Source: Daphnia pulex
Taxonomy: Eukaryota; Arthropoda; Branchiopoda; Diplostraca; Daphniidae
DNA: 64,000 nt
Direction of reading: 5' to 3'
Assembly (NCBI RefSeq): GCF_021134715.1
Contig: NC_060028.1
Span: 4,610,501 to 4,674,500 of the forward strand
Below are positions 1 to 64,000 of the stretch, in pieces (position 1 is the first letter of the stretch; every line of letters starts with the position of its first letter). Below the pieces are notes generated by a model. That model saw nothing but the letters and a program-made list of their open reading frames with translations. It made no database searches and was not told the DNA's origin. Both the position numbers and the translations under genes were made by a program.

Positions 1-37
1 TAATGGCAGCGGTTTAACTGGTAAATGCGTAACTGAG

Positions 38-205
38 TTCGACGGGCGAAACGTTTTCAAGGTACCAAAAACCGAGGATACCTTCACCGCGACTTGAGCC
101 CGCGGGGGTGGGGCCCCCGAAGGGGCACCCCCGCGGCCGCGAGAGCTCGTGGTGAAGGAATTCGAGGGAATTTTTCGGGTCAAACACAAGGTATCGGAGA
201 TTCAA
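38..205. repeat. GC-rich hairpin box (one of nine copies)
   Basis: This is a ~160-bp dispersed module with a very GC-rich centre. CCGCGGGGGTG (100-110) pairs perfectly with CACCCCCGCGG (126-136), and an inner CCCC/GGGG stem sits between them. The flanks CCTTCACC and GGTGAAGG extend the fold imperfectly to about 35 bases per arm. Other copies lie at about 3807-3967, 4146-4306, 7506-7670, 7843-8010, 11809-11969, 12148-12308, 29811-29975 and 47075-47240. Open frames through it change between copies, so I do not regard it as coding. Confidence 0.75.
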
Positions 206-1004
206 TGACATTGGTTAAACTGGCAAATGATTTGTCCACGGGCAGGAAATTAAATCTTTTAAACTGTTAAAAAACGGGCAGGAAATTTTAAGTGTCCTAC
301 AGAACACGTTGGGTGAAACATAGCAACTAATTCACTAACTTCGGGTGATGAATTATTCTACCAATTTATTGCAAATGCAACTGTTCACTATCGATGTTGC
401 CTCATATATGTCGATGACTTTCTCCCAAGAAAAAACATCAATAACTCTCAACAGCTATGTGGTTAGAGAACAGGACTCAAGAAACGATGGGCTGTTGTTC
501 AAACCGGCAATGAGGAATGTATAGACGAAAACAGAAAATTATGAGGTATTCAGATAGAAAGCCAAGTAAATTATTTCAAACATTTTGTCAATTTTTATTT
601 TAACAATTTATGAGTATTGAACCTAAAGACATGAACATGCTATGCGAACACTCTAACCAATACACCACCAATCATATATTTGACTATTACCTCTCAAGTG
701 GTTGTTCGAATTTTATATGCGAAGCTGAGTTTTGTAAGTTTCAGTAAAATACAGGATTAAATACTTACGGGCCAAAGAATTACGTCGTGCGATTAATATT
801 TATTGGTATTTAGAGCAAATCCGAATTGACTTAAGTGGCTGATGACTTTTCCCCCTGTTCAACTGATAATATAACTCAACAGCTCAGTGGTTAGAGCATT
901 GGATCCAGGATACAACGGCCCGTTGTTCAAGTCCTCATCGAGATAAGTACGAGTTACATGTGAGTCTAAGGGGAAGGGTAGCAATAGGGAAGAGTGTGCA
1001 GAGA

Positions 1005-1109
1005 GGGGATGGTGAGGGTGGGGATTGTGAGGGAGGGGATGGTGAGGGAGGGGATGGTGAGGGAGGGGATGGTGAGGGAGGGGATGGTGAGGGAGAGGAT
1101 GGTGAGGGA
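1005..1109 (+). repeat. 15-bp G-rich minisatellite GGGGATGGTGAGGGA
   Basis: There are seven tandem 15-mers with few changes. Longer or shorter versions occur at 5149-5268 (8 copies), 13151-13270 (8), 30805-30909 (7) and about 48069-48173 (7), and a decayed remnant lies near 9072. The G runs and loop lengths meet the usual G-quadruplex pattern. The frame reading Gly-Gly-Asp-Gly-Glu is a by-product of the repeat. Confidence 0.85.
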
Positions 1110-1607
1110 GGGGAGATAGAGAGGGGGAAGGATGAGAGAGAGGGAGGAAGAGGGGGGGAAGTAAGACGGGAAGATGAGGAAAGAGAGGAAGAGAAGAAGG
1201 TAAGAATCAGAATGGGATGTTTGACGGTTCAAAGGTGTTCAAGATACAAAAAAACCGTGGAAAACATCACCGAAACTCGAGTCCGTGGGAAATGTGTCAA
1301 ATACAATACAACCAGACTCTGAAAAATAAAAGTCCCAAAATAAAACCAAAACTCAACCAATACTTGGTTTCAACGAAAAAAAAACAAGTCCACAAAAAAA
1401 CCCCAAAAGACCGACTGGCTCACGGTGGAAGATGTACAAGTCCAAAAAATGGATGAAAAAAAAGTCCTGGACAGTAAGAAATTGGCCAGTGGGATTATAC
1501 GAGTGGCGTTTTGCTCCACGTGTGCTGTGCTGTGCGCTTGGGTGATTGCGTCTAGCAAGGTGGTTCGCCGTCCTTGGACGGGCATCTGGTATACTAGTCT
1601 ACTACTC

Positions 1608-1613
1608 TATAAA
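1608..1613 (+). promoter_or_regulatory. TATA-like motif at the start of each macrosatellite unit
   Basis: TATAAA occurs inside CTCTATAAACCGCGGGCG at the left edge of every unit: 1608-1613, 5787-5792, 9610-9615, 13807-13812 and 31427-31432. It is perfectly kept in all five. A promoter role is inferred only from the motif and its fixed position. Confidence 0.3.
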
Positions 1614-1939
1614 CCGCGGGCGTGGCTAAGTGACCTTGGCCAGTCTGTGATTCTGTTTGTGTGTTTGTTTGTTTGTCCGTTTGTTGTTTGTCTGTATCGG
1701 CGAGACGCAACCAGTGGCGAAAGTTTCGAATTGAGTAAGCGAGGCGATACACACGTCAACTTTCCTCACCGTTTCTCCGTTTGCGCGCGCCCTTCTCGCC
1801 ACACACACACACACGGGCTCGAACCGTGTGCGTTTTTTTTTTTTTTTGCGGACAGGGGGGGAGAGAGAGGGTTAGAATTTGTTAGTAGTCGGGTAGGTTT
1901 TTTTTCCATCGGTTATATGTCGATGTCCTCTATTAGATT

Positions 1940-3385
1940 CGAGTGTACTACTTGGGGTTTGAACCATGGTCGGAGAGGTGCTTCCGCCGCACATCCGATT
2001 GGGATGGCATTGTCGCACACACTCTAACCATTACACTATCAGAACTGATATTCATATCGAGTTGGAATTTGGACAGATGGTTGTTTGTTGTTGCACTTCC
2101 AGTTTCCGTTTGTCTTGGACATTTATTTTTACATCCAATTTCCTCTATAGAATTCCATCATTCTAATGGTGTATTGGTTAGCGTGCACTGCTACCATGCG
2201 AGAGGTCCGAGGTTCGATCCCGGTACAAGGCATTGTTATGAATTGTTAATTTGTCAACTTCAATTTTCAATTTAGAAATTGGTGTCTATCGGGATTTGAA
2301 CCTGAAAACTCTCGCATGGTAAGCGACCTCGCTAACCACTTGCCCACCAAGTGATATTCAAGGATGATTTCATTGAAGTGTGGTTTCAAACATCTCTGCA
2401 TCTCGCGTTGCGAATGGCACACAGGTGAGCGCGACGCGACGCACCATATCTCTACGACATATTTATAGATCCCGTTACTTACTTTGAAATCCATATCTCT
2501 CTTGGTGTATTGGTTAGCGTGCTCGGTTAACATGCGAGAGGTCTGAGGTTCGATGCCGGATCAAGGCGCTGTAAATATTTATTAATTTGCAACGTTTTAT
2601 TTGGAGAAATTGGAGTGTTTATCGGGATTTGAACCCGAATACTCACGCATGGTAAGCGAACATGCTAACCACTTGACCACCAATTGATGTTTTTTCTTTG
2701 ATCTTACTGACAAGTTGTTTCAAACATATCTGCGTCTCGCGTCACGTCGCTCATGACGCATAGGTGAGCGCGAAGCGATGCACCGTGTCTCTACGACATA
2801 TTTATAGATCCAATTTCCTCTGTTGAATTCCATCTCTCTCATGGTATATTGGATAGCGTTCACGGCTACGAAGCGACAGGTCCGAGGTTCGATCCCGGGT
2901 CAAGGTATTGTTATGAGTTGTTTATTTGTAAAGTTCAATTTTCAATTTAGAAATTAGGGTTGATCTGGATTTGAACCCGAATACTCACGCATGGTAAGCG
3001 AACTTGATAACCACTTGACCACCAATTGATATTCATCACTGAGCTCATTTAGAGGTAGTTTCAATTATTTTGGCGTCTCGCGTTACACACGTCGCGTAGC
3101 TCTTGCCTCACACAGGTGAGCGCGACGTGACGCACCGTATCTGTACGACATATTTTTACATCCAATTTCCTCTATCAGATTTATCTCTCTAATAGTGTAT
3201 TGGATAGCGTGCTCGGCTAATATGTGAGAGGTCCAAGGTTTGATCCTGGGCAAATGCTTTGTTTTTGATTATTAATTTGCAATGTTCAATTTTTAATTTA
3301 GAAATGGGAGGGTCGATCGGGATTTGAACCTGAGTACTCACGCATGGTAAGCGAACTCACTAACCACTTCGCCACCAATTTAAAT
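1940..3385. repeat. tRNA-like array A: alternating plus and minus tRNA-like sequences
   Basis: After a leading minus-strand tRNA-like sequence (1940-2045) come four convergent pairs. The plus members start at about 2163, 2496, 2841 and 3185, with TGGTGTATTGGTTAGCGTGC (A-box-like) and GGTTCGATCCCGG (B-box). The minus members end at about 2350, 2690, 3035 and 3385 and read GGTTCAAATCCCG with GTGGTTAGCGA. The period is 333-345 bp. Anticodon-like loops vary between copies (ACC, AAC and ACG types). Acceptor stems do not close canonically, so I call them tRNA-like, not tRNA genes. An imperfect GC-rich inverted repeat (GCGTCTCGCG... to ...CGCGACGC) separates successive pairs. Confidence 0.75.
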
Positions 3386-3428
3386 TAAATATTGATCTAA
3401 TTGAAGAGTGGTCACCGTATAGTGGTTG

Positions 3429-3735
3429 CTCATGCCGAGTTGAAAATTATTCACTATTTTTCGCTCACGTCGGGCTGAAAAGAATTCACCCTAAGTTGCT
3501 CACGACGGGCTGAAAAGAATTCACTCTATTTCGCTCACGACGGGCTGAAAATAATTCAATCTATTTCGCTCACGACGGGCTGAAAATAATTCACCCTACG
3601 TTGCTAACGCCGAACTTAAAATTATTCACCCTATTTCGCTCACGACGGGCTGAAAAGAATTCACCCTTATTTTCTCACGACGGGATGAAAATAATTCAAC
3701 GAAAGTCAATCACGACGGGCTAAAGGTCAAGTGGG
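3429..3735 (+). repeat. 35-bp minisatellite (CTCACGACGGGCTGAAAAGAATTC family)
   Basis: There are about eight tandem 35-bp units, each with the core CTCACGACGGGCTGAAAA followed by AATTCA and a variable tail. The last two units are degenerate. An identical copy lies at about 11431-11737 and a shorter one, of about 3.5 units, at about 7290-7425. No spacers of constant length separate the repeats, so this is not CRISPR-like. Confidence 0.85.
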
Positions 3736-5783
3736 ATAATTAACTTTCCTGATTTGGCTCACGCTTAACAAGTAGCTACAAAGAATAGTTGTAAAAAAGT
3801 GAGAATGCGTTCGACGGGCGAAACGTGTTCAAGGTACAAAAAACCGAGGATACCTTCACCGCGACTCGAGCCCGCGGGGGTGGGGCCCCCGAAGGGGCAC
3901 CCCCGCGGCCGCGAGAGCTGGTGGTGAAGGAATTCGAGGGAATTTTTCGGGTCAAACATAAGGTATCAGACATTCAATGACAATGGTTTAACTGGCAAAT
4001 GATTTGCCCACGGGCAGGAAATTTAAGCGCAGGCTCACGCTTAACGGGCAGGAAATTTTAAAATTCCTTCAGAATACGCTGGGCCATGAGTGGATATATG
4101 AGAAATCTAATGACAGTGGTTTAACTGGTAAATGCGTAACTGAGTTCGACGGGCGAAACGTTTTCAAGGTACAAAAAACCGAGGATACTTCACCGCGACT
4201 CGAGCCCGCGGGGGTGGGGCCCCCGAAGGGGAACCCCCGCGGCCGCGAGAGCTCGTGGTGAAGGAATTCGAGGGAATTTTTCGGGTCAAACACAAGGTAT
4301 CGGAGATTCAATGACATTGGTTTAACTGGCAAATGATTTGTCCACGGGCAGGAAATTAAATCTTTTAAACTGTTAAAAAACGGGCAGGAAATTTTAAGTG
4401 TCCTACAGAACACGTTGGGTGAAACATAATATCTACAAATTTGTTTACGTTGGGCCATGAGTAATTGCAACTAATTCGCTAACGACGGGTGATGAATTAT
4501 TCTACCAATTTATTGCAAACGCAACTGTTCACTATCGATGTTGCCTCATATATGTCGATGATTTCCTCCCAAGAAAATACTTCAATAATTCTCAATAGCT
4601 ATGTGGTTAGAAAACAGGACTCAAGAAACGATGGGCTGTTGTTCAAACCGGCAATGAGGAATGTTTCTACGAAAACAGGAATTTATGAGGTATTCAGATT
4701 GAAAGCCAAGTAAATTATTTCAAACTCTTTGTCAATTTTTATTTTAACAATTTATGAGTATTGAACTTAAAGACATGAATATGCTATGCGAACACTCTAA
4801 CCAATACACCACCAATCATATATTTGACTATTACCTCTCAAGTGGTTATTCGAATTTTATATGCGAAGCTGAGTTTTGTAAGTTTCATTAAAATACAGGA
4901 GCAAATACTTACTGGCCAAAGAATTACGTCGTGCGATTAATATTTATTGGTATTTAGGGAAAATCCGAATTTACTTAAGTGGATGATGACTTTTCCCCCT
5001 GTTTAACTTATAATACAACTCAACAGCTCAGTGGTTAGAGCATTGGATCCAGGATACAACGGCCCGTTGTTCAAGCCCACATCGAGATAAGTACGAGATA
5101 CATGTGAGTCTAAGGGGAAGGATTACATGAGGGAGGAGTGTGCAGAGAAGGGATGGTGAGGGTGGGGATGGTGAGGGAAGGGATGGTGAGGGAGGGGATG
5201 GTGAGGGAGGGGATAGTGAGGGAGGGGATGGTGAGGGAGGGGATGGTGAGGGAGAGGATGGTGAGCGAGGGAAGATAGAGAGGGGGAAGGATGAGAGAGG
5301 GGAGGAAGATGGGAAAAAGTGGGAAGAAATAAATTGGAAGGGAAGAAAGTGAAACGGGAAGATGAGGAAGGAGAGGAAGAAGGAGTTGAGAATCAGAATG
5401 GAGTGTTTGACGGTCCAAACGTGTTCAAGATTCAAAATACCGTGGAAAACTTCACCGAAACTCGAGTCCGTGGGAAATGTGTCAAATACAATACAACCAA
5501 ACTCTGAAAAATAAAAGTCTAAAAATAAAACCAAAACTCAACCGATACTTGGTTTCAACGAAAAAAAAACAAGTCCACAAAAAAACCCCAAAAGACCGAC
5601 TGGCTCACGGTGGAAGATGTACAAGTCCATAAATGGATGAAAAAAAAAGTCCCGGACAGCTAGGAATTGGCCAGTGGGATTATAAGAGTGGCGTTTTGCT
5701 CCATGTGTACTGTGCGCTTAGGTGAACATGTCTAGCCGCCTGGTTCGCCGTCCTTGGACGGGCCTAGGTATACTAGTCTACTA

Positions 5784-8700
5784 CTCTATAAACCGCGGGC
5801 GTGGGTAAGTGACCTTGGCCTGTCTGTGATTCGGTGTGTTTGTTTGTTTGTCCGTTTGTTGTTTGTCTGTAGCGGCGAGACGCAACCAGTGGCGAAAGTT
5901 TTTTCGAATTGAGTAAGCGAGGCGATACACACACACGTCAGCTTTCCTCATCGTTTGTCCGTTTGCGGGCGCCCTTCTCGCCACACACACACACACGGGC
6001 TCGAACCGAGCGCGTTTTTTTTTTTTTTTTTTTTTTTTGGGGGACAGGGGGGGAGGATTTGTTAGTAGTCGGGTAGGTTTTTTTTCCATCGGTTATATGT
6101 CGATGTCCTCTATTAGATTCGAGTGTACTACTTGGGGTTTGAACCATGGTCGGAGAGGTGCTTCCGCCGCACATCCGATTGGGATGGCATTGTCGCACAC
6201 ACTCTAACCAGTACACTATCAGAACTGATATTCATATCGAGTTGGAATTTGGACAGATGGTTGTTTGTTGTTGCGCCTCCCGTATTTCGTGCGCGGCGTG
6301 CGCCGTTTGTCTTGGACATATTTTTACTTCCAATTTCCTATATTTTTCCAACTCTCTCATGGTGTGTTGGTTAGCGTGCCCTGCTACCATGCGAGAGCTC
6401 CGAGGTTCGATCCCGGTACATGGCGCTGTTATGAATTGTTAATTTACAACGTACAATTTTTTCAATTTAGAAGTTGGTGTCTATCGGGATTTGAACCTGA
6501 AAACTCACGCATGGTAAGCGAACTCGCTAACCACTTGACCACCAATTGATATTATTCACTGGGCTCATTTAAGAGTAGTTTCAAACATTTCGGCGTCTCG
6601 CGTTACACACGTCGCGTAGCTCTTGCCTCACACAGGTGAGCGCGACGTGACGCACCGTATCTGTACGACATATTTTTACATCCAATTTCCTCTGATGAAC
6701 TCAATCCTTCTTATGGTGTATTGGTTAGCGTGCTCGGCTATCATACCAGAAGATGTCTGAGGTTCGATCCCGGATCCAGGCGCTATTATTATTTATTAAT
6801 ATGCAATATTCAATTTGCAGAAATTGGAGGGTCTATCGGGATTTGAACCCGAATACTCACGCATGGTAAGCGAACATGCTAACCACTTGACCACCAAGTG
6901 ATGTTTTTACATTGATCTTATTGACAAATTGTTTCAAACATATCTGCGTCTCGCGTCACGTCGCTTATGACGCATAGGTGAGCGCGATGCGATGCACGGT
7001 GTCTCTACGACATATTTATAGATCCATTTCCCTTTATTGATTCCGTCCCTCTAATGGTATATTGGATAGCGTGCCCGACTACGAAGCGAGAGGGTCCGCG
7101 GTTCGATCCCGGGTCAATGCGCTGTTATTAATTGTTATTTTACAATGTTCAATTTTTTCAATTTAGAAATTGGTGGCTATCGGGATTTGAACCTGAAAAC
7201 TCACGCATGGTAAGCGAACTCGCTAACCACTTGACCACCAATTGATATTCATAACTGAGCTCATTTAAGAGAATTATCAAACATTATTCACTCTTTTTCG
7301 CTCACGACGGGCTGAAAAGAATTCACCCTAAGTTGCTCACGACGAGCTGAAAAGAATTCACCCTATTTCGCTCACGACGGGCTGAAAATAATTCAACGAA
7401 AGTTAATCACGACGGGCTAAAAGTCACGTGGGATGATTAACTTTCCTGATTTGGCTCACGCTTAACAAGTAGCTACAAAGAATAGTTGTAAAAAAGTGAG
7501 AATGCGTTCGACGGGCGAAACGTGTTCAAGGTACAATAAACCGAGGATACCTTCACCGCGACTCGAGCCCGCGGGGGTGGGGCCCCTAATGGGGCACCCC
7601 CGCGGCCGCGAGAGCTCGTGGTGAAGGAATTCGAGGGAATTTTTCGGGTCAAACATAAGGTATCACACATTCAATGACAATGGTTTAACTGGCAAATGAT
7701 TTGTCCACGGGCAGGAAATTTCAGCGCAGGCTCACGCTTAACGGGCAGGAAATTTTAAAATTCCTTCAGAATACGCTGGGCCATGAGTGGATATATGAGA
7801 AATCTAATGACAGTGGTTTAACTGGTAAATGCGTAACTGAGTTCGACAGGCGAAACGTTTTCAAGGTACCAAAAACCGAGGATACCTTCACCGCGACTCG
7901 AGCCCGCGGGGGTGGGGCCCCCGAAGGGGCACCCCCGCGGCCGCGAGAGCTCGTGGTGAAGGAATTCGAGGGAATTTTTCGGGTCAAACACAAGGTATCG
8001 GAGATTCAATGACATTGGTTTAACTGGCAAATGATTTGTCCACGGGCAGGAAATTAATTCTTTTAAACTGTTAAAAACGGGCAGGAAATTTTAAGTTTCC
8101 TATAGAACACGTTGGGTGAAACATAGCAACTAATTCGCTAACGACGGGTGATGAATTATTCTACCAATTTATTGCAAATGCAACTGTTCACTATCGATGT
8201 TGCCTCATATATGTCGATGACTTGCTCCCAAGAAAATACACCAATACCTCTCAATAGCTATGTGGTTAGAGAACAGGAATCAAGATAGGCAAATGATTTG
8301 TCCACGGGCAGGAAATTAAATCTTTTAAACTGTTAAAACACGGGCAGGAAATTTTAAGTTTCCTATAGAACACGTTGGGTGAAACATAGCAACTAATTCG
8401 CTAACGACGGGTGATGAATTATTCTACCAATTTATTGCAAATGCAACTGTTCACTATCGATGTTGCCTCATATATGTCGATGACTTCCTCCCAAGAAATT
8501 ACACCAATACCTCTCAATAGCTATGTGGTTAGGGAACAGGAATCAAGATACGATGGGCTATTGTTCAAACCGGCAACGAGTAATGTATAGACGGAAAGAG
8601 GAAATTATGAGGTATTCAGATTGAAAGCCAAGTAAATTATTTCAAACACTTTGTCAATTTTTATTTTCACAATTTATGAGTATTGAACCTAAAGTCATTA

Positions 8701-9574
8701 TTATGCTATGCGAACACTCTAACCAATACACCACCAATCATATATTTGACTATTACCTCTCAAGTGGTTATTCGAATTTTATATGCGAAGCTGAGTTTTA
8801 TAAGTTTCAGTAAAATACAGGAGCAAATACTTACGGGCCAAAGAATTACGTCGTGCGATTAATATTTATTGGTATTTAGAGCAAATCCGAATTGACTTAA
8901 GTGGCTGATGACTTTTCCCCCTGTTTAACTGATAATACAACTCAACAGCTCAGTGGTTAGAGCATTGGATCCAGGATACAACGGCCCGGTGTTCAAGCCC
9001 TCATCGAGATAAGTACGAGATACATGTGAGTCTAAGGGGAAGGGATACATGAGGGAGGAGTATGCAAGGAGGGGATGGTGAGGGGTGGGGAGATAGAGAG
9101 GGGGAGGATGGGAGTGGGGAGTAGGAGGGGAGAAATTGGGAGGGGAGAAAGTGGGAGGGGGAAAAGTGGGAGGGGAGAATGAGGAAAGATAGGAAGAAGG
9201 AGGGGAGGATAAGAGTGGGCAGTTCGACGGGCCAAACGTGTACAAGATACAACAGAAGAAATCCGAGGAAATGTGTCAAATCCAATACAACCAAACTCTG
9301 AAAAATACAAGTCCCCAAATAAAACCAAAACTCAACCGATACTTGCTTGCAACGAAAGAAAAAACAAGTCCACAATAAAAACCCAAAAGACCGACTGGCT
9401 CACGGTGGAAGTTGTACAAGTCCATAAATGGATGAAAAAAACAAGTCCCGGGCAGTAAGGAATTGGCCAGTGGGATTATACGAGTGGCGTTTTGCTCCAT
9501 GTATACTGTGCGCTTAGGTGATTATGTCTAGCCGCCTGGTTCGCCGTCCTTGGACGGGCCTAGGTATACTAGTC
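5784..9574. repeat. Macrosatellite unit U2 (3791 bp)
   Basis: It has the same modular order as U1 but is clearly diverged. tRNA-like array B (about 6120-7245) has three plus/minus pairs instead of four, and the 35-bp minisatellite is shorter (about 7290-7425). The hairpin boxes lie at about 7506-7670 and 7843-8010. A segment of about 240 bp near 8100-8290 is repeated directly after itself. The G-rich minisatellite has collapsed to about one degenerate copy near 9072. No gene is evident. Confidence 0.8.
6120..7245. repeat. tRNA-like array B (three convergent pairs)
   Basis: It has the same design as array A: a leading minus member at 6120-6230, then plus members at about 6358, 6708 and 7047, each followed by a minus member ending near 6550, 6905 and 7245. 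A-box- and B-box-like blocks are kept on both strands, while the sequence between pairs varies more. Confidence 0.7.
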
Positions 9575-9606
9575 TACTGCTTCTTTCTTCTATCTTTCTT
9601 CTACTG

Positions 9607-12600
9607 CTCTATAAACCGCGGGCGTGGCTAAGTGACCTTGGCCAGTCTGTGATTCTGTTTGTGTGTTTGTTTGTTTGTCCGTTTGTTGTTTGTCTGTATC
9701 GGCGAGACGCAACCAGTGGCGAAAGTTTCGAATTGAGTAAGCGAGGCGATACACACGTCAACTTTCCTCACCGTTTCTCCGTTTGCGCGCGCCCTTCTCG
9801 CCACACACACACACACGGGCTCGAACCGTGTGCGTTTTTTTTTTTTTTTGCGGACAGGGGGGGAGAGAGAGGGCTAGAATTTGTTAGTAGTCGGGTAGGT
9901 TTTTTTTCCATCGGTTATATGTCGATGTCCTCTATTAGATTCGAGTGTACTACTTGGGGTTTGAACCATGGTCGGAGAGGTGCTTCCGCCGCACATCCGA
10001 TTGGGATGGCATTGTCGCACACACTCTAACCATTACACTATCAGAACTGATATTCATATCGAGTTGGAATTTGGACAGATGGTTGTTTGTTGTTGCACTT
10101 CCAGTTTCCGTTTGTCTTGGACATTTATTTTTACATCCAATTTCCTCTATAGAATTCCATCATTCTAATGGTGTATTGGTTAGCGTGCACTGCTACCATG
10201 CGAGAGGTCCGAGGTTCGATCCCGGTACAAGGCATTGTTATGAATTGTTAATTTGTCAACTTCAATTTTCAATTTAGAAATTGGTGTCTATCGGGATTTG
10301 AACCTGAAAACTCACGCATGGTAAGCGACCTCGCTAACCACTTGCCCACCAAGTGATATTCAAGGATGATTTCATTGAAGTGTGGTTTCAAACATCTCTG
10401 CATCTCGCGTTGCGAATGGCACACAGGTGAGCGCGACGCGACGCACCATATCTCTACGACATATTTATAGATCCCGTTACTTACTTTGAAATCCATATCT
10501 CTCTTGGTGTATTGGTTAGCGTGCTCGGTTAACATGCGAGAGGTCTGAGGTTCGATGCCGGATCAAGGCGCTGTAAATATTTATTAATTTGCAACGTTTT
10601 ATTTGGAGAAATTGGAGTGTTTATCGGGATTTGAACCCGAATACTCACGCATGGTAAGCGAACATGCTAACCACTTGACCACCAATTGATGTTTTTTCTT
10701 TGATCTTACTGACAAGTTGTTTCAAACATATCTGCGTCTCGCGTCACGTCGCTCAGGACGCATAGGTGAGCGCGAAGCGATGCACCGTGTCTCTACGACA
10801 TATTTATAGATCCAATTTCCTCTGTTGAATTCCATCTCTCTCATGGTATATTGGATAGCGTTCACGGCTACGAAGCGACAGGTCCGAGGTTCGATCCCGG
10901 GTCAAGGTATTGTTATGAGTTGTTTATTTGTAAAGTTCAATTTTCAATTTAGAAATTAGGGTTGATCTGGATTTGAACCCGAATACTCACGCATGGTAAG
11001 CGAACTTGATAACCACTTGACCACCAATTGATATTCATCACTGAGCTCATTTAGAGGTAGTTTCAATTATTTTGGCGTCTCGCGTTACACACGTCGCGTA
11101 GCTCTTGCCTCACACAGGTGAGCGCGACGTGACGCACCGTATCTGTACGACATATTTTTACATCCAATTTCCTCTATCAGATTTATCTCTCTAATAGTGT
11201 ATTGGATAGCGTGCTCGGCTAATATGTGAGAGGTCCAAGGTTTGATCCTGGGCAAATGCTTTGTTTTTGATTATTAATTTGCAATGTTCAATTTTTAATT
11301 TAGAAATGGGAGGGTCGATCGGGATTTGAACCTGAGTACTCACGCATGGTAAGCGAACTCACTAACCACTTCGCCACCAATTTAAATTAAATATTGATCT
11401 AATTGAAGAGTGGTCACCGTATAGTGGTTGCTCATGCCGAGTTGAAAATTATTCACTATTTTTCGCTCACGTCGGGCTGAAAAGAATTCACCCTAAGTTG
11501 CTCACGACGGGCTGAAAAGAATTCACTCTATTTCGCTCACGACGGGCTGAAAATAATTCAATCTATTTCGCTCACGACGGGCTGAAAATAATTCACCCTA
11601 CGTTGCTAACGCCGAACTTAAAATTATTCACCCTATTTCGCTCACGACGGGCTGAAAAGAATTCACCCTTATTTTCTCACGACGGGATGAAAATAATTCA
11701 ACGAAAGTCAATCACGACGGGCTAAAGGTCAAGTGGGATAATTAACTTTCCTGATTTGGCTCACGCTTAACAAGTAGCTACAAAGAATAGTTGTAAAAAA
11801 GTGAGAATGCGTTCGACGGGCGAAACGTGTTCAAGGTACAAAAAACCGAGGATACCTTCACCGCGACTCGAGCCCGCGGGGGTGGGGCCCCCGAAGGGGC
11901 ACCCCCGCGGCCGCGAGAGCTGGTGGTGAAGGAATTCGAGGGAATTTTTCGGGTCAAACATAAGGTATCAGACATTCAATGACAATGGTTTAACTGGCAA
12001 ATGATTTGCCCACGGGCAGGAAATTTAAGCGCAGGCTCACGCTTAACGGGCAGGAAATTTTAAAATTCCTTCAGAATACGCTGGGCCATGAGTGGATATA
12101 TGAGAAATCTAATGACAGTGGTTTAACTGGTAAATGCGTAACTGAGTTCGACGGGCGAAACGTTTTCAAGGTACAAAAAACCGAGGATACTTCACCGCGA
12201 CTCGAGCCCGCGGGGGTGGGGCCCCCGAAGGGGAACCCCCGCGGCCGCGAGAGCTCGTGGTGAAGGAATTCGAGGGAATTTTTCGGGTCAAACACAAGGT
12301 ATCGGAGATTCAATGACATTGGTTTAACTGGCAAATGATTTGTCCACGGGCAGGAAATTAAATCTTTTAAACTGTTAAAAAACGGGCAGGAAATTTTAAG
12401 TGTCCTACAGAACACGTTGGGTGAAACATAATATCTACAAATTTGTTTACGTTGGGCCATGAGTAATTGCAACTAATTCGCTAACGACGGGTGATGAATT
12501 ATTCTACCAATTTATTGCAAACGCAACTGTTCACTATCGATGTTGCCTCATATATGTCGATGATTTCCTCCCAAGAAAATACTTCAATAATTCTCAATAG

Positions 12601-13780
12601 CTATGTGGTTAGAAAACAGGACTCAAGAAACGATGGGCTGTTGTTCAAACCGGCAATGAGGAATGTTTCTACGAAAACAGGAATTTATGAGGTATTCAGA
12701 TTGAAAGCCAAGTAAATTATTTCAAACTCTTTGTCAATTTTTATTTTAACAATTTATGAGTATTGAACTTAAAGACATGAATATGCTATGCGAACACTCT
12801 AACCAATACACCACCAATCATATATTTGACTATTACCTCTCAAGTGGTTATTCGAATTTTATATGCGAAGCTGAGTTTTGTAAGTTTCATTAAAATACAG
12901 GAGCAAATACTTACTGGCCAAAGAATTACGTCGTGCGATTAATATTTATTGGTATTTAGGGAAAATCCGAATTTACTTAAGTGGATGATGACTTTTCCCC
13001 CTGTTTAACTTATAATACAACTCAACAGCTCAGTGGTTAGAGCATTGGATCCAGGATACAACGGCCCGTTGTTCAAGCCCACATCGAGATAAGTACGAGA
13101 TACATGTGAGTCTAAGGGGAAGGATTACATGAGGGAGGAGTGTGCAGAGAAGGGATGGTGAGGGTGGGGATGGTGAGGGAAGGGATGGTGAGGGAGGGGA
13201 TGGTGAGGGAGGGGATAGTGAGGGAGGGGATGGTGAGGGAGGGGATGGTGAGGGAGAGGATGGTGAGCGAGGGAAGATAGAGAGGGGGAAGGATGAGAGA
13301 GGGGAGGAAGATGGGAAAAAGTGGGAAGAAATAAATTGGAAGGGAAGAAAGTGAAACGGGAAGATGAGGAAGGAGAGGAAGAAGGAGTTGAGAATCAGAA
13401 TGGAGTGTTTGACGGTCCAAACGTGTTCAAGATTCAAAATACCGTGGAAAACTTCACCGAAACTCGAGTCCGTGGGAAATGTGTCAAATACAATACAACC
13501 AAACTCTGAAAAATAAAAGTCTAAAAATAAAACCAAAACTCAACCGATACTTGGTTTCAACGAAAAAAAAACAAGTCCACAAAAAAACCCCAAAAGACCG
13601 ACTGGCTCACGGTGGAAGATGTACAAGTCCATAAATGGATGAAAAAAAAAGTCCCGGACAGCTAGGAATTGGCCAGTGGGATTATAAGAGTGGCGTTTTG
13701 CTCCATGTGTACTGTGCGCTTAGGTGAACATGTCTAGCCGCCTGGTTCGCCGTCCTTGGACGGGCCTAGGTATACTAGTC
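9607..13780. repeat. Macrosatellite unit U3 (4174 bp), near-identical to U1
   Basis: It has exactly the length of U1 and lies 8002 bp downstream, with only scattered single-base differences. The internal modules are therefore the same: array C about 9942-11387, 35-bp minisatellite about 11431-11737, hairpin boxes about 11809-11969 and 12148-12308, G-rich minisatellite about 13151-13270. U2, which lies between U1 and U3, differs, so the recent duplication involved a two-unit block. Confidence 0.85.
9942..11387. repeat. tRNA-like array C, copy of array A
   Basis: It is offset 8002 bp from array A with the same four convergent pairs and only isolated base changes. Confidence 0.75.
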
Positions 13781-14164
13781 GACTGCTTCGACTGCTTCGA
13801 CTGCTCTATAAACCGCGGGCGTGGGTAAGTGACCTTGGCCAGTCTGTGATTCTGTTTGTGTGTTTGTTTGTTTGTCCGTTTGTTGTTTGTCTGTATCGGC
13901 GAGACGCAACCGGTGGCGAAAGTTTCGAATTGAGTAAGCGAGGCGATACACACACGTCAGCTTTCCTCATCGTTTGTCCGTTTGCGCGCGCCCTTCTCGC
14001 CACACACACACACACGGGCTCGAACCGTGTGCGTTTTTTTTTTTTTTTTTTTTTGCGGACAGGGGGGGGGAGAGAGAGGGGTAGAATTTGTTAGTAGTCG
14101 GGTAGGGTTTTTTTTTTAACATCGACTGCTCTATTCGGTTATATATGTCGATGTCCTCTATTAG

Positions 14165-15545
14165 ATTCGAGTGTACTACTTGGGGTTTGAACCATGGTCG
14201 GAGAGGTGCTTCCGCCGCACATCCGATTGGGATGGCATTGTCGCACACACTCTAACCACTACACTATCAGAACTGATAGTGATATCGAGTTGGAATTTGG
14301 ACAGATGGTTGTTTTTTGTTGCGCTTCCAGTGTTTCGTGAGCGGCGCGCGCCGTTTGTCTTGGACATATTTTTTTAACATCCAATTTCCTCAATTGAATT
14401 CCATCTTTCTAATGGTGTATTGGTTAGCGTGCAGTGCTACCGTGCGAGAGGTCCGAGGTTCGATCCCGGGTCAAGGCACTGTTTTGAATTATTAATTTTT
14501 TAAGTTCAATTTTCAATTCAGAAATTGGAGTGTCTATCGGGAATTGAACCCGAGTACTCACGCATGGTAGGCGAACTCGCTAACCACTTGACCACCAATT
14601 GATAATTTTCTTTGATATTATTGCCAAGTTGTTTCAAACATTTCTGCGTCTCGCGTCACGTCGCTCATGACGCACAGGTGAGCGCGACGCGATGCATCGT
14701 GTCTTTAAGATATATTTTTACATCCAATTCGCTATACTGATTCCATCTCTCTAAAGGTGTATTGGATAGCGTGCTCGACTACGAAGAGAGAGGACCGAAG
14801 TTCGATCCCGGGTCAAGGCACTGTTTTGAATTATTAATTTTTTAAGTTCAATTTTCAATTCAGAAATTGGAGTGTCTATCAGGATTTGATCCCGAGTACT
14901 CACGCATGGGAAGCTAACTTGCTAACCACTTGACCACCAATTATTATTCGGATTCGATCTTATTGACGAGTTGTTTTAAAGATATCTGCGTCTCGCGTCA
15001 CGTCGCTCATGACGCACAGGTGAGCGCGACGCGACGCACCGGATCTCTTAGACATATTGGTAGATCCCATTCCCTTTATTGTTATCATCGTTCTAATGAT
15101 CTATTGGATAGCATGCACGGCTACGAAGCGAGAGGTTCGATCCCTGGTCAAGGTGCTGTTATTAATTTGCAATTTTTTGCAATTTATTATTTTTTGCAAT
15201 TTATTAATTTGCAATTTTCAATTCTCATTATAGAAATTAGTGGCTGTCGGGATTTGAACCCGAGTTCTCACACATGATAGGCGAACTTGATAACCACTTG
15301 GTCACAAACTGATATTCATCATTGAGCTCATTTAAGAGTAATTTCAAACATTTCGGTGTCTCGAATTTCACACGTCGCGTTACACTTGCTAAACACAGGT
15401 GAGCGCAACGCGACGCACCGTGTCTCTACGACATATTTTTAGATCCAATTCTCTACGTTGAATTTCATCTCTATAATGGTGTATTGGTTAGCGTCTTATG
15501 CTACCATGAGAGAGGTCCGCGGTTCGATCCCGGTCAAGGTCAACT
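14165..15545. repeat. tRNA-like array D
   Basis: A leading minus tRNA-like sequence (14165-14275) is followed by plus members at about 14408, 14752, 15095 and 15476 and minus members at about 14534-14600, 14876-14940 and 15245-15312. The last plus member has no partner: the macrosatellite pattern stops at about 15545, where the RepHel-bearing block begins. Confidence 0.7.
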
Positions 15546-16023
15546 TTATTTAATGTTTACATGAATTAATTTAGAAATTAGGGTTATATCGATATTATAT
15601 CGAGTCACGTTGCTCATCGAGCAGACGATGGTAATCATTGTTGTTTACAACAACTGACACGTCAAATTTTGTCTCGAGTAATAGATTTCTTCGATTTTGA
15701 TTTCTCGATTGCGATTGATTTCATACTCCAAACTGTGTAAATTCGAGACAAATTGGGTAAGTCAAACTGGTGTATCAAATAGATACAGTGTAAATATACA
15801 ATTCTTTCATCATTTGTCAAACGTAAATATTTGTGATTGACTTATGTTTTGACTTACATGTAACAAGACAAAAAGTTTGACGAATTGGTGACTTCATCGA
15901 CTCTTTTCAAACTTTCAGCCAAATAAAGCAATACTCTTAATTGCCAGGTGACTGATATAGATTTCATTTATCTCAATTCCAACAAATTCAACTGTTTCAT
16001 GTTTGGCATTATAGATTTCTCGG
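15546..16023. other. Left edge of inserted block; no gene seen
   Basis: This is AT-rich sequence of about 480 bp. A short fragment near 15916-15953 looks like a truncated mini-exon cassette (TTTCAG, then CTCTTAATTGCCAG followed by GTGACT). A small hairpin TTGTTGTTTACAACAA lies near 15640. I found no transposon end. The copy in U5 is at about 32809-33286. Confidence 0.4.
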
Positions 16024-18667
16024 CCTGTTGTATATATAATCACAGTGACTGTGTTTCTACTTCAAGCCTGCGACTGGCATCTGGATTTTCATAGCCAGGT
16101 ACAAGTATTGCTATTTTATTTCATTTCAATTACAAAAAAAAAGATGATGAAAATATTTGTTTAATTCACCAGTTTGTAGTGTACTATCGAAAGGACTGCA
16201 TTCCCTTCTTCGAGCCCATGACTGGCATCAGGATTATCATAGTCAGGTAAGATTTTTCAGTTCACTTTTATCCATTTGAACAAGCCCATGGTTTGAATCT
16301 TTGCTACGAACTCATAAGTGATTGTCTTCGACGATTTTCTTCCCATTTTATCCGCTCTCGGTGTAGTGGTTAGCGTGTTGGATTTCAAACACTGGGGTTA
16401 ATGGTTCGGTTCTCGATAACAGCACTTAAATTTACGATGGTGAAAATTGTTGTAGCTACCAAACACGACCCTTTGAATTGTTTTTGAACACTCGAGTTCT
16501 TATACGTGTATGTAATTTGCATTTTAATTTTCAGCCTGTAGTGTACAATCGAGGTGAGTGCCTGCCTTCCTCACTTGCGGCCCATGACTGGCATCAGGAA
16601 TTTAATTGTCAGGTACAAACATTGCAGTTTATTTCATTATAATTAAAAACAGTAGGATTAAAATATATTTTTGCATTCATTAGCCTGTAGTGTATTATCG
16701 AAAGGACTGCATTTCCTTCTTCGAGCCCATGACTGGCATCAGGATTATCATAGTCAGCTAAGATTTTTCAGTTCACTTTTATCCATTCGAACAAGCCCAT
16801 GACATGAATCTTTGCTCCGAACTCATAAGTGATCGTCTTCGACGATTTTCTTACAATTTACATCCGCTCGTGGTGTAGTGGTTAGCGTGTTGGATTTCAA
16901 ACACTGGGTTCAATGGTTCGGTTCTCGATGACAGTACATAAATTAACGATGGTGAAAATTGTTGTATGTTCTACCAATCACGACCATTTGAATTATTTTT
17001 TTTCCTGTTTTTGAACACTCGAGTTCTTATACGTGTATGGATTTTGAAATTTAATTTTCAGCCTGTAGTGTACAATCGAGGTGAGTTGCTTCCTTCCTCA
17101 CTTGCGGCCCATGACTGGCATCAGGAATTTAATTGTCAGGTACAAACATTGCAGTTTATTTCATTGCAATTAAAAATAGTAGGATTATAACATATTTTTG
17201 CATTCATTAGCCTGTAGTGTATTATCGAAAGGACTGCATTTCCTTCTTCGAGCCCATGACTGGCATCAGGATTATCATAGTCAGGTAAGATTTTTCAGTT
17301 CACTTTTATCCATTCGAACAAGCCCATGGCATGAATCTTTGCTCCGAACTCATAAGTTATTGTCTTCGACGATTTTCTTACAATTTACAACCGCTCGTGG
17401 TGTAGTGGTTAGCGTGTTGGAAATCAAACACGGGGGGTTAATGGTTCGGTTCTCCATGACAGCACATAAATTGGAGATGGTGAAAAATTGTTGCACGTGT
17501 TAGCAATGACGACCATGTGAATTATGTTTTGTATTAATTTTGAACACTCGAATTCTTATATGTGTATGTATTTTGCAATTTGTTTTTCAGCCTGTAGTTT
17601 ACAATCGAATTGAGTGCCTTCCTCACTTTCGAACTACGACTGGCAACAGGAATTTAATAGTCAGGTACATTTTTTGTCGATTCCATTTATTTTAATGAAA
17701 AGAATTAGCTTTCACAAATATTTTCATCACCAGCCTGTAGTGTTCCGTCGAAGTTACTCCGTTTCTCGCTTCCAGCCAACGACCGGCATCAGGACTTTAA
17801 TTGTCAGGTAAATTGTTTTTATTGTACCTTTTTTCCATTAGAACATGTTTATAGCACGTTTTATTACCTGCTATAAAATTGGTAGTTGATAACTTTAGAA
17901 CTTTTTTGCCAAAAATTATTCTGAGTTGGTGTAATGGTTAACGTTCTAGCATGGTAATCTCGATCAACAGAGGCTCTGTGTTCAACTCTCGGGCGGTGTG
18001 TTTTAATTTAGAAGGAATGTTGGTCGATAATTGAAATTTATGTTAGTGGTTTGCTATGTTTTCGACTGTGTCCAATGCTCAACAAAAGAGACAGAGTTCA
18101 ATTCAGTAGCTCTAGGCTACAATTTTTTTGTCTTCGAATCGCCAACCAATTTGTACCCAAACATGGTGTAGTGGTTATCACCTTTGGTTTCTAATCGAGT
18201 GGTCAAATGTTCGAATCTACTTCCATTCAAATTCGTTTTGGGTCTTTGTGAAGAATTTCGTTATTCTGTTGAACTTTGATTAAGTTGGCAATTGTTTATC
18301 ATGCACTTCCTTCGAAAAAAAAAAGAAACCAGAAATCGACAGGTAACGGTGATTTTGTCGTCGATTTACTACATTTTTGTATCGGAACGTGGCGTTGTGG
18401 TTAGTGCGTTCGATTTCAAACGCACAGGTTGATGGTTCAAGTCTGGTTCCATAAAATAAACTTTACCAATAAAAAATGTGCGCGTCAATTACTGAAGTTG
18501 GATAAGATGTTTGCAATTTTTTACTGATACAAGCTTTTATTTTGCATTAAATAGCCTGTAATGCATCGAATTTGTGACCAGATCTTCAAGTCGCCATTCA
18601 CTTCCGCTCCGGGATGTCTTCCAGCTTACTTCTAACTTCCTACGGCATCAGGACACTCATTGCTCAA
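16024..18667 (+). repeat. Tandem ~520-bp repeats of mini-exon-like cassettes plus tRNA-like sequences (copy 1)
   Basis: Nine cassettes lie at 16024-16098, 16173-16246, 16535-16612, 16684-16757, 17062-17139, 17211-17284, 17591-17664, 17734-17807 and 18555-18667. Each begins after a splice-acceptor-like TTNCAG or TTAG, usually with CCTGTAGTG, and ends in TCAG or similar, followed in most by GTAAG or GTAC. Most are 74, 75 or 78 bp, and the first eight come in pairs separated by about 70 bp. Pairs repeat every 511-529 bp, with a tRNA-like sequence in each longer gap (about 16353, 16863, 17391, 17922). More tRNA-like sequences lie near 18163 and 18383. Frame 0 reads PVVY.R at the start and either DWHQEFNCQ or TGIRTLIVR at the end. 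The function is unknown. Confidence 0.6.
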
Positions 18668-19166
18668 GTAAAGTACTTTCCGAATTCCAACAATTTAAAG
18701 TCCGTAGCATGTTTTTATTAGCCTGCTAAAGACTTATTAGTTGTGGTGTCCGACGGTTTTCAGCCAATTTGTGCTGGTCTTGGTATAGAGGTTAGCATTT
18801 TGGCTTTTAACAGTCACAATTGCGATAAAAATCCCGATCAAGTCAGCATCAAGTTGAGCGCAAATGAAAATAATTGCATAATTGTTGACATTTTTGGGGG
18901 TCAGTCATTGTAAAACGAACAGTCGACAACCGGAGAGGAGCTAACCTGCGATGCGTATTTGTTTATCAGATGTGAACCTTAACCGGGCTGTACCACTGGG
19001 ATATTGAGCACCGGTTGTGTCGACGGCTTACGTTCGAATTTGTGTTTAATTTTAAGCTTTTTGAAATTTTTGCGGTGTAAAGCCCTCCAAAAGCCCTCCA
19101 AAAAGCCCTCCACTGATAGAAGCGAATTTTTTTTGATAAATTAGGGGTTATTTTGCTGAGTTGAAA
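18668..19166 (+). other. Leader of RepHel copy 1
   Basis: This is the stretch immediately upstream of the RepHel start codon. It contains a degenerate tRNA-like sequence near 18777, an inverted repeat GTCGACAACCGG (922-933 of 18900s) with CCGGTTGTGTCGAC (19011-19024), and three tandem GCCCTCCA repeats at about 19080-19113. No upstream open frame of note is present. The equivalent stretch in U5 is 35931-36429. Confidence 0.4.
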
Positions 19167-22100
19167 ATGCCACCGCGTCGCGAATTAACTCGAGAGGAAA
19201 AAGATGAGAAGAATAGGAAGGCTAGGGAAAAAAGAAGTAACGAAGACCCGGAGGCAAAGGAAGTGCGATTGGCGGCTAATAGGGAAAGGGCCAAGATCGC
19301 TCGTGAAGAGAAGCGACGTCGGCTCAATCCCGAAGAAGTTCAGGTTGCAAAAAATTTGAATGCGAAAAAGGCTAGGGAAGAGCGTCAGGCAGAGGCACCT
19401 GACGAGAGAGCGTTGAGGCAGAGGTTAGATGCTGAGCGGAAGAGAGTCGCCCGTGCTAACGAGACTCAGGTTGACCATGAAGCTAGACTGCATGATCAGC
19501 GAATCCGTCAGCAACTCCTTCGACAGGAACAAGCGGAAGAAGAAAATCGTGCTCGACTGTTAGCCGAGGCGGAGCGGCAAGCAGTTTTTCGTCAAGAAGA
19601 AGAAAATCGTGCGCGACTGTTAGCCGAGGCGGAGCGGCAAGCAGTTCTTCGTCAAGAAGAAGAAAATCGTGCGCGACTGTTAGCCGAGGCGGAGCGGCAA
19701 GCAGATCTTCGTCAAGATGAACAAATTCGAGCTCGATTGCAAGCCGAGGCAGAGCGGCAAGCTGCTCTTCGTCAACAAGAAGCAGCAATTATTCTACGAG
19801 CGATGAATCAGAGACCTGCATGTGATCGCCCAAGAGTTGTTCTTGCTAATGATGCTGTGGCAGAGCGTCCAGCAAGACAACAACATCAGGCAAGAAAGAG
19901 AGCTGCTGACGACACCGAAACTGCTGAAGAACAACGAGCTAGGTTGCAAGCCCAGGCATTGCGGAAGAAATATCTGCGGAGAGATGAATCGGAAGCAGAG
20001 AGATCAGCAAGACTTCAAGATCAGGCATTGAGGCAAAAATCTCTGCGGAACGAGGAGTCTGAAGCAGAGAAATCTTCTAGACTTTGTGAACAGGCTTTGC
20101 GGCAACATTCTCTGCGGAAAGAGGAATCTGAGGAAGAAAAATGGGCAAGACAGCGAGCGCAGGCAGTACGGCAAAAAAATTTGCGAAATAAGGAGCTAGA
20201 AGTAGAAAAGCAGGCACGACTTCAAGATAAGTTATTACGTCAAAATGCTGTTCGCGACAAAGAAACTGAAGAAACTACTTTGGCTCGACTTTGCGATCAG
20301 TCGTTACGCCAAGAAGCTGTACGTGGCAGAGAAACAGGAGAAGAAAGATTGGAGCGCGCTATCGCTGATAGATTCCTTCATCAAGTAAATCTCTTCGAAG
20401 AAACTGAGGAAGATACCGCAGAACGACGTGAGCAGCACACGGAAGTCATGACTGATTATAGAGCGACTGAAAATGAGGAAGAAACAGCTGATAGGCGTGA
20501 AGAGGATAGGTTGCGAACAGAGCTACAGCGAGAACATCAATTTGAAAGAGAGCGAGAAGAGGAAGAACTGCGAGCAAGAAATGCGCTTCAACACGCCGAA
20601 ATTGTTCCCGTTGAAACCGCAGACCACGAAGCTTTTCTTCGTGAGATGCACCTTGATCGCAACCGTGCTGGAAATCGGCGAACGCATCGGATAGCTTGCA
20701 AAGACATTGTTGTAGAGGATCGGGTTCATTTGCTTGACATTGGAGATTTGACCAAGATTTGTGCTGAGTGTGACGCCAAACACTTTGAAAAAGAGATGCC
20801 AAAAGATCAAAAGTTCCAGCGATGCTGCGGAAAGGGAAAAGTGATTATTCCACCACCAAAGCCATGTCCGCAACCCTTGGCCAGTCTCTTGCAAAATCAG
20901 CATCCAAAGTCCAAGCAATTCATGAAGCAAATTCGAAACTACAACAGTGCTCACGCTTTTGCTTCGCTTGGAGCAAACCAATCTCCACCACCAAACCGAG
21001 GTCCCTACTGCTATCGAATTCATGGCCAGATTTACCATCAAATCACTCCGCTTGGTCCAACACCAAATCCCAGATATGCAGATCTGTATTTTTTGGACTC
21101 GGCGCAGGCCACTGATTATAGGGCAAATATCCAGGCAATGTCGGGTTGTTGTAGAATATTGATGGAAGAATTGGACGCTATGCTTCGAGAGAAGAATCCG
21201 TACGCCTTGGTTTACAAGATGATGCGCCAAGTTCTTGAAGAAGAATACGTTCAACGCCAGGCCGCAAATCTTCCTCACTACACTGTCGGCATGATCATCA
21301 CTTGTGATAGAAGAAATGTCGACCAGCGGCGCTACAACTGCCCGACGGCCCACGAGATAGCAGTAGTATTCAAAAGCTCTGATGGAGCTCCGCCATCCAA
21401 CAGAGATATTCGTGGCCATCTCTATATTCCCGTCAGAGGCCGACGTTTCATCCAGATTAACACACAGAAGCCCATGTGTGATCCGATGTGTTATCCTCTG
21501 CTATTCCCCAACGGTGAAGATGGTTGGCATACTCACATGAATTATAACACCACCAGTCGGAGGGAAAGAGATGAAGCAGCAGCAATGGCAATGATTGTTG
21601 ATGAGGATGAAGAGGAGCAGATTGATCCCCTGTGGCCCAACCCCAGAGTTTTAATTCGTGAAGAAGTCGCCGCAGCAGATGGCAATGCTGAGATTGAAAA
21701 TGAGCGAATTGTAGAACCGGAACCAGCCGAAGCAGACGAGAACGATGATCAACAATCAAACAGGAACAGAGGCCCACGCTCAAGAGTGACGCAAGCCGAG
21801 TTCTACAGTTCAATCATGTCAATCCGCGGTGATTTCAATATCGTTTTGTCCGGGGGTGCCCTCACTCAGCAATATTTTGTCGATTCTTACGTCAAGACCG
21901 AGGGGAATCGCATAGATTGGCTCAGAAAACACCAGACAGAGCTGCATGTTGAGCGCTACTGCGGTCTGATGGATTACATCAACAATCGAGCGGAAAGAGA
22001 AAATGTGGAAGTTGGCACTATCTACATTCTCCCTTCGTCCTTCATTGGCAGTCCTCGAGCCATGAAGCAAAATTATCAAGACGCGATGGCAATTGTTGCC

Positions 22101-25100
22101 AAATTTGGGAAACCAACTTTTTTTTTAACGTTTACTTGCAATCCCAAGTGGAGAGAAATTACGGCAAATATTGCGAACTATCAGACAGCTTCTGATCGTC
22201 CCGATATGGTCGCACGAGTCTTCCACTTGAAGAAAAAAGAGTTGGTCGACGACATCGAGAAAAAGCAAGTTTTGGGTTTCGCCACAGCTCATATCGAAGT
22301 CATCGAATTTCAAAAACGCGGTCTTCCTCATTGCCACATGCTGATCTGGATCGATAAGAGAGATGCCCCTTTATCACCAGAAGATATGGACAAGACCATT
22401 TGTGCGGAAATTCCCGACAAGTCTCTCCATCCAAGACTCTACGCCGCTGTTATGGCTCACATGATCCACGGCCCGTGTGGAGCCATCAACAAAAAGTCTC
22501 CTTGCATGGATGTTGAAGGGTGCACCAAAAAGTTTCCGAAAGATTTCATCGCAGGAACCATCATCAACGACAACGGCTATCCGACTTATAGAAGAAGAGA
22601 CACTGGAGTTAAACATCCGTTGAAAAGAGGGAATGTCGTCTATGAAGTAGACAACAGATGGGTTGTGCCTTATAACCCTTGGTTGCTGCTGAAATATGAC
22701 TGTCACATAAACCTCGAATCCTGCGCTTCACTCACCAGTGTCAAATACATCTTTAAGTACGTGTACAAAGGCCATGACAGCGGAAACATTGAGACAAAAA
22801 AGGGAACGCATCAGCAAGTTGAAGGTGAAGATGAGCCGACATTCGTGTGGGACGAAATCACTACTTTTTTGGACACGCGTTACGTCAGCGCACCAGAAGC
22901 CGCCTGGAGAATCAATAAGTTTCCCCTCAGCAATCGTTCCCATGTCATCTTTCGACTTGCCGTACATCTTCCATTGGAACAGTCCGTCTTTTTTCACCCG
23001 GGGAACGAGGAACAAGCAGTCGCCAACGCCGCTTTGAAAGAAACGACTTTAACTGCTTTTTTCATCTTGAACCGGGATAATGAAGAAGCGAGGCAGTATT
23101 TTTACAGAGAGATTGTCAACCATTTTGCTTTCGTCAAGGTTGGTGGCCGTAATTTCTGGAAGCGACGAGTTCAAAATCTCAAAATCATTGGCCGATTGTA
23201 CACGGTGAGTGTCCGTCAAATTGAGCGATTCTGCCTGCGCTTGCTCCTCATTAACGTCAAAGGACCGACCAGTTTTGAAAATCTTCGAACAGTCAACGGT
23301 GTAATTTTACCGACGTTTAAAGCAGCCGCCGCTGCCTTAAATTTGTTGGAAGATGACAGCGTTTGGGAGAGGACACTGGACGATGCGGCCGCCTTTGAAA
23401 TGCCAGAACGATTGCGACAGCTTTTTGTTGACATTTGTCTGTTTTGCAATCCTACGGATGCTCTTTATCTCTTTGAGCGATCTTTGCCTCAGCTAATGGA
23501 AGATTTTATTCGTAATGGTCACGACGCCGAAATAGCAAAAAACTTGACTTTGAAATTTATTCAAGACAAGCTACTTCTCAACAATCAAACGATGGAAAAT
23601 CTCTCATTGCCTGTTCCTGATTTTCAGCTTATTCATCGTCTTATCGCGGCTCAACTCGAAGAAAATGCTGAAATTACTATGAGAGAGAAGAGAAGATTGG
23701 GTGAATTGATGGTTAGTCAGTTGAACGAAGGTCAACGGGCTGCCTTCGATCAAGTCATGGCTGCCGTCAACGATACTGAAAATGCAATTCCGCATCAGTA
23801 TTTCTTGGATGGCCCTGGAGGAACGGGGAAGACGTTCCTGTACAACACTCTCATCACCGTACTGCAGGGACAAGGGAAAACAGTGATCGCCGTTGCGTCT
23901 ACCGGCATCGCTTCTACGTTGTTGATTGACGGCACAACGTATCATTCCCAATTCAAGATTTACCCTCCAATTACTGAAGCGACCAGATCAAAAATCGAAG
24001 ATGGTAGCTTCCTCGCCCATTTGATCAGAAGTGCAGTTCTCATCATTTCTGACGAAGCCACCATGAAGACAAATCACGCCCTTAGTGCTTTCAATTTCCT
24101 GTTCCAAAAGTTGCACAAGAACAATCTTCCTCACGGTGGTAAAGTGCTCCTTCTTGGTGGCGATTTTCGTCAGTGTTTACCGGTCGTCCGACACGGAAAC
24201 AGGGTGACAGTGCTGGAAGTCACTATCCGAAACAATGACACTTGGCCTCAGTTTCGACAACTTCGTCTGACTCAAAATATGCGTACCGTGGCCGGCAGTC
24301 AAGACTACGCCGATTGGCTCATTCAGCTTGGAAACGGAACTCTACCGACGCATCCAAAATTGAACATCCCCGATATGATTGAAATTCCTAAAGAATTTTT
24401 CAATTATAACCGGAGTTTAGTCGAGCACGTCTTTGGTGATCCTGCTCAACTGTTAGATCCCGTCGTATCTCAACAAATATGCAGTCGCGCTATTCTTTGT
24501 CCGAAAAACGGCGATTGCTTACGAATCAACAATCAGATCATCAAAGACATGCCCGGTACGCTTCATGAGTACAGAAGCATCGATACCATCGACTCTGACG
24601 ACCCTGAAGAAATTTCAAATTACCCAACCGAAGTTCTCAACTCCTTTGACGTCTCCGGAATTCCCACCCATTTGCTGAAAATGAAAGTGGGAGCCGTCAT
24701 CATTCTTCTGAAGAATATCGATTCGCGTCAGGGACTTTGCAATGGGACCCGGCTCATCATCAGGGCGCTTAGAGAAAATCTGATCGTTGCAGAAATTGCT
24801 GCTGGAAAAAACAAGGGGCACATCGTCTACATCCCGCGGATGATGATGTCCCCAACTGATTCGGATCTTCCAGTCATCCTCAAGAGGCTCCAGTTTCCCG
24901 TTTTGTTGGCGTTTGCGATGACCATCACAAAGTCACAGGGCCAAACGTTTGATCGGGTCGGAATATTACTTCCAGAACCCGTCTTCAGTCATGGCCAGCT
25001 GTATGTGGCCTTCTCCAGAGCTACATCGAAAGACGGTTTATTTTGATTTCTTATACATTTTTAAAATTAATAGTTTCATGAAATATTCAATAATTCTAAT

Positions 25101-25253
25101 ATTTTTTGTGTTCCCTCCCAAAAAGGAGTCCGAGTCGAGATTGCTGAGTCTGGGAAGCAAGGCAAGCTTCTCAAAAATCATCCGACAGCCACCGAAGAAG
25201 AAAAGAAAAAGGTGTTTACTTTAAATGTTGTCTTTAAAGAAGTTTTATTGTAA
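19167..25253 (+). CDS. Helitron RepHel transposase (HUH endonuclease + PIF1 helicase), copy 1
   Basis: This is a rolling-circle transposase of 1998 residues in two exons, 19167-25035 and 25126-25253; the 90-nt intron falls between SKDG and VRVEIAE. I start at the first ATG (MPPRREL). Residues 1-440 are a charged Arg/Glu/Gln coiled-coil-like region with four exact 20-residue repeats (DNA 19539-19778) and then about six 23-residue repeats. A Cys cluster lies at 532-554. The Helitron N-like domain is at about 870-1060, and the HUH motif HCHMLIW at 1055-1061. Candidate catalytic tyrosines lie in KYIFKYVYKG (1193-1202). PIF1 motifs: Walker A GPGGTGKT 1549-1556, DEA 1629-1631, GGDFRQ around 1666, LTQNMR 1701-1706, TITKSQGQT at 1919 and SRAT with Arg 1951. 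No AP-endonuclease, OTU or RPA domain was seen. The frame is uninterrupted and all motifs are present, so it could be active. Confidence 0.95.
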
Positions 25254-25920
25254 CCATTTTAGACAACTGCAATTTAAACATTTAGTCAAACATTCTCAAA
25301 TCTAATTAAGAAATATTGATTTTTTGGTGAATACATTAATACATTCCCTTCCATTCCTTTCCTTCCCAAGAGGAACTAAATTCCGCCTCGGCCTATGGGC
25401 CAAAAAAAGGAGCACGGGCATGGCCATGGGGGCAGTTCCCATGTGCGCTCAACCGTGAATTAACAAACCTTATAAATAATAAACAATGGTCTTTCTCAAG
25501 ATTTTATAAAACTTTTATTTTCATAACTATTTCTACAAGAATTTTTTATTTGTACGAGCAATAATGAACACTCAAAACAAAATTTTTCAAGACTTGAAGC
25601 CTAAGACAGAAATAAGCAATAACTGTTGCATGGCCAAAATTCATCAATTTTATTTCAGATTTAAATTTGATCATTTCAATTTATTTTTTTCCATTTTATC
25701 CTAAACAAATTTCATCCACTTGAATTAGCTATGTCACTGATTGAACAACATGACGTTTTTTTTCTGGAAAGATTGACTTTTACTTAACATACCTAAAGTC
25801 GTTGACGGATGAATAGGAATCCTTATACTACTAAAAAGTCATGGACGGATGAATAGAATGTCAATACTACTCACACTCTCCTTTAACACAGAAAAGGACT
25901 CAAATTTTTCAGCAAACACA
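25254..25920. other. 3' flank of RepHel copy 1; no gene
   Basis: This is AT-rich sequence with a short GC-rich island at about 25381-25447 that can form small hairpins (GGCC TATG GGCC; CATGGG ... CCCATG). It is the most likely place for a Helitron 3' terminal hairpin, but no CTRR end follows it, so the terminus is not established. The equivalent stretch in U5 is 42517-43183. Confidence 0.35.
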
Positions 25921-25924
25921 ACGT

Positions 25925-27730
25925 AGTCACATGGTGTAGTGGATAAAGTGCCGGACTATAAAGAAAGCGGTCTACGGTTCAAGTCCAGACCAGTGGTTTT
26001 CAATTTATCACTTAGGATAGAGCAGTAGAAATTAGTCATATAATGTTAATTACTACTTTATTATTTGTGCGTTTACATGAATGATTTACTATTTACGTAA
26101 TTTCTTAATCTGAAGCTTATCAAAAATCGAAAATAACACAAAAACCAATAATATTTTCAATATTTCAAATTTATGCAATGTTCCGTGGTGTATGATGAAG
26201 CAGATGCTAATGAAGCAAATAGTCTTATTATTGAAAACTTCAAAATCCGATGTAAATAAAATTTCTTTGCTCACGCTGGGTGATAACTATGACAATGTGT
26301 AAGTATGCGCTATCCAACTGGTCACATCGGATATTATTTGTAAACACCGTTGTTGATGTAGTGGTTATAGCATTGCATTAGTAGGTCAAAAGTGTTTGGT
26401 TCAAACCCCAGCTCAGGCAAGCAAATAGTACCCGAAACGATGAATTCTTAAAATGAAGTAAATAAATTATTTTTGTTCTTGCTGGGCGATGACACTGAAA
26501 ATGAAGAAGTATGCACTATCCAGCGGATATCGTCAAGAATTGGAAGAACACACCGCCGATGGGGTAGTGGTTATATCAATGGATTAGTAATTCAAAGGAT
26601 GTTGGTTCAAATCCACTCTCAGTATAACTATAAAATAGCACTCAAAAAACAGCATGCAAATGAATGGCAAGCTGGAAAAGAATAAATCTTTACATGAATG
26701 ATTTACTATTAACGTAATTTCTAGATCTAAAGCTTTATAATATAAAATACGTAAACCAATAAAATTTTCCATATTTCAAATTTATGCATCGTTCCCTGGT
26801 GAATGATGAAGCAGATGCTTATGAAGCAAATAGTCTTATTATAGATAAATTCAAACTCCGATGTAAAAAAAATGTCTTTGCTCACGCTGTGTGATATCTA
26901 TGACAATGTGTAAGTAGGCGTTATCCACCTTTAACGTCAGATATTTATTGTAAATACCGTTGTTGTAATGGTTATAGCGTTGAATTGGTAATTCAAAGGT
27001 GGGTGGTTCAAACCCCCACTCGGGCAAGCAAATAGTTCCCAAAACAATGAATTCTTAAACTGCAGCAAATAAATTGTTTTTGTTCTTGCTGGGCGATGAC
27101 ACTGACAATGAAGAAGTATGCACTATCCAGCTGGTATCGTCAAGATTTGCAAAATACCACAGCCGATGGTGTAGTGGTTATAGTATTGGTTTGTTAATTC
27201 AAGGAATGTTGGTTCAAACCCACTCACAGCATAACTATAAAAATGCACTCAAATTGCATACAAATGAATCGTAATTTGGAAAAGAACAAAGTTTTACATG
27301 AATGACTTACTATTAACGTAATTTCTAAATCTAAAGCTTTATCGAAAAAAATACAAAACCAACAAAATCTTCAATATTTCAAAATTATTTATCGTTCCGT
27401 GGTGTAGCGGTTAAAGTAATGAAATGTGATTCCTAAGATCAATGGTTCAAATCTAAATTTCGAAAATAATGAATTCATATTAAATTTTCAATATTTATGT
27501 AATAAGGATAATGATAAAAATTATAGTGGTTGAAAAAACTCTTACTCATACAATGTCCAATTCAAAGTACAATGTTCTACTTTTCTTCTTTTGAGTTCCA
27601 TCAAAAATAAAAAAAAAACGAATATAGCATTAAACATTTGATATTAAAATAAGTCTCCATAGTGTAGTGGTTAAAGAGATGGAATATAAATCCTTAAGGT
27701 TAAAAGTCAATGGTTCAAATCAAGAATCAA
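25925..27730 (+). repeat. ~600-bp tandem repeats with tRNA-like sequences (copy 1)
   Basis: The block TTTACATGAATGATTTACTA recurs at about 26071, 26692 and 27293, giving periods of about 620 and 600 bp. tRNA-like sequences, all on the plus strand, lie at about 25925-25995, 26345-26415, 26559-26625, 26955-27030, 27162-27228, 27397-27460 and 27657-27725. They carry TGGTGTAGTGGTTA-type A boxes and GGTTCAAAYCC-type B boxes. The one at 26955 has an anticodon-like arm TTGAA-TTGGTAA-TTCAA, a 5-bp stem with a 7-base loop. None closes a full cloverleaf by eye. Confidence 0.6.
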
Positions 27731-27923
27731 AGAGAAGTAGTGCTACGTACTTATATGGATTTTAAAATATTAAGAACATCAATTATGAAGTTGGAAAAAT
27801 AAAAAAAGCAAACTAAATGAATATTCTAATACTCTGTTTATTACTGATCAATAACCAACAAATCAACAAAATTAACAAATAAAAAACAAAGAAAAAAAAT
27901 TAAACAAATCGAAAAAAAAACAT

Positions 27924-28583
27924 CTAAATCACATCTCCAAACATTCTCTGTGCCTCAGCTTCATCCTTGCACATTTTGGAGCGGAATGAGGCCAGCTCCT
28001 TTTTGGCCCATGCCTCATTCCGCTTAGATCTTTCCAAAGCAGCTTCAGCACTAAAATGAAAAAAAAAATTACATAAAAAAACAAACATGAAATAACTTGG
28101 ATAAACTTACTTCTGTCGGTTTTTCTTAAATTTTTCGTGCCGAGTTTTCAGCTGCACTCCACGTAATAGATTGGATCTTCTCCTATCTTCAATCCTCTGA
28201 AATTCTGAAATCGTCCAAGATTGAAGAAAGGAGACAGGTGGGGAAGACGGCGGGGTATTGAAATCCATATCCATGGATGCTAAAACCCCGTCAACTTCGT
28301 CATCACCCAGTGGATTTTCTTCAGGGACAACCACTTGAGGAGACAAAGAGACGGGGGGAGAAACAACAGGCAAATCTATCAAACAAAAAAAAACAATGAA
28401 TAGAACAGAAATATTGGATAACATTAAGGAGACTTACCAGAATTGGGTATTCCATCACGGACAACCACTTGAGGAGACAAAGAAACGGGGGGAGAAGCAA
28501 CAAGCAAATCTATGATACAAAAAAAACAATGAATATAACAGAAATATTGGATAACATTAAAGAGACTTACCAGAGTTGGGCAT
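27924..28583 (-). CDS. Unrecognised 158-residue protein with a duplicated exon (copy 1)
   Basis: I reconstruct four exons on the minus strand: 28583-28571 (ATG, 13 bp), 28509-28438 (72 bp), 28375-28111 (265 bp) and 28050-27924 (127 bp, TAG). All junctions are GT-AG and the phases agree, giving 159 codons with the stop. The second exon and the start of the third encode two versions of a Ser/Pro/Val segment (SPPVSLSPQVVV in each), so an exon was duplicated. The middle is acidic (GDDEVDGVLASMDMD), then FLQSWTISEFQRIEDRRR, and the C-terminal third is a charged, probably helical KKNRQNAEAALERSKRNEAW segment. I do not recognise the family. It lies 2.7 kb downstream of RepHel in opposite orientation within the same inserted block, so it may be an accessory or captured gene. 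A start further upstream is possible. Confidence 0.6.
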
Positions 28584-28619
28584 GTTGTCAAGGGGAAGTT
28601 CAGAGAGAATGTGAAAAAC

Positions 28620-28844
28620 AATTATTCGTTGACTTACCAGCAAGATAATAAGCCGCCAAACGAAATAAAAGCACAAAACATAAGCTTCCCTCCAAAAAAC
28701 CACGCCCACTGGTTGCAATTTTTATCGTTGATATAATGATTTTGAACACGTGAAAAAAATTAAGCATTGCCTCTCCCCAAACCAGGTGTTGAGGGTTGGA
28801 TTTTTTTTATTGATATTCAATGTCCTCCAATATTTATGTATGTG
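28620..28844. other. Right edge of inserted block; no gene
   Basis: This is 225 bp between the 158-residue gene and the diverged tRNA-like array. A donor-like TTGCTG|GTAAGT on the minus strand at about 28640 hints at a 5' non-coding exon, but no matching acceptor was found. No transposon terminus was recognised. Confidence 0.3.
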
Positions 28845-29580
28845 TAGTACTTGGGGTTTGAACCATAATCCGTGAGGTGTTACCGCCACATACATGTAAG
28901 GGCATGGCATTGTAACACACACTCTAACCACTACACTATCAGAACTAATATCATTATCGAGTTCCAATTTCGACAAATGGTTGTCGCGCTTCACGTTTTT
29001 TTTTATTAACGTGTAACTACGACATATTTATAAATCCCATTACTTCTATTAAATTCCATCTCTTTCATGGTGTATTGGGTAACGTTCTCTGCTATCATAC
29101 AAGATGTCCGAGTTTCGATACTTGGTTAAGGCGCTTTAATTCAATATTAATTCAAACATTTATTTTCAATTTTGAAATTGGTGTTTTTAGGGAATTGAAC
29201 CCGAACATAACGCATAGAAAGCGAACTCGCTAACCAATCGATCACCAATTGATATTCAATTCTGATCTCATTGACAAGTGGTTTCAAACATCTCTGCATC
29301 TCGCGTTGCAACTGGCACACAGGTGAGCGCGACGAACCGTGTCTCTACGACATATTTATACATTCCATAACATATAGTGTATTCCATCTCTCTCATTGTG
29401 TATTGGTTAGCGTGCTTGATTGTCATGCGAGAAATCCGAGGTTCAAACTCCGGGTAAAGTCACAGTTGCTAATTATTAATTCGGTCATCAATATATTTTA
29501 GAAACTATTGTTTATCGGGAGTTGAACCCGGGTACTCACTCATAGTAAGAGAATTCGCTAACCACTTGACCACCTATTGA
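28845..29580. repeat. Diverged tRNA-like array E (copy in U5 at about 46108-46843)
   Basis: A leading minus tRNA-like sequence (28845-28960) is followed by two convergent pairs: plus members at about 29063 and 29390, minus members at about 29175-29250 and 29510-29580. It has the same design as arrays A-D but with more base changes, so it is an older relative. It marks where normal macrosatellite sequence resumes after the insert. Confidence 0.65.
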
Positions 29581-31774
29581 TACCAATACCGATTGATCCT
29601 ACAGAATCCATTTGGCCATGATTGGATGTATGAGAAATCTAATGACAGTGGTTTAACTGGTAAATTATTTGTCCACAGGCAGAAAATTTAAGCGCACGCT
29701 CACGCTTAACGGGCAGGGAATTTTAAATGTCCTTCAGAATACGCTGGGCCATAAGTGGATGTATAAGAAATCTATTGACAGTGGTTTAATTGGTAAATGC
29801 GTAACTGAGTTCAACGGGCAGATAGTGTTCAAGTTACAAAAAAACGAGGATACCTTCATCGCGATTCGAGCCCGTGGCGGTGGGGCCCCCGAAGGGGCAC
29901 CCCCGCGGCCGCGAGAGCTCGTGGTAAAGGAATTCGAGGGAATTTGTCGGGGCAAACGCAAGGTATTAGAGATTCAATAACATTGGTTCAACTTGCGAAT
30001 GATTTGTCCACGGCAGGAAATTTAATTTAAACTGTTAAAAAACGTGGAGGAAATTTTAAGTGTCCTACAAAACACGTTGGGTGAAACATAACATCTACTA
30101 ATTTGTTCACATTGGGCCACGAGTAATTGCAACTAATTCGCTAACGTCGGGTGATGAATTTTTATACCTAGCAAATTTTAATGTTCAAAATCGATGTTGC
30201 CTTACATTGGTCGATGGCTTCCTTTTAAGAAAATGTGTCAACACATCTCATTAGCCAAGTTGTTAGAGAATAAGATTCAAGTAACGATGGGCTGTTGTTC
30301 AAACCGGCAATGAGGAATGTATAGACGAAAACAGGAAATTATGAGGTATTCAGATTGAAAGCCAAGTAAATTATTTCAAACACTTTGTCAATTTTTATTT
30401 TCACAATTTATGAGTATTGAACCTAAAGACATAAATGTGCTATGCGAACACTCTAACCAATACACCACCAATAATGTATTTTACTATTACCTCTCAAGTG
30501 GTTATTCGAATTTTATATGCGAAGCTGAGTTTTGTAAGTTTCATTAAAATACAGGAGCAAATACTTACTGGCCAAAGAATTACGTCGTGCGATTAATATT
30601 TATTGGTATTTAGAGCAAATCCGAATTGACTTAAGTGGCTGATGACTTTTCCCCCTGTTTAACTGATAATACAACTCAACAGCTCAGTGGTTAGAGCATT
30701 GGATCCAGGATACAACGGCCCGTTGTTCAAGCCCACATCGAGATAAGTACGAGATACATGTGAGTCTAAGGGGAAGGATTACATGAGGGAGGAGTGTGCA
30801 GAGAAGGGATGGTGATGGTGGGGATGGTGAGGGAGGGGATGGTGAGGGAGGGGATAGTGAGGGAGGGGATGGTGAGGGAGGGGATGGTGAGGGAGAGGAT
30901 GGTGAGGGAGGGAAGATAGAGAGGGGGGAGGATGAGAGAGGGGAGGAAGATGGGAAAAAGTGGGAAAAAATAAATTGGAATGGAAGAAAGTGAAACGGGA
31001 AGATGAGGAAGGAGAGGAAGAAGGAGGTGAATATCAGAATCAGCTCCAAACGTGTTCAAGTTACAAAAAACCGTGGAAAACTGCACCGAAACTCGAGACC
31101 GTGGGAAATGTGTCAAATCCAATAGAACCAAACTCTGAAAAATAAAAGTCCCAAAATAAAACCAAAACTCAACCGATACTTGCTTGCAACGAAAAAAAAA
31201 CAAGTCCACAAAAAAAACCCAAAAGACCGACTGGCTCACGGTGGAAAATGTAAAAGTCCATAAATGGATGAAAAAAAAAGTCCCGGACAGTAAGGAATTG
31301 GCCAGTGGGATTATACGAGTGGCGTTTTGCTCCAGGTGTACTGTGCGCTTAGGTGATTATGTCTAGCCGCCTGGTTCGCCGTCCTTGGACGGGCCTAGGT
31401 ATACTAGTCGACTGCTTCGACTGCTCTATAAACCGCGGGCGTGGCTTAGTGACCTTGGCCAGTCTGTGATTCTGTTTGTGTGTTTGTTTGTTTGTCTGTT
31501 TGTTGTTTGTCTGTATCGGCGAGAAGCAATCAGTGGCGAAAGTTTCGAATTGAGTAAGCGAGGCGATACACACGTCAACTTTCCTCACCGTTTGTCCGTT
31601 TGCGCTCGCCCTTCTCGCCACACACACACACACGGGCTCGAACCGTGTGCGTTTTTTTTTTTTTTTTTTTTTTGCGGACAGGGGGGGAGAGAGAGGGCTA
31701 GAATTTGTTAGTAGTCGGGTAGGGTTTTTTTTTTTTACCATCGGTTATATATGTCGATGTCCTCTATTAGATTC

Positions 31775-32808
31775 GAGTGTACTACTTGGGGTTTGAACCA
31801 TGGTCGGAGAGGTGCTTCCGCCGCACATCCGATTGGGATGGCATTGTCGCACACACTCTAACCACTACACTATCAGAACTGATATTGATATCGAGTTGGA
31901 ATTTGGACAGATGGTTGTTTTTTGTTGCGCTTCCAGTGTTTCGTGAGCGGCGCGCGCCGTTTGTCTTGGACATATTTTTTTACATCCAATTTCCTCAATT
32001 GAATTCCATCTTTCTAATGGTGTATTGGTTAGCGTGCAGTGCTACCGTGCGAGAGGTCCGAGGTTCGATCCCGGGTCAAGGCACTGTTTTGAATTATTAA
32101 TTTTTTAAGTTCAATTTTCAATTCAGAAATTGGAGTGTCTATCGGGAATTGAACCCGAGTACTCACGCATGGTAGGCGAACTCGCTAACCACTTGACCAC
32201 CAATTATTATTCGGATTTGATCTTATTGACAAGTTGTTTTAAAGATATCTGCGTCTCGCGTCACGTCGCTCATGACGCACAGGTGAGCGCGACGCGACGC
32301 ACCGGATCTCTTAGACATATCTGTAGATCCCATTCCCTTTATTGTTATCATCGTTCTAATGATCTATTGGATAGCATGCACGGCTACGAAGCGAGAGGTT
32401 CGATCCCTGGTCAAGGTGCTGTTATTAATTTGCAATTTTTTGCAATTTATTATTTTTTGCAATTTATTAATTTGCAATTTTCAATTCTCATTATAGAAAT
32501 TAGTGGCTGTCGGGATTTGAACCCGAGTTCTCACACATGATAGGCGAACTTGATAACCACTTGGTCACAAACTGATATTCATCATTGAGCTCATTTAAGA
32601 GTAATTTCAAACATTTCGGTGTCTCGAATTTCACACGTCGCGTTACACTTGCTAAACACAGGTGAGCGCAACGCGACGCACCGTGTCTCTACGACATATT
32701 TTTAGATCCAATTCTCTACGTTGAATTTCATCTCTATAATGGTGTATTGGTTAGCGTCTTATGCTACCATGAGAGAGGTCCGCGGTTCGATCCCGGTCAA
32801 GGTCAACT
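31775..32808. repeat. tRNA-like array D' (one pair fewer than D)
   Basis: This is the copy of array D in U5. Plus members lie at about 32015, 32357 and 32738. Compared with D, exactly one ~344-bp pair is missing between the first and second pair, as expected for recombination between neighbouring repeats. Confidence 0.7.
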
Positions 32809-33286
32809 TTATTTAATGTTTACATGAATTAATTTAGAAATTAGGGTTATATCGATATTATATCGAGTCACGTTGCTCATCGAGCAGACGATGGTAATCA
32901 TTGTTGTTTACAACAACTGACACGTCAAATTTTGTCTCGAGTAATAGATTTCTTCGATTTTGATTTCTCGATTGCGATTGATTTCATACTCCAAACTGTG
33001 TAAATTCGAGACAAATTGGGTAAGTCAAACTGGTGTATCAAATAGATACAGTGTAAATATACAATTCTTTCATCATTTGTCAAACGTAAATATTTGTGAT
33101 TGACTTATGTTTTGACTTACATGTAACAAGACAAAAAGTTTGACGAATTGGTGACTTCATCGACTCTTTTCAAACTTTCAGCCAAATAAAGCAATACTCT
33201 TAATTGCCAGGTGACTGATATAGATTTCATTTATCTCAATTCCAACAAATTCAACTGTTTCATGTTTGGCATTATAGATTTCTCGG

Positions 33287-35930
33287 CCTGTTGTATATAT
33301 AATCACAGTGACTGTGTTTCTACTTCAAGCCTGCGACTGGCATCTGGATTTTCATAGCCAGGTACAAGTATTGCTATTTTATTTCATTTCAATTACAAAA
33401 AAAAAGATGATGAAAATATTTGTTTAATTCACCAGTTTGTAGTGTACTATCGAAAGGACTGCATTCCCTTCTTCGAGCCCATGACTGGCATCAGGATTAT
33501 CATAGTCAGGTAAGATTTTTCAGTTCACTTTTATCCATTTGAACAAGCCCATGGTTTGAATCTTTGCTACGAACTCATAAGTGATTGTCTTCGACGATTT
33601 TCTTCCCATTTTATCCGCTCTCGGTGTAGTGGTTAGCGTGTTGGATTTCAAACACTGGGGTTAATGGTTCGGTTCTCGATAACAGCACTTAAATTTACGA
33701 TGGTGAAAATTGTTGTAGCTACCAAACACGACCCTTTGAATTGTTTTTGAACACTCGAGTTCTTATACGTGTATGTAATTTGCATTTTAATTTTCAGCCT
33801 GTAGTGTACAATCGAGGTGAGTGCCTGCCTTCCTCACTTGCGGCCCATGACTGGCATCAGGAATTTAATTGTCAGGTACAAACATTGCAGTTTATTTCAT
33901 TGTAATTAAAAACAGTAGGATTAAAATATATTTTTGCATTCATTAGCCTGTAGTGTATTATCGAAAGGACTGCATTTCCTTCTTCGAGCCCATGACTGGC
34001 ATCAGGATTATCATAGTCAGGTAAGATTTTTCAGTTCACTTTTATCCATTCGAACAAGCCCATGACATGAATCTTTGCTCCGAACTCATAAGTGATCGTC
34101 TTCGACGATTTTCTTACAATTTACATCCGCTCGTGGTGTAGTGGTTAGCGTGTTGGATTTCAAACACTGGGTTCAATGGTTCGGTTCTCGATGACAGTAC
34201 ATAAATTAACGATGGTGAAAATTGTTGTATGTTCTACCAATCACGACCATTTGAATTATTTTTTTTACTGTTTTTGAACACTCGAGTTCTTATACGTGTA
34301 TGGATTTTGAAATTTAATTTTCAGCCTGTAGTGTACAATCGAGGTGAGTTGCTTCCTTCCTCACTTGCGGCCCATGACTGGCATCAGGAATTTAATTGTC
34401 AGGTACAAACATTGCAGTTTATTTCATTGCAATTAAAAATAGTAGGATTATAACATATTTTTGCATTCATTAGCCTGTAGTGTATTATCGAAAGGACTGC
34501 ATTTCCTTCTTCGAGCCCATGACTGGCATCAGGATTATCATAGTCAGGTAAGATTTTTCAGTTCACTTTTATCCATTCGAACAAGCCCATGGCATGAATC
34601 TTTGCTCCGAACTCATAAGTTATTGTCTTCGACGATTTTCTTACAATTTACAACCGCTCGTGGTGTAGTGGTTAGCGTGTTGGAAATCAAACACGGGGGG
34701 TTAATGGTTCGGTTCTCCATGACAGCACATAAATTGGAGATGGTGAAAAATTGTTGCACGTGTTAGCAATGACGACCATGTGAATTATGTTTTGTATTAA
34801 TTTTGAACACTCGAATTCTTATATGTGTATGTATTTTGCAATTTGTTTTTCAGCCTGTAGTTTACAATCGAATTGAGTGCCTTCCTCACTTTCGAACTAC
34901 GACTGGCAACAGGAATTTAATAGTCAGGTACATTTTTTGTCGATTCCATTTATTTTAATGAAAAGAATTAGCTTTCACAAATATTTTCATCACCAGCCTG
35001 TAGTGTTCCGTCGAAGTTACTCCGTTTCTCGCTTCCAGCCAACGACCGGCATCAGGACTTTAATTGTCAGGTAAATTGTTTTTATTGTACCTTTTTTCCA
35101 TTAGAACATGTTTATAGCACGTTTTATTACCTGCTATAAAATTGGTAGTTGATAACTTTAGAACTTTTTTGCCAAAAATTATTCTGAGTTGGTGTAATGG
35201 TTAACGTTCTAGCATGGTAATCTCGATCAACAGAGGCTCTGTGTTCAACTCTCGGGCGGTGTGTTTTAATTTAGAAGGAATGTTGGTCGATAATTGAAAT
35301 TTATGTTAGTGGTTTGCTATGTTTTCGACTGTGTCCAATGCTCAACAAAAGAGACAGAGTTCAATTCAGTAGCTCTAGGCTACAATTTTTTTGTCTTCGA
35401 ATCGCCAACCAATTTGTACCCAAACATGGTGTAGTGGTTATCACCTTTGGTTTCTAATCGAGTGGTCAAATGTTCGAATCTACTTCCATTCAAATTCGTT
35501 TTGGGTCTTTGTGAAGAATTTCGTTATTCTGTTGAACTTTGATTAAGTTGGCAATTGTTTATCATGCACTTCCTTCGAAAAAAAAAAGAAACCAGAAATC
35601 GACAGGTAACGGTGATTTTGTCGTCGATTTACTACATTTTTGTATCGGAACGTGGCGTTGTGGTTAGTGCGTTCGATTTCAAACGCACAGGTTGATGGTT
35701 CAAGTCTGGTTCCATAAAATAAACTTTACCAATAAAAAATGTGCGCGTCAATTACTGAAGTTGGATAAGATGTTTGCAATTTTTTACTGATACAAGCTTT
35801 TATTTTGCATTAAATAGCCTGTAATGCATCGAATTTGTGACCAGATCTTCAAGTCGCCATTCACTTCCGCTCCGGGATGTCTTCCAGCTTACTTCTAACT
35901 TCCTACGGCATCAGGACACTCATTGCTCAA
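33287..35930 (+). repeat. Mini-exon cassette / tRNA-like repeats (copy 2)
   Basis: This is the U5 copy of the array at 16024-18667, offset 17263, nearly base-identical. One difference falls on a donor-like site: after the fourth cassette this copy has CAG|GTAAG (34021), while copy 1 has CAGCTAAG (16758). Confidence 0.6.
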
Positions 35931-36429
35931 GTAAAGTACTTTCCGAATTCCAACAATTTAAAGTCCGTAGCATGTTTTTATTAGCCTGCTAAAGACTTAT
36001 TAGTTGTGGTGTCCGACGGTTTTCAGCCAATTTGTGCTGGTCTTGGTATAGAGGTTAGCATTTTGGCTTTTAACAGTCACAATTGCGATAAAAATCCCGA
36101 TCAAGTCAGCATCAAGTTGAGCGCAAATGAAAATAATTGCATAATTGTTGACATTTTTGGGGGTCAGTCATTGTAAAACGAACAGTCGACAACCGGAGAG
36201 GAGCTAACCTGCGATGCGTATTTGTTTATCAGATGTGAACCTTAACCGGGCTGTACCACTGGGATATTGAGCACCGGTTGTGTCGACGGCTTACGTTCGA
36301 ATTTGTGTTTAATTTTAAGCTTTTTGAAATTTTTGCGGTGTAAAGCCCTCCAAAAGCCCTCCAAAAAGCCCTCCACTGATAGAAGCGAATTTTTTTTGAT
36401 AAATTAGGGGTTATTTTGCTGAGTTGAAA

Positions 36430-39400
36430 ATGCCACCGCGTCGCGAATTAACTCGAGAGGAAAAAGATGAGAAGAATAGGAAGGCTAGGGAAAAAAGAAG
36501 TAACGAAGACCCGGAGGCAAAGGAAGTGCGATTGGCGGCTAATAGGGAAAGGGCCAAGATCGCTCGTGAAGAGAAGCGACGTCGGCTCAATCCCGAAGAA
36601 GTTCAGGTTGCAAAAAATTTGAATGCGAAAAAGGCTAGGGAAGAGCGTCAGGCAGAGGCACCTGACGAGAGAGCGTTGAGGCAGAGGTTAGATGCTGAGC
36701 GGAAGAGAGTCGCCCGTGCTAACGAGACTCAGGTTGACCATGAAGCTAGACTGCATGATCAGCGAATCCGTCAGCAACTCCTTCGACAGGAACAAGCGGA
36801 AGAAGAAAATCGTGCTCGACTGTTAGCCGAGGCGGAGCGGCAAGCAGTTTTTCGTCAAGAAGAAGAAAATCGTGCGCGACTGTTAGCCGAGGCGGAGCGG
36901 CAAGCAGTTCTTCGTCAAGAAGAAGAAAATCGTGCGCGACTGTTAGCCGAGGCGGAGCGGCAAGCAGATCTTCGTCAAGATGAACAAATTCGAGCTCGAT
37001 TGCAAGCCGAGGCAGAGCGGCAAGCTGCTCTTCGTCAACAAGAAGCAGCAATTATTCTACGAGCGATGAATCAGAGACCTGCATGTGATCGCCCAAGAGT
37101 TGTTCTTGCTAATGATGCTGTGGCAGAGCGTCCAGCAAGACAACAACATCAGGCAAGAAAGAGAGCTGCTGACGACACCGAAACTGCTGAAGAACAACGA
37201 GCTAGGTTGCAAGCCCAGGCATTGCGGAAGAAATATCTGCGGAGAGATGAATCGGAAGCAGAGAGATCAGCAAGACTTCAAGATCAGGCATTGAGGCAAA
37301 AATCTCTGCGGAACGAGGAGTCTGAAGCAGAGAAATCTTCTAGACTTTGTGAACAGGCTTTGCGGCAACATTCTCTGCGGAAAGAGGAATCTGAGGAAGA
37401 AAAATGGGCAAGACAGCGAGCGCAGGCAGTACGGCAAAAAAATTTGCGAAATAAGGAGCTAGAAGTAGAAAAGCAGGCACGACTTCAAGATAAGTTATTA
37501 CGTCAAAATGCTGTTCGCGACAAAGAAACTGAAGAAACTACTTTGGCTCGACTTTGCGATCAGTCGTTACGCCAAGAAGCTGTACGTGGCAGAGAAACAG
37601 GAGAAGAAAGATTGGAGCGCGCTATCGCTGATAGATTCCTTCATCAAGTAAATCTCTTCGAAGAAACTGAGGAAGATACCGCAGAACGACGTGAGCAGCA
37701 CACGGAAGTCATGACTGATTATAGAGCGACTGAAAATGAGGAAGAAACAGCTGATAGGCGTGAAGAGGATAGGTTGCGAACAGAGCTACAGCGAGAACAT
37801 CAATTTGAACGAGAGCGAGAAGAGGAAGAACTGCGAGCAAGAAATGCGCTTCAACACGCCGAAATTGTTCCCGTTGAAACCGCAGACCACGAAGCTTTTC
37901 TTCGTGAGATGCACCTTGATCGCAACCGTGCTGGAAATCGGCGAACGCATCGGATAGCTTGCAAAGACATTGTTGTAGAGGATCGGGTTCATTTGCTTGA
38001 CATTGGAGATTTGACCAAGATTTGTGCTGAGTGTGACGCCAAACACTTTGAAAAAGAGATGCCAAAAGATCAAAAGTTCCAGCGATGCTGCGGAAAGGGA
38101 AAAGTGATTATTCCACCACCAAAGCCATGTCCGCAACCCTTGGCCAGTCTCTTGCAAAATCAGCATCCAAAGTCCAAGCAATTCATGAAGCAAATTCGAA
38201 ACTACAACAGTGCTCACGCTTTTGCTTCGCTTGGAGCAAACCAATCTCCACCACCAAACCGAGGTCCCTACTGCTATCGAATTCATGGCCAGATTTACCA
38301 TCAAATCACTCCGCTTGGTCCAACACCAAATCCCAGATATGCAGATCTGTATTTTTTGGACTCGGCGCAGGCCACTGATTATAGGGCAAATATCCAGGCA
38401 ATGTCGGGTTGTTGTAGAATATTGATGGAAGAATTGGACGCTATGCTTCGAGAGAAGAATCCGTACGCCTTGGTTTACAAGATGATGCGCCAAGTTCTTG
38501 AAGAAGAATACGTTCAACGCCAGGCCGCAAATCTTCCTCACTACACTGTCGGCATGATCATCACTTGTGATAGAAGAAATGTCGACCAGCGGCGCTACAA
38601 CTGCCCGACGGCCCACGAGATAGCAGTAGTATTCAAAAGCTCTGATGGAGCTCCGCCATCCAACAGAGATATTCGTGGCCATCTCTATATTCCCGTCAGA
38701 GGCCGACGTTTCATCCAGATTAACACACAGAAGCCCATGTGTGATCCGATGTGTTATCCTCTGCTATTCCCCAACGGTGAAGATGGTTGGCATGCTCACA
38801 TGAATTATAACACCACCAGTCGGAGGGAAAGAGATGAAGCAGCAGCAATGGCAATGATTGTTGATGAGGATGAAGAGGAGCAGATTGATCCCCTGTGGCC
38901 CAACCCCAGAGTTTTAATTCGTGAAGAAGTCGCCGCAGCAGATGGCAATGCTGAGATTGAAAATGAGCGAATTGTAGAACCGGAACCAGCCGAAGCAGAC
39001 GAGAACGATGATCAACAACCAAACAGGAACAGAGGCCCACGCTCAAGAGTGACGCAAGCCGAGTTCTACAGTTCAATCATGTCAATCCGCGGTGATTTCA
39101 ATATCGTTTTGTCCGGGGGTGCCCTCACTCAGCAATATTTTGTCGATTCTTACGTCAAGACCGAGGGGAATCGCATAGATTGGCTCAGAAAACACCAGAC
39201 AGAGCTGCATGTTGAGCGCTACTGCGGTCTGATGGATTACATCAACAATCGAGCGGAAAGAGAAAATGTGGAAGTTGGCACTATCTACATTCTCCCTTCG
39301 TCCTTCATTGGCAGTCCTCGAGCCATGAAGCAAAATTATCAAGACGCGATGGCAATTGTTGCCAAATTTGGAAAACCAACTTTTTTTTTAACGTTTACTT

Positions 39401-42400
39401 GCAATCCCAAGTGGAGAGAAATTACGGCAAATATTGCGAACTATCAGACAGCTTCTGATCGTCCCGATATGGTCGCACGAGTCTTCCACTTGAAGAAAAA
39501 AGAGTTGGTCGACGACATCGAGAAAAAGCAAGTTTTGGGTTTCGCCACAGCTCATATCGAAGTCATCGAATTTCAAAAACGCGGTCTTCCTCATTGCCAC
39601 ATGCTGATCTGGATCGATAAGAGAGATGCCCCTTTATCACCAGAAGATATGGACAAGACCATTTGTGCGGAAATTCCCGACAAGTCTCTCCATCCAAGAC
39701 TCTACGCCGCTGTTATGGCTCACATGATCCACGGCCCGTGTGGAGCCATCAACAAAAAGTCTCCTTGCATGGATGTTGAAGGGTGCACCAAAAAGTTTCC
39801 GAAAGATTTCATCGCAGGAACCATCATCAACGACAACGGCTATCCGACTTATAGAAGAAGAGACACTGGAGTTAAACATCCGTTGAAAAGAGGGAATGTC
39901 GTCTATGAAGTAGACAACAGATGGGTTGTGCCTTATAACCCTTGGTTGCTGCTGAAATATGACTGTCACATAAACCTCGAATCCTGCGCTTCACTCACCA
40001 GTGTCAAATACATCTTTAAGTACGTGTACAAAGGCCATGACAGCGGAAACATTGAGACAAAAAAGGGAACGCATCAGCAAGTTGAAGGTGAAGATGAGCC
40101 GACATTCGTGTGGGACGAAATCACTACTTTTTTGGACACGCGTTACGTCAGCGCACCAGAAGCCGCCTGGAGAATCAATAAGTTTCCCCTCAGCAATCGT
40201 TCCCATGTCATCTTTCGACTTGCCGTACATCTTCCATTGGAACAGTCCGTCTTTTTTCACCCGGGGAACGAGGAACAAGCAGTCGCCAACGCCGCTTTGA
40301 AAGAAACGACTTTAACTGCTTTTTTCATCTTGAACCGGGATAATGAAGAAGCGAGGCAGTATTTTTACAGAGAGATTGTCAACCATTTTGCTTTCGTCAA
40401 GGTTGGTGGCCGTAATTTCTGGAAGCGACGAGTTCAAAATCTCAAAATCATTGGCCGATTGTACACGGTGAGTGTCCGTCAAATTGAGCGATTCTGCCTG
40501 CGCTTGCTCCTCATTAACGTCAAAGGACCGACCAGTTTTGAAAATCTTCGAACAGTCAACGGTGTAATTTTACCGACGTTTAAAGCAGCCGCCGCTGCCT
40601 TAAATTTGTTGGAAGATGACAGCGTTTGGGAGAGGACACTGGACGATGCGGCCGCCTTTGAAATGCCAGAACGATTGCGACAGCTTTTTGTTGACATTTG
40701 TCTGTTTTGCAATCCTACGGATGCTCTTTATCTCTTTGAGCGATCTTTGCCTCAGCTAATGGAAGATTTTATTCGTAATGGTCACGACGCCGAAATAGCA
40801 AAAAACTTGACTTTGAAATTTATTCAAGACAAGCTACTTCTCAACAATCAAACGATGGAAAATCTCTCATTGCCTGTTCCTGATTTTCAGCTTATTCATC
40901 GTCTTATCGCGGCTCAACTCGAAGAAAATGCTGAAATTACTATGAGAGAGAAGAGAAGATTGGGTGAATTGATGGTTAGTCAGTTGAACGAAGGTCAACG
41001 GGCTGCCTTCGATCAAGTCATGGCTGCCGTCAACGATACTGAAAATGCAATTCCGCATCAGTATTTCTTGGATGGCCCTGGAGGAACGGGGAAGACGTTC
41101 CTGTACAACACTCTCATCACCGTACTGCAGGGACAAGGGAAAACAGTGATCGCCGTTGCGTCTACCGGCATCGCTTCTACGTTGTTGATTGACGGCACAA
41201 CGTATCATTCCCAATTCAAGATTTACCCTCCAATTACTGAAGCGACCAGATCAAAAATCGAAGATGGTAGCTTCCTCGCCCATTTGATCAGAAGTGCAGT
41301 TCTCATCATTTCTGACGAAGCCACCATGAAGACAAATCACGCCCTTAGTGCTTTCAATTTCCTGTTCCAAAAGTTGCACAAGAACAATCTTCCTCACGGT
41401 GGTAAAGTGCTCCTTCTTGGTGGCGATTTTCGTCAGTGTTTACCGGTCGTCCGACACGGAAACAGGGTGACAGTGCTGGAAGTCACTATCCGAAACAATG
41501 ACACTTGGCCTCAGTTTCGACAACTTCGTCTGACTCAAAATATGCGTACCGTGGCCGGCAGTCAAGACTACGCCGATTGGCTCATTCAGCTTGGAAACGG
41601 AACTCTACCGACGCATCCAAAATTGAACATCCCCGATATGATTGAAATTCCTAAAGAATTTTTCAATTATAACCGGAGTTTAGTCGAGCACGTCTTTGGT
41701 GATCCTGCTCAACTGTTAGATCCCGTCGTATCTCAACAAATATGCAGTCGCGCTATTCTTTGTCCGAAAAACGGCGATTGCTTACGAATCAACAATCAGA
41801 TCATCAAAGACATGCCCGGTACGCTTCATGAGTACAGAAGCATCGATACCATCGACTCTGACGACCCTGAAGAAATTTCAAATTACCCAACCGAAGTTCT
41901 CAACTCCTTTGACGTCTCCGGAATTCCCACCCATTTGCTGAAAATGAAAGTGGGAGCCGTCATCATTCTTCTGAAGAATATCGATTCGCGTCAGGGACTT
42001 TGCAATGGGACCCGGCTCATCATCAGGGCGCTTAGAGAAAATCTGATCGTTGCAGAAATTGCTGCTGGAAAAAACAAGGGGCACATCGTCTACATCCCGC
42101 GGATGATGATGTCCCCAACTGATTCGGATCTTCCAGTCATCCTCAAGAGGCTCCAGTTTCCCGTTTTGTTGGCGTTTGCGATGACCATCACAAAGTCACA
42201 GGGCCAAACGTTTGATCGGGTCGGAATATTACTTCCAGAACCCGTCTTCAGTCATGGCCAGCTGTATGTGGCCTTCTCCAGAGCTACATCGAAAGACGGT
42301 TTATTTTGATTTCTTATACATTTTTAAAATTAATAGTTTCATGAAATATTCAATAATTCTAATATTTTTTGTGTTCCCTCCCAAAAAGGAGTCCGAGTCG

Positions 42401-42516
42401 AGATTGCTGAGTCTGGGAAGCAAGGCAAGCTTCTCAAAAATCATCCGACAGCCACCGAAGAAGAAAAGAAAAAGGTGTTTACTTTAAATGTTGTCTTTAA
42501 AGAAGTTTTATTGTAA
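36430..42516 (+). CDS. Helitron RepHel transposase, copy 2
   Basis: This is the second copy of the RepHel gene, offset 17263, with exons 36430-42298 and 42389-42516 and the same 1998-residue length. I found four base differences from copy 1 in the first exon. Two are silent (near 37809 and 39372) and two change residues: Thr789 to Ala (near 38794) and Ser864 to Pro (near 39019). Neither falls in an HUH or helicase motif. Both copies are intact, so the duplication is recent or homogenised, or is an assembly duplicate. Confidence 0.93.
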
Positions 42517-43187
42517 CCATTTTAGACAACTGCAATTTAAACATTTAGTCAAACATTCTCAAATCTAATTAAGAAATATTGATTTTTTGGTGAATACATT
42601 AATACATTCCCTTCCATTCCTTTCCTTCCCAAGAGGAACTAAATTCCGCCTCGGCCTATGGGCCAAAAAAAGGAGCACGGGCATGGCCATGGGGGCAGTT
42701 CCCATGTGCGCTCAACCGTGAATTAACAAACCTTATAAATAATAAACAATGGTCTTTCTCAAGATTTTATAAAACTTTTATTTTCATAACTATTTCTACA
42801 AGAATTTTTTATTTGTACGAGCAATAATGAACACTCAAAACAAAATTTTTCAAGACTTGAAGCCTAAGACAGAAATAAGCAATAACTGTTGCATGGCCAA
42901 AATTCATCAATTTTATTTCAGATTTAAATTTGATCATTTCAATTTATTTTTTTCCATTTTATCCTAAACAAATTTCATCCACTTGAATTAGCTATGTCAC
43001 TGATTGAACAACATGACGTTTTTTTTCTGGAAAGATTGACTTTTACTTAACATACCTAAAGTCGTTGACGGATGAATAGGAATCCTTATACTACTAAAAA
43101 GTCATGGACGGATGAATAGAATGTCAATACTACTCACACTCTCCTTTAACACAGAAAAGGACTCAAATTTTTCAGCAAACACAACGT

Positions 43188-44993
43188 AGTCACATGGTGT
43201 AGTGGATAAAGTGCCGGACTATAAAGAAAGCGGTCTACGGTTCAAGTCCAGACCAGTGGTTTTCAATTTATCACTTAGGATAGAGCAGTAGAAATTAGTC
43301 ATATAATGTTAATTACTACTTTATTATTTGTGCGTTTACATGAATGATTTACTATTTACGTAATTTCTTAATCTGAAGCTTATCAAAAATCGAAAATAAC
43401 ACAAAAACCAATAATATTTTCAATATTTCAAATTTATGCAATGTTCCGTGGTGTATGATGAAGCAGATGCTAATGAAGCAAATAGTCTTATTATTGAAAA
43501 CTTCAAAATCCGATGTAAATAAAATTTCTTTGCTCACGCTGGGTGATAACTATGACAATGTGTAAGTATGCGCTATCCAACTGGTCACATCGGATATTAT
43601 TTGTAAACACCGTTGTTGATGTAGTGGTTATAGCATTGCATTAGTAGGTCAAAAGTGTTTGGTTCAAACCCCAGCTCAGGCAAGCAAATAGTACCCGAAA
43701 CGATGAATTCTTAAAATGAAGTAAATAAATTATTTTTGTTCTTGCTGGGCGATGACACTGAAAATGAAGAAGTATGCACTATCCAGCGGATATCGTCAAG
43801 AATTGGAAGAACACACCGCCGATGGGGTAGTGGTTATATCAATGGATTAGTAATTCAAAGGATGTTGGTTCAAATCCACTCTCAGTATAACTATAAAATA
43901 GCACTCAAAAAACAGCATGCAAATGAATGGCAAGCTGGAAAAGAATAAATCTTTACATGAATGATTTACTATTAACGTAATTTCTAGATCTAAAGCTTTA
44001 TAATATAAAATACGTAAACCAATAAAATTTTCCATATTTCAAATTTATGCATCGTTCCCTGGTGAATGATGAAGCAGATGCTTATGAAGCAAATAGTCTT
44101 ATTATAGATAAATTCAAACTCCGATGTAAAAAAAATGTCTTTGCTCACGCTGTGTGATATCTATGACAATGTGTAAGTAGGCGTTATCCACCTTTAACGT
44201 CAGATATTTATTGTAAATACCGTTGTTGTAATGGTTATAGCGTTGAATTGATAATTCAAAGGTGGGTGGTTCAAACCCCCACTCGGGCAAGCAAATAGTT
44301 CCCAAAACAATGAATTCTTAAACTGCAGCAAATAAATTGTTTTTGTTCTTGCTGGGCGATGACACTGACAATGAAGAAGTATGCACTATCCAGCTGGTAT
44401 CGTCAAGATTTGCAAAATACCACAGCTGATGGTGTAGTGGTTATAGTATTGGTTTGTTAATTCAAGGAATGTTGGTTCAAACCCACTCACAGCATAACTA
44501 TAAAAATGCACTCAAATTGCATACAAATGAATCGTAATTTGGAAAAGAACAAAGTTTTACATGAATGACTTACTATTAACGTAATTTCTAAATCTAAAGC
44601 TTTATCGAAAAAAATACAAAACCAACAAAATCTTCAATATTTCAAAATTATGTATCGTTCCGTGGTGTAGCGGTTAAAGTAATGAAATGTGATTCCTAAG
44701 ATCAATGGTTCAAATCTAAATTTCGAAAATAATGAATTCATATTAAATTTTCAATATTTATGTAATAAGGATAATGATAAAAATTATAGTGGTTGAAAAA
44801 ACTCTTACTCATACAATGTCCAATTCAAAGTACAATGTTCTACTTTTCTTCTTTTGAGTTCCATCAAAAATAAAAAAAAAACGAATATAGCATTAAACAT
44901 TTGATATTAAAATAAGTCTCCATAGTGTAGTGGTTAAAGAGATGGAATATAAATCCTTAAGGTTAAAAGTCAATGGTTCAAATCAAGAATCAA
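43188..44993 (+). repeat. ~600-bp tandem repeats with tRNA-like sequences (copy 2)
   Basis: This is the U5 copy, offset 17263, of the array at 25925-27730. The differences I saw are single bases, for example in the anticodon-like loop near 44251 (TTGATAA here, TTGGTAA in copy 1). Confidence 0.6.
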
Positions 44994-45186
44994 AGAGAAG
45001 TAGTGCTACGTACTTATATGGATTTTAAAATATTAAGAACATCAATTATGAAGTTGGAAAAATAAAAAAAGCAAACTAAATGAATATTCTAATACTCTGT
45101 TTATTACTGATCAATAACCAACAAATCAACAAAATTAACAAATAAAAAACAAAGAAAAAAAATTAAACAAATCGAAAAAAAAACAT

Positions 45187-45847
45187 CTAAATCACATCTC
45201 CAAACATTCTCTGTGCCTCAGCTTCATCCTTGCACATTTTGGAGCGGAATGAGGCCAGCTCCTTTTTGGCCCATGCCTCATTCCGCTTAGATCTTTCCAA
45301 AGCAGCTTGAGCACTAAAATGAAAAAAAAAATTACATAAAAAAACAAACATGAAATAACTTGGATAAACTTACTTCTGTCGGTTTTTCTTAAATTTTTCG
45401 TGCCGAGTTTTCAGCTGCACTCCACGTAATAGATTGGATCTTCTCCTATCTTCAATCCTCTGAAATTCTGAAATCGTCCAAGATTGAAGAAAGGAGACAG
45501 GTGGGGAAGACGGCGGGGTATTGAAATCCATATCCATGGATGCTAAAACCCCGTCAACTTCGTCATCACCCAGTGGATTTTCTTCAGGGACAACCACTTG
45601 AGGAGACAAAGAGACGGGGGGAGAAACAACAGGCAAATCTATCAAACAAAAAAAAAACAATGAATAGAACAGAAATATTGGATAACATTAAGGAGACTTA
45701 CCAGAATTGGGTATTCCATCACGGACAACCACTTGAGGAGACAAAGAAACGGGGGGAGAAGCAACAAGCAAATCTATGATACAAAAAAAACAATGAATAT
45801 AACAGAAATATTGGATAACATTAAAGAGACTTACCAGAGTTGGGCAT
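45187..45847 (-). CDS. Unrecognised 158-residue protein with a duplicated exon (copy 2)
   Basis: This is the U5 copy: exons 45847-45835, 45773-45702, 45638-45374 and 45313-45187. One extra A lies in the second intron, which shifts the offset from 17263 to 17264. One residue differs in the last exon (Glu119 in copy 1, Gln here). The frame and splice sites are kept in both copies, which supports a real gene, although the copies are too young for this to be strong evidence. Confidence 0.58.
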
Positions 45848-48683
45848 GTTGTCAAGGGGAAGTTCAGAGAGAATGTGAAAAACAATTATTCGTTGACTTA
45901 CCAGCAAGATAATAAGCCGCCAAACGAAATAAAAGCACAAAACATAAGCTTCCCTCCAAAAAACCACGCCCACTGGTTGCAATTTTTATCGTTGATATAA
46001 TGATTTTGAACACGTGAAAAAAATTAAGCATTGCCTCTCCCCAAACCAGGTGTTGAGGGTTGGATTTTTTTTATTGATATTCAATGTCCTCCAATATTTA
46101 TGTATGTGTAGTACTTGGGGTTTGAACCATAATCGGTGAGGTGTTAACGCCACATACATGTAAGGGCATGGCATTGTAACACACACTCTAACCACTACAC
46201 TATCAGAACTAATATCATTATCGAGTTCCAATTTCGACAAATGGTTGTCGCGCTTCACGTTTTTTTTTATTAACGTGTAACTACGACATATTTATAAATC
46301 CCATTACTTCTATTAAATTCCATCTCTTTCATGGTGTATTGGGTAACGTTCTCTGCTATCATACAAGATGTCCGAGTTTCGATACTTGGTTAAGGCGCTT
46401 TAATTCAATATTAATTCAAACATTTATTTTCAATTTTGAAATTGGTGTTTTTAGGGAATTGAACCCGAACATAACGCATAGAAAGCGAACTCGCTAACCA
46501 ATCGATCACCAATTGATATTCAATTCTGATCTCATTGACAAGTGGTTTCAAACATCTCTGCATCTCGCGTTGCAACTGGCACACAGGTGAGCGCGACGAA
46601 CCGTGTCTCTACGACATATTTATACATTCCATAACATATAGTGTATTCCATCTCTCTCATTGTGTATTGGTTAGCGTGCTTGATTGTCATGCGAGAAATC
46701 CGAGGTTCAAACTCCGGGTAAAGTCACAGTTGCTAATTATTAATTCGGTCATCAATATATTTTAGAAACTATTGTTTATCGGGAGTTGAACCCGGGTACT
46801 CACTCATAGTAAGAGAATTCGCTAACCACTTGACCACCTATTGATACCAATACCGATTGATCCTACAGAATCCATTTGGCCATGATTGGATGTATGAGAA
46901 ATCTAATGACAGTGGTTTAACTGGTAAATTATTTGTCCACAGGCAGAAAATTTAAGCGCACGCTCACGCTTAACGGGCAGGGAATTTTAAATGTCCTTCA
47001 GAATACGCTGGGCCATAAGTGGATGTATAAGAAATCTATTGACAGTGGTTTAATTGGTAAATGCGTAACTGAGTTCAACGGGCAGATAGTGTTCAAGTTA
47101 CAAAAAAACGAGGATACCTTCATCGCGATTCGAGCCCGTGGCGGTGGGGCCCCCGAAGGGGCACCCCCGCGGCCGCGAGAGCTCGTGGTGAAGGATTTCG
47201 AGGGAATTTGTCGGGGCAAACGCAAGGTATTAAAGATTCAATAACATTGGTTCAACTTGCGAATGATTTGTCCACGGCAGGAAATTTAATTTAAACTGTT
47301 AAAAAACGTGGAGGAAATTTTAAGTGTCCTACAAAACACGTTGGGTGAAACATAACATCTACAAATTTGTTCACATTGGGCCACGAGTAATTGCAACTAA
47401 TTCGCTAACGTCGGGTGATGAATTTTTATACCTAGCAAATTTTAATGTTCAAAATCGATGTTGCCTTACATTGGTCGATGGCTTCCTTTTAAGAAAATGT
47501 GTCAACACATCTCATTAGCCAAGTTGTTAGAGAATAAGATTCAAGTAACGATGGGCTGTTGTTCAAACCGGCAATGAGGAATGTATAGACGAAAACAGGA
47601 AATTATGAGGTATTCAGATTGAAAGCCAAGTAAATTATTTCAAACACTTTGTCAATTTTTATTTTCACAATTTATGAGTATTGAACCTAAAGACATAAAT
47701 GTGCTATGCGAACACTCTAACCAATACACCACCAATAATGTATTTTACTATTACCTCTCAAGTGGTTATTCGAATTTTATATGCGAAGCTGAGTTTTGTA
47801 AGTTTCAGTAAAATACAGGAGCAAATACTTACGGGCCAAAGAATTACGTCGTGCGATTAATATTTATTGGTATTTAGAGCAAATCCGAATTGACTTAAGT
47901 GGCTGATGACTTTTCCCCCTGTTTGACTGATAATACAACTCAACAGCTCAGTGGTTAGAGCATTGGATCCAGGATACAACGGCCCGTTGTTCAAGCCCTC
48001 ATCGAGATAAGTACGAGATACATGTGAGTCTAAGGGGAAGGATTACATGAGGGAGGAGTGTGCAGAGAGGGGATGGTGTGGTTGGGGATGGTGAGGGAGG
48101 GGATTGTGAGGGAGGGGATAGTGAGGGAGGGGATGGTGAGGGAGGGGATGGTGAGGGAGAGGATGGTGAGGGAGGGAAGATAGAGAGGGGGAAGGATGAG
48201 AGAGGGGAGGAAGATGGGAAAAAGTGGGAAGAAATAAATTGGAAGGGAAGAAAGTGAAACGGGAAGATGAGGAAGGAGAGGAAGAAGGAGTTGAGGATCA
48301 GAATGGGGTGTTTGACGATCCAAACGTGTTCAAGATTCAAAAAACCGTGAAAAACTTCACCGAAACTCGAGACCGTGGGAAATGTGTCAAATACAATACA
48401 ACCAAACTCTGAAAAATAAAAGTCCCAAAATAAAACCAAAACTCAACCGATACTTGGTTTCAACGAAAAAAAAACAAGTCCACAAAAAAACCCCAAAAGA
48501 CCAACTGGCTCACGGTGGAAGATGTACAAGTCCATAAATGGATGAAAAAAAAAGTCCCGGACAGCAAGGAATTGGCCAGTGGGATTATACGAGTGGCGTT
48601 TTGGTCCATGTATACTGTGCGCTTAGGTGATTATGTCTAGCCGCCTGGTTCGCCGTCCTTGGACGGGCCTAGGTATACTAGTC

Positions 48684-49320
48684 TGATACGCTAATATCGA
48701 CAAGTAATGCCGAGGTCGCGAGTTCGAGCCTCGCCTGGAGAATTGATTTTGAAATCGATAAATACGGGACGCCTAAATACAGGCATGGAATATAAGCAAA
48801 TTGCTCAAATTAAAGAATGTTCTACCCACCCCGTGGTCCAATTGCGTCCAGATAAAGTCTTCCGTCGCCCTTCGGTCGCTCTTGGTATTTAAATTACAAT
48901 TCCCAATGGACAATTGAACCAACCAATGATAACGGGAATACCCGAATTATAAGCGTAAAAAAGTCCAAAACAAAAATGCCGCCATCACCAGGAGGAGATG
49001 AAAAAAAATCGCAATTATCCCTTGCTAACGCAGGTGAGCTGACAATTCTACATTTCTTCATTTGGATTCAAAAAGACTACCAAAAGCCGTCACCAGATGG
49101 GGGTTTTAGCACTGACAGGGCAATAGCCATAGAGGGCTATTGCCCTGTCGGACTACCATGGCAATAGATTTCACGCATTTTAAAATGCAGACGTCGGAGT
49201 GTAGACCATTAGACAAAAAATTAAATGAAAAACAAACTGTATATTTGTAAGAATTACATAAAGTCAGCAAATTATATCACACCATTTTCCTTTTTTTCAA
49301 TTTGATAGAAAAAATATGCT
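48684..49320. other. Unique DNA between the macrosatellite and the bHLH gene
   Basis: This is the first unique sequence after the array. It holds a B-box-like remnant (GCGAGTTCGAGCCTCGCC) near 48716-48733 that may be the 3' end of a lost tRNA-like sequence, and a perfect hairpin at 49112-49151. The two short open frames here have no recognisable motif. Confidence 0.5.
49112..49151. repeat. Perfect 15-bp hairpin
   Basis: GACAGGGCAATAGCC (49114-49128) and GGCTATTGCCCTGTC (49135-49149) are exact reverse complements around a 6-base loop ATAGAG. The stem can extend by two more pairs, one of them a wobble. Confidence 0.8.
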
Positions 49321-49327
49321 ATTAATT

Positions 49328-50225
49328 CTAGCGGTTAGAATCTTGCTTCTCATAGTCGTCGGCGGCACTAACTTGTTCATCGCTGATATGTTCTTCGTCG
49401 CAATCACTACCACTCATTTCTGTTGTAACGAATCTGCAAACCAGTTTTCTTGTAAATTATTTTTTTGCCGAAAATTACGGTAAATCTGTTGTTTCAATTA
49501 AGTGCGAAGTTCAGTATTATTTTTTACCTGTAAGGTTTTTCGTCACCTCTGATGTCACAAATCACATTTGTAAGCGCCATGATGTAATTTTTGGCCAAAG
49601 TTAAGGTCTCGATTTTGGAAAGTTTTCTTTCTACTTGAATGTGTGGTATAACTGTTCTTAATTCCTGCTTCCAAAATTTAGATAAATTTCCATTGTTTTT
49701 ACAATCCGATTTAGGTAATTTACCTCAAATGCCGCATTCAATCCATGCATTCGCAGTCGTTCGCGTTCATTACTTTCCAGACGCCGGAGATTTCTTTCCC
49801 TCGCAGAAGCTCGCGGTTTTTTTCTTTTCAATTCTACTAAAGGGTTAACATCCCGAGGCGTTCTACTATGATTATCCATCGTTAGTTGGCATGATCTACT
49901 TAGGCCATGTGTTCCAGGAATGTTAGTGGTTGACAAATTTTCAAATGTTGTTTTTTCTAAAGGAGACACTTTGTTTAGTACTAATCATTTTATAACAAAC
50001 AGAATAATCTCGAGAATAATTTAAACATTTAAAAAACTTATTCACAAAATTGTGAAATCATTACTATAAAATGCTTTATAAATGGATGCAAATACCTCCA
50101 TTCTTTTGAGAATTTCTTAGTGGTGAATATCTCTCACATCCAAACTTTAAATCGTCATCTTCCCAGGTTGAAAGACTTGATTCTCTCTCAGAAGCATTTT
50201 CGCTAATACTTTGTTTTGTTTCCAT
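49328..50225 (-). CDS. dimm: bHLH transcription factor, Dimmed/Mist1 (BHLHA15) type
   Basis: This is a nuclear basic helix-loop-helix factor of 205 residues from four exons: 50225-50096, 49968-49724, 49664-49528 and 49433-49328. All junctions are GT-AG and the phases close exactly. The basic region RRLESNERERLRMHGLNAAF ends exon 2, and the second helix, KLSKIETLTLAKNYI, is in exon 3; both are the hallmark of the Dimmed/Mist1 group, which drives the secretory programme of neuroendocrine or exocrine cells. Short acidic tails lie at both ends (the last exon reads SGSDCDEEHISDEQVSAADD). The length is near vertebrate Mist1 and well below Drosophila Dimmed. It lies about 640 bp from the end of the macrosatellite. 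Orthology within the bHLHA group is inferred from motif memory only. Confidence 0.88.
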
Positions 50226-53200
50226 GGTTAATTCTGTTAAAATATTTTATACAAGACCAATTGTGAAAAATAATTCTAAAAATTGGATAATAGATGGTAG
50301 GGTATCATTGCGCTGGCGCGTGGAGTGATTTTTTAATAAACTAAAATCTTTACATGGTGCAGGTGGGAATGATCTTCTTTTTCTCATCAAACTTGGAATC
50401 ATCAAAGGGATATGGAAGGGATTTTGAAATAACTTTCATATTAAAAAGTAACTATTTTGCGCTATTTTGCGCTTGTGATGAGAAAAGTTTCCCCGCTGGT
50501 TTATCTGTTCTGTAGCTTACACTTGTTTTTTTGTTTTTTTTTTACTTTTGAAAAAGCCGGTTCTATCATTATGCTTATAAGGCGAAAAAGGGTATAAGTG
50601 TAACAAATAAAATGAACGATAGTGACGAACTGACGAAGCGCCCGCGTTCCAAGACTTCGGATTCTTTGATTTTTCCGGTTGAAATAAGTTTGAGAAAAAA
50701 AAATTATGTTTTTTCCCTTCAATTTCAAGATTCTAGCAGTTTTTCATTTATTTTTTATAGGTTAATTCGAGAAAATAGCTGGTTTGACAATCACGAATAC
50801 GGTTTACTCAAAATGGAAATTTGAACTAGCTAGAATATACTTGTTTTAAACTTAAATGTAAAAGACAAATAATCAGTTGAAGGCCTTCAATGGTTATTAT
50901 TACCACAAGCTTGAGATGCAGATGCCTTTAAGTAAGTCAAAACTGTTGCCAACGTTTTCCCCCTAGAGCTATATATACAGACCGCACCCTCACCTGCAGG
51001 GCAAGGTACAAACAGCAAGCGCATTCTTCAAACCTTAAGTTGTCCGCCCCACTTATTTTCCGGTTTTGGAAATTAGTTCAACTTTATTCAACATTTAAAG
51101 GAGAACAGAAGGTTTTGCTATGTACAAGGGAAATTTGAAAATGTGTGTCTAAAACCTGTTGTATCCCCCACTCGAAATATCCAATGAGCGCAGTCCAACA
51201 CGACCATGCCGGTTCATACGATGCATTTTTTTTTTTTTTTTGTTTTGTTTTTTTCCACCCAACTTAAAATCTAAAACAACGAAATCTTAATTAACTAAAT
51301 TTTAATTACCCTGCACTTTTACTCCTAACTCGTTGTTTGAGAATTATTGTTCAAAGCAAGAAAAGTATGAAAACATGAACATTGGTTTTGGATTCGATTG
51401 TTGAAGAGCTAACCACGTTATTTAAAATTCCATCATTGTAAAATTAAGGATAATCATTTAAAATTTTGCAACCAGTTTTTTAGGCATCGGAATTTTAAAT
51501 TGATTTTTTTAAAGAAGACTTGAATGTTAACTTACCATTAAAGTTGAAAGTACGAATTTATCACAAAAAGCACATTTCATGAGAGAGAAACCTGCTTCAA
51601 GCTGAACACGAGAATATTGGGAAGTAAACTAAAACTCATTTCACTGGTTGAGCAGCATTGATGCCAGGGGAAAGGAGGCCGACCCTTGTGAATGCTGGTG
51701 TAGTGATAGAAAGGAGGAAGGGAGGACTATTCACTTTTTTTCTTTCCAGTACAATCGTTACGGAGAAAGCAGTTCGAAACAACACCAAAGCTCCGCTATG
51801 TCACGCTCATCTGAAAATCAACCTCAATATCAATCATTCGTTAAGAGCCCTTAAGGAAGAACCCTCGGCTGTGAATGCCAAATGACTATTGGCTACCTGG
51901 AGTATATGTTTGAGTAAGTTTGCACTATCGCTGCGATGGTGATTAAAATTACACTTACTATAGAAATGCGGTAAAACAAAGTTTCAAAGATTTTAGGCTA
52001 CATATAATGAAGTATGAATAGAATTGAACTAATTCGAATTTAGTTCAAATGTAAAGGCAGTTCAGAGATCTAACCTTTAAAAAATTCTTTATGAATTAGC
52101 TGAAAATCTTTGAAAACAGTTTCTGTAACCAATCACTGTTATGAAATTAGGTACACTTCAATGGAAAAAGTTTCATTTGGGAGAATAAAGTTTAGTCGAT
52201 TTTTGGAATTAGAAATTATTTGAAAAAACCCGATTTTACGGAGCATGTTTCTAAAATAGCATTTCAGAACCGGTTACTTCCATTCGTTGGGCGTGGTCAT
52301 ATAACGCTGTCTTTTCTAAAGTAATAATTAACAATCAGTTCTACATTTAAATGTATTTTCTACTTTACAATGTTCGGTTGCAAGTTAGTTCAGTTCAGTC
52401 CGTATTGTTTTATTACTCTTTTTAGCAATAAGAACTGCCTTATTTAGTTATTTATAAGAGAATCTTGATACTTGATATAGGAAAGGCAAGAGCAAGAAGG
52501 AAGGCAAGAACAATGCTCCAAAGACACTGTTTCAGGTGCATAGCTCCAGGCAAAGGTAATATCCGTATTTGAAAAGAAAACAAGCAGTAAAAATGAAAAG
52601 AAAAGGGACACATTTTGAATCGAACTATTTATTTCCGATTACCGAATTAATGAAAATCAAATCATTTTAGGTATAACAGTGATATGGTCATAAGGATCTA
52701 ATCTAGTTATTAAAATTTTGTGATTTGTTTTCTTCCAATAGAAGAAATTTGAATATTGACTTTATCGGCATGAAAAATAGTTACATCATTAGATTTCCAA
52801 GAGTAACAAAAGTAGATCAGAATTAGAATGTGTCCGTTACTTAACGGTTTTATTGGCTGGTCAGACGTGAAGGCGTGCAAGTGGAAGCAACAAAATCTAC
52901 AAATTCAGCGTACGCAACCAGTTTGCCTGACGAGAGAACATGGTTCGGTCGGTTGGTGTCTTAATGCATGTTTGGATTTATGTTTAGTGTAATTAAATAG
53001 TTTTGTGGTCAGAAAACAGTTTGTCCTCCTTCCAAACCCCCAACTTTTATTTTCAAAAGCTGAAACTGCATTGAAACTGTTACGTTTAGCAATTAACCCT
53101 TTCTAAAAAAAAGTGATGGGACCTTTTCTAGCCGTTTTGCAGCTTCACAATTCGGTATCAAATATGAATATTATATGAACGGTAAAATGAATTCTAAAAA

Positions 53201-54590
53201 TTAAACATTAGAATTTTTACTATTTCACACTTCATAATTAAAACAAAAACTCAATTTGGATATTTATTTTTTTTTGTTCAGAATCAAAGCCCATTGTTCA
53301 CTGTAAATTCAAAAGGCATATGTTGTATTTAATTACATTACTACTTCAGCGTACTGTGATAACTAATAAGATTGCTGAACCGCTCCTCTAGGCTCTCTAG
53401 GCTTTAACTTTAATCAAGCGCCTCTAGTGAGAGCGGTGAACAACTCCGTTTTACACTTGTTAACAACATTCACTTAAACCTCGTATCAAAACACTTCCAA
53501 AACCAATGATTGACTACGATGACAACCGCATTAACGTTGCCATTTTTTAAAAAGGGATACAGCAATCCAAGTATGACAATACGGGTAGGCCGGGTAGGCA
53601 CGGTAGATATGTTGGTTGTAGCAATCCGTGTGCAAGGTTCTAGCAATCCGTGACATATATACCAATTGCCATTGGTAATTATAGCTACCGCTATATATGT
53701 CATGGATTGCTAGAACCTTGCACACGGATTGCTACAACCAACATATCTACCGGGCCTACCGGCTATAGCTGTCATCAACTCCCGTTGAATAAGAGTCAGG
53801 GCAGATACGCAGTCATTTCTTAAATGGCTTTTAAGCATTTGATTATCTTTTTCTTAATATAAATTATGAGAAAAGGTACGAAGAGATAATATACTGTAAT
53901 GCGCATCCAATGAAAAAAAAACGGAGAAAGGTTTCAAATTCCTTATTTGAAAACCCCGGTATTGTTTATTCAAAGTTGTCACGCTGGACGAAAGAATGTA
54001 TCCCATTGTATTTTAAAAATCCATACGGCAATCAGAGCCGCAATGTTTTTACTTTTCGGGATTTAGTGGATCAGCTGTTGATTTATGTAAAATACTGGCC
54101 TGCTAAGTCCCAAAAAGTGAAAATTCACAAATTTTACAGCAGCAATTCCATTATTTCCATACTATTCTAATACTATTCTATATTATATACTATTCTAATA
54201 GCCCAAACCCAAAAGTTCTTGAAAAATAATGTTACTAAATTGTTTTGATTCCATGTCTTCGCGAAATTTTTCCTCGGTACTGACTGATTTTTCCGACTGT
54301 AACAAACTAATAACGGTATGCATAAATATTATTAGCCACTTTTCGTTTGATCAGTACAGATAAATACAATTAAAATGTGTTGTTAAATGTTATACAAATG
54401 TGTTTGAAGTGAACTTAATCCCAACTTATACTATTTAAAATATACATTAAACCTGTATATATATTCTGCAGTACCTGTACAACCCCCAAAACCAACCCCC
54501 ATCACTTTGGATTATTGAGTTCTCCTAAGAGTTCCTTAAAAACTTATATTGCTAATAAAGCTTCAAGTGAGGCTATGAACATTACTCATT
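50226..54590. other. 4.4-kb stretch without a clear gene
   Basis: No confident coding gene was found. A plus-strand open frame of 70 codons lies at 50612-50824 (Met-Asn-Asp-Ser-Asp-Glu...). Its first half has coding-like base use, but an acceptor-like TTTATAG inside it makes the reading uncertain. TATATATA lies at 50970-50977. A Lys-rich, AG/GT-bounded segment at about 52482-52554 resembles an exon but could not be joined to others. An 86-codon frame starts at 53910. A large inverted repeat lies at 53593-53760. The rest is AT-rich. Confidence 0.4.
53593..53760. repeat. Large inverted repeat (~68-bp arms)
   Basis: The arms 53593-53660 and 53693-53760 are reverse complements with about two mismatches and one small slip near the outer ends. 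The loop is about 32 bases. Within each arm, AGCAATCCGTG occurs twice (once altered to CCATG in the right arm), so the arm itself contains a short direct repeat. It could be a MITE-like element or a hairpin RNA source; nothing in the sequence decides this. Confidence 0.75.
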
Positions 54591-54596
54591 TTTATT
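54591..54596 (-). other. Possible poly(A) signal of TOMM20
   Basis: TTTATT on the plus strand reads AATAAA on the minus strand, about 130 nt beyond the TOMM20 stop codon. The distance and orientation fit a 3' end signal. Confidence 0.35.
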
Positions 54597-54725
54597 CATT
54601 TAATTTTTTTGAATGTGATTACCAATTGCTACACAGATGATGGGTAGTTTACTAGAAAGAACTCTTGCTCATGACAATGTTATTGGACTTCATATAACAA
54701 GGATTGTACCAAAACATTTGACAGT

Positions 54726-55631
54726 CTACTCAACATCATCTTCAGCCATTCCTAATCCAGACTGAGCTGCATTCACCATTAACCTCTATAAGAAAAACAG
54801 ACATAATCATTAGCCAATGAAGGTTATAAATGCTCACAATACATCAGGTCAGATTTGCTATATCAAGAAAGTTAAAAAAAGAAAAACTATTTAAAAAAAA
54901 ATTTTAAACAAAACCATTAAACTTAATATTTGAACTACAGTTTTCAAATCTTCTTGTTTAAGAGAAAAAGATTTTGTCAGCTTAAAAGTGATTTCCCAAC
55001 TGAAGTCTATAAAATCATTAATAACCAATGTCATCCCTTGGATTTCCTAAATTTGACCTTGAAATGTTTTATTTCTTTAAAATTGTAACTAAATAATACC
55101 TGTCCAACCACTGGCAAACGCTCAAGAAGTAGGCGGAAAACCTGAGGTGGTAATGTTTGTTGAAGAACTTGAAGTAATTGTTGAGGTTGACCACAGACAG
55201 CAACTGCATTGCTAAGATGTTCAACTCCTTCTTCGATGTCACCTTGGGCAAGTAATTCTTCACCCATTTGAACCTACATTTCAAATTAAACAATTACATA
55301 ACCTTCCTAAATTTATTCAAGAAACAGCAATTTACCTCACGAAGGAAAAATTGCTGGACAGCTTCATGATCTTTCAGATCAGGAAGAACTGTAGAACCAT
55401 CTTTTGAGACATTCTTACGGCGTTTGCGCTCTAAAAAAATATTTTTAACATAATTTTAAACGCCATAAAAGAGAATCTTTTTTAAAAAGATTACGTACTT
55501 TCTTTCAGTTTTTTTCTAAATTCTGGATCTGAGCGTCGCTTACGATCGAAATAGATACAATAAGAGACAAACATGGTGCCGGCAACAGCAGCCAAAACAG
55601 ATATGGATGTTCGAGAAACGAGTGCAGACAT
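54726..55631 (-). CDS. TOMM20: Mitochondrial import receptor subunit TOM20
   Basis: This outer-membrane receptor of the TOM complex recognises mitochondrial presequences. It has 153 residues from four exons: 55631-55499, 55430-55336, 55273-55100 and 54785-54726. All splice sites are GT-AG and the phases close. An N-terminal membrane segment (about residues 7-24) is followed by the signature CIYFDRKRRSDPEF. The receptor domain contains GEELLAQGD and the highly conserved CGQPQQLLQVLQQTLPPQVF, and the protein ends in the acidic EDDVE typical of the family. The length is close to the human protein. The start is the only ATG compatible with the membrane anchor at the extreme N-terminus. Confidence 0.97.
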
Positions 55632-56289
55632 TGTGATATTTCGAAAATTTGTGAAGTTTTACAAAAACATGAGTGAGTAATCTGAATCTGAATACTTCAT
55701 TCAGTTTCGATCGTTCGTTGTTTCGTCACGTCGATCGAGCACGTTTCTGGATGTAACTTGGGCTCGGTTTAAACAGGCCTGGCTCTACCCGTTGAAAAGT
55801 GTGGGTAACGCCAGGGGTCTCACCGTCACCGGTCTCAGATGATCTGAATCAGACCATCAGGCCATGATCATTCAGACATTTACTGTTTTTTGCTTTTCAT
55901 ATCTTCTTGAATGTTATAAATAATAATCCAGTTATCCAGAATGTCCCCTTAAAAATCAACGGCGAAGGTCGGGGTACCATGATAATGCTTATGAACTAGT
56001 GACGAACATTTTTGAAAATTTCGGAAAAGGAAAAAAGTTAGTGTTAGCCACCTACAATAGAGGCGCTGTATAGGGGGAAATGTTTTTGTTTTTCAAAATC
56101 GATTCCAAAAAGAAATTGATTTTTAATTCAAAAATTCGGCCATGTTCGTTTGAACAAGTTTTGAAATGATGAATTTCCAAGAAAAAATGGAAAATTATAT
56201 GCAAATCAACATTTTTTGAAACGATCAGCGAATGCGTGTTTAGTTAGTTACAGCTCACAGGAAATTATGGAATTAAAAAAAAAGTTGTT
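55632..56289. other. Intergenic region between TOMM20 and PARN
   Basis: It holds the presumed TOMM20 promoter (close to 55632-55760) and the PARN 3' flank. Several short palindromes (for example TCTGAATCAGA near 55844) are present. No further gene was seen. Confidence 0.5.
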
Positions 56290-59200
56290 TTAATCCCAGT
56301 CTGCAGAAACCGCAAACTGTGTTTTATTCAATTTTGGATTTTCTGAGTCTCGACGAGATTTTTTAGGAGATGGTAGAGCAGAACTATTACTATGCATAAC
56401 AGATCCAGAGCGTTTCCGTGGTGGTTCTTGTTCTTGAACTTCGGCAGCTTGTGAACTTGCAACATTCTTGTGTTTTGAGTTCACATAAGTTTCATATGAT
56501 ATGACAGAACATCCTACAGGCAGTGTGCTCTCATTCATTGCACTCAAGACAAAATGACAGTTTTCCTTCCTATGCAGAGTCACAAATGCTGAAGTATCAC
56601 CTGTCCAATCAACTCTAACTGTACCTGTAAAAGAAAATAATGATATTCAATATTGACCTAAACCTCGTAATGTGAAACAAAGTACTACTATGTCAAAGCG
56701 AAATTGAAAGCTATTTTTGGACTTTCAAATTTCTGACTCGTATCGCGATTTGAATCTATAAGTCTAAAAAGTGTTTGTTTCAAAACTCAAAAGTGACATT
56801 GGCGATAAGAAGACAGAAAAAGAGCGATCCTCAAACGCTTAAAAATATGGGACTCTTAACTAGTCAACTGAACTTAATGCAGTACGTTGCTATTGCTAAT
56901 TTACCGTGAACTGAAAATAAATGGAAAATATCGTGGAGCTTCCAGCTTTTTGGAAATGTCACATAAAAAATGTGTTCGCGTGAAGGTTCCACTATCCAAA
57001 AACAAAAAAAAAGGTTAATCATGAATATTTCGATTTGCATAAAATAACGAAAATCTTACAATCGGGGCCAGAGAGTGTCATGTATGGGATGTCCGTTACC
57101 ATCATCATGTAAATTCTATAAATACATTAAAGAAATTTTTTCAGGATAATAGGAGAATTTAAAGGGTAATAGTTACGGAATACTTTTGATAAAATGGTGT
57201 GATAAGGGATGATTCATGAACAACCGCTGCTTTATGAGAAGCACTGATATCTTCTACAATTGATTTAAAAAATGTGTATACTTAACAGTCAATGTGTTCT
57301 ACTACTAAAACAATTTACCTAAATAATTCGTCAAAGCAATGAGGCAGCGACCGGTTACAAATGCATCATAACCAGCTTCATGTTCTTTAAGGCTATCATC
57401 TTTGTATGAAGGGAAATCTTTTGCAGTAACTGAATATCAAAATTTAATAATTTTTCATTGGGGAAATTATTTTTTAAAACCTACTACCGTACCTATTTCC
57501 GTGTTTCTAAAAGGAGCTTTGAGTAACGCTTTTAACAAAGGTCCAAGGGCCGAGTTGGGTAGAAGATCTCTAAATGGCTTCGTTGTAGCCATTACCTTAG
57601 TGTCAATAACTCTTCAAAAAATACAGGAATAATGCGGAATAATGCGCATTAATTAATAAAGTTTAATACGATGTCGAGAAATTAGGACGTGACTCACCTC
57701 GGAAAAAATGTGTTCGTCATAGCTTTAAATTCTTCATAGTCTTCAGGTAAAGGTTCGCAAAATTGACCTTTTGTTTAAATAGTAAGGGAAAATGTAAAGA
57801 ATTTGAATTTTTTGCACGTCTCTCATTCTTACCCAGGATATGACACAAATCCAGTAACATGTTATGTCCAACAACCAATTTACCCTGAATGTACAATGCG
57901 TTAAATTTAGAAATATATAGAATTTCCAATTTATAAGATTTCTAATACACTACAGGCATACCGCCTACTCTTACCGAATTTGTTATTTTACGAACAACTT
58001 CACTAAAACCCACGTAATCTTCAATGCGGGGTTTTTCAGCTGCTGGTAAGCTCTTCTTATCAAATGACTCCTTCTCCAAGTTACATGACGATGCAGCCTT
58101 TTTAACGGTAACTGTGCAGCCACCGCAAGTTTTCTTTGCACTTACAAACAACAGATTTGGGTACCTTTTTTGGATCATTTATGTATACAAGTAAAGTTAG
58201 TATGCTATCTTATCAATCAATTAGAACTTGCATGATTGGCATGTCATGGCTGTCATATATATTTACCTAGTTCTTACATGGGAGAAAATAAGTTCACTCT
58301 GAAGTGAACTGCACTGAAACTCCAATATTGCAGGACTTTTTTCTTCATCATTTCCATTACTCTCGAAAAATGTTGTGACCTTTGAGCTATTGCAAATTAT
58401 TAGTGAAGATATGAATTAAAATGAGAAAGAATTGCAACCAATTTCATAAATTAAGTTTAGGGTAGGTATAAAATAAATAAATGTAACCTACACAATATGA
58501 TCAACATATCCTTTCTGGTCTGGGGGAATTTCCGATATTTCATCATTGTGACAGTGTACTTTTGAATCCACATTTGAAAACTTGTTTCTTTTTTCCAATT
58601 TAAATTTTACTTTTTCTTCCTCCAGCAAGTTAAGGTAAGGAATTCCTAATCATAGAATAAACCAAAAATAAAGAAAAAAATAACAAACATAGAATAAAAT
58701 AGTAGAATATTGACATGATCATAATTTTTTTTAAATATTTCTTACCTTCTTTAATGAGTTTGTTGAAATCAAACCCTTGATTTGCAAGAAAACTCAAAGA
58801 AGATGCTTGGGACATAAACTTTTTATCACACAATCCACCCATTGAGGTGTGAGGAAATATGTAAAAATTGTATGTTTTATTCACATATTTTGACACTTTT
58901 TTCTCAAATGTAAATATGCTTAATCCAAACTGAACAACCAGGAATTCTGACGAACCATTTAGAACCTTCTTGTATCTCTCTGAAAAACAGAAATCACAGA
59001 AATGTTGTTATATAAATTTTGTAAAACTAGAACTTAATAGTTAAGAAATCTGTGTATTTACATTATTTAATTATTGATAAATATATCTGAACCTGCAGGT
59101 GTATCTAGCGACGAGAGTTTGTTGGAACCTCCATCGTTCAATCCTGTAAACTCCGTATCAATGGCAATAAAGGAAGCTTTTTCCAGTTCATCATCTAGTC

Positions 59201-59306
59201 CTTCCAATACACTCCGAAAGTCTTTAAAAAATAAATAAATATCGCATGTTATTCTAGCTTATTTTTGGAAATATTTAAATTTAGTACTGCTTTTGGTCAC
59301 GTCCAT
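56290..59306 (-). CDS. PARN: Poly(A)-specific ribonuclease PARN
   Basis: This 3'-exoribonuclease of the DEDD family removes poly(A) tails and trims small RNAs. It has 580 residues in 14 exons: 59306-59288, 59221-59093, 58979-58746, 58645-58492, 58386-58267, 58164-57975, 57884-57833, 57767-57698, 57611-57493, 57429-57319, 57250-57184, 57115-57060, 56991-56905 and 56624-56290. All phases agree. Catalytic residues are present: Asp28 and Glu30 in AIDTEF, Asp294 in GHNMLLD, and Asp384 in HEAGYDAF. The RNA-recognition region follows (about 440-510), and the tail has nuclear-localisation-like basic clusters (PPRKRSGS, PKKSRR). It is shorter than the human enzyme (639 residues), mainly in the R3H-like region and the tail. 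Confidence 0.95.
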
Positions 59307-60903
59307 TGTTGAAAACCCATGTGAAAAACACATGTAAACATGAAACACCAAATCATAACAACGGCCCGTCTAGTCTGCTCAGTTCATTAGTTCATCCTTT
59401 TTATGAGTTGTTAACACGCAAATTAAACACAACAATCAACCAAAATTTACTATTTCTCTAAGGCAAAATTTTCGTAAATATTTAATATCAAAATAAGAAA
59501 TATTACTGAAGCGCTGTCTGAAGCCAAAGAATAAAAATTTAACGTCAGTGAAACGGATATGAAATGCCACAGTGGGTAAGTGGCAGCACCTACCAGTACC
59601 GTGCCGGAAGTTATACCAGAGGTATGGATGGAGAGATCTCTCCATATCCATTATACACTTACCGCTTTGGAGAAAAAATAACTTCTTTTGTTATCTACAA
59701 AACTACAATGTTACATTGATAAAATTAAATTTCTGTAATCAGTTATTCACGTCAATTAAACGAGAGCATAGGCCTAAGCCCATAGCGAGGGTCTAATCTG
59801 TGGTCTTTTCAAAATTCCATTTTGGCGGGAAGACATAATGAAGTTTCCGAAGATCTTCGTGCAAGTCCCGAGAGATATTTTCTAATGCGAAAGCTATTAG
59901 CTAGCAGCCTAGCAGGTCTACATGTTCAAAATTATTTATTTTATCTTTGGAGATTCTATAAAGTCTGATGGTTGAAAAATTGGATCTCCTTCTCCTTGTC
60001 TCCTACGTTTAGGATTTGCAACCTTACTTTTTTGTGTATATTTGAAAATCAATTAACAGTTTAAACTCTATGTTTTAGTTTCTTTTAGGCCATAGTTTTT
60101 TTTAGTGAAGGGCTTATTCGTCGAAAATGTGTCTGCAGTTTTAGTACCGGCAACTGCGGGTAAAATTCGGAAAGGTGCGGTAATGGGGAATTTAGCGAGA
60201 CTGAGGTGCAAAATGATCACTAACGCGCGACTTTCCTCGGCGTTCAACAAGTAAACATTATACCGGCCCATTTTCATTAATGTTCTGAAATATTCGCTTC
60301 GAAAATATGTCAGCGTTATTCTTCGGTTTGAAGAAAGCTCCTCGGGCTGCTTTCGATTTCCTCTGGACATCGTCATAATCTCTTGCTTGTTTTGTGTCGT
60401 CTATGTCAGTGGTTTTGAAATGCCTGCTTTTTTCCTGGGTGCTCACGTCTTCTTCTTATAGTTTTTACTTATATCAGTTTATTAATAATTTAATTCAAAA
60501 CTCTTGCCTTCTTGCCACTATACTGTTTGCTATTGGAATTAGCATTAGTACTTGTATTGCCATTACATTTTAGCTGTAAGGAGTGCCTTACAGCTACAGG
60601 GGGGGGGGGGGGGCATTTCGAGAAGAGTTAAATTCAATTTGTTAATTTTGTTTGAAAAATAGGGCTAAATAAAGCGGGCCTATTGCCTCATTGCCAGTAA
60701 ATTAGTGATTCGCTATTTTATTTTAAATGAGTCTGAATCTGAAGTATGAAAAATGTAAACAAAAAGTTAAATGTGTGTTACATCTTTTCAGATTTTTTGG
60801 ATTCCTCCATTTATTCCAATATCGTCACTCTTATCTTATAAGGATTAGGTAAATTTTGTAACGCTGTCTTATCGACCGAATTTCTCTCGTTAGGCTCTCA
60901 GGC
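59307..60903. other. Region between the divergent PARN and UCK genes
   Basis: It contains the two presumed promoters. A palindrome TGGAGAGATCTCTCCA lies near 59627-59645. A minus-strand open stretch (about 60446-60258, with charged text such as KSKAARGAFFKPKNNADIF) ends at a donor-like GTATAATG and may be an exon of an unrecognised gene; I could not close a gene model. A hairpin and a poly-G run lie at 60571-60613. Confidence 0.35.
60571..60613. repeat. Perfect 11-bp hairpin followed by a poly-G run
   Basis: TAGCTGTAAGG (60571-60581) and CCTTACAGCTA (60586-60596) are exact reverse complements with a 4-base loop. A run of about 15 G follows directly after CA (60599-60613). Confidence 0.75.
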
Positions 60904-63618
60904 ATGGCAGCTGCTTCAGCTATACGCCATGCGGTAAACCATAGCATAAGAACTCAGTTTAGAAATCCTCACAAGCTATTTTTCTCTCCGCCGACTCTGT
61001 TAATGTCAGCTATGGCTTCAGACAGAAGGTTTTCCTACAACGGATTAAAAAATTTTAATGGATATGGTACCAAAACACCATTTCTAATTGGCGTAGCTGG
61101 TGGAACAGCATCTGGCAAGGTAACTAATCGCACAGAACGTGATTAAATTTGCAATGGCTGGGATGGGTATGACATTGATTTTCTTACTGTCACTTGCAGT
61201 CAACAGTTTGTTCAAGAATCATGGAAAAACTTGGACAAGGTTTGTTAAAAATTTAAAGATTCTCGCTGTGCAGAAGTCATTAACCCTCCTTTCTCTTCCT
61301 AGATGAAATTGACCACAGGCAACGACAAGTTGTCTGTATCAGTCAGGACAGTTTCTATCGAGAATTAAATCCTGCAGAAAGCATCAAAGCTTCTAAAGGT
61401 CTATTCAATTTCGATCATCCAGGTTTGTTCCACCCCATAAATTTTTTAACAATTTTTAGTAGTATAAATGTTTTACTAAATGTTTTATTAATTTTTAAAT
61501 TTAGATGCATTTGATAATCAACTTATTTTAAAGACACTCAAGGATATCTTGGATGGAAGAGTTTGCAAAATTCCTGTTTATGACTTCAAGACCAACTCAA
61601 GGTTTGACAAATTCTAACTAATTGTAACGTCATGGAATGTTCATCATGTATTTCATATTTTTTGCAGAAAATTGGATGAATTTGTCACCATTTATCCTGC
61701 TGATGTCCTGCTATTTGAAGGAATCTTGGTCTTTTATTTCCCTGAAATAAGAGAAGTCTTTCATATGAAGCTTTTTGTTGACACTGATGCTGATACTCGC
61801 TTATCAAGAAGAGGTTTTAAGATTACAATTCCTCATTGTTAACTAGTAATATAATTTTTGTGTAATCCATTAATAGTTCTTCGCGATATTCGAGAGCGTG
61901 GAAGGGATCTGGAGCAAGTATTGGCTCAGTACACTATGCTAGTTAAACCAGCTTTTGAAGAATTCTGTTTACCGGTAAACCTTGTTTAGAATCTGATGAC
62001 GTGAAATTTAAAAAAGATGAATGAAGTTATCAATGCTGCTGCCATTAAAATTGAAGTTAATAACCTGAAATTTCTTTTTAGACCAAAAAGTTTGCTGATG
62101 TCATTATACCTCGCGGAGCGGATAACACAGGTCAGTTGGCTTGGTACAGTAACGTAGTTCTTAATTTACTTTCCTGAATGGAGATGGCGTGCATGATAAG
62201 AAATATTTTGAAGTTCTTTACCAGCCGAAACTACACAGTTTATTTATCATGGTGGTTCACTACAATATTTTCAATGCGCAACATCGCACCCACGCATTTA
62301 TGCGTGAGACTATATATTCGCAATAATATAAGAGAAAATCCTGTTCTCATATTTTTTCAGTATTCTGATTGTAAAAGTCATTGTTGATTGATGCCATCTT
62401 TCCAGTTGCTGTAGGGCATGCATTTGCTATAGGCTATATTTTTATTTTCAGTGGCCATTGGATTAATCGTCCAGCACATAAGAGACATTGTTATCTGCAA
62501 TGCGAATCTGACTGGAAGTAGGGGATCCTTTTTACAAAGTGCTGCTATGATGTCTTCTTGAAGATGGGATATATGGAGGGACCTAGTACAGTTCGTTCGT
62601 GAGATGCGTAAATGGGGTTAGGGATTTGGAATGCTTAGCTTACCATTGGCGGCGCCCAAGTCATTACCATTTGATATGCGTTCCCTGTAACACCTCTCAT
62701 ATATATGATGGTTTTAAAATCCTCATTCCGATTATCATACCCATTTGACTTTTCTTTTTTGTCTTGTAACAGAACATATTGTTCGTCACGGTATCCCTTT
62801 TTTGTCTGATTCTTTTTTTTCTCAGACAATTCAAATGTGCCTTATTAATTTTTCTCCATTTCTCATTGGTGTACTGAATCAAAGTAATATTTTGCGTTCT
62901 CTCCTATCACGAAGTGGAAAATGAAAGAAAATCTGACAGCTCAGAGATCTGTGATTCTAACTGTGACGTATCGCGCTGCTGGATTTCTTATTCGTGAAGG
63001 GACTGTAATTGAAATGGACCGATAATACACTTTATTGTTGAATTGCCTTGTTTCATCAGAGCGTTTCGTTCAAGACGTTCTGTTGCGACGTTGTGTAGAT
63101 TTCAAATCGTTAGAAATATTCGTCATTCAAGACATAAATACAGGGGTGATCGTGTTTCTAAATATAAAAAGCTATACATAAATCACATCCTTGCCTGGTC
63201 CTTCGTAACGAACTCGACATAACTAGTCATTATTGCGTAATATAAAATATCCTATTCGCACACGAGAGATAAGACAACCAGCACATCGTCGTCTCAAACT
63301 ATTTCAATAAGTTAAGATTTTTGTTTTCTAAATGGCACACAGGGTTCTAAATATGTCACATGAATTGATTGTTATGCGTGGAACGAAATAAATAATCTCG
63401 ATGGATTTTTATTTTTAGTGGCCATTGGATTAATTGTCCAACACATTCGTGAACTGTTGAACTATCGCAACGGCAACGGACTTCAGCAGCAAAGGAATCG
63501 CCAGATCGCCCAACAGCAGCAACAGACTACCCAACAGCAACAACAGCAGTCGCAAACAGAAGAGAATGGTAAAAGAAATCGCCACAACTCAGATTCATTT
63601 TTCACGCGCCCCCATTAG
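60904..63618 (+). CDS. UCK2: Uridine-cytidine kinase, isoform with distal last exon
   Basis: This pyrimidine-salvage enzyme phosphorylates uridine and cytidine. Exons: 60904-61119, 61200-61239, 61303-61422, 61505-61601, 61668-61813, 61877-61974, 62082-62130 and 63419-63618, giving 321 residues with matching phases. The P-loop [12 protein letters not shown] (63-74) spans exons 1 and 2. Further family motifs are [48 protein letters not shown] and IIPRGADN. The distal last exon gives [10 protein letters not shown], a Gln-rich run and the ending RPH, like UCK2 of other animals. The first 33 residues are basic and Arg/His-rich, and in-frame Met34 or Met37 could start a shorter cytosolic form. Whether it is UCK1 or UCK2 is not firm for an arthropod. 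Confidence 0.93.
62452..62561 (+). CDS. UCK2: Alternative proximal last exon of the uridine-cytidine kinase
   Basis: After TTTTATTTTCAG the sequence TGGCCATTGGATTAAT opens exactly as in the distal last exon at 63419. It is in the right phase after exon 7 (62130). It encodes [19 protein letters not shown] and ends MMSS with TGA, giving an isoform of 291 residues. It lacks the Gln-rich tail and the RPH ending. The shared first ~45 bases point to a tandem exon duplication followed by divergence. Use as a mutually exclusive terminal exon is inferred. Confidence 0.65.
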
Positions 63619-64000
63619 ATAAAAACAACTCGGTCGAACAAAGTGATCTGACTTCCTTTCCCTTCCCTATTTTATACGAAATCCGGCACACAATATTTCT
63701 CGAGAGTTGTGGGCACGAACAACTTAAACTTCGATAACTAAAAATTTGCTGTTGTACATCTCATCTAGTCTGGTCTAAAAAGTTAAAAAACGGATCTCAT
63801 GTCTGTGTGGTTGAGAACCGCATCCGCTTATCGCCAAACGGCGATTAAAATTCGAACACGCAGTAGATTAAATAATTTCATTGATCAATGGTCATCGTTC
63901 ACAAATGACTCCAAGCGATTTAAGAAATAATTTTTAGGCGTCGTTGGGAATTACTGGTTTTTTAGTCAACGGGGTTTTGGCATGTAGAGTTCCATGAGTG
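63619..64000. other. 3' flank of the uridine-cytidine kinase gene
   Basis: These are the last 382 bases of the window. I see no coding sequence and no canonical AATAAA in this stretch. Confidence 0.5.

Follow-up and report, generated by a model that had tools for sequence, protein, structure and literature searches.

Tandemly duplicated exon-like cassettes in the putative leader of an autonomous Daphnia pulex Helitron

The window, the whole stretch of 64,000 nucleotides of Daphnia pulex DNA that was analysed, contains an autonomous Helitron of about 17.6 kb at 13779..31407 (+ strand; copy 1), delimited by CTAG|TC junction readings. Direct reading gave the 5' end as TCGACTGC... and the 3' end as a hairpin followed by ...TATACTAG; the hairpin, CCGTCC-TT-GGACGG, lies just inside the 3' end, and the termini are the 5' TC and 3' CTRR of Helitrons. 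Rep and a PIF1-type helicase are encoded in one open reading frame, as is typical of Helitron proteins (Helitron_like_N, 1.7e-57; PIF1, 4e-53; also Pif1_2B_dom). This Rep/helicase (RepHel) ORF extends over 19167..25046 (+), with 1,959 aa from the ATG (the ORF is listed as 19161-25046); its frame opens at 19140, with a stop just upstream, and has its own ATG at 19167. A second copy (31408..48681, +) follows head-to-tail, its right end being the CTAG at 48681, and the two copies are 99.4% identical over 16,723 nt (14700-31409 against 31962-48683). CTAG|TC junctions were read directly around 1599, 5779, 13780, and 31409. Between 1599 and 13778 several shorter elements with the same ends stand head-to-tail ahead of copy 1, and they are probably non-autonomous Helitron copies. 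D. pulex Helitrons in tandem arrays have already been described (PMC2884549).

Nine short segments, here called cassettes, lie about 2.2 to 4.9 kb from the 5' end of copy 1, between that end and the Rep ORF; the array adjoins RepHel because it sits inside the Helitron. The cassettes, all on the + strand, measure 75, 74, 78, 74, 78, 74, 74, 74, and 113 nt. Cassettes 1 (16024-16098), 3 (16535-16612), 5 (17062-17139), and 7 (17591-17664) hold the A position, and cassettes 2 (16173-16246), 4 (16684-16757), 6 (17211-17284; identical to cassette 4), and 8 (17734-17807) hold the B position. Cassette 9 (18555-18667) is the last exon-like segment. For cassettes 7 and 9 the edges were read by eye, since the search pattern starts or ends elsewhere there. 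The arrangement given by the earlier note was borne out: cassettes 1 to 8 form four pairs with within-pair gaps of 74, 71, 71, and 69 nt, and the reported period of about 520 bp corresponds to unit spacings of 511, 527, and 529 calculated from the coordinates, with similar values from a repeat search. Copy 2 carries the same array at 33287..35930 (+), its cassettes being displaced by +17,263.

All nine cassettes had been described as bounded by AG and GT. In copy 1, AG precedes eight of the nine and GT follows eight of the nine, so the description fails at one edge each of cassette 1, preceded by CGG without AG, and cassette 4, followed by CT. Conservation of the edges was examined over four arrays, those of window copies 1 and 2, C12:4591874-, and C5:3727325-, and found at AG in 33 of 36 cassettes and at GT in 35 of 36. 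Each of the three missing AGs belongs to cassette 1, which is present in three of the copies, and cassette 4 of window copy 1 is the sole cassette of the 36 without GT; its counterpart in copy 2 (33947-34020) has GT after it. The array is carried by four Helitron copies, with three to five pairs each: four in either window copy, five in C12:4591874-, and three in C5:3727325-, where the left part is deleted. The left junction of this C5 copy, looked at for Helitron insertion between A and T without target duplication, reads ATA|TCGACTGC at the occupied site. Around C5:3726953-3727104 (in L016) the Helitron has an open RepHel frame and enters the middle of the array after about 150 bp of left end; it lacks the tRNA-like monomers and the first cassettes. 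The donor of cassette 9, CAA|GTAAAG, is kept in the sister Helitron L024, and the AG of cassette 9 is not.

A further exon-like segment, E0, overlooked in the earlier reading, precedes the array at 15868..15947 (+; alternative start 15919) and has homologues at the related loci C11, L024, L028, and L037. It ends at 15947 with the donor GTGACT. Its donor is GT in four of five copies and GC in L028; by eye an AG precedes it in five of five copies, the aligner position differing between two groups. However, the acceptor of E0 is weak in the window copy (score -1.2, position weight matrix not trained on Daphnia).

The A and B cassettes were compared in 16 pairs, leaving out the cassette middle, where there are indels. 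Identity was 75% over the 17 nt at the 5' end of the cassette and 83% over the 30 nt at its 3' end, against 32-38% in the flanks, the homology breaking off at the AG and after GTA. The edges were also scored with a splice-site matrix not trained on Daphnia. The intact edges outscored the remaining GT and AG dinucleotides within 15560-19160 (Mann-Whitney p 8e-7 for donors and 3e-4 for acceptors); with one representative per type, p was 4e-5 and 0.006. This test used nine donors and nine acceptors, with E0 included and lost edges omitted, and these are related copies, not independent trials. Because the A/B homology stops at the edges and the edge scores exceed those of other sites, the edges go beyond chance. 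The within-pair gaps of 69-74 nt fit the intron medians of 63 and 77 bp given for D. pulex in PMC5427498. Three of the four gaps were folded as candidates for mirtron-like short introns, which were rejected (z +1.13, -1.20, and -0.35). The array thus consists of homologous tandem segments with splice-site edges, as duplicated UTR exons do, and the view that the cassettes are exon-like tandem units is well supported by features of the DNA itself. Scored with that matrix, some internal sites run against the exact exons called: GAG|GTGAGT, a donor stronger than the one at the cassette edge, lies within cassettes 3 (16554) and 5 (17081), and stronger acceptors lie within cassette 8 and within E0. 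The exact exon limits may therefore differ from those called. Use of GAG|GTGAGT at 16554 or 17081 would leave a 19-nt micro-exon. The lost AG of cassette 1 in three copies and the lost GT of cassette 4 in window copy 1 also speak against the exon model.

The reading frame was then considered, because the cassettes had been taken for small alternative exons whose first three pairs are in phase. Phase holds inside each of these pairs, where the length of A is a multiple of three and B follows in frame, but it does not hold from B to the next A, where the frame is lost and a stop is met at once. The lengths of the nine cassettes modulo 3 are 0, 2, 0, 2, 0, 2, 2, 2, and 2, and the nine joined together have stops in all three frames. 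The supposed related peptides did not survive the comparison either: the TGIRTLIVR-type and DWHQEFNCQ endings come from a single run of nucleotides translated in two frames, since the 78-nt A cassettes carry four bases more than B. Repeated exons can thus show related peptides as a frame artefact. Cassette lengths vary by 1, 2, 4, and 12 nt, and other copies have frame-breaking lengths, namely one 72-nt B cassette and a 62-nt A-like cassette in the C11 fossil. The absence of a conserved reading frame across cassettes is what is found in duplicated UTR exons. Coding exons as a candidate were rejected on frame. What had been claimed as small alternative exons stands for exon-like tandem duplicates, on homology boundaries, intron-like gap lengths, and lower divergence than the spacers, and is not supported for coding alternatives.

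A rival explanation takes the cassettes for alternative coding exons, of which one or a few would be selected and spliced in phase to RepHel or into a small protein of their own. In its favour, three A cassettes out of four (75, 78, and 78 nt) preserve the frame, and the four joined without B yield 101 open codons; RepHel aside, no stop-to-stop frame that overlaps 15500-19160 is longer than 106 codons. We regard the 101-codon A frame as one short open frame that was copied, and by our estimate a copied open frame of about 26 codons requires no selection. However, A and B are in different frames over their common 3' half, each B throws the cassette behind it into a frame that soon ends, copies differ in length by amounts that break frame, and a stop just upstream of 19140 closes the RepHel frame. 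Dscam-type exon clusters are mutually exclusive, coding, and frame-keeping, with docking/selector pairing. The array resembles them in having many homologous exons in a row, whereas its nine cassettes neither keep the same frame nor show such pairing. A search of 15900-19100 gave no inverted repeat with a length of at least 20 nt, and for words common to the spacers before cassettes 3, 5, and 7 no complementary sites were found at 9, 10, or 11 nt and one at 8 nt, against 0.89 expected. Docking/selector complementarity was thus not found, and alternative coding exons are very improbable.

Relatives of the Helitron were taken from one assembly, in which its protein has at least 45 matches with an E value of 0.001 or below (361 candidates, 24 of them scored). 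The loci fetched were 13 leader regions, C11:5847001-5877000, C2:9528001-9538000, and 3 kb at C12:4132001-, all of which were searched with a cassette profile; the profile of cassettes 1-8 was run against 14 relative loci (L022 and L024-L036), the 30-kb C11 stretch, and the window. L024, L025, L026, L028, L037, C11, and C2 were also read partly by eye. Among the profile-searched loci, confident cassette homologues outside the window were present only at C11:5861338-5862168 and C2:9533687- (L022). In the C2 copy a cassette lies about 170 bp ahead of a stretch with piecewise similarity to internal parts of the Rep ORF; the cassette is therefore an old part of the lineage. Cassettes 1-8 gave no confident profile match in the sister leaders L024 and L028, weak matches (E 1.5-3) were seen in L024, L027, and L028, and L037 (3 kb) gave none at E up to 5 and has other repeats.

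The sister Helitron L024 (C12:4566894-), with 76-81% protein identity, has an array of its own at L024:6485-7510 that is unrelated in sequence to the cassettes, in which AG/GT-bounded units about 97-112 nt long alternate with introns of some 73 nt. It comprises six introns of 67-75 nt that start with GT and five exons of 97-112 nt; two of the 3' edges used in the comparison overshot the AG by 1 and 2 nt, and with these corrected all six introns end in AG. Substitutions in this array number 158/920 in exons and 265/1052 in introns. However, the exons have more gap columns than the introns (216 vs 71), and the exon indels break frame. The recurrence of such an architecture in L024 raises the finding above a single odd repeat.

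Next, divergence of the cassettes was compared with that of their surroundings. Between window copy 1 and C12:4591874- there were 15/790 differences in cassettes and 101/2000 in spacers plus tRNA-like parts (p 8e-5); between window copy 1 and C5 the values were 8/565 and 88/1768 (p 8e-5), between C12 and C5 they were 5/563 and 45/1766, and between window copies 1 and 2 they were 0/792 and 3/2006. Between element copies, cassettes were thus about three times less diverged than the interspersed spacers. Tandem units behaved similarly in the two comparisons that were tested, chosen from twelve printed: w2-w3 gave 3/152 in cassettes vs 36/375 (p 0.0015), and c2-c4 gave 2/152 vs 36/361 (p 0.0003). 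However, in the old unit comparison w1-w2, exon A (21/73) was more different than the spacer (47/212). The stretch before E0 (3/310) and those after cassette 9 (1/499, 3/499, and 2/499) were also less diverged than the cassettes, so low divergence alone is no mark of an exon. Against the C11 fossil unit, with gaps counted, matches were 51/78 in exon A, 26/40 in the 5' flank, and 34/45 in the A-B intron, which runs against the exon model; without gaps, differences were 11/62 in exon A, 15/70 in the A-B intron, and 88/227 in the spacer.

These data bear on another explanation, by which the array is a decaying minisatellite-like tandem repeat in the Helitron leader, its AG and GT deriving from one old exon or from chance, with no splicing today. 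Other tandem repeats abound in the region (the tRNA-like monomers of about 340 bp), all copies have a common ancestry, edges have been lost at cassettes 1 and 4, and the L024 and L028 leaders hold 109-bp repeats without evident exons, all of which would suit such decay. It does not fit well with the stop of the A/B homology at the edges, with the lower divergence of cassettes in both element-copy and tandem-unit comparisons, or with the second, unrelated array of the same architecture in L024. We consider this explanation unlikely on balance, although it is the strongest of the rivals.

The earlier note had placed a tRNA-like sequence in each spacer. Such sequences do alternate with the pairs, by resemblance, at 16352..16425, 16864..16937, and 17391..17465 (spacers 1, 2, and 3; + strand; ends approximate), where they coincide with repeats D5 and D9 and were recognized by eye; but no tRNA model accepts those in the spacers (none with default ARAGORN or with the Rfam tRNA model). 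Relaxed ARAGORN (ps85) called 31 in the window vs 8 in the reversed window, and the list of 31 does not include the spacer sequences at 16352, 16864, and 17391. Between element copies, the tRNA-like parts (32/441, 29/441, and 12/441) were kept no better than the other spacer (69/1559, 59/1327, and 33/1325); summed over all unit pairs, they differed at 614/3294, slightly below the spacer at 2965/13578, the oldest units having no aligned tRNA-like part. We read them, from these comparisons, as decaying passengers. Tandem monomers of about 340 bp with tRNA-like sequences, on both strands, occupy the left part of the Helitrons at 2124-3380, 6315-7265, 10126-11382, and 14366-15135, and ARAGORN called some of them, at relaxed thresholds only.

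The cassettes themselves might be separate small structured RNAs or tRNA-like genes that alternate with tRNA-like promoters; they are tRNA-sized (74-78 nt), and by eye they alternate with A-box/B-box-like sequences. However, the eight cassettes that were folded (cassette 6, identical to cassette 4, was omitted) did not differ from shuffles (z -1.26 to +1.04). Rfam gave no matches at gathering scores, and at E up to 5 only four chance-level matches in 14300-19160. The tRNA-like parts differed at 32/441 and 29/441 between window copy 1 and other copies, vs 15/790 and 8/565 for the cassettes. RNA or tRNA genes were rejected as candidates on the lack of an Rfam match and of a fold signal, and the explanation as a whole is the least probable of those considered, with hardly any weight.

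A leader block lies between the array and the Rep ORF at 18905..19045 (+). It contains CTAAC and then TTTATCAG|ATG, with a candidate last 3' splice site at 18970; CTAAC followed by TTTGTTTATCAG|ATG makes this a plausible site as far as the motifs go. The block matches eight places, with identities of 100, 100, 100, 99, 96, 96, 91, and 83%. It includes an 18-codon uORF from 18951 (MRICLSDVNLNRAVPLGY). Both window copies keep this uORF intact, as do the copies on C5 and C12 and the sister L024; L037 has two changes in it, and in L028 a stop interrupts it. By eye the ends of the block are complementary. As a structured RNA the block was rejected, with z 0.21 over 18915-19045 vs shuffles; a conserved uORF and a branch point with a 3' splice site are possible alternatives. 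However, in L024 the intron that follows cassette 9 equals or exceeds that cassette in conservation, and 18668-19045 might have another function, for example as a promoter.

Taken together, the array shows two diverged types, A and B, of an exon-like unit with AG and GTA at its edges, and a unit of about 520 bp (A, B, and spacer) repeated in tandem. We consider it rather probable that the cassettes arose by tandem duplication and are untranslated exons in the leader of the transcript for the autonomous Helitron Rep/helicase. Transcription would start upstream of the array; the gaps of 69-74 nt and the spacers of 288-747 nt would be removed as introns; and a variable number of cassettes would be spliced to a final leader exon, with 18970 as its candidate start, ahead of the ATG at 19167. 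Extra exon copies would be tolerated because a leader needs splice sites and no frame, and such tolerance would let arrays grow, shrink, or be replaced. The tRNA-like sequences would be carried in the introns as decaying copies. A wider proposal is that this Helitron lineage has an expandable untranslated mini-exon array, repeatedly rebuilt from new sequence, in which the number or choice of cassettes would determine how long the leader is and which uORFs it contains and would thereby adjust replicase expression, a splicing-based copy control; this we regard as a doubtful speculation. If the cassettes are spliced, the transposon's own gene, not a host gene, bears an amplified exon array, and two sister families bear unrelated ones. 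They would then offer a natural system for exon-intron multiplication free of reading-frame restraint, as well as a test of transposon leader splicing as replicase regulation.

The 5' UTR monomers of L1 are promoters that stand in tandem and are replaced between lineages. The Helitron array is likewise made of tandem units in a transposon 5' leader that are replaced between lineages, but its cassettes are exon-intron-like units. Tandem duplications of UTR exons are reported for hydra and pip of Drosophila melanogaster (PMC9013439); hydra has nine initial exons there, seven of them flanked by DINE-1, a rolling-circle element according to the title of PMC4067079. Homologous exons in tandem in an untranslated region are common to hydra, pip, and the leader exons proposed here, whereas the array in D. 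pulex would lie in the leader of a transposon's own gene and consists of internal A/B pairs and not alternative first exons. Recent intron gain is known in this group (PMC5427498). The D. pulex Helitrons HeliDaphA1.1, A2.1, NA1.1, and NA2.1 (PMC2884549) also form tandem arrays of elements; the part of that account consulted deals with ends, the Rep domain, and copy number and mentions no leader exons. No description of Helitron leader exon arrays was found in the literature searched. Tandem UTR exon duplication is already known, from hydra, and what differs here is its place in a transposon's own gene and the unrelated array in a sister.

Other related leaders gave minor observations. A partial reading by eye found splice-like segments near the ATG in L025 (C6) and L026 (C2:11907634-), with no duplicated exon ends found in L026 and apparently two copies of one exon end in L025. 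Tandem units of 109 bp, each containing TTCTTATTCGCAGTCTTTTC and the complement of it as an inverted repeat, occur at L024:8038-8589 and L028:1596-2038, and a repeat that resembles them by eye lies at about 7105-7383 of L026.
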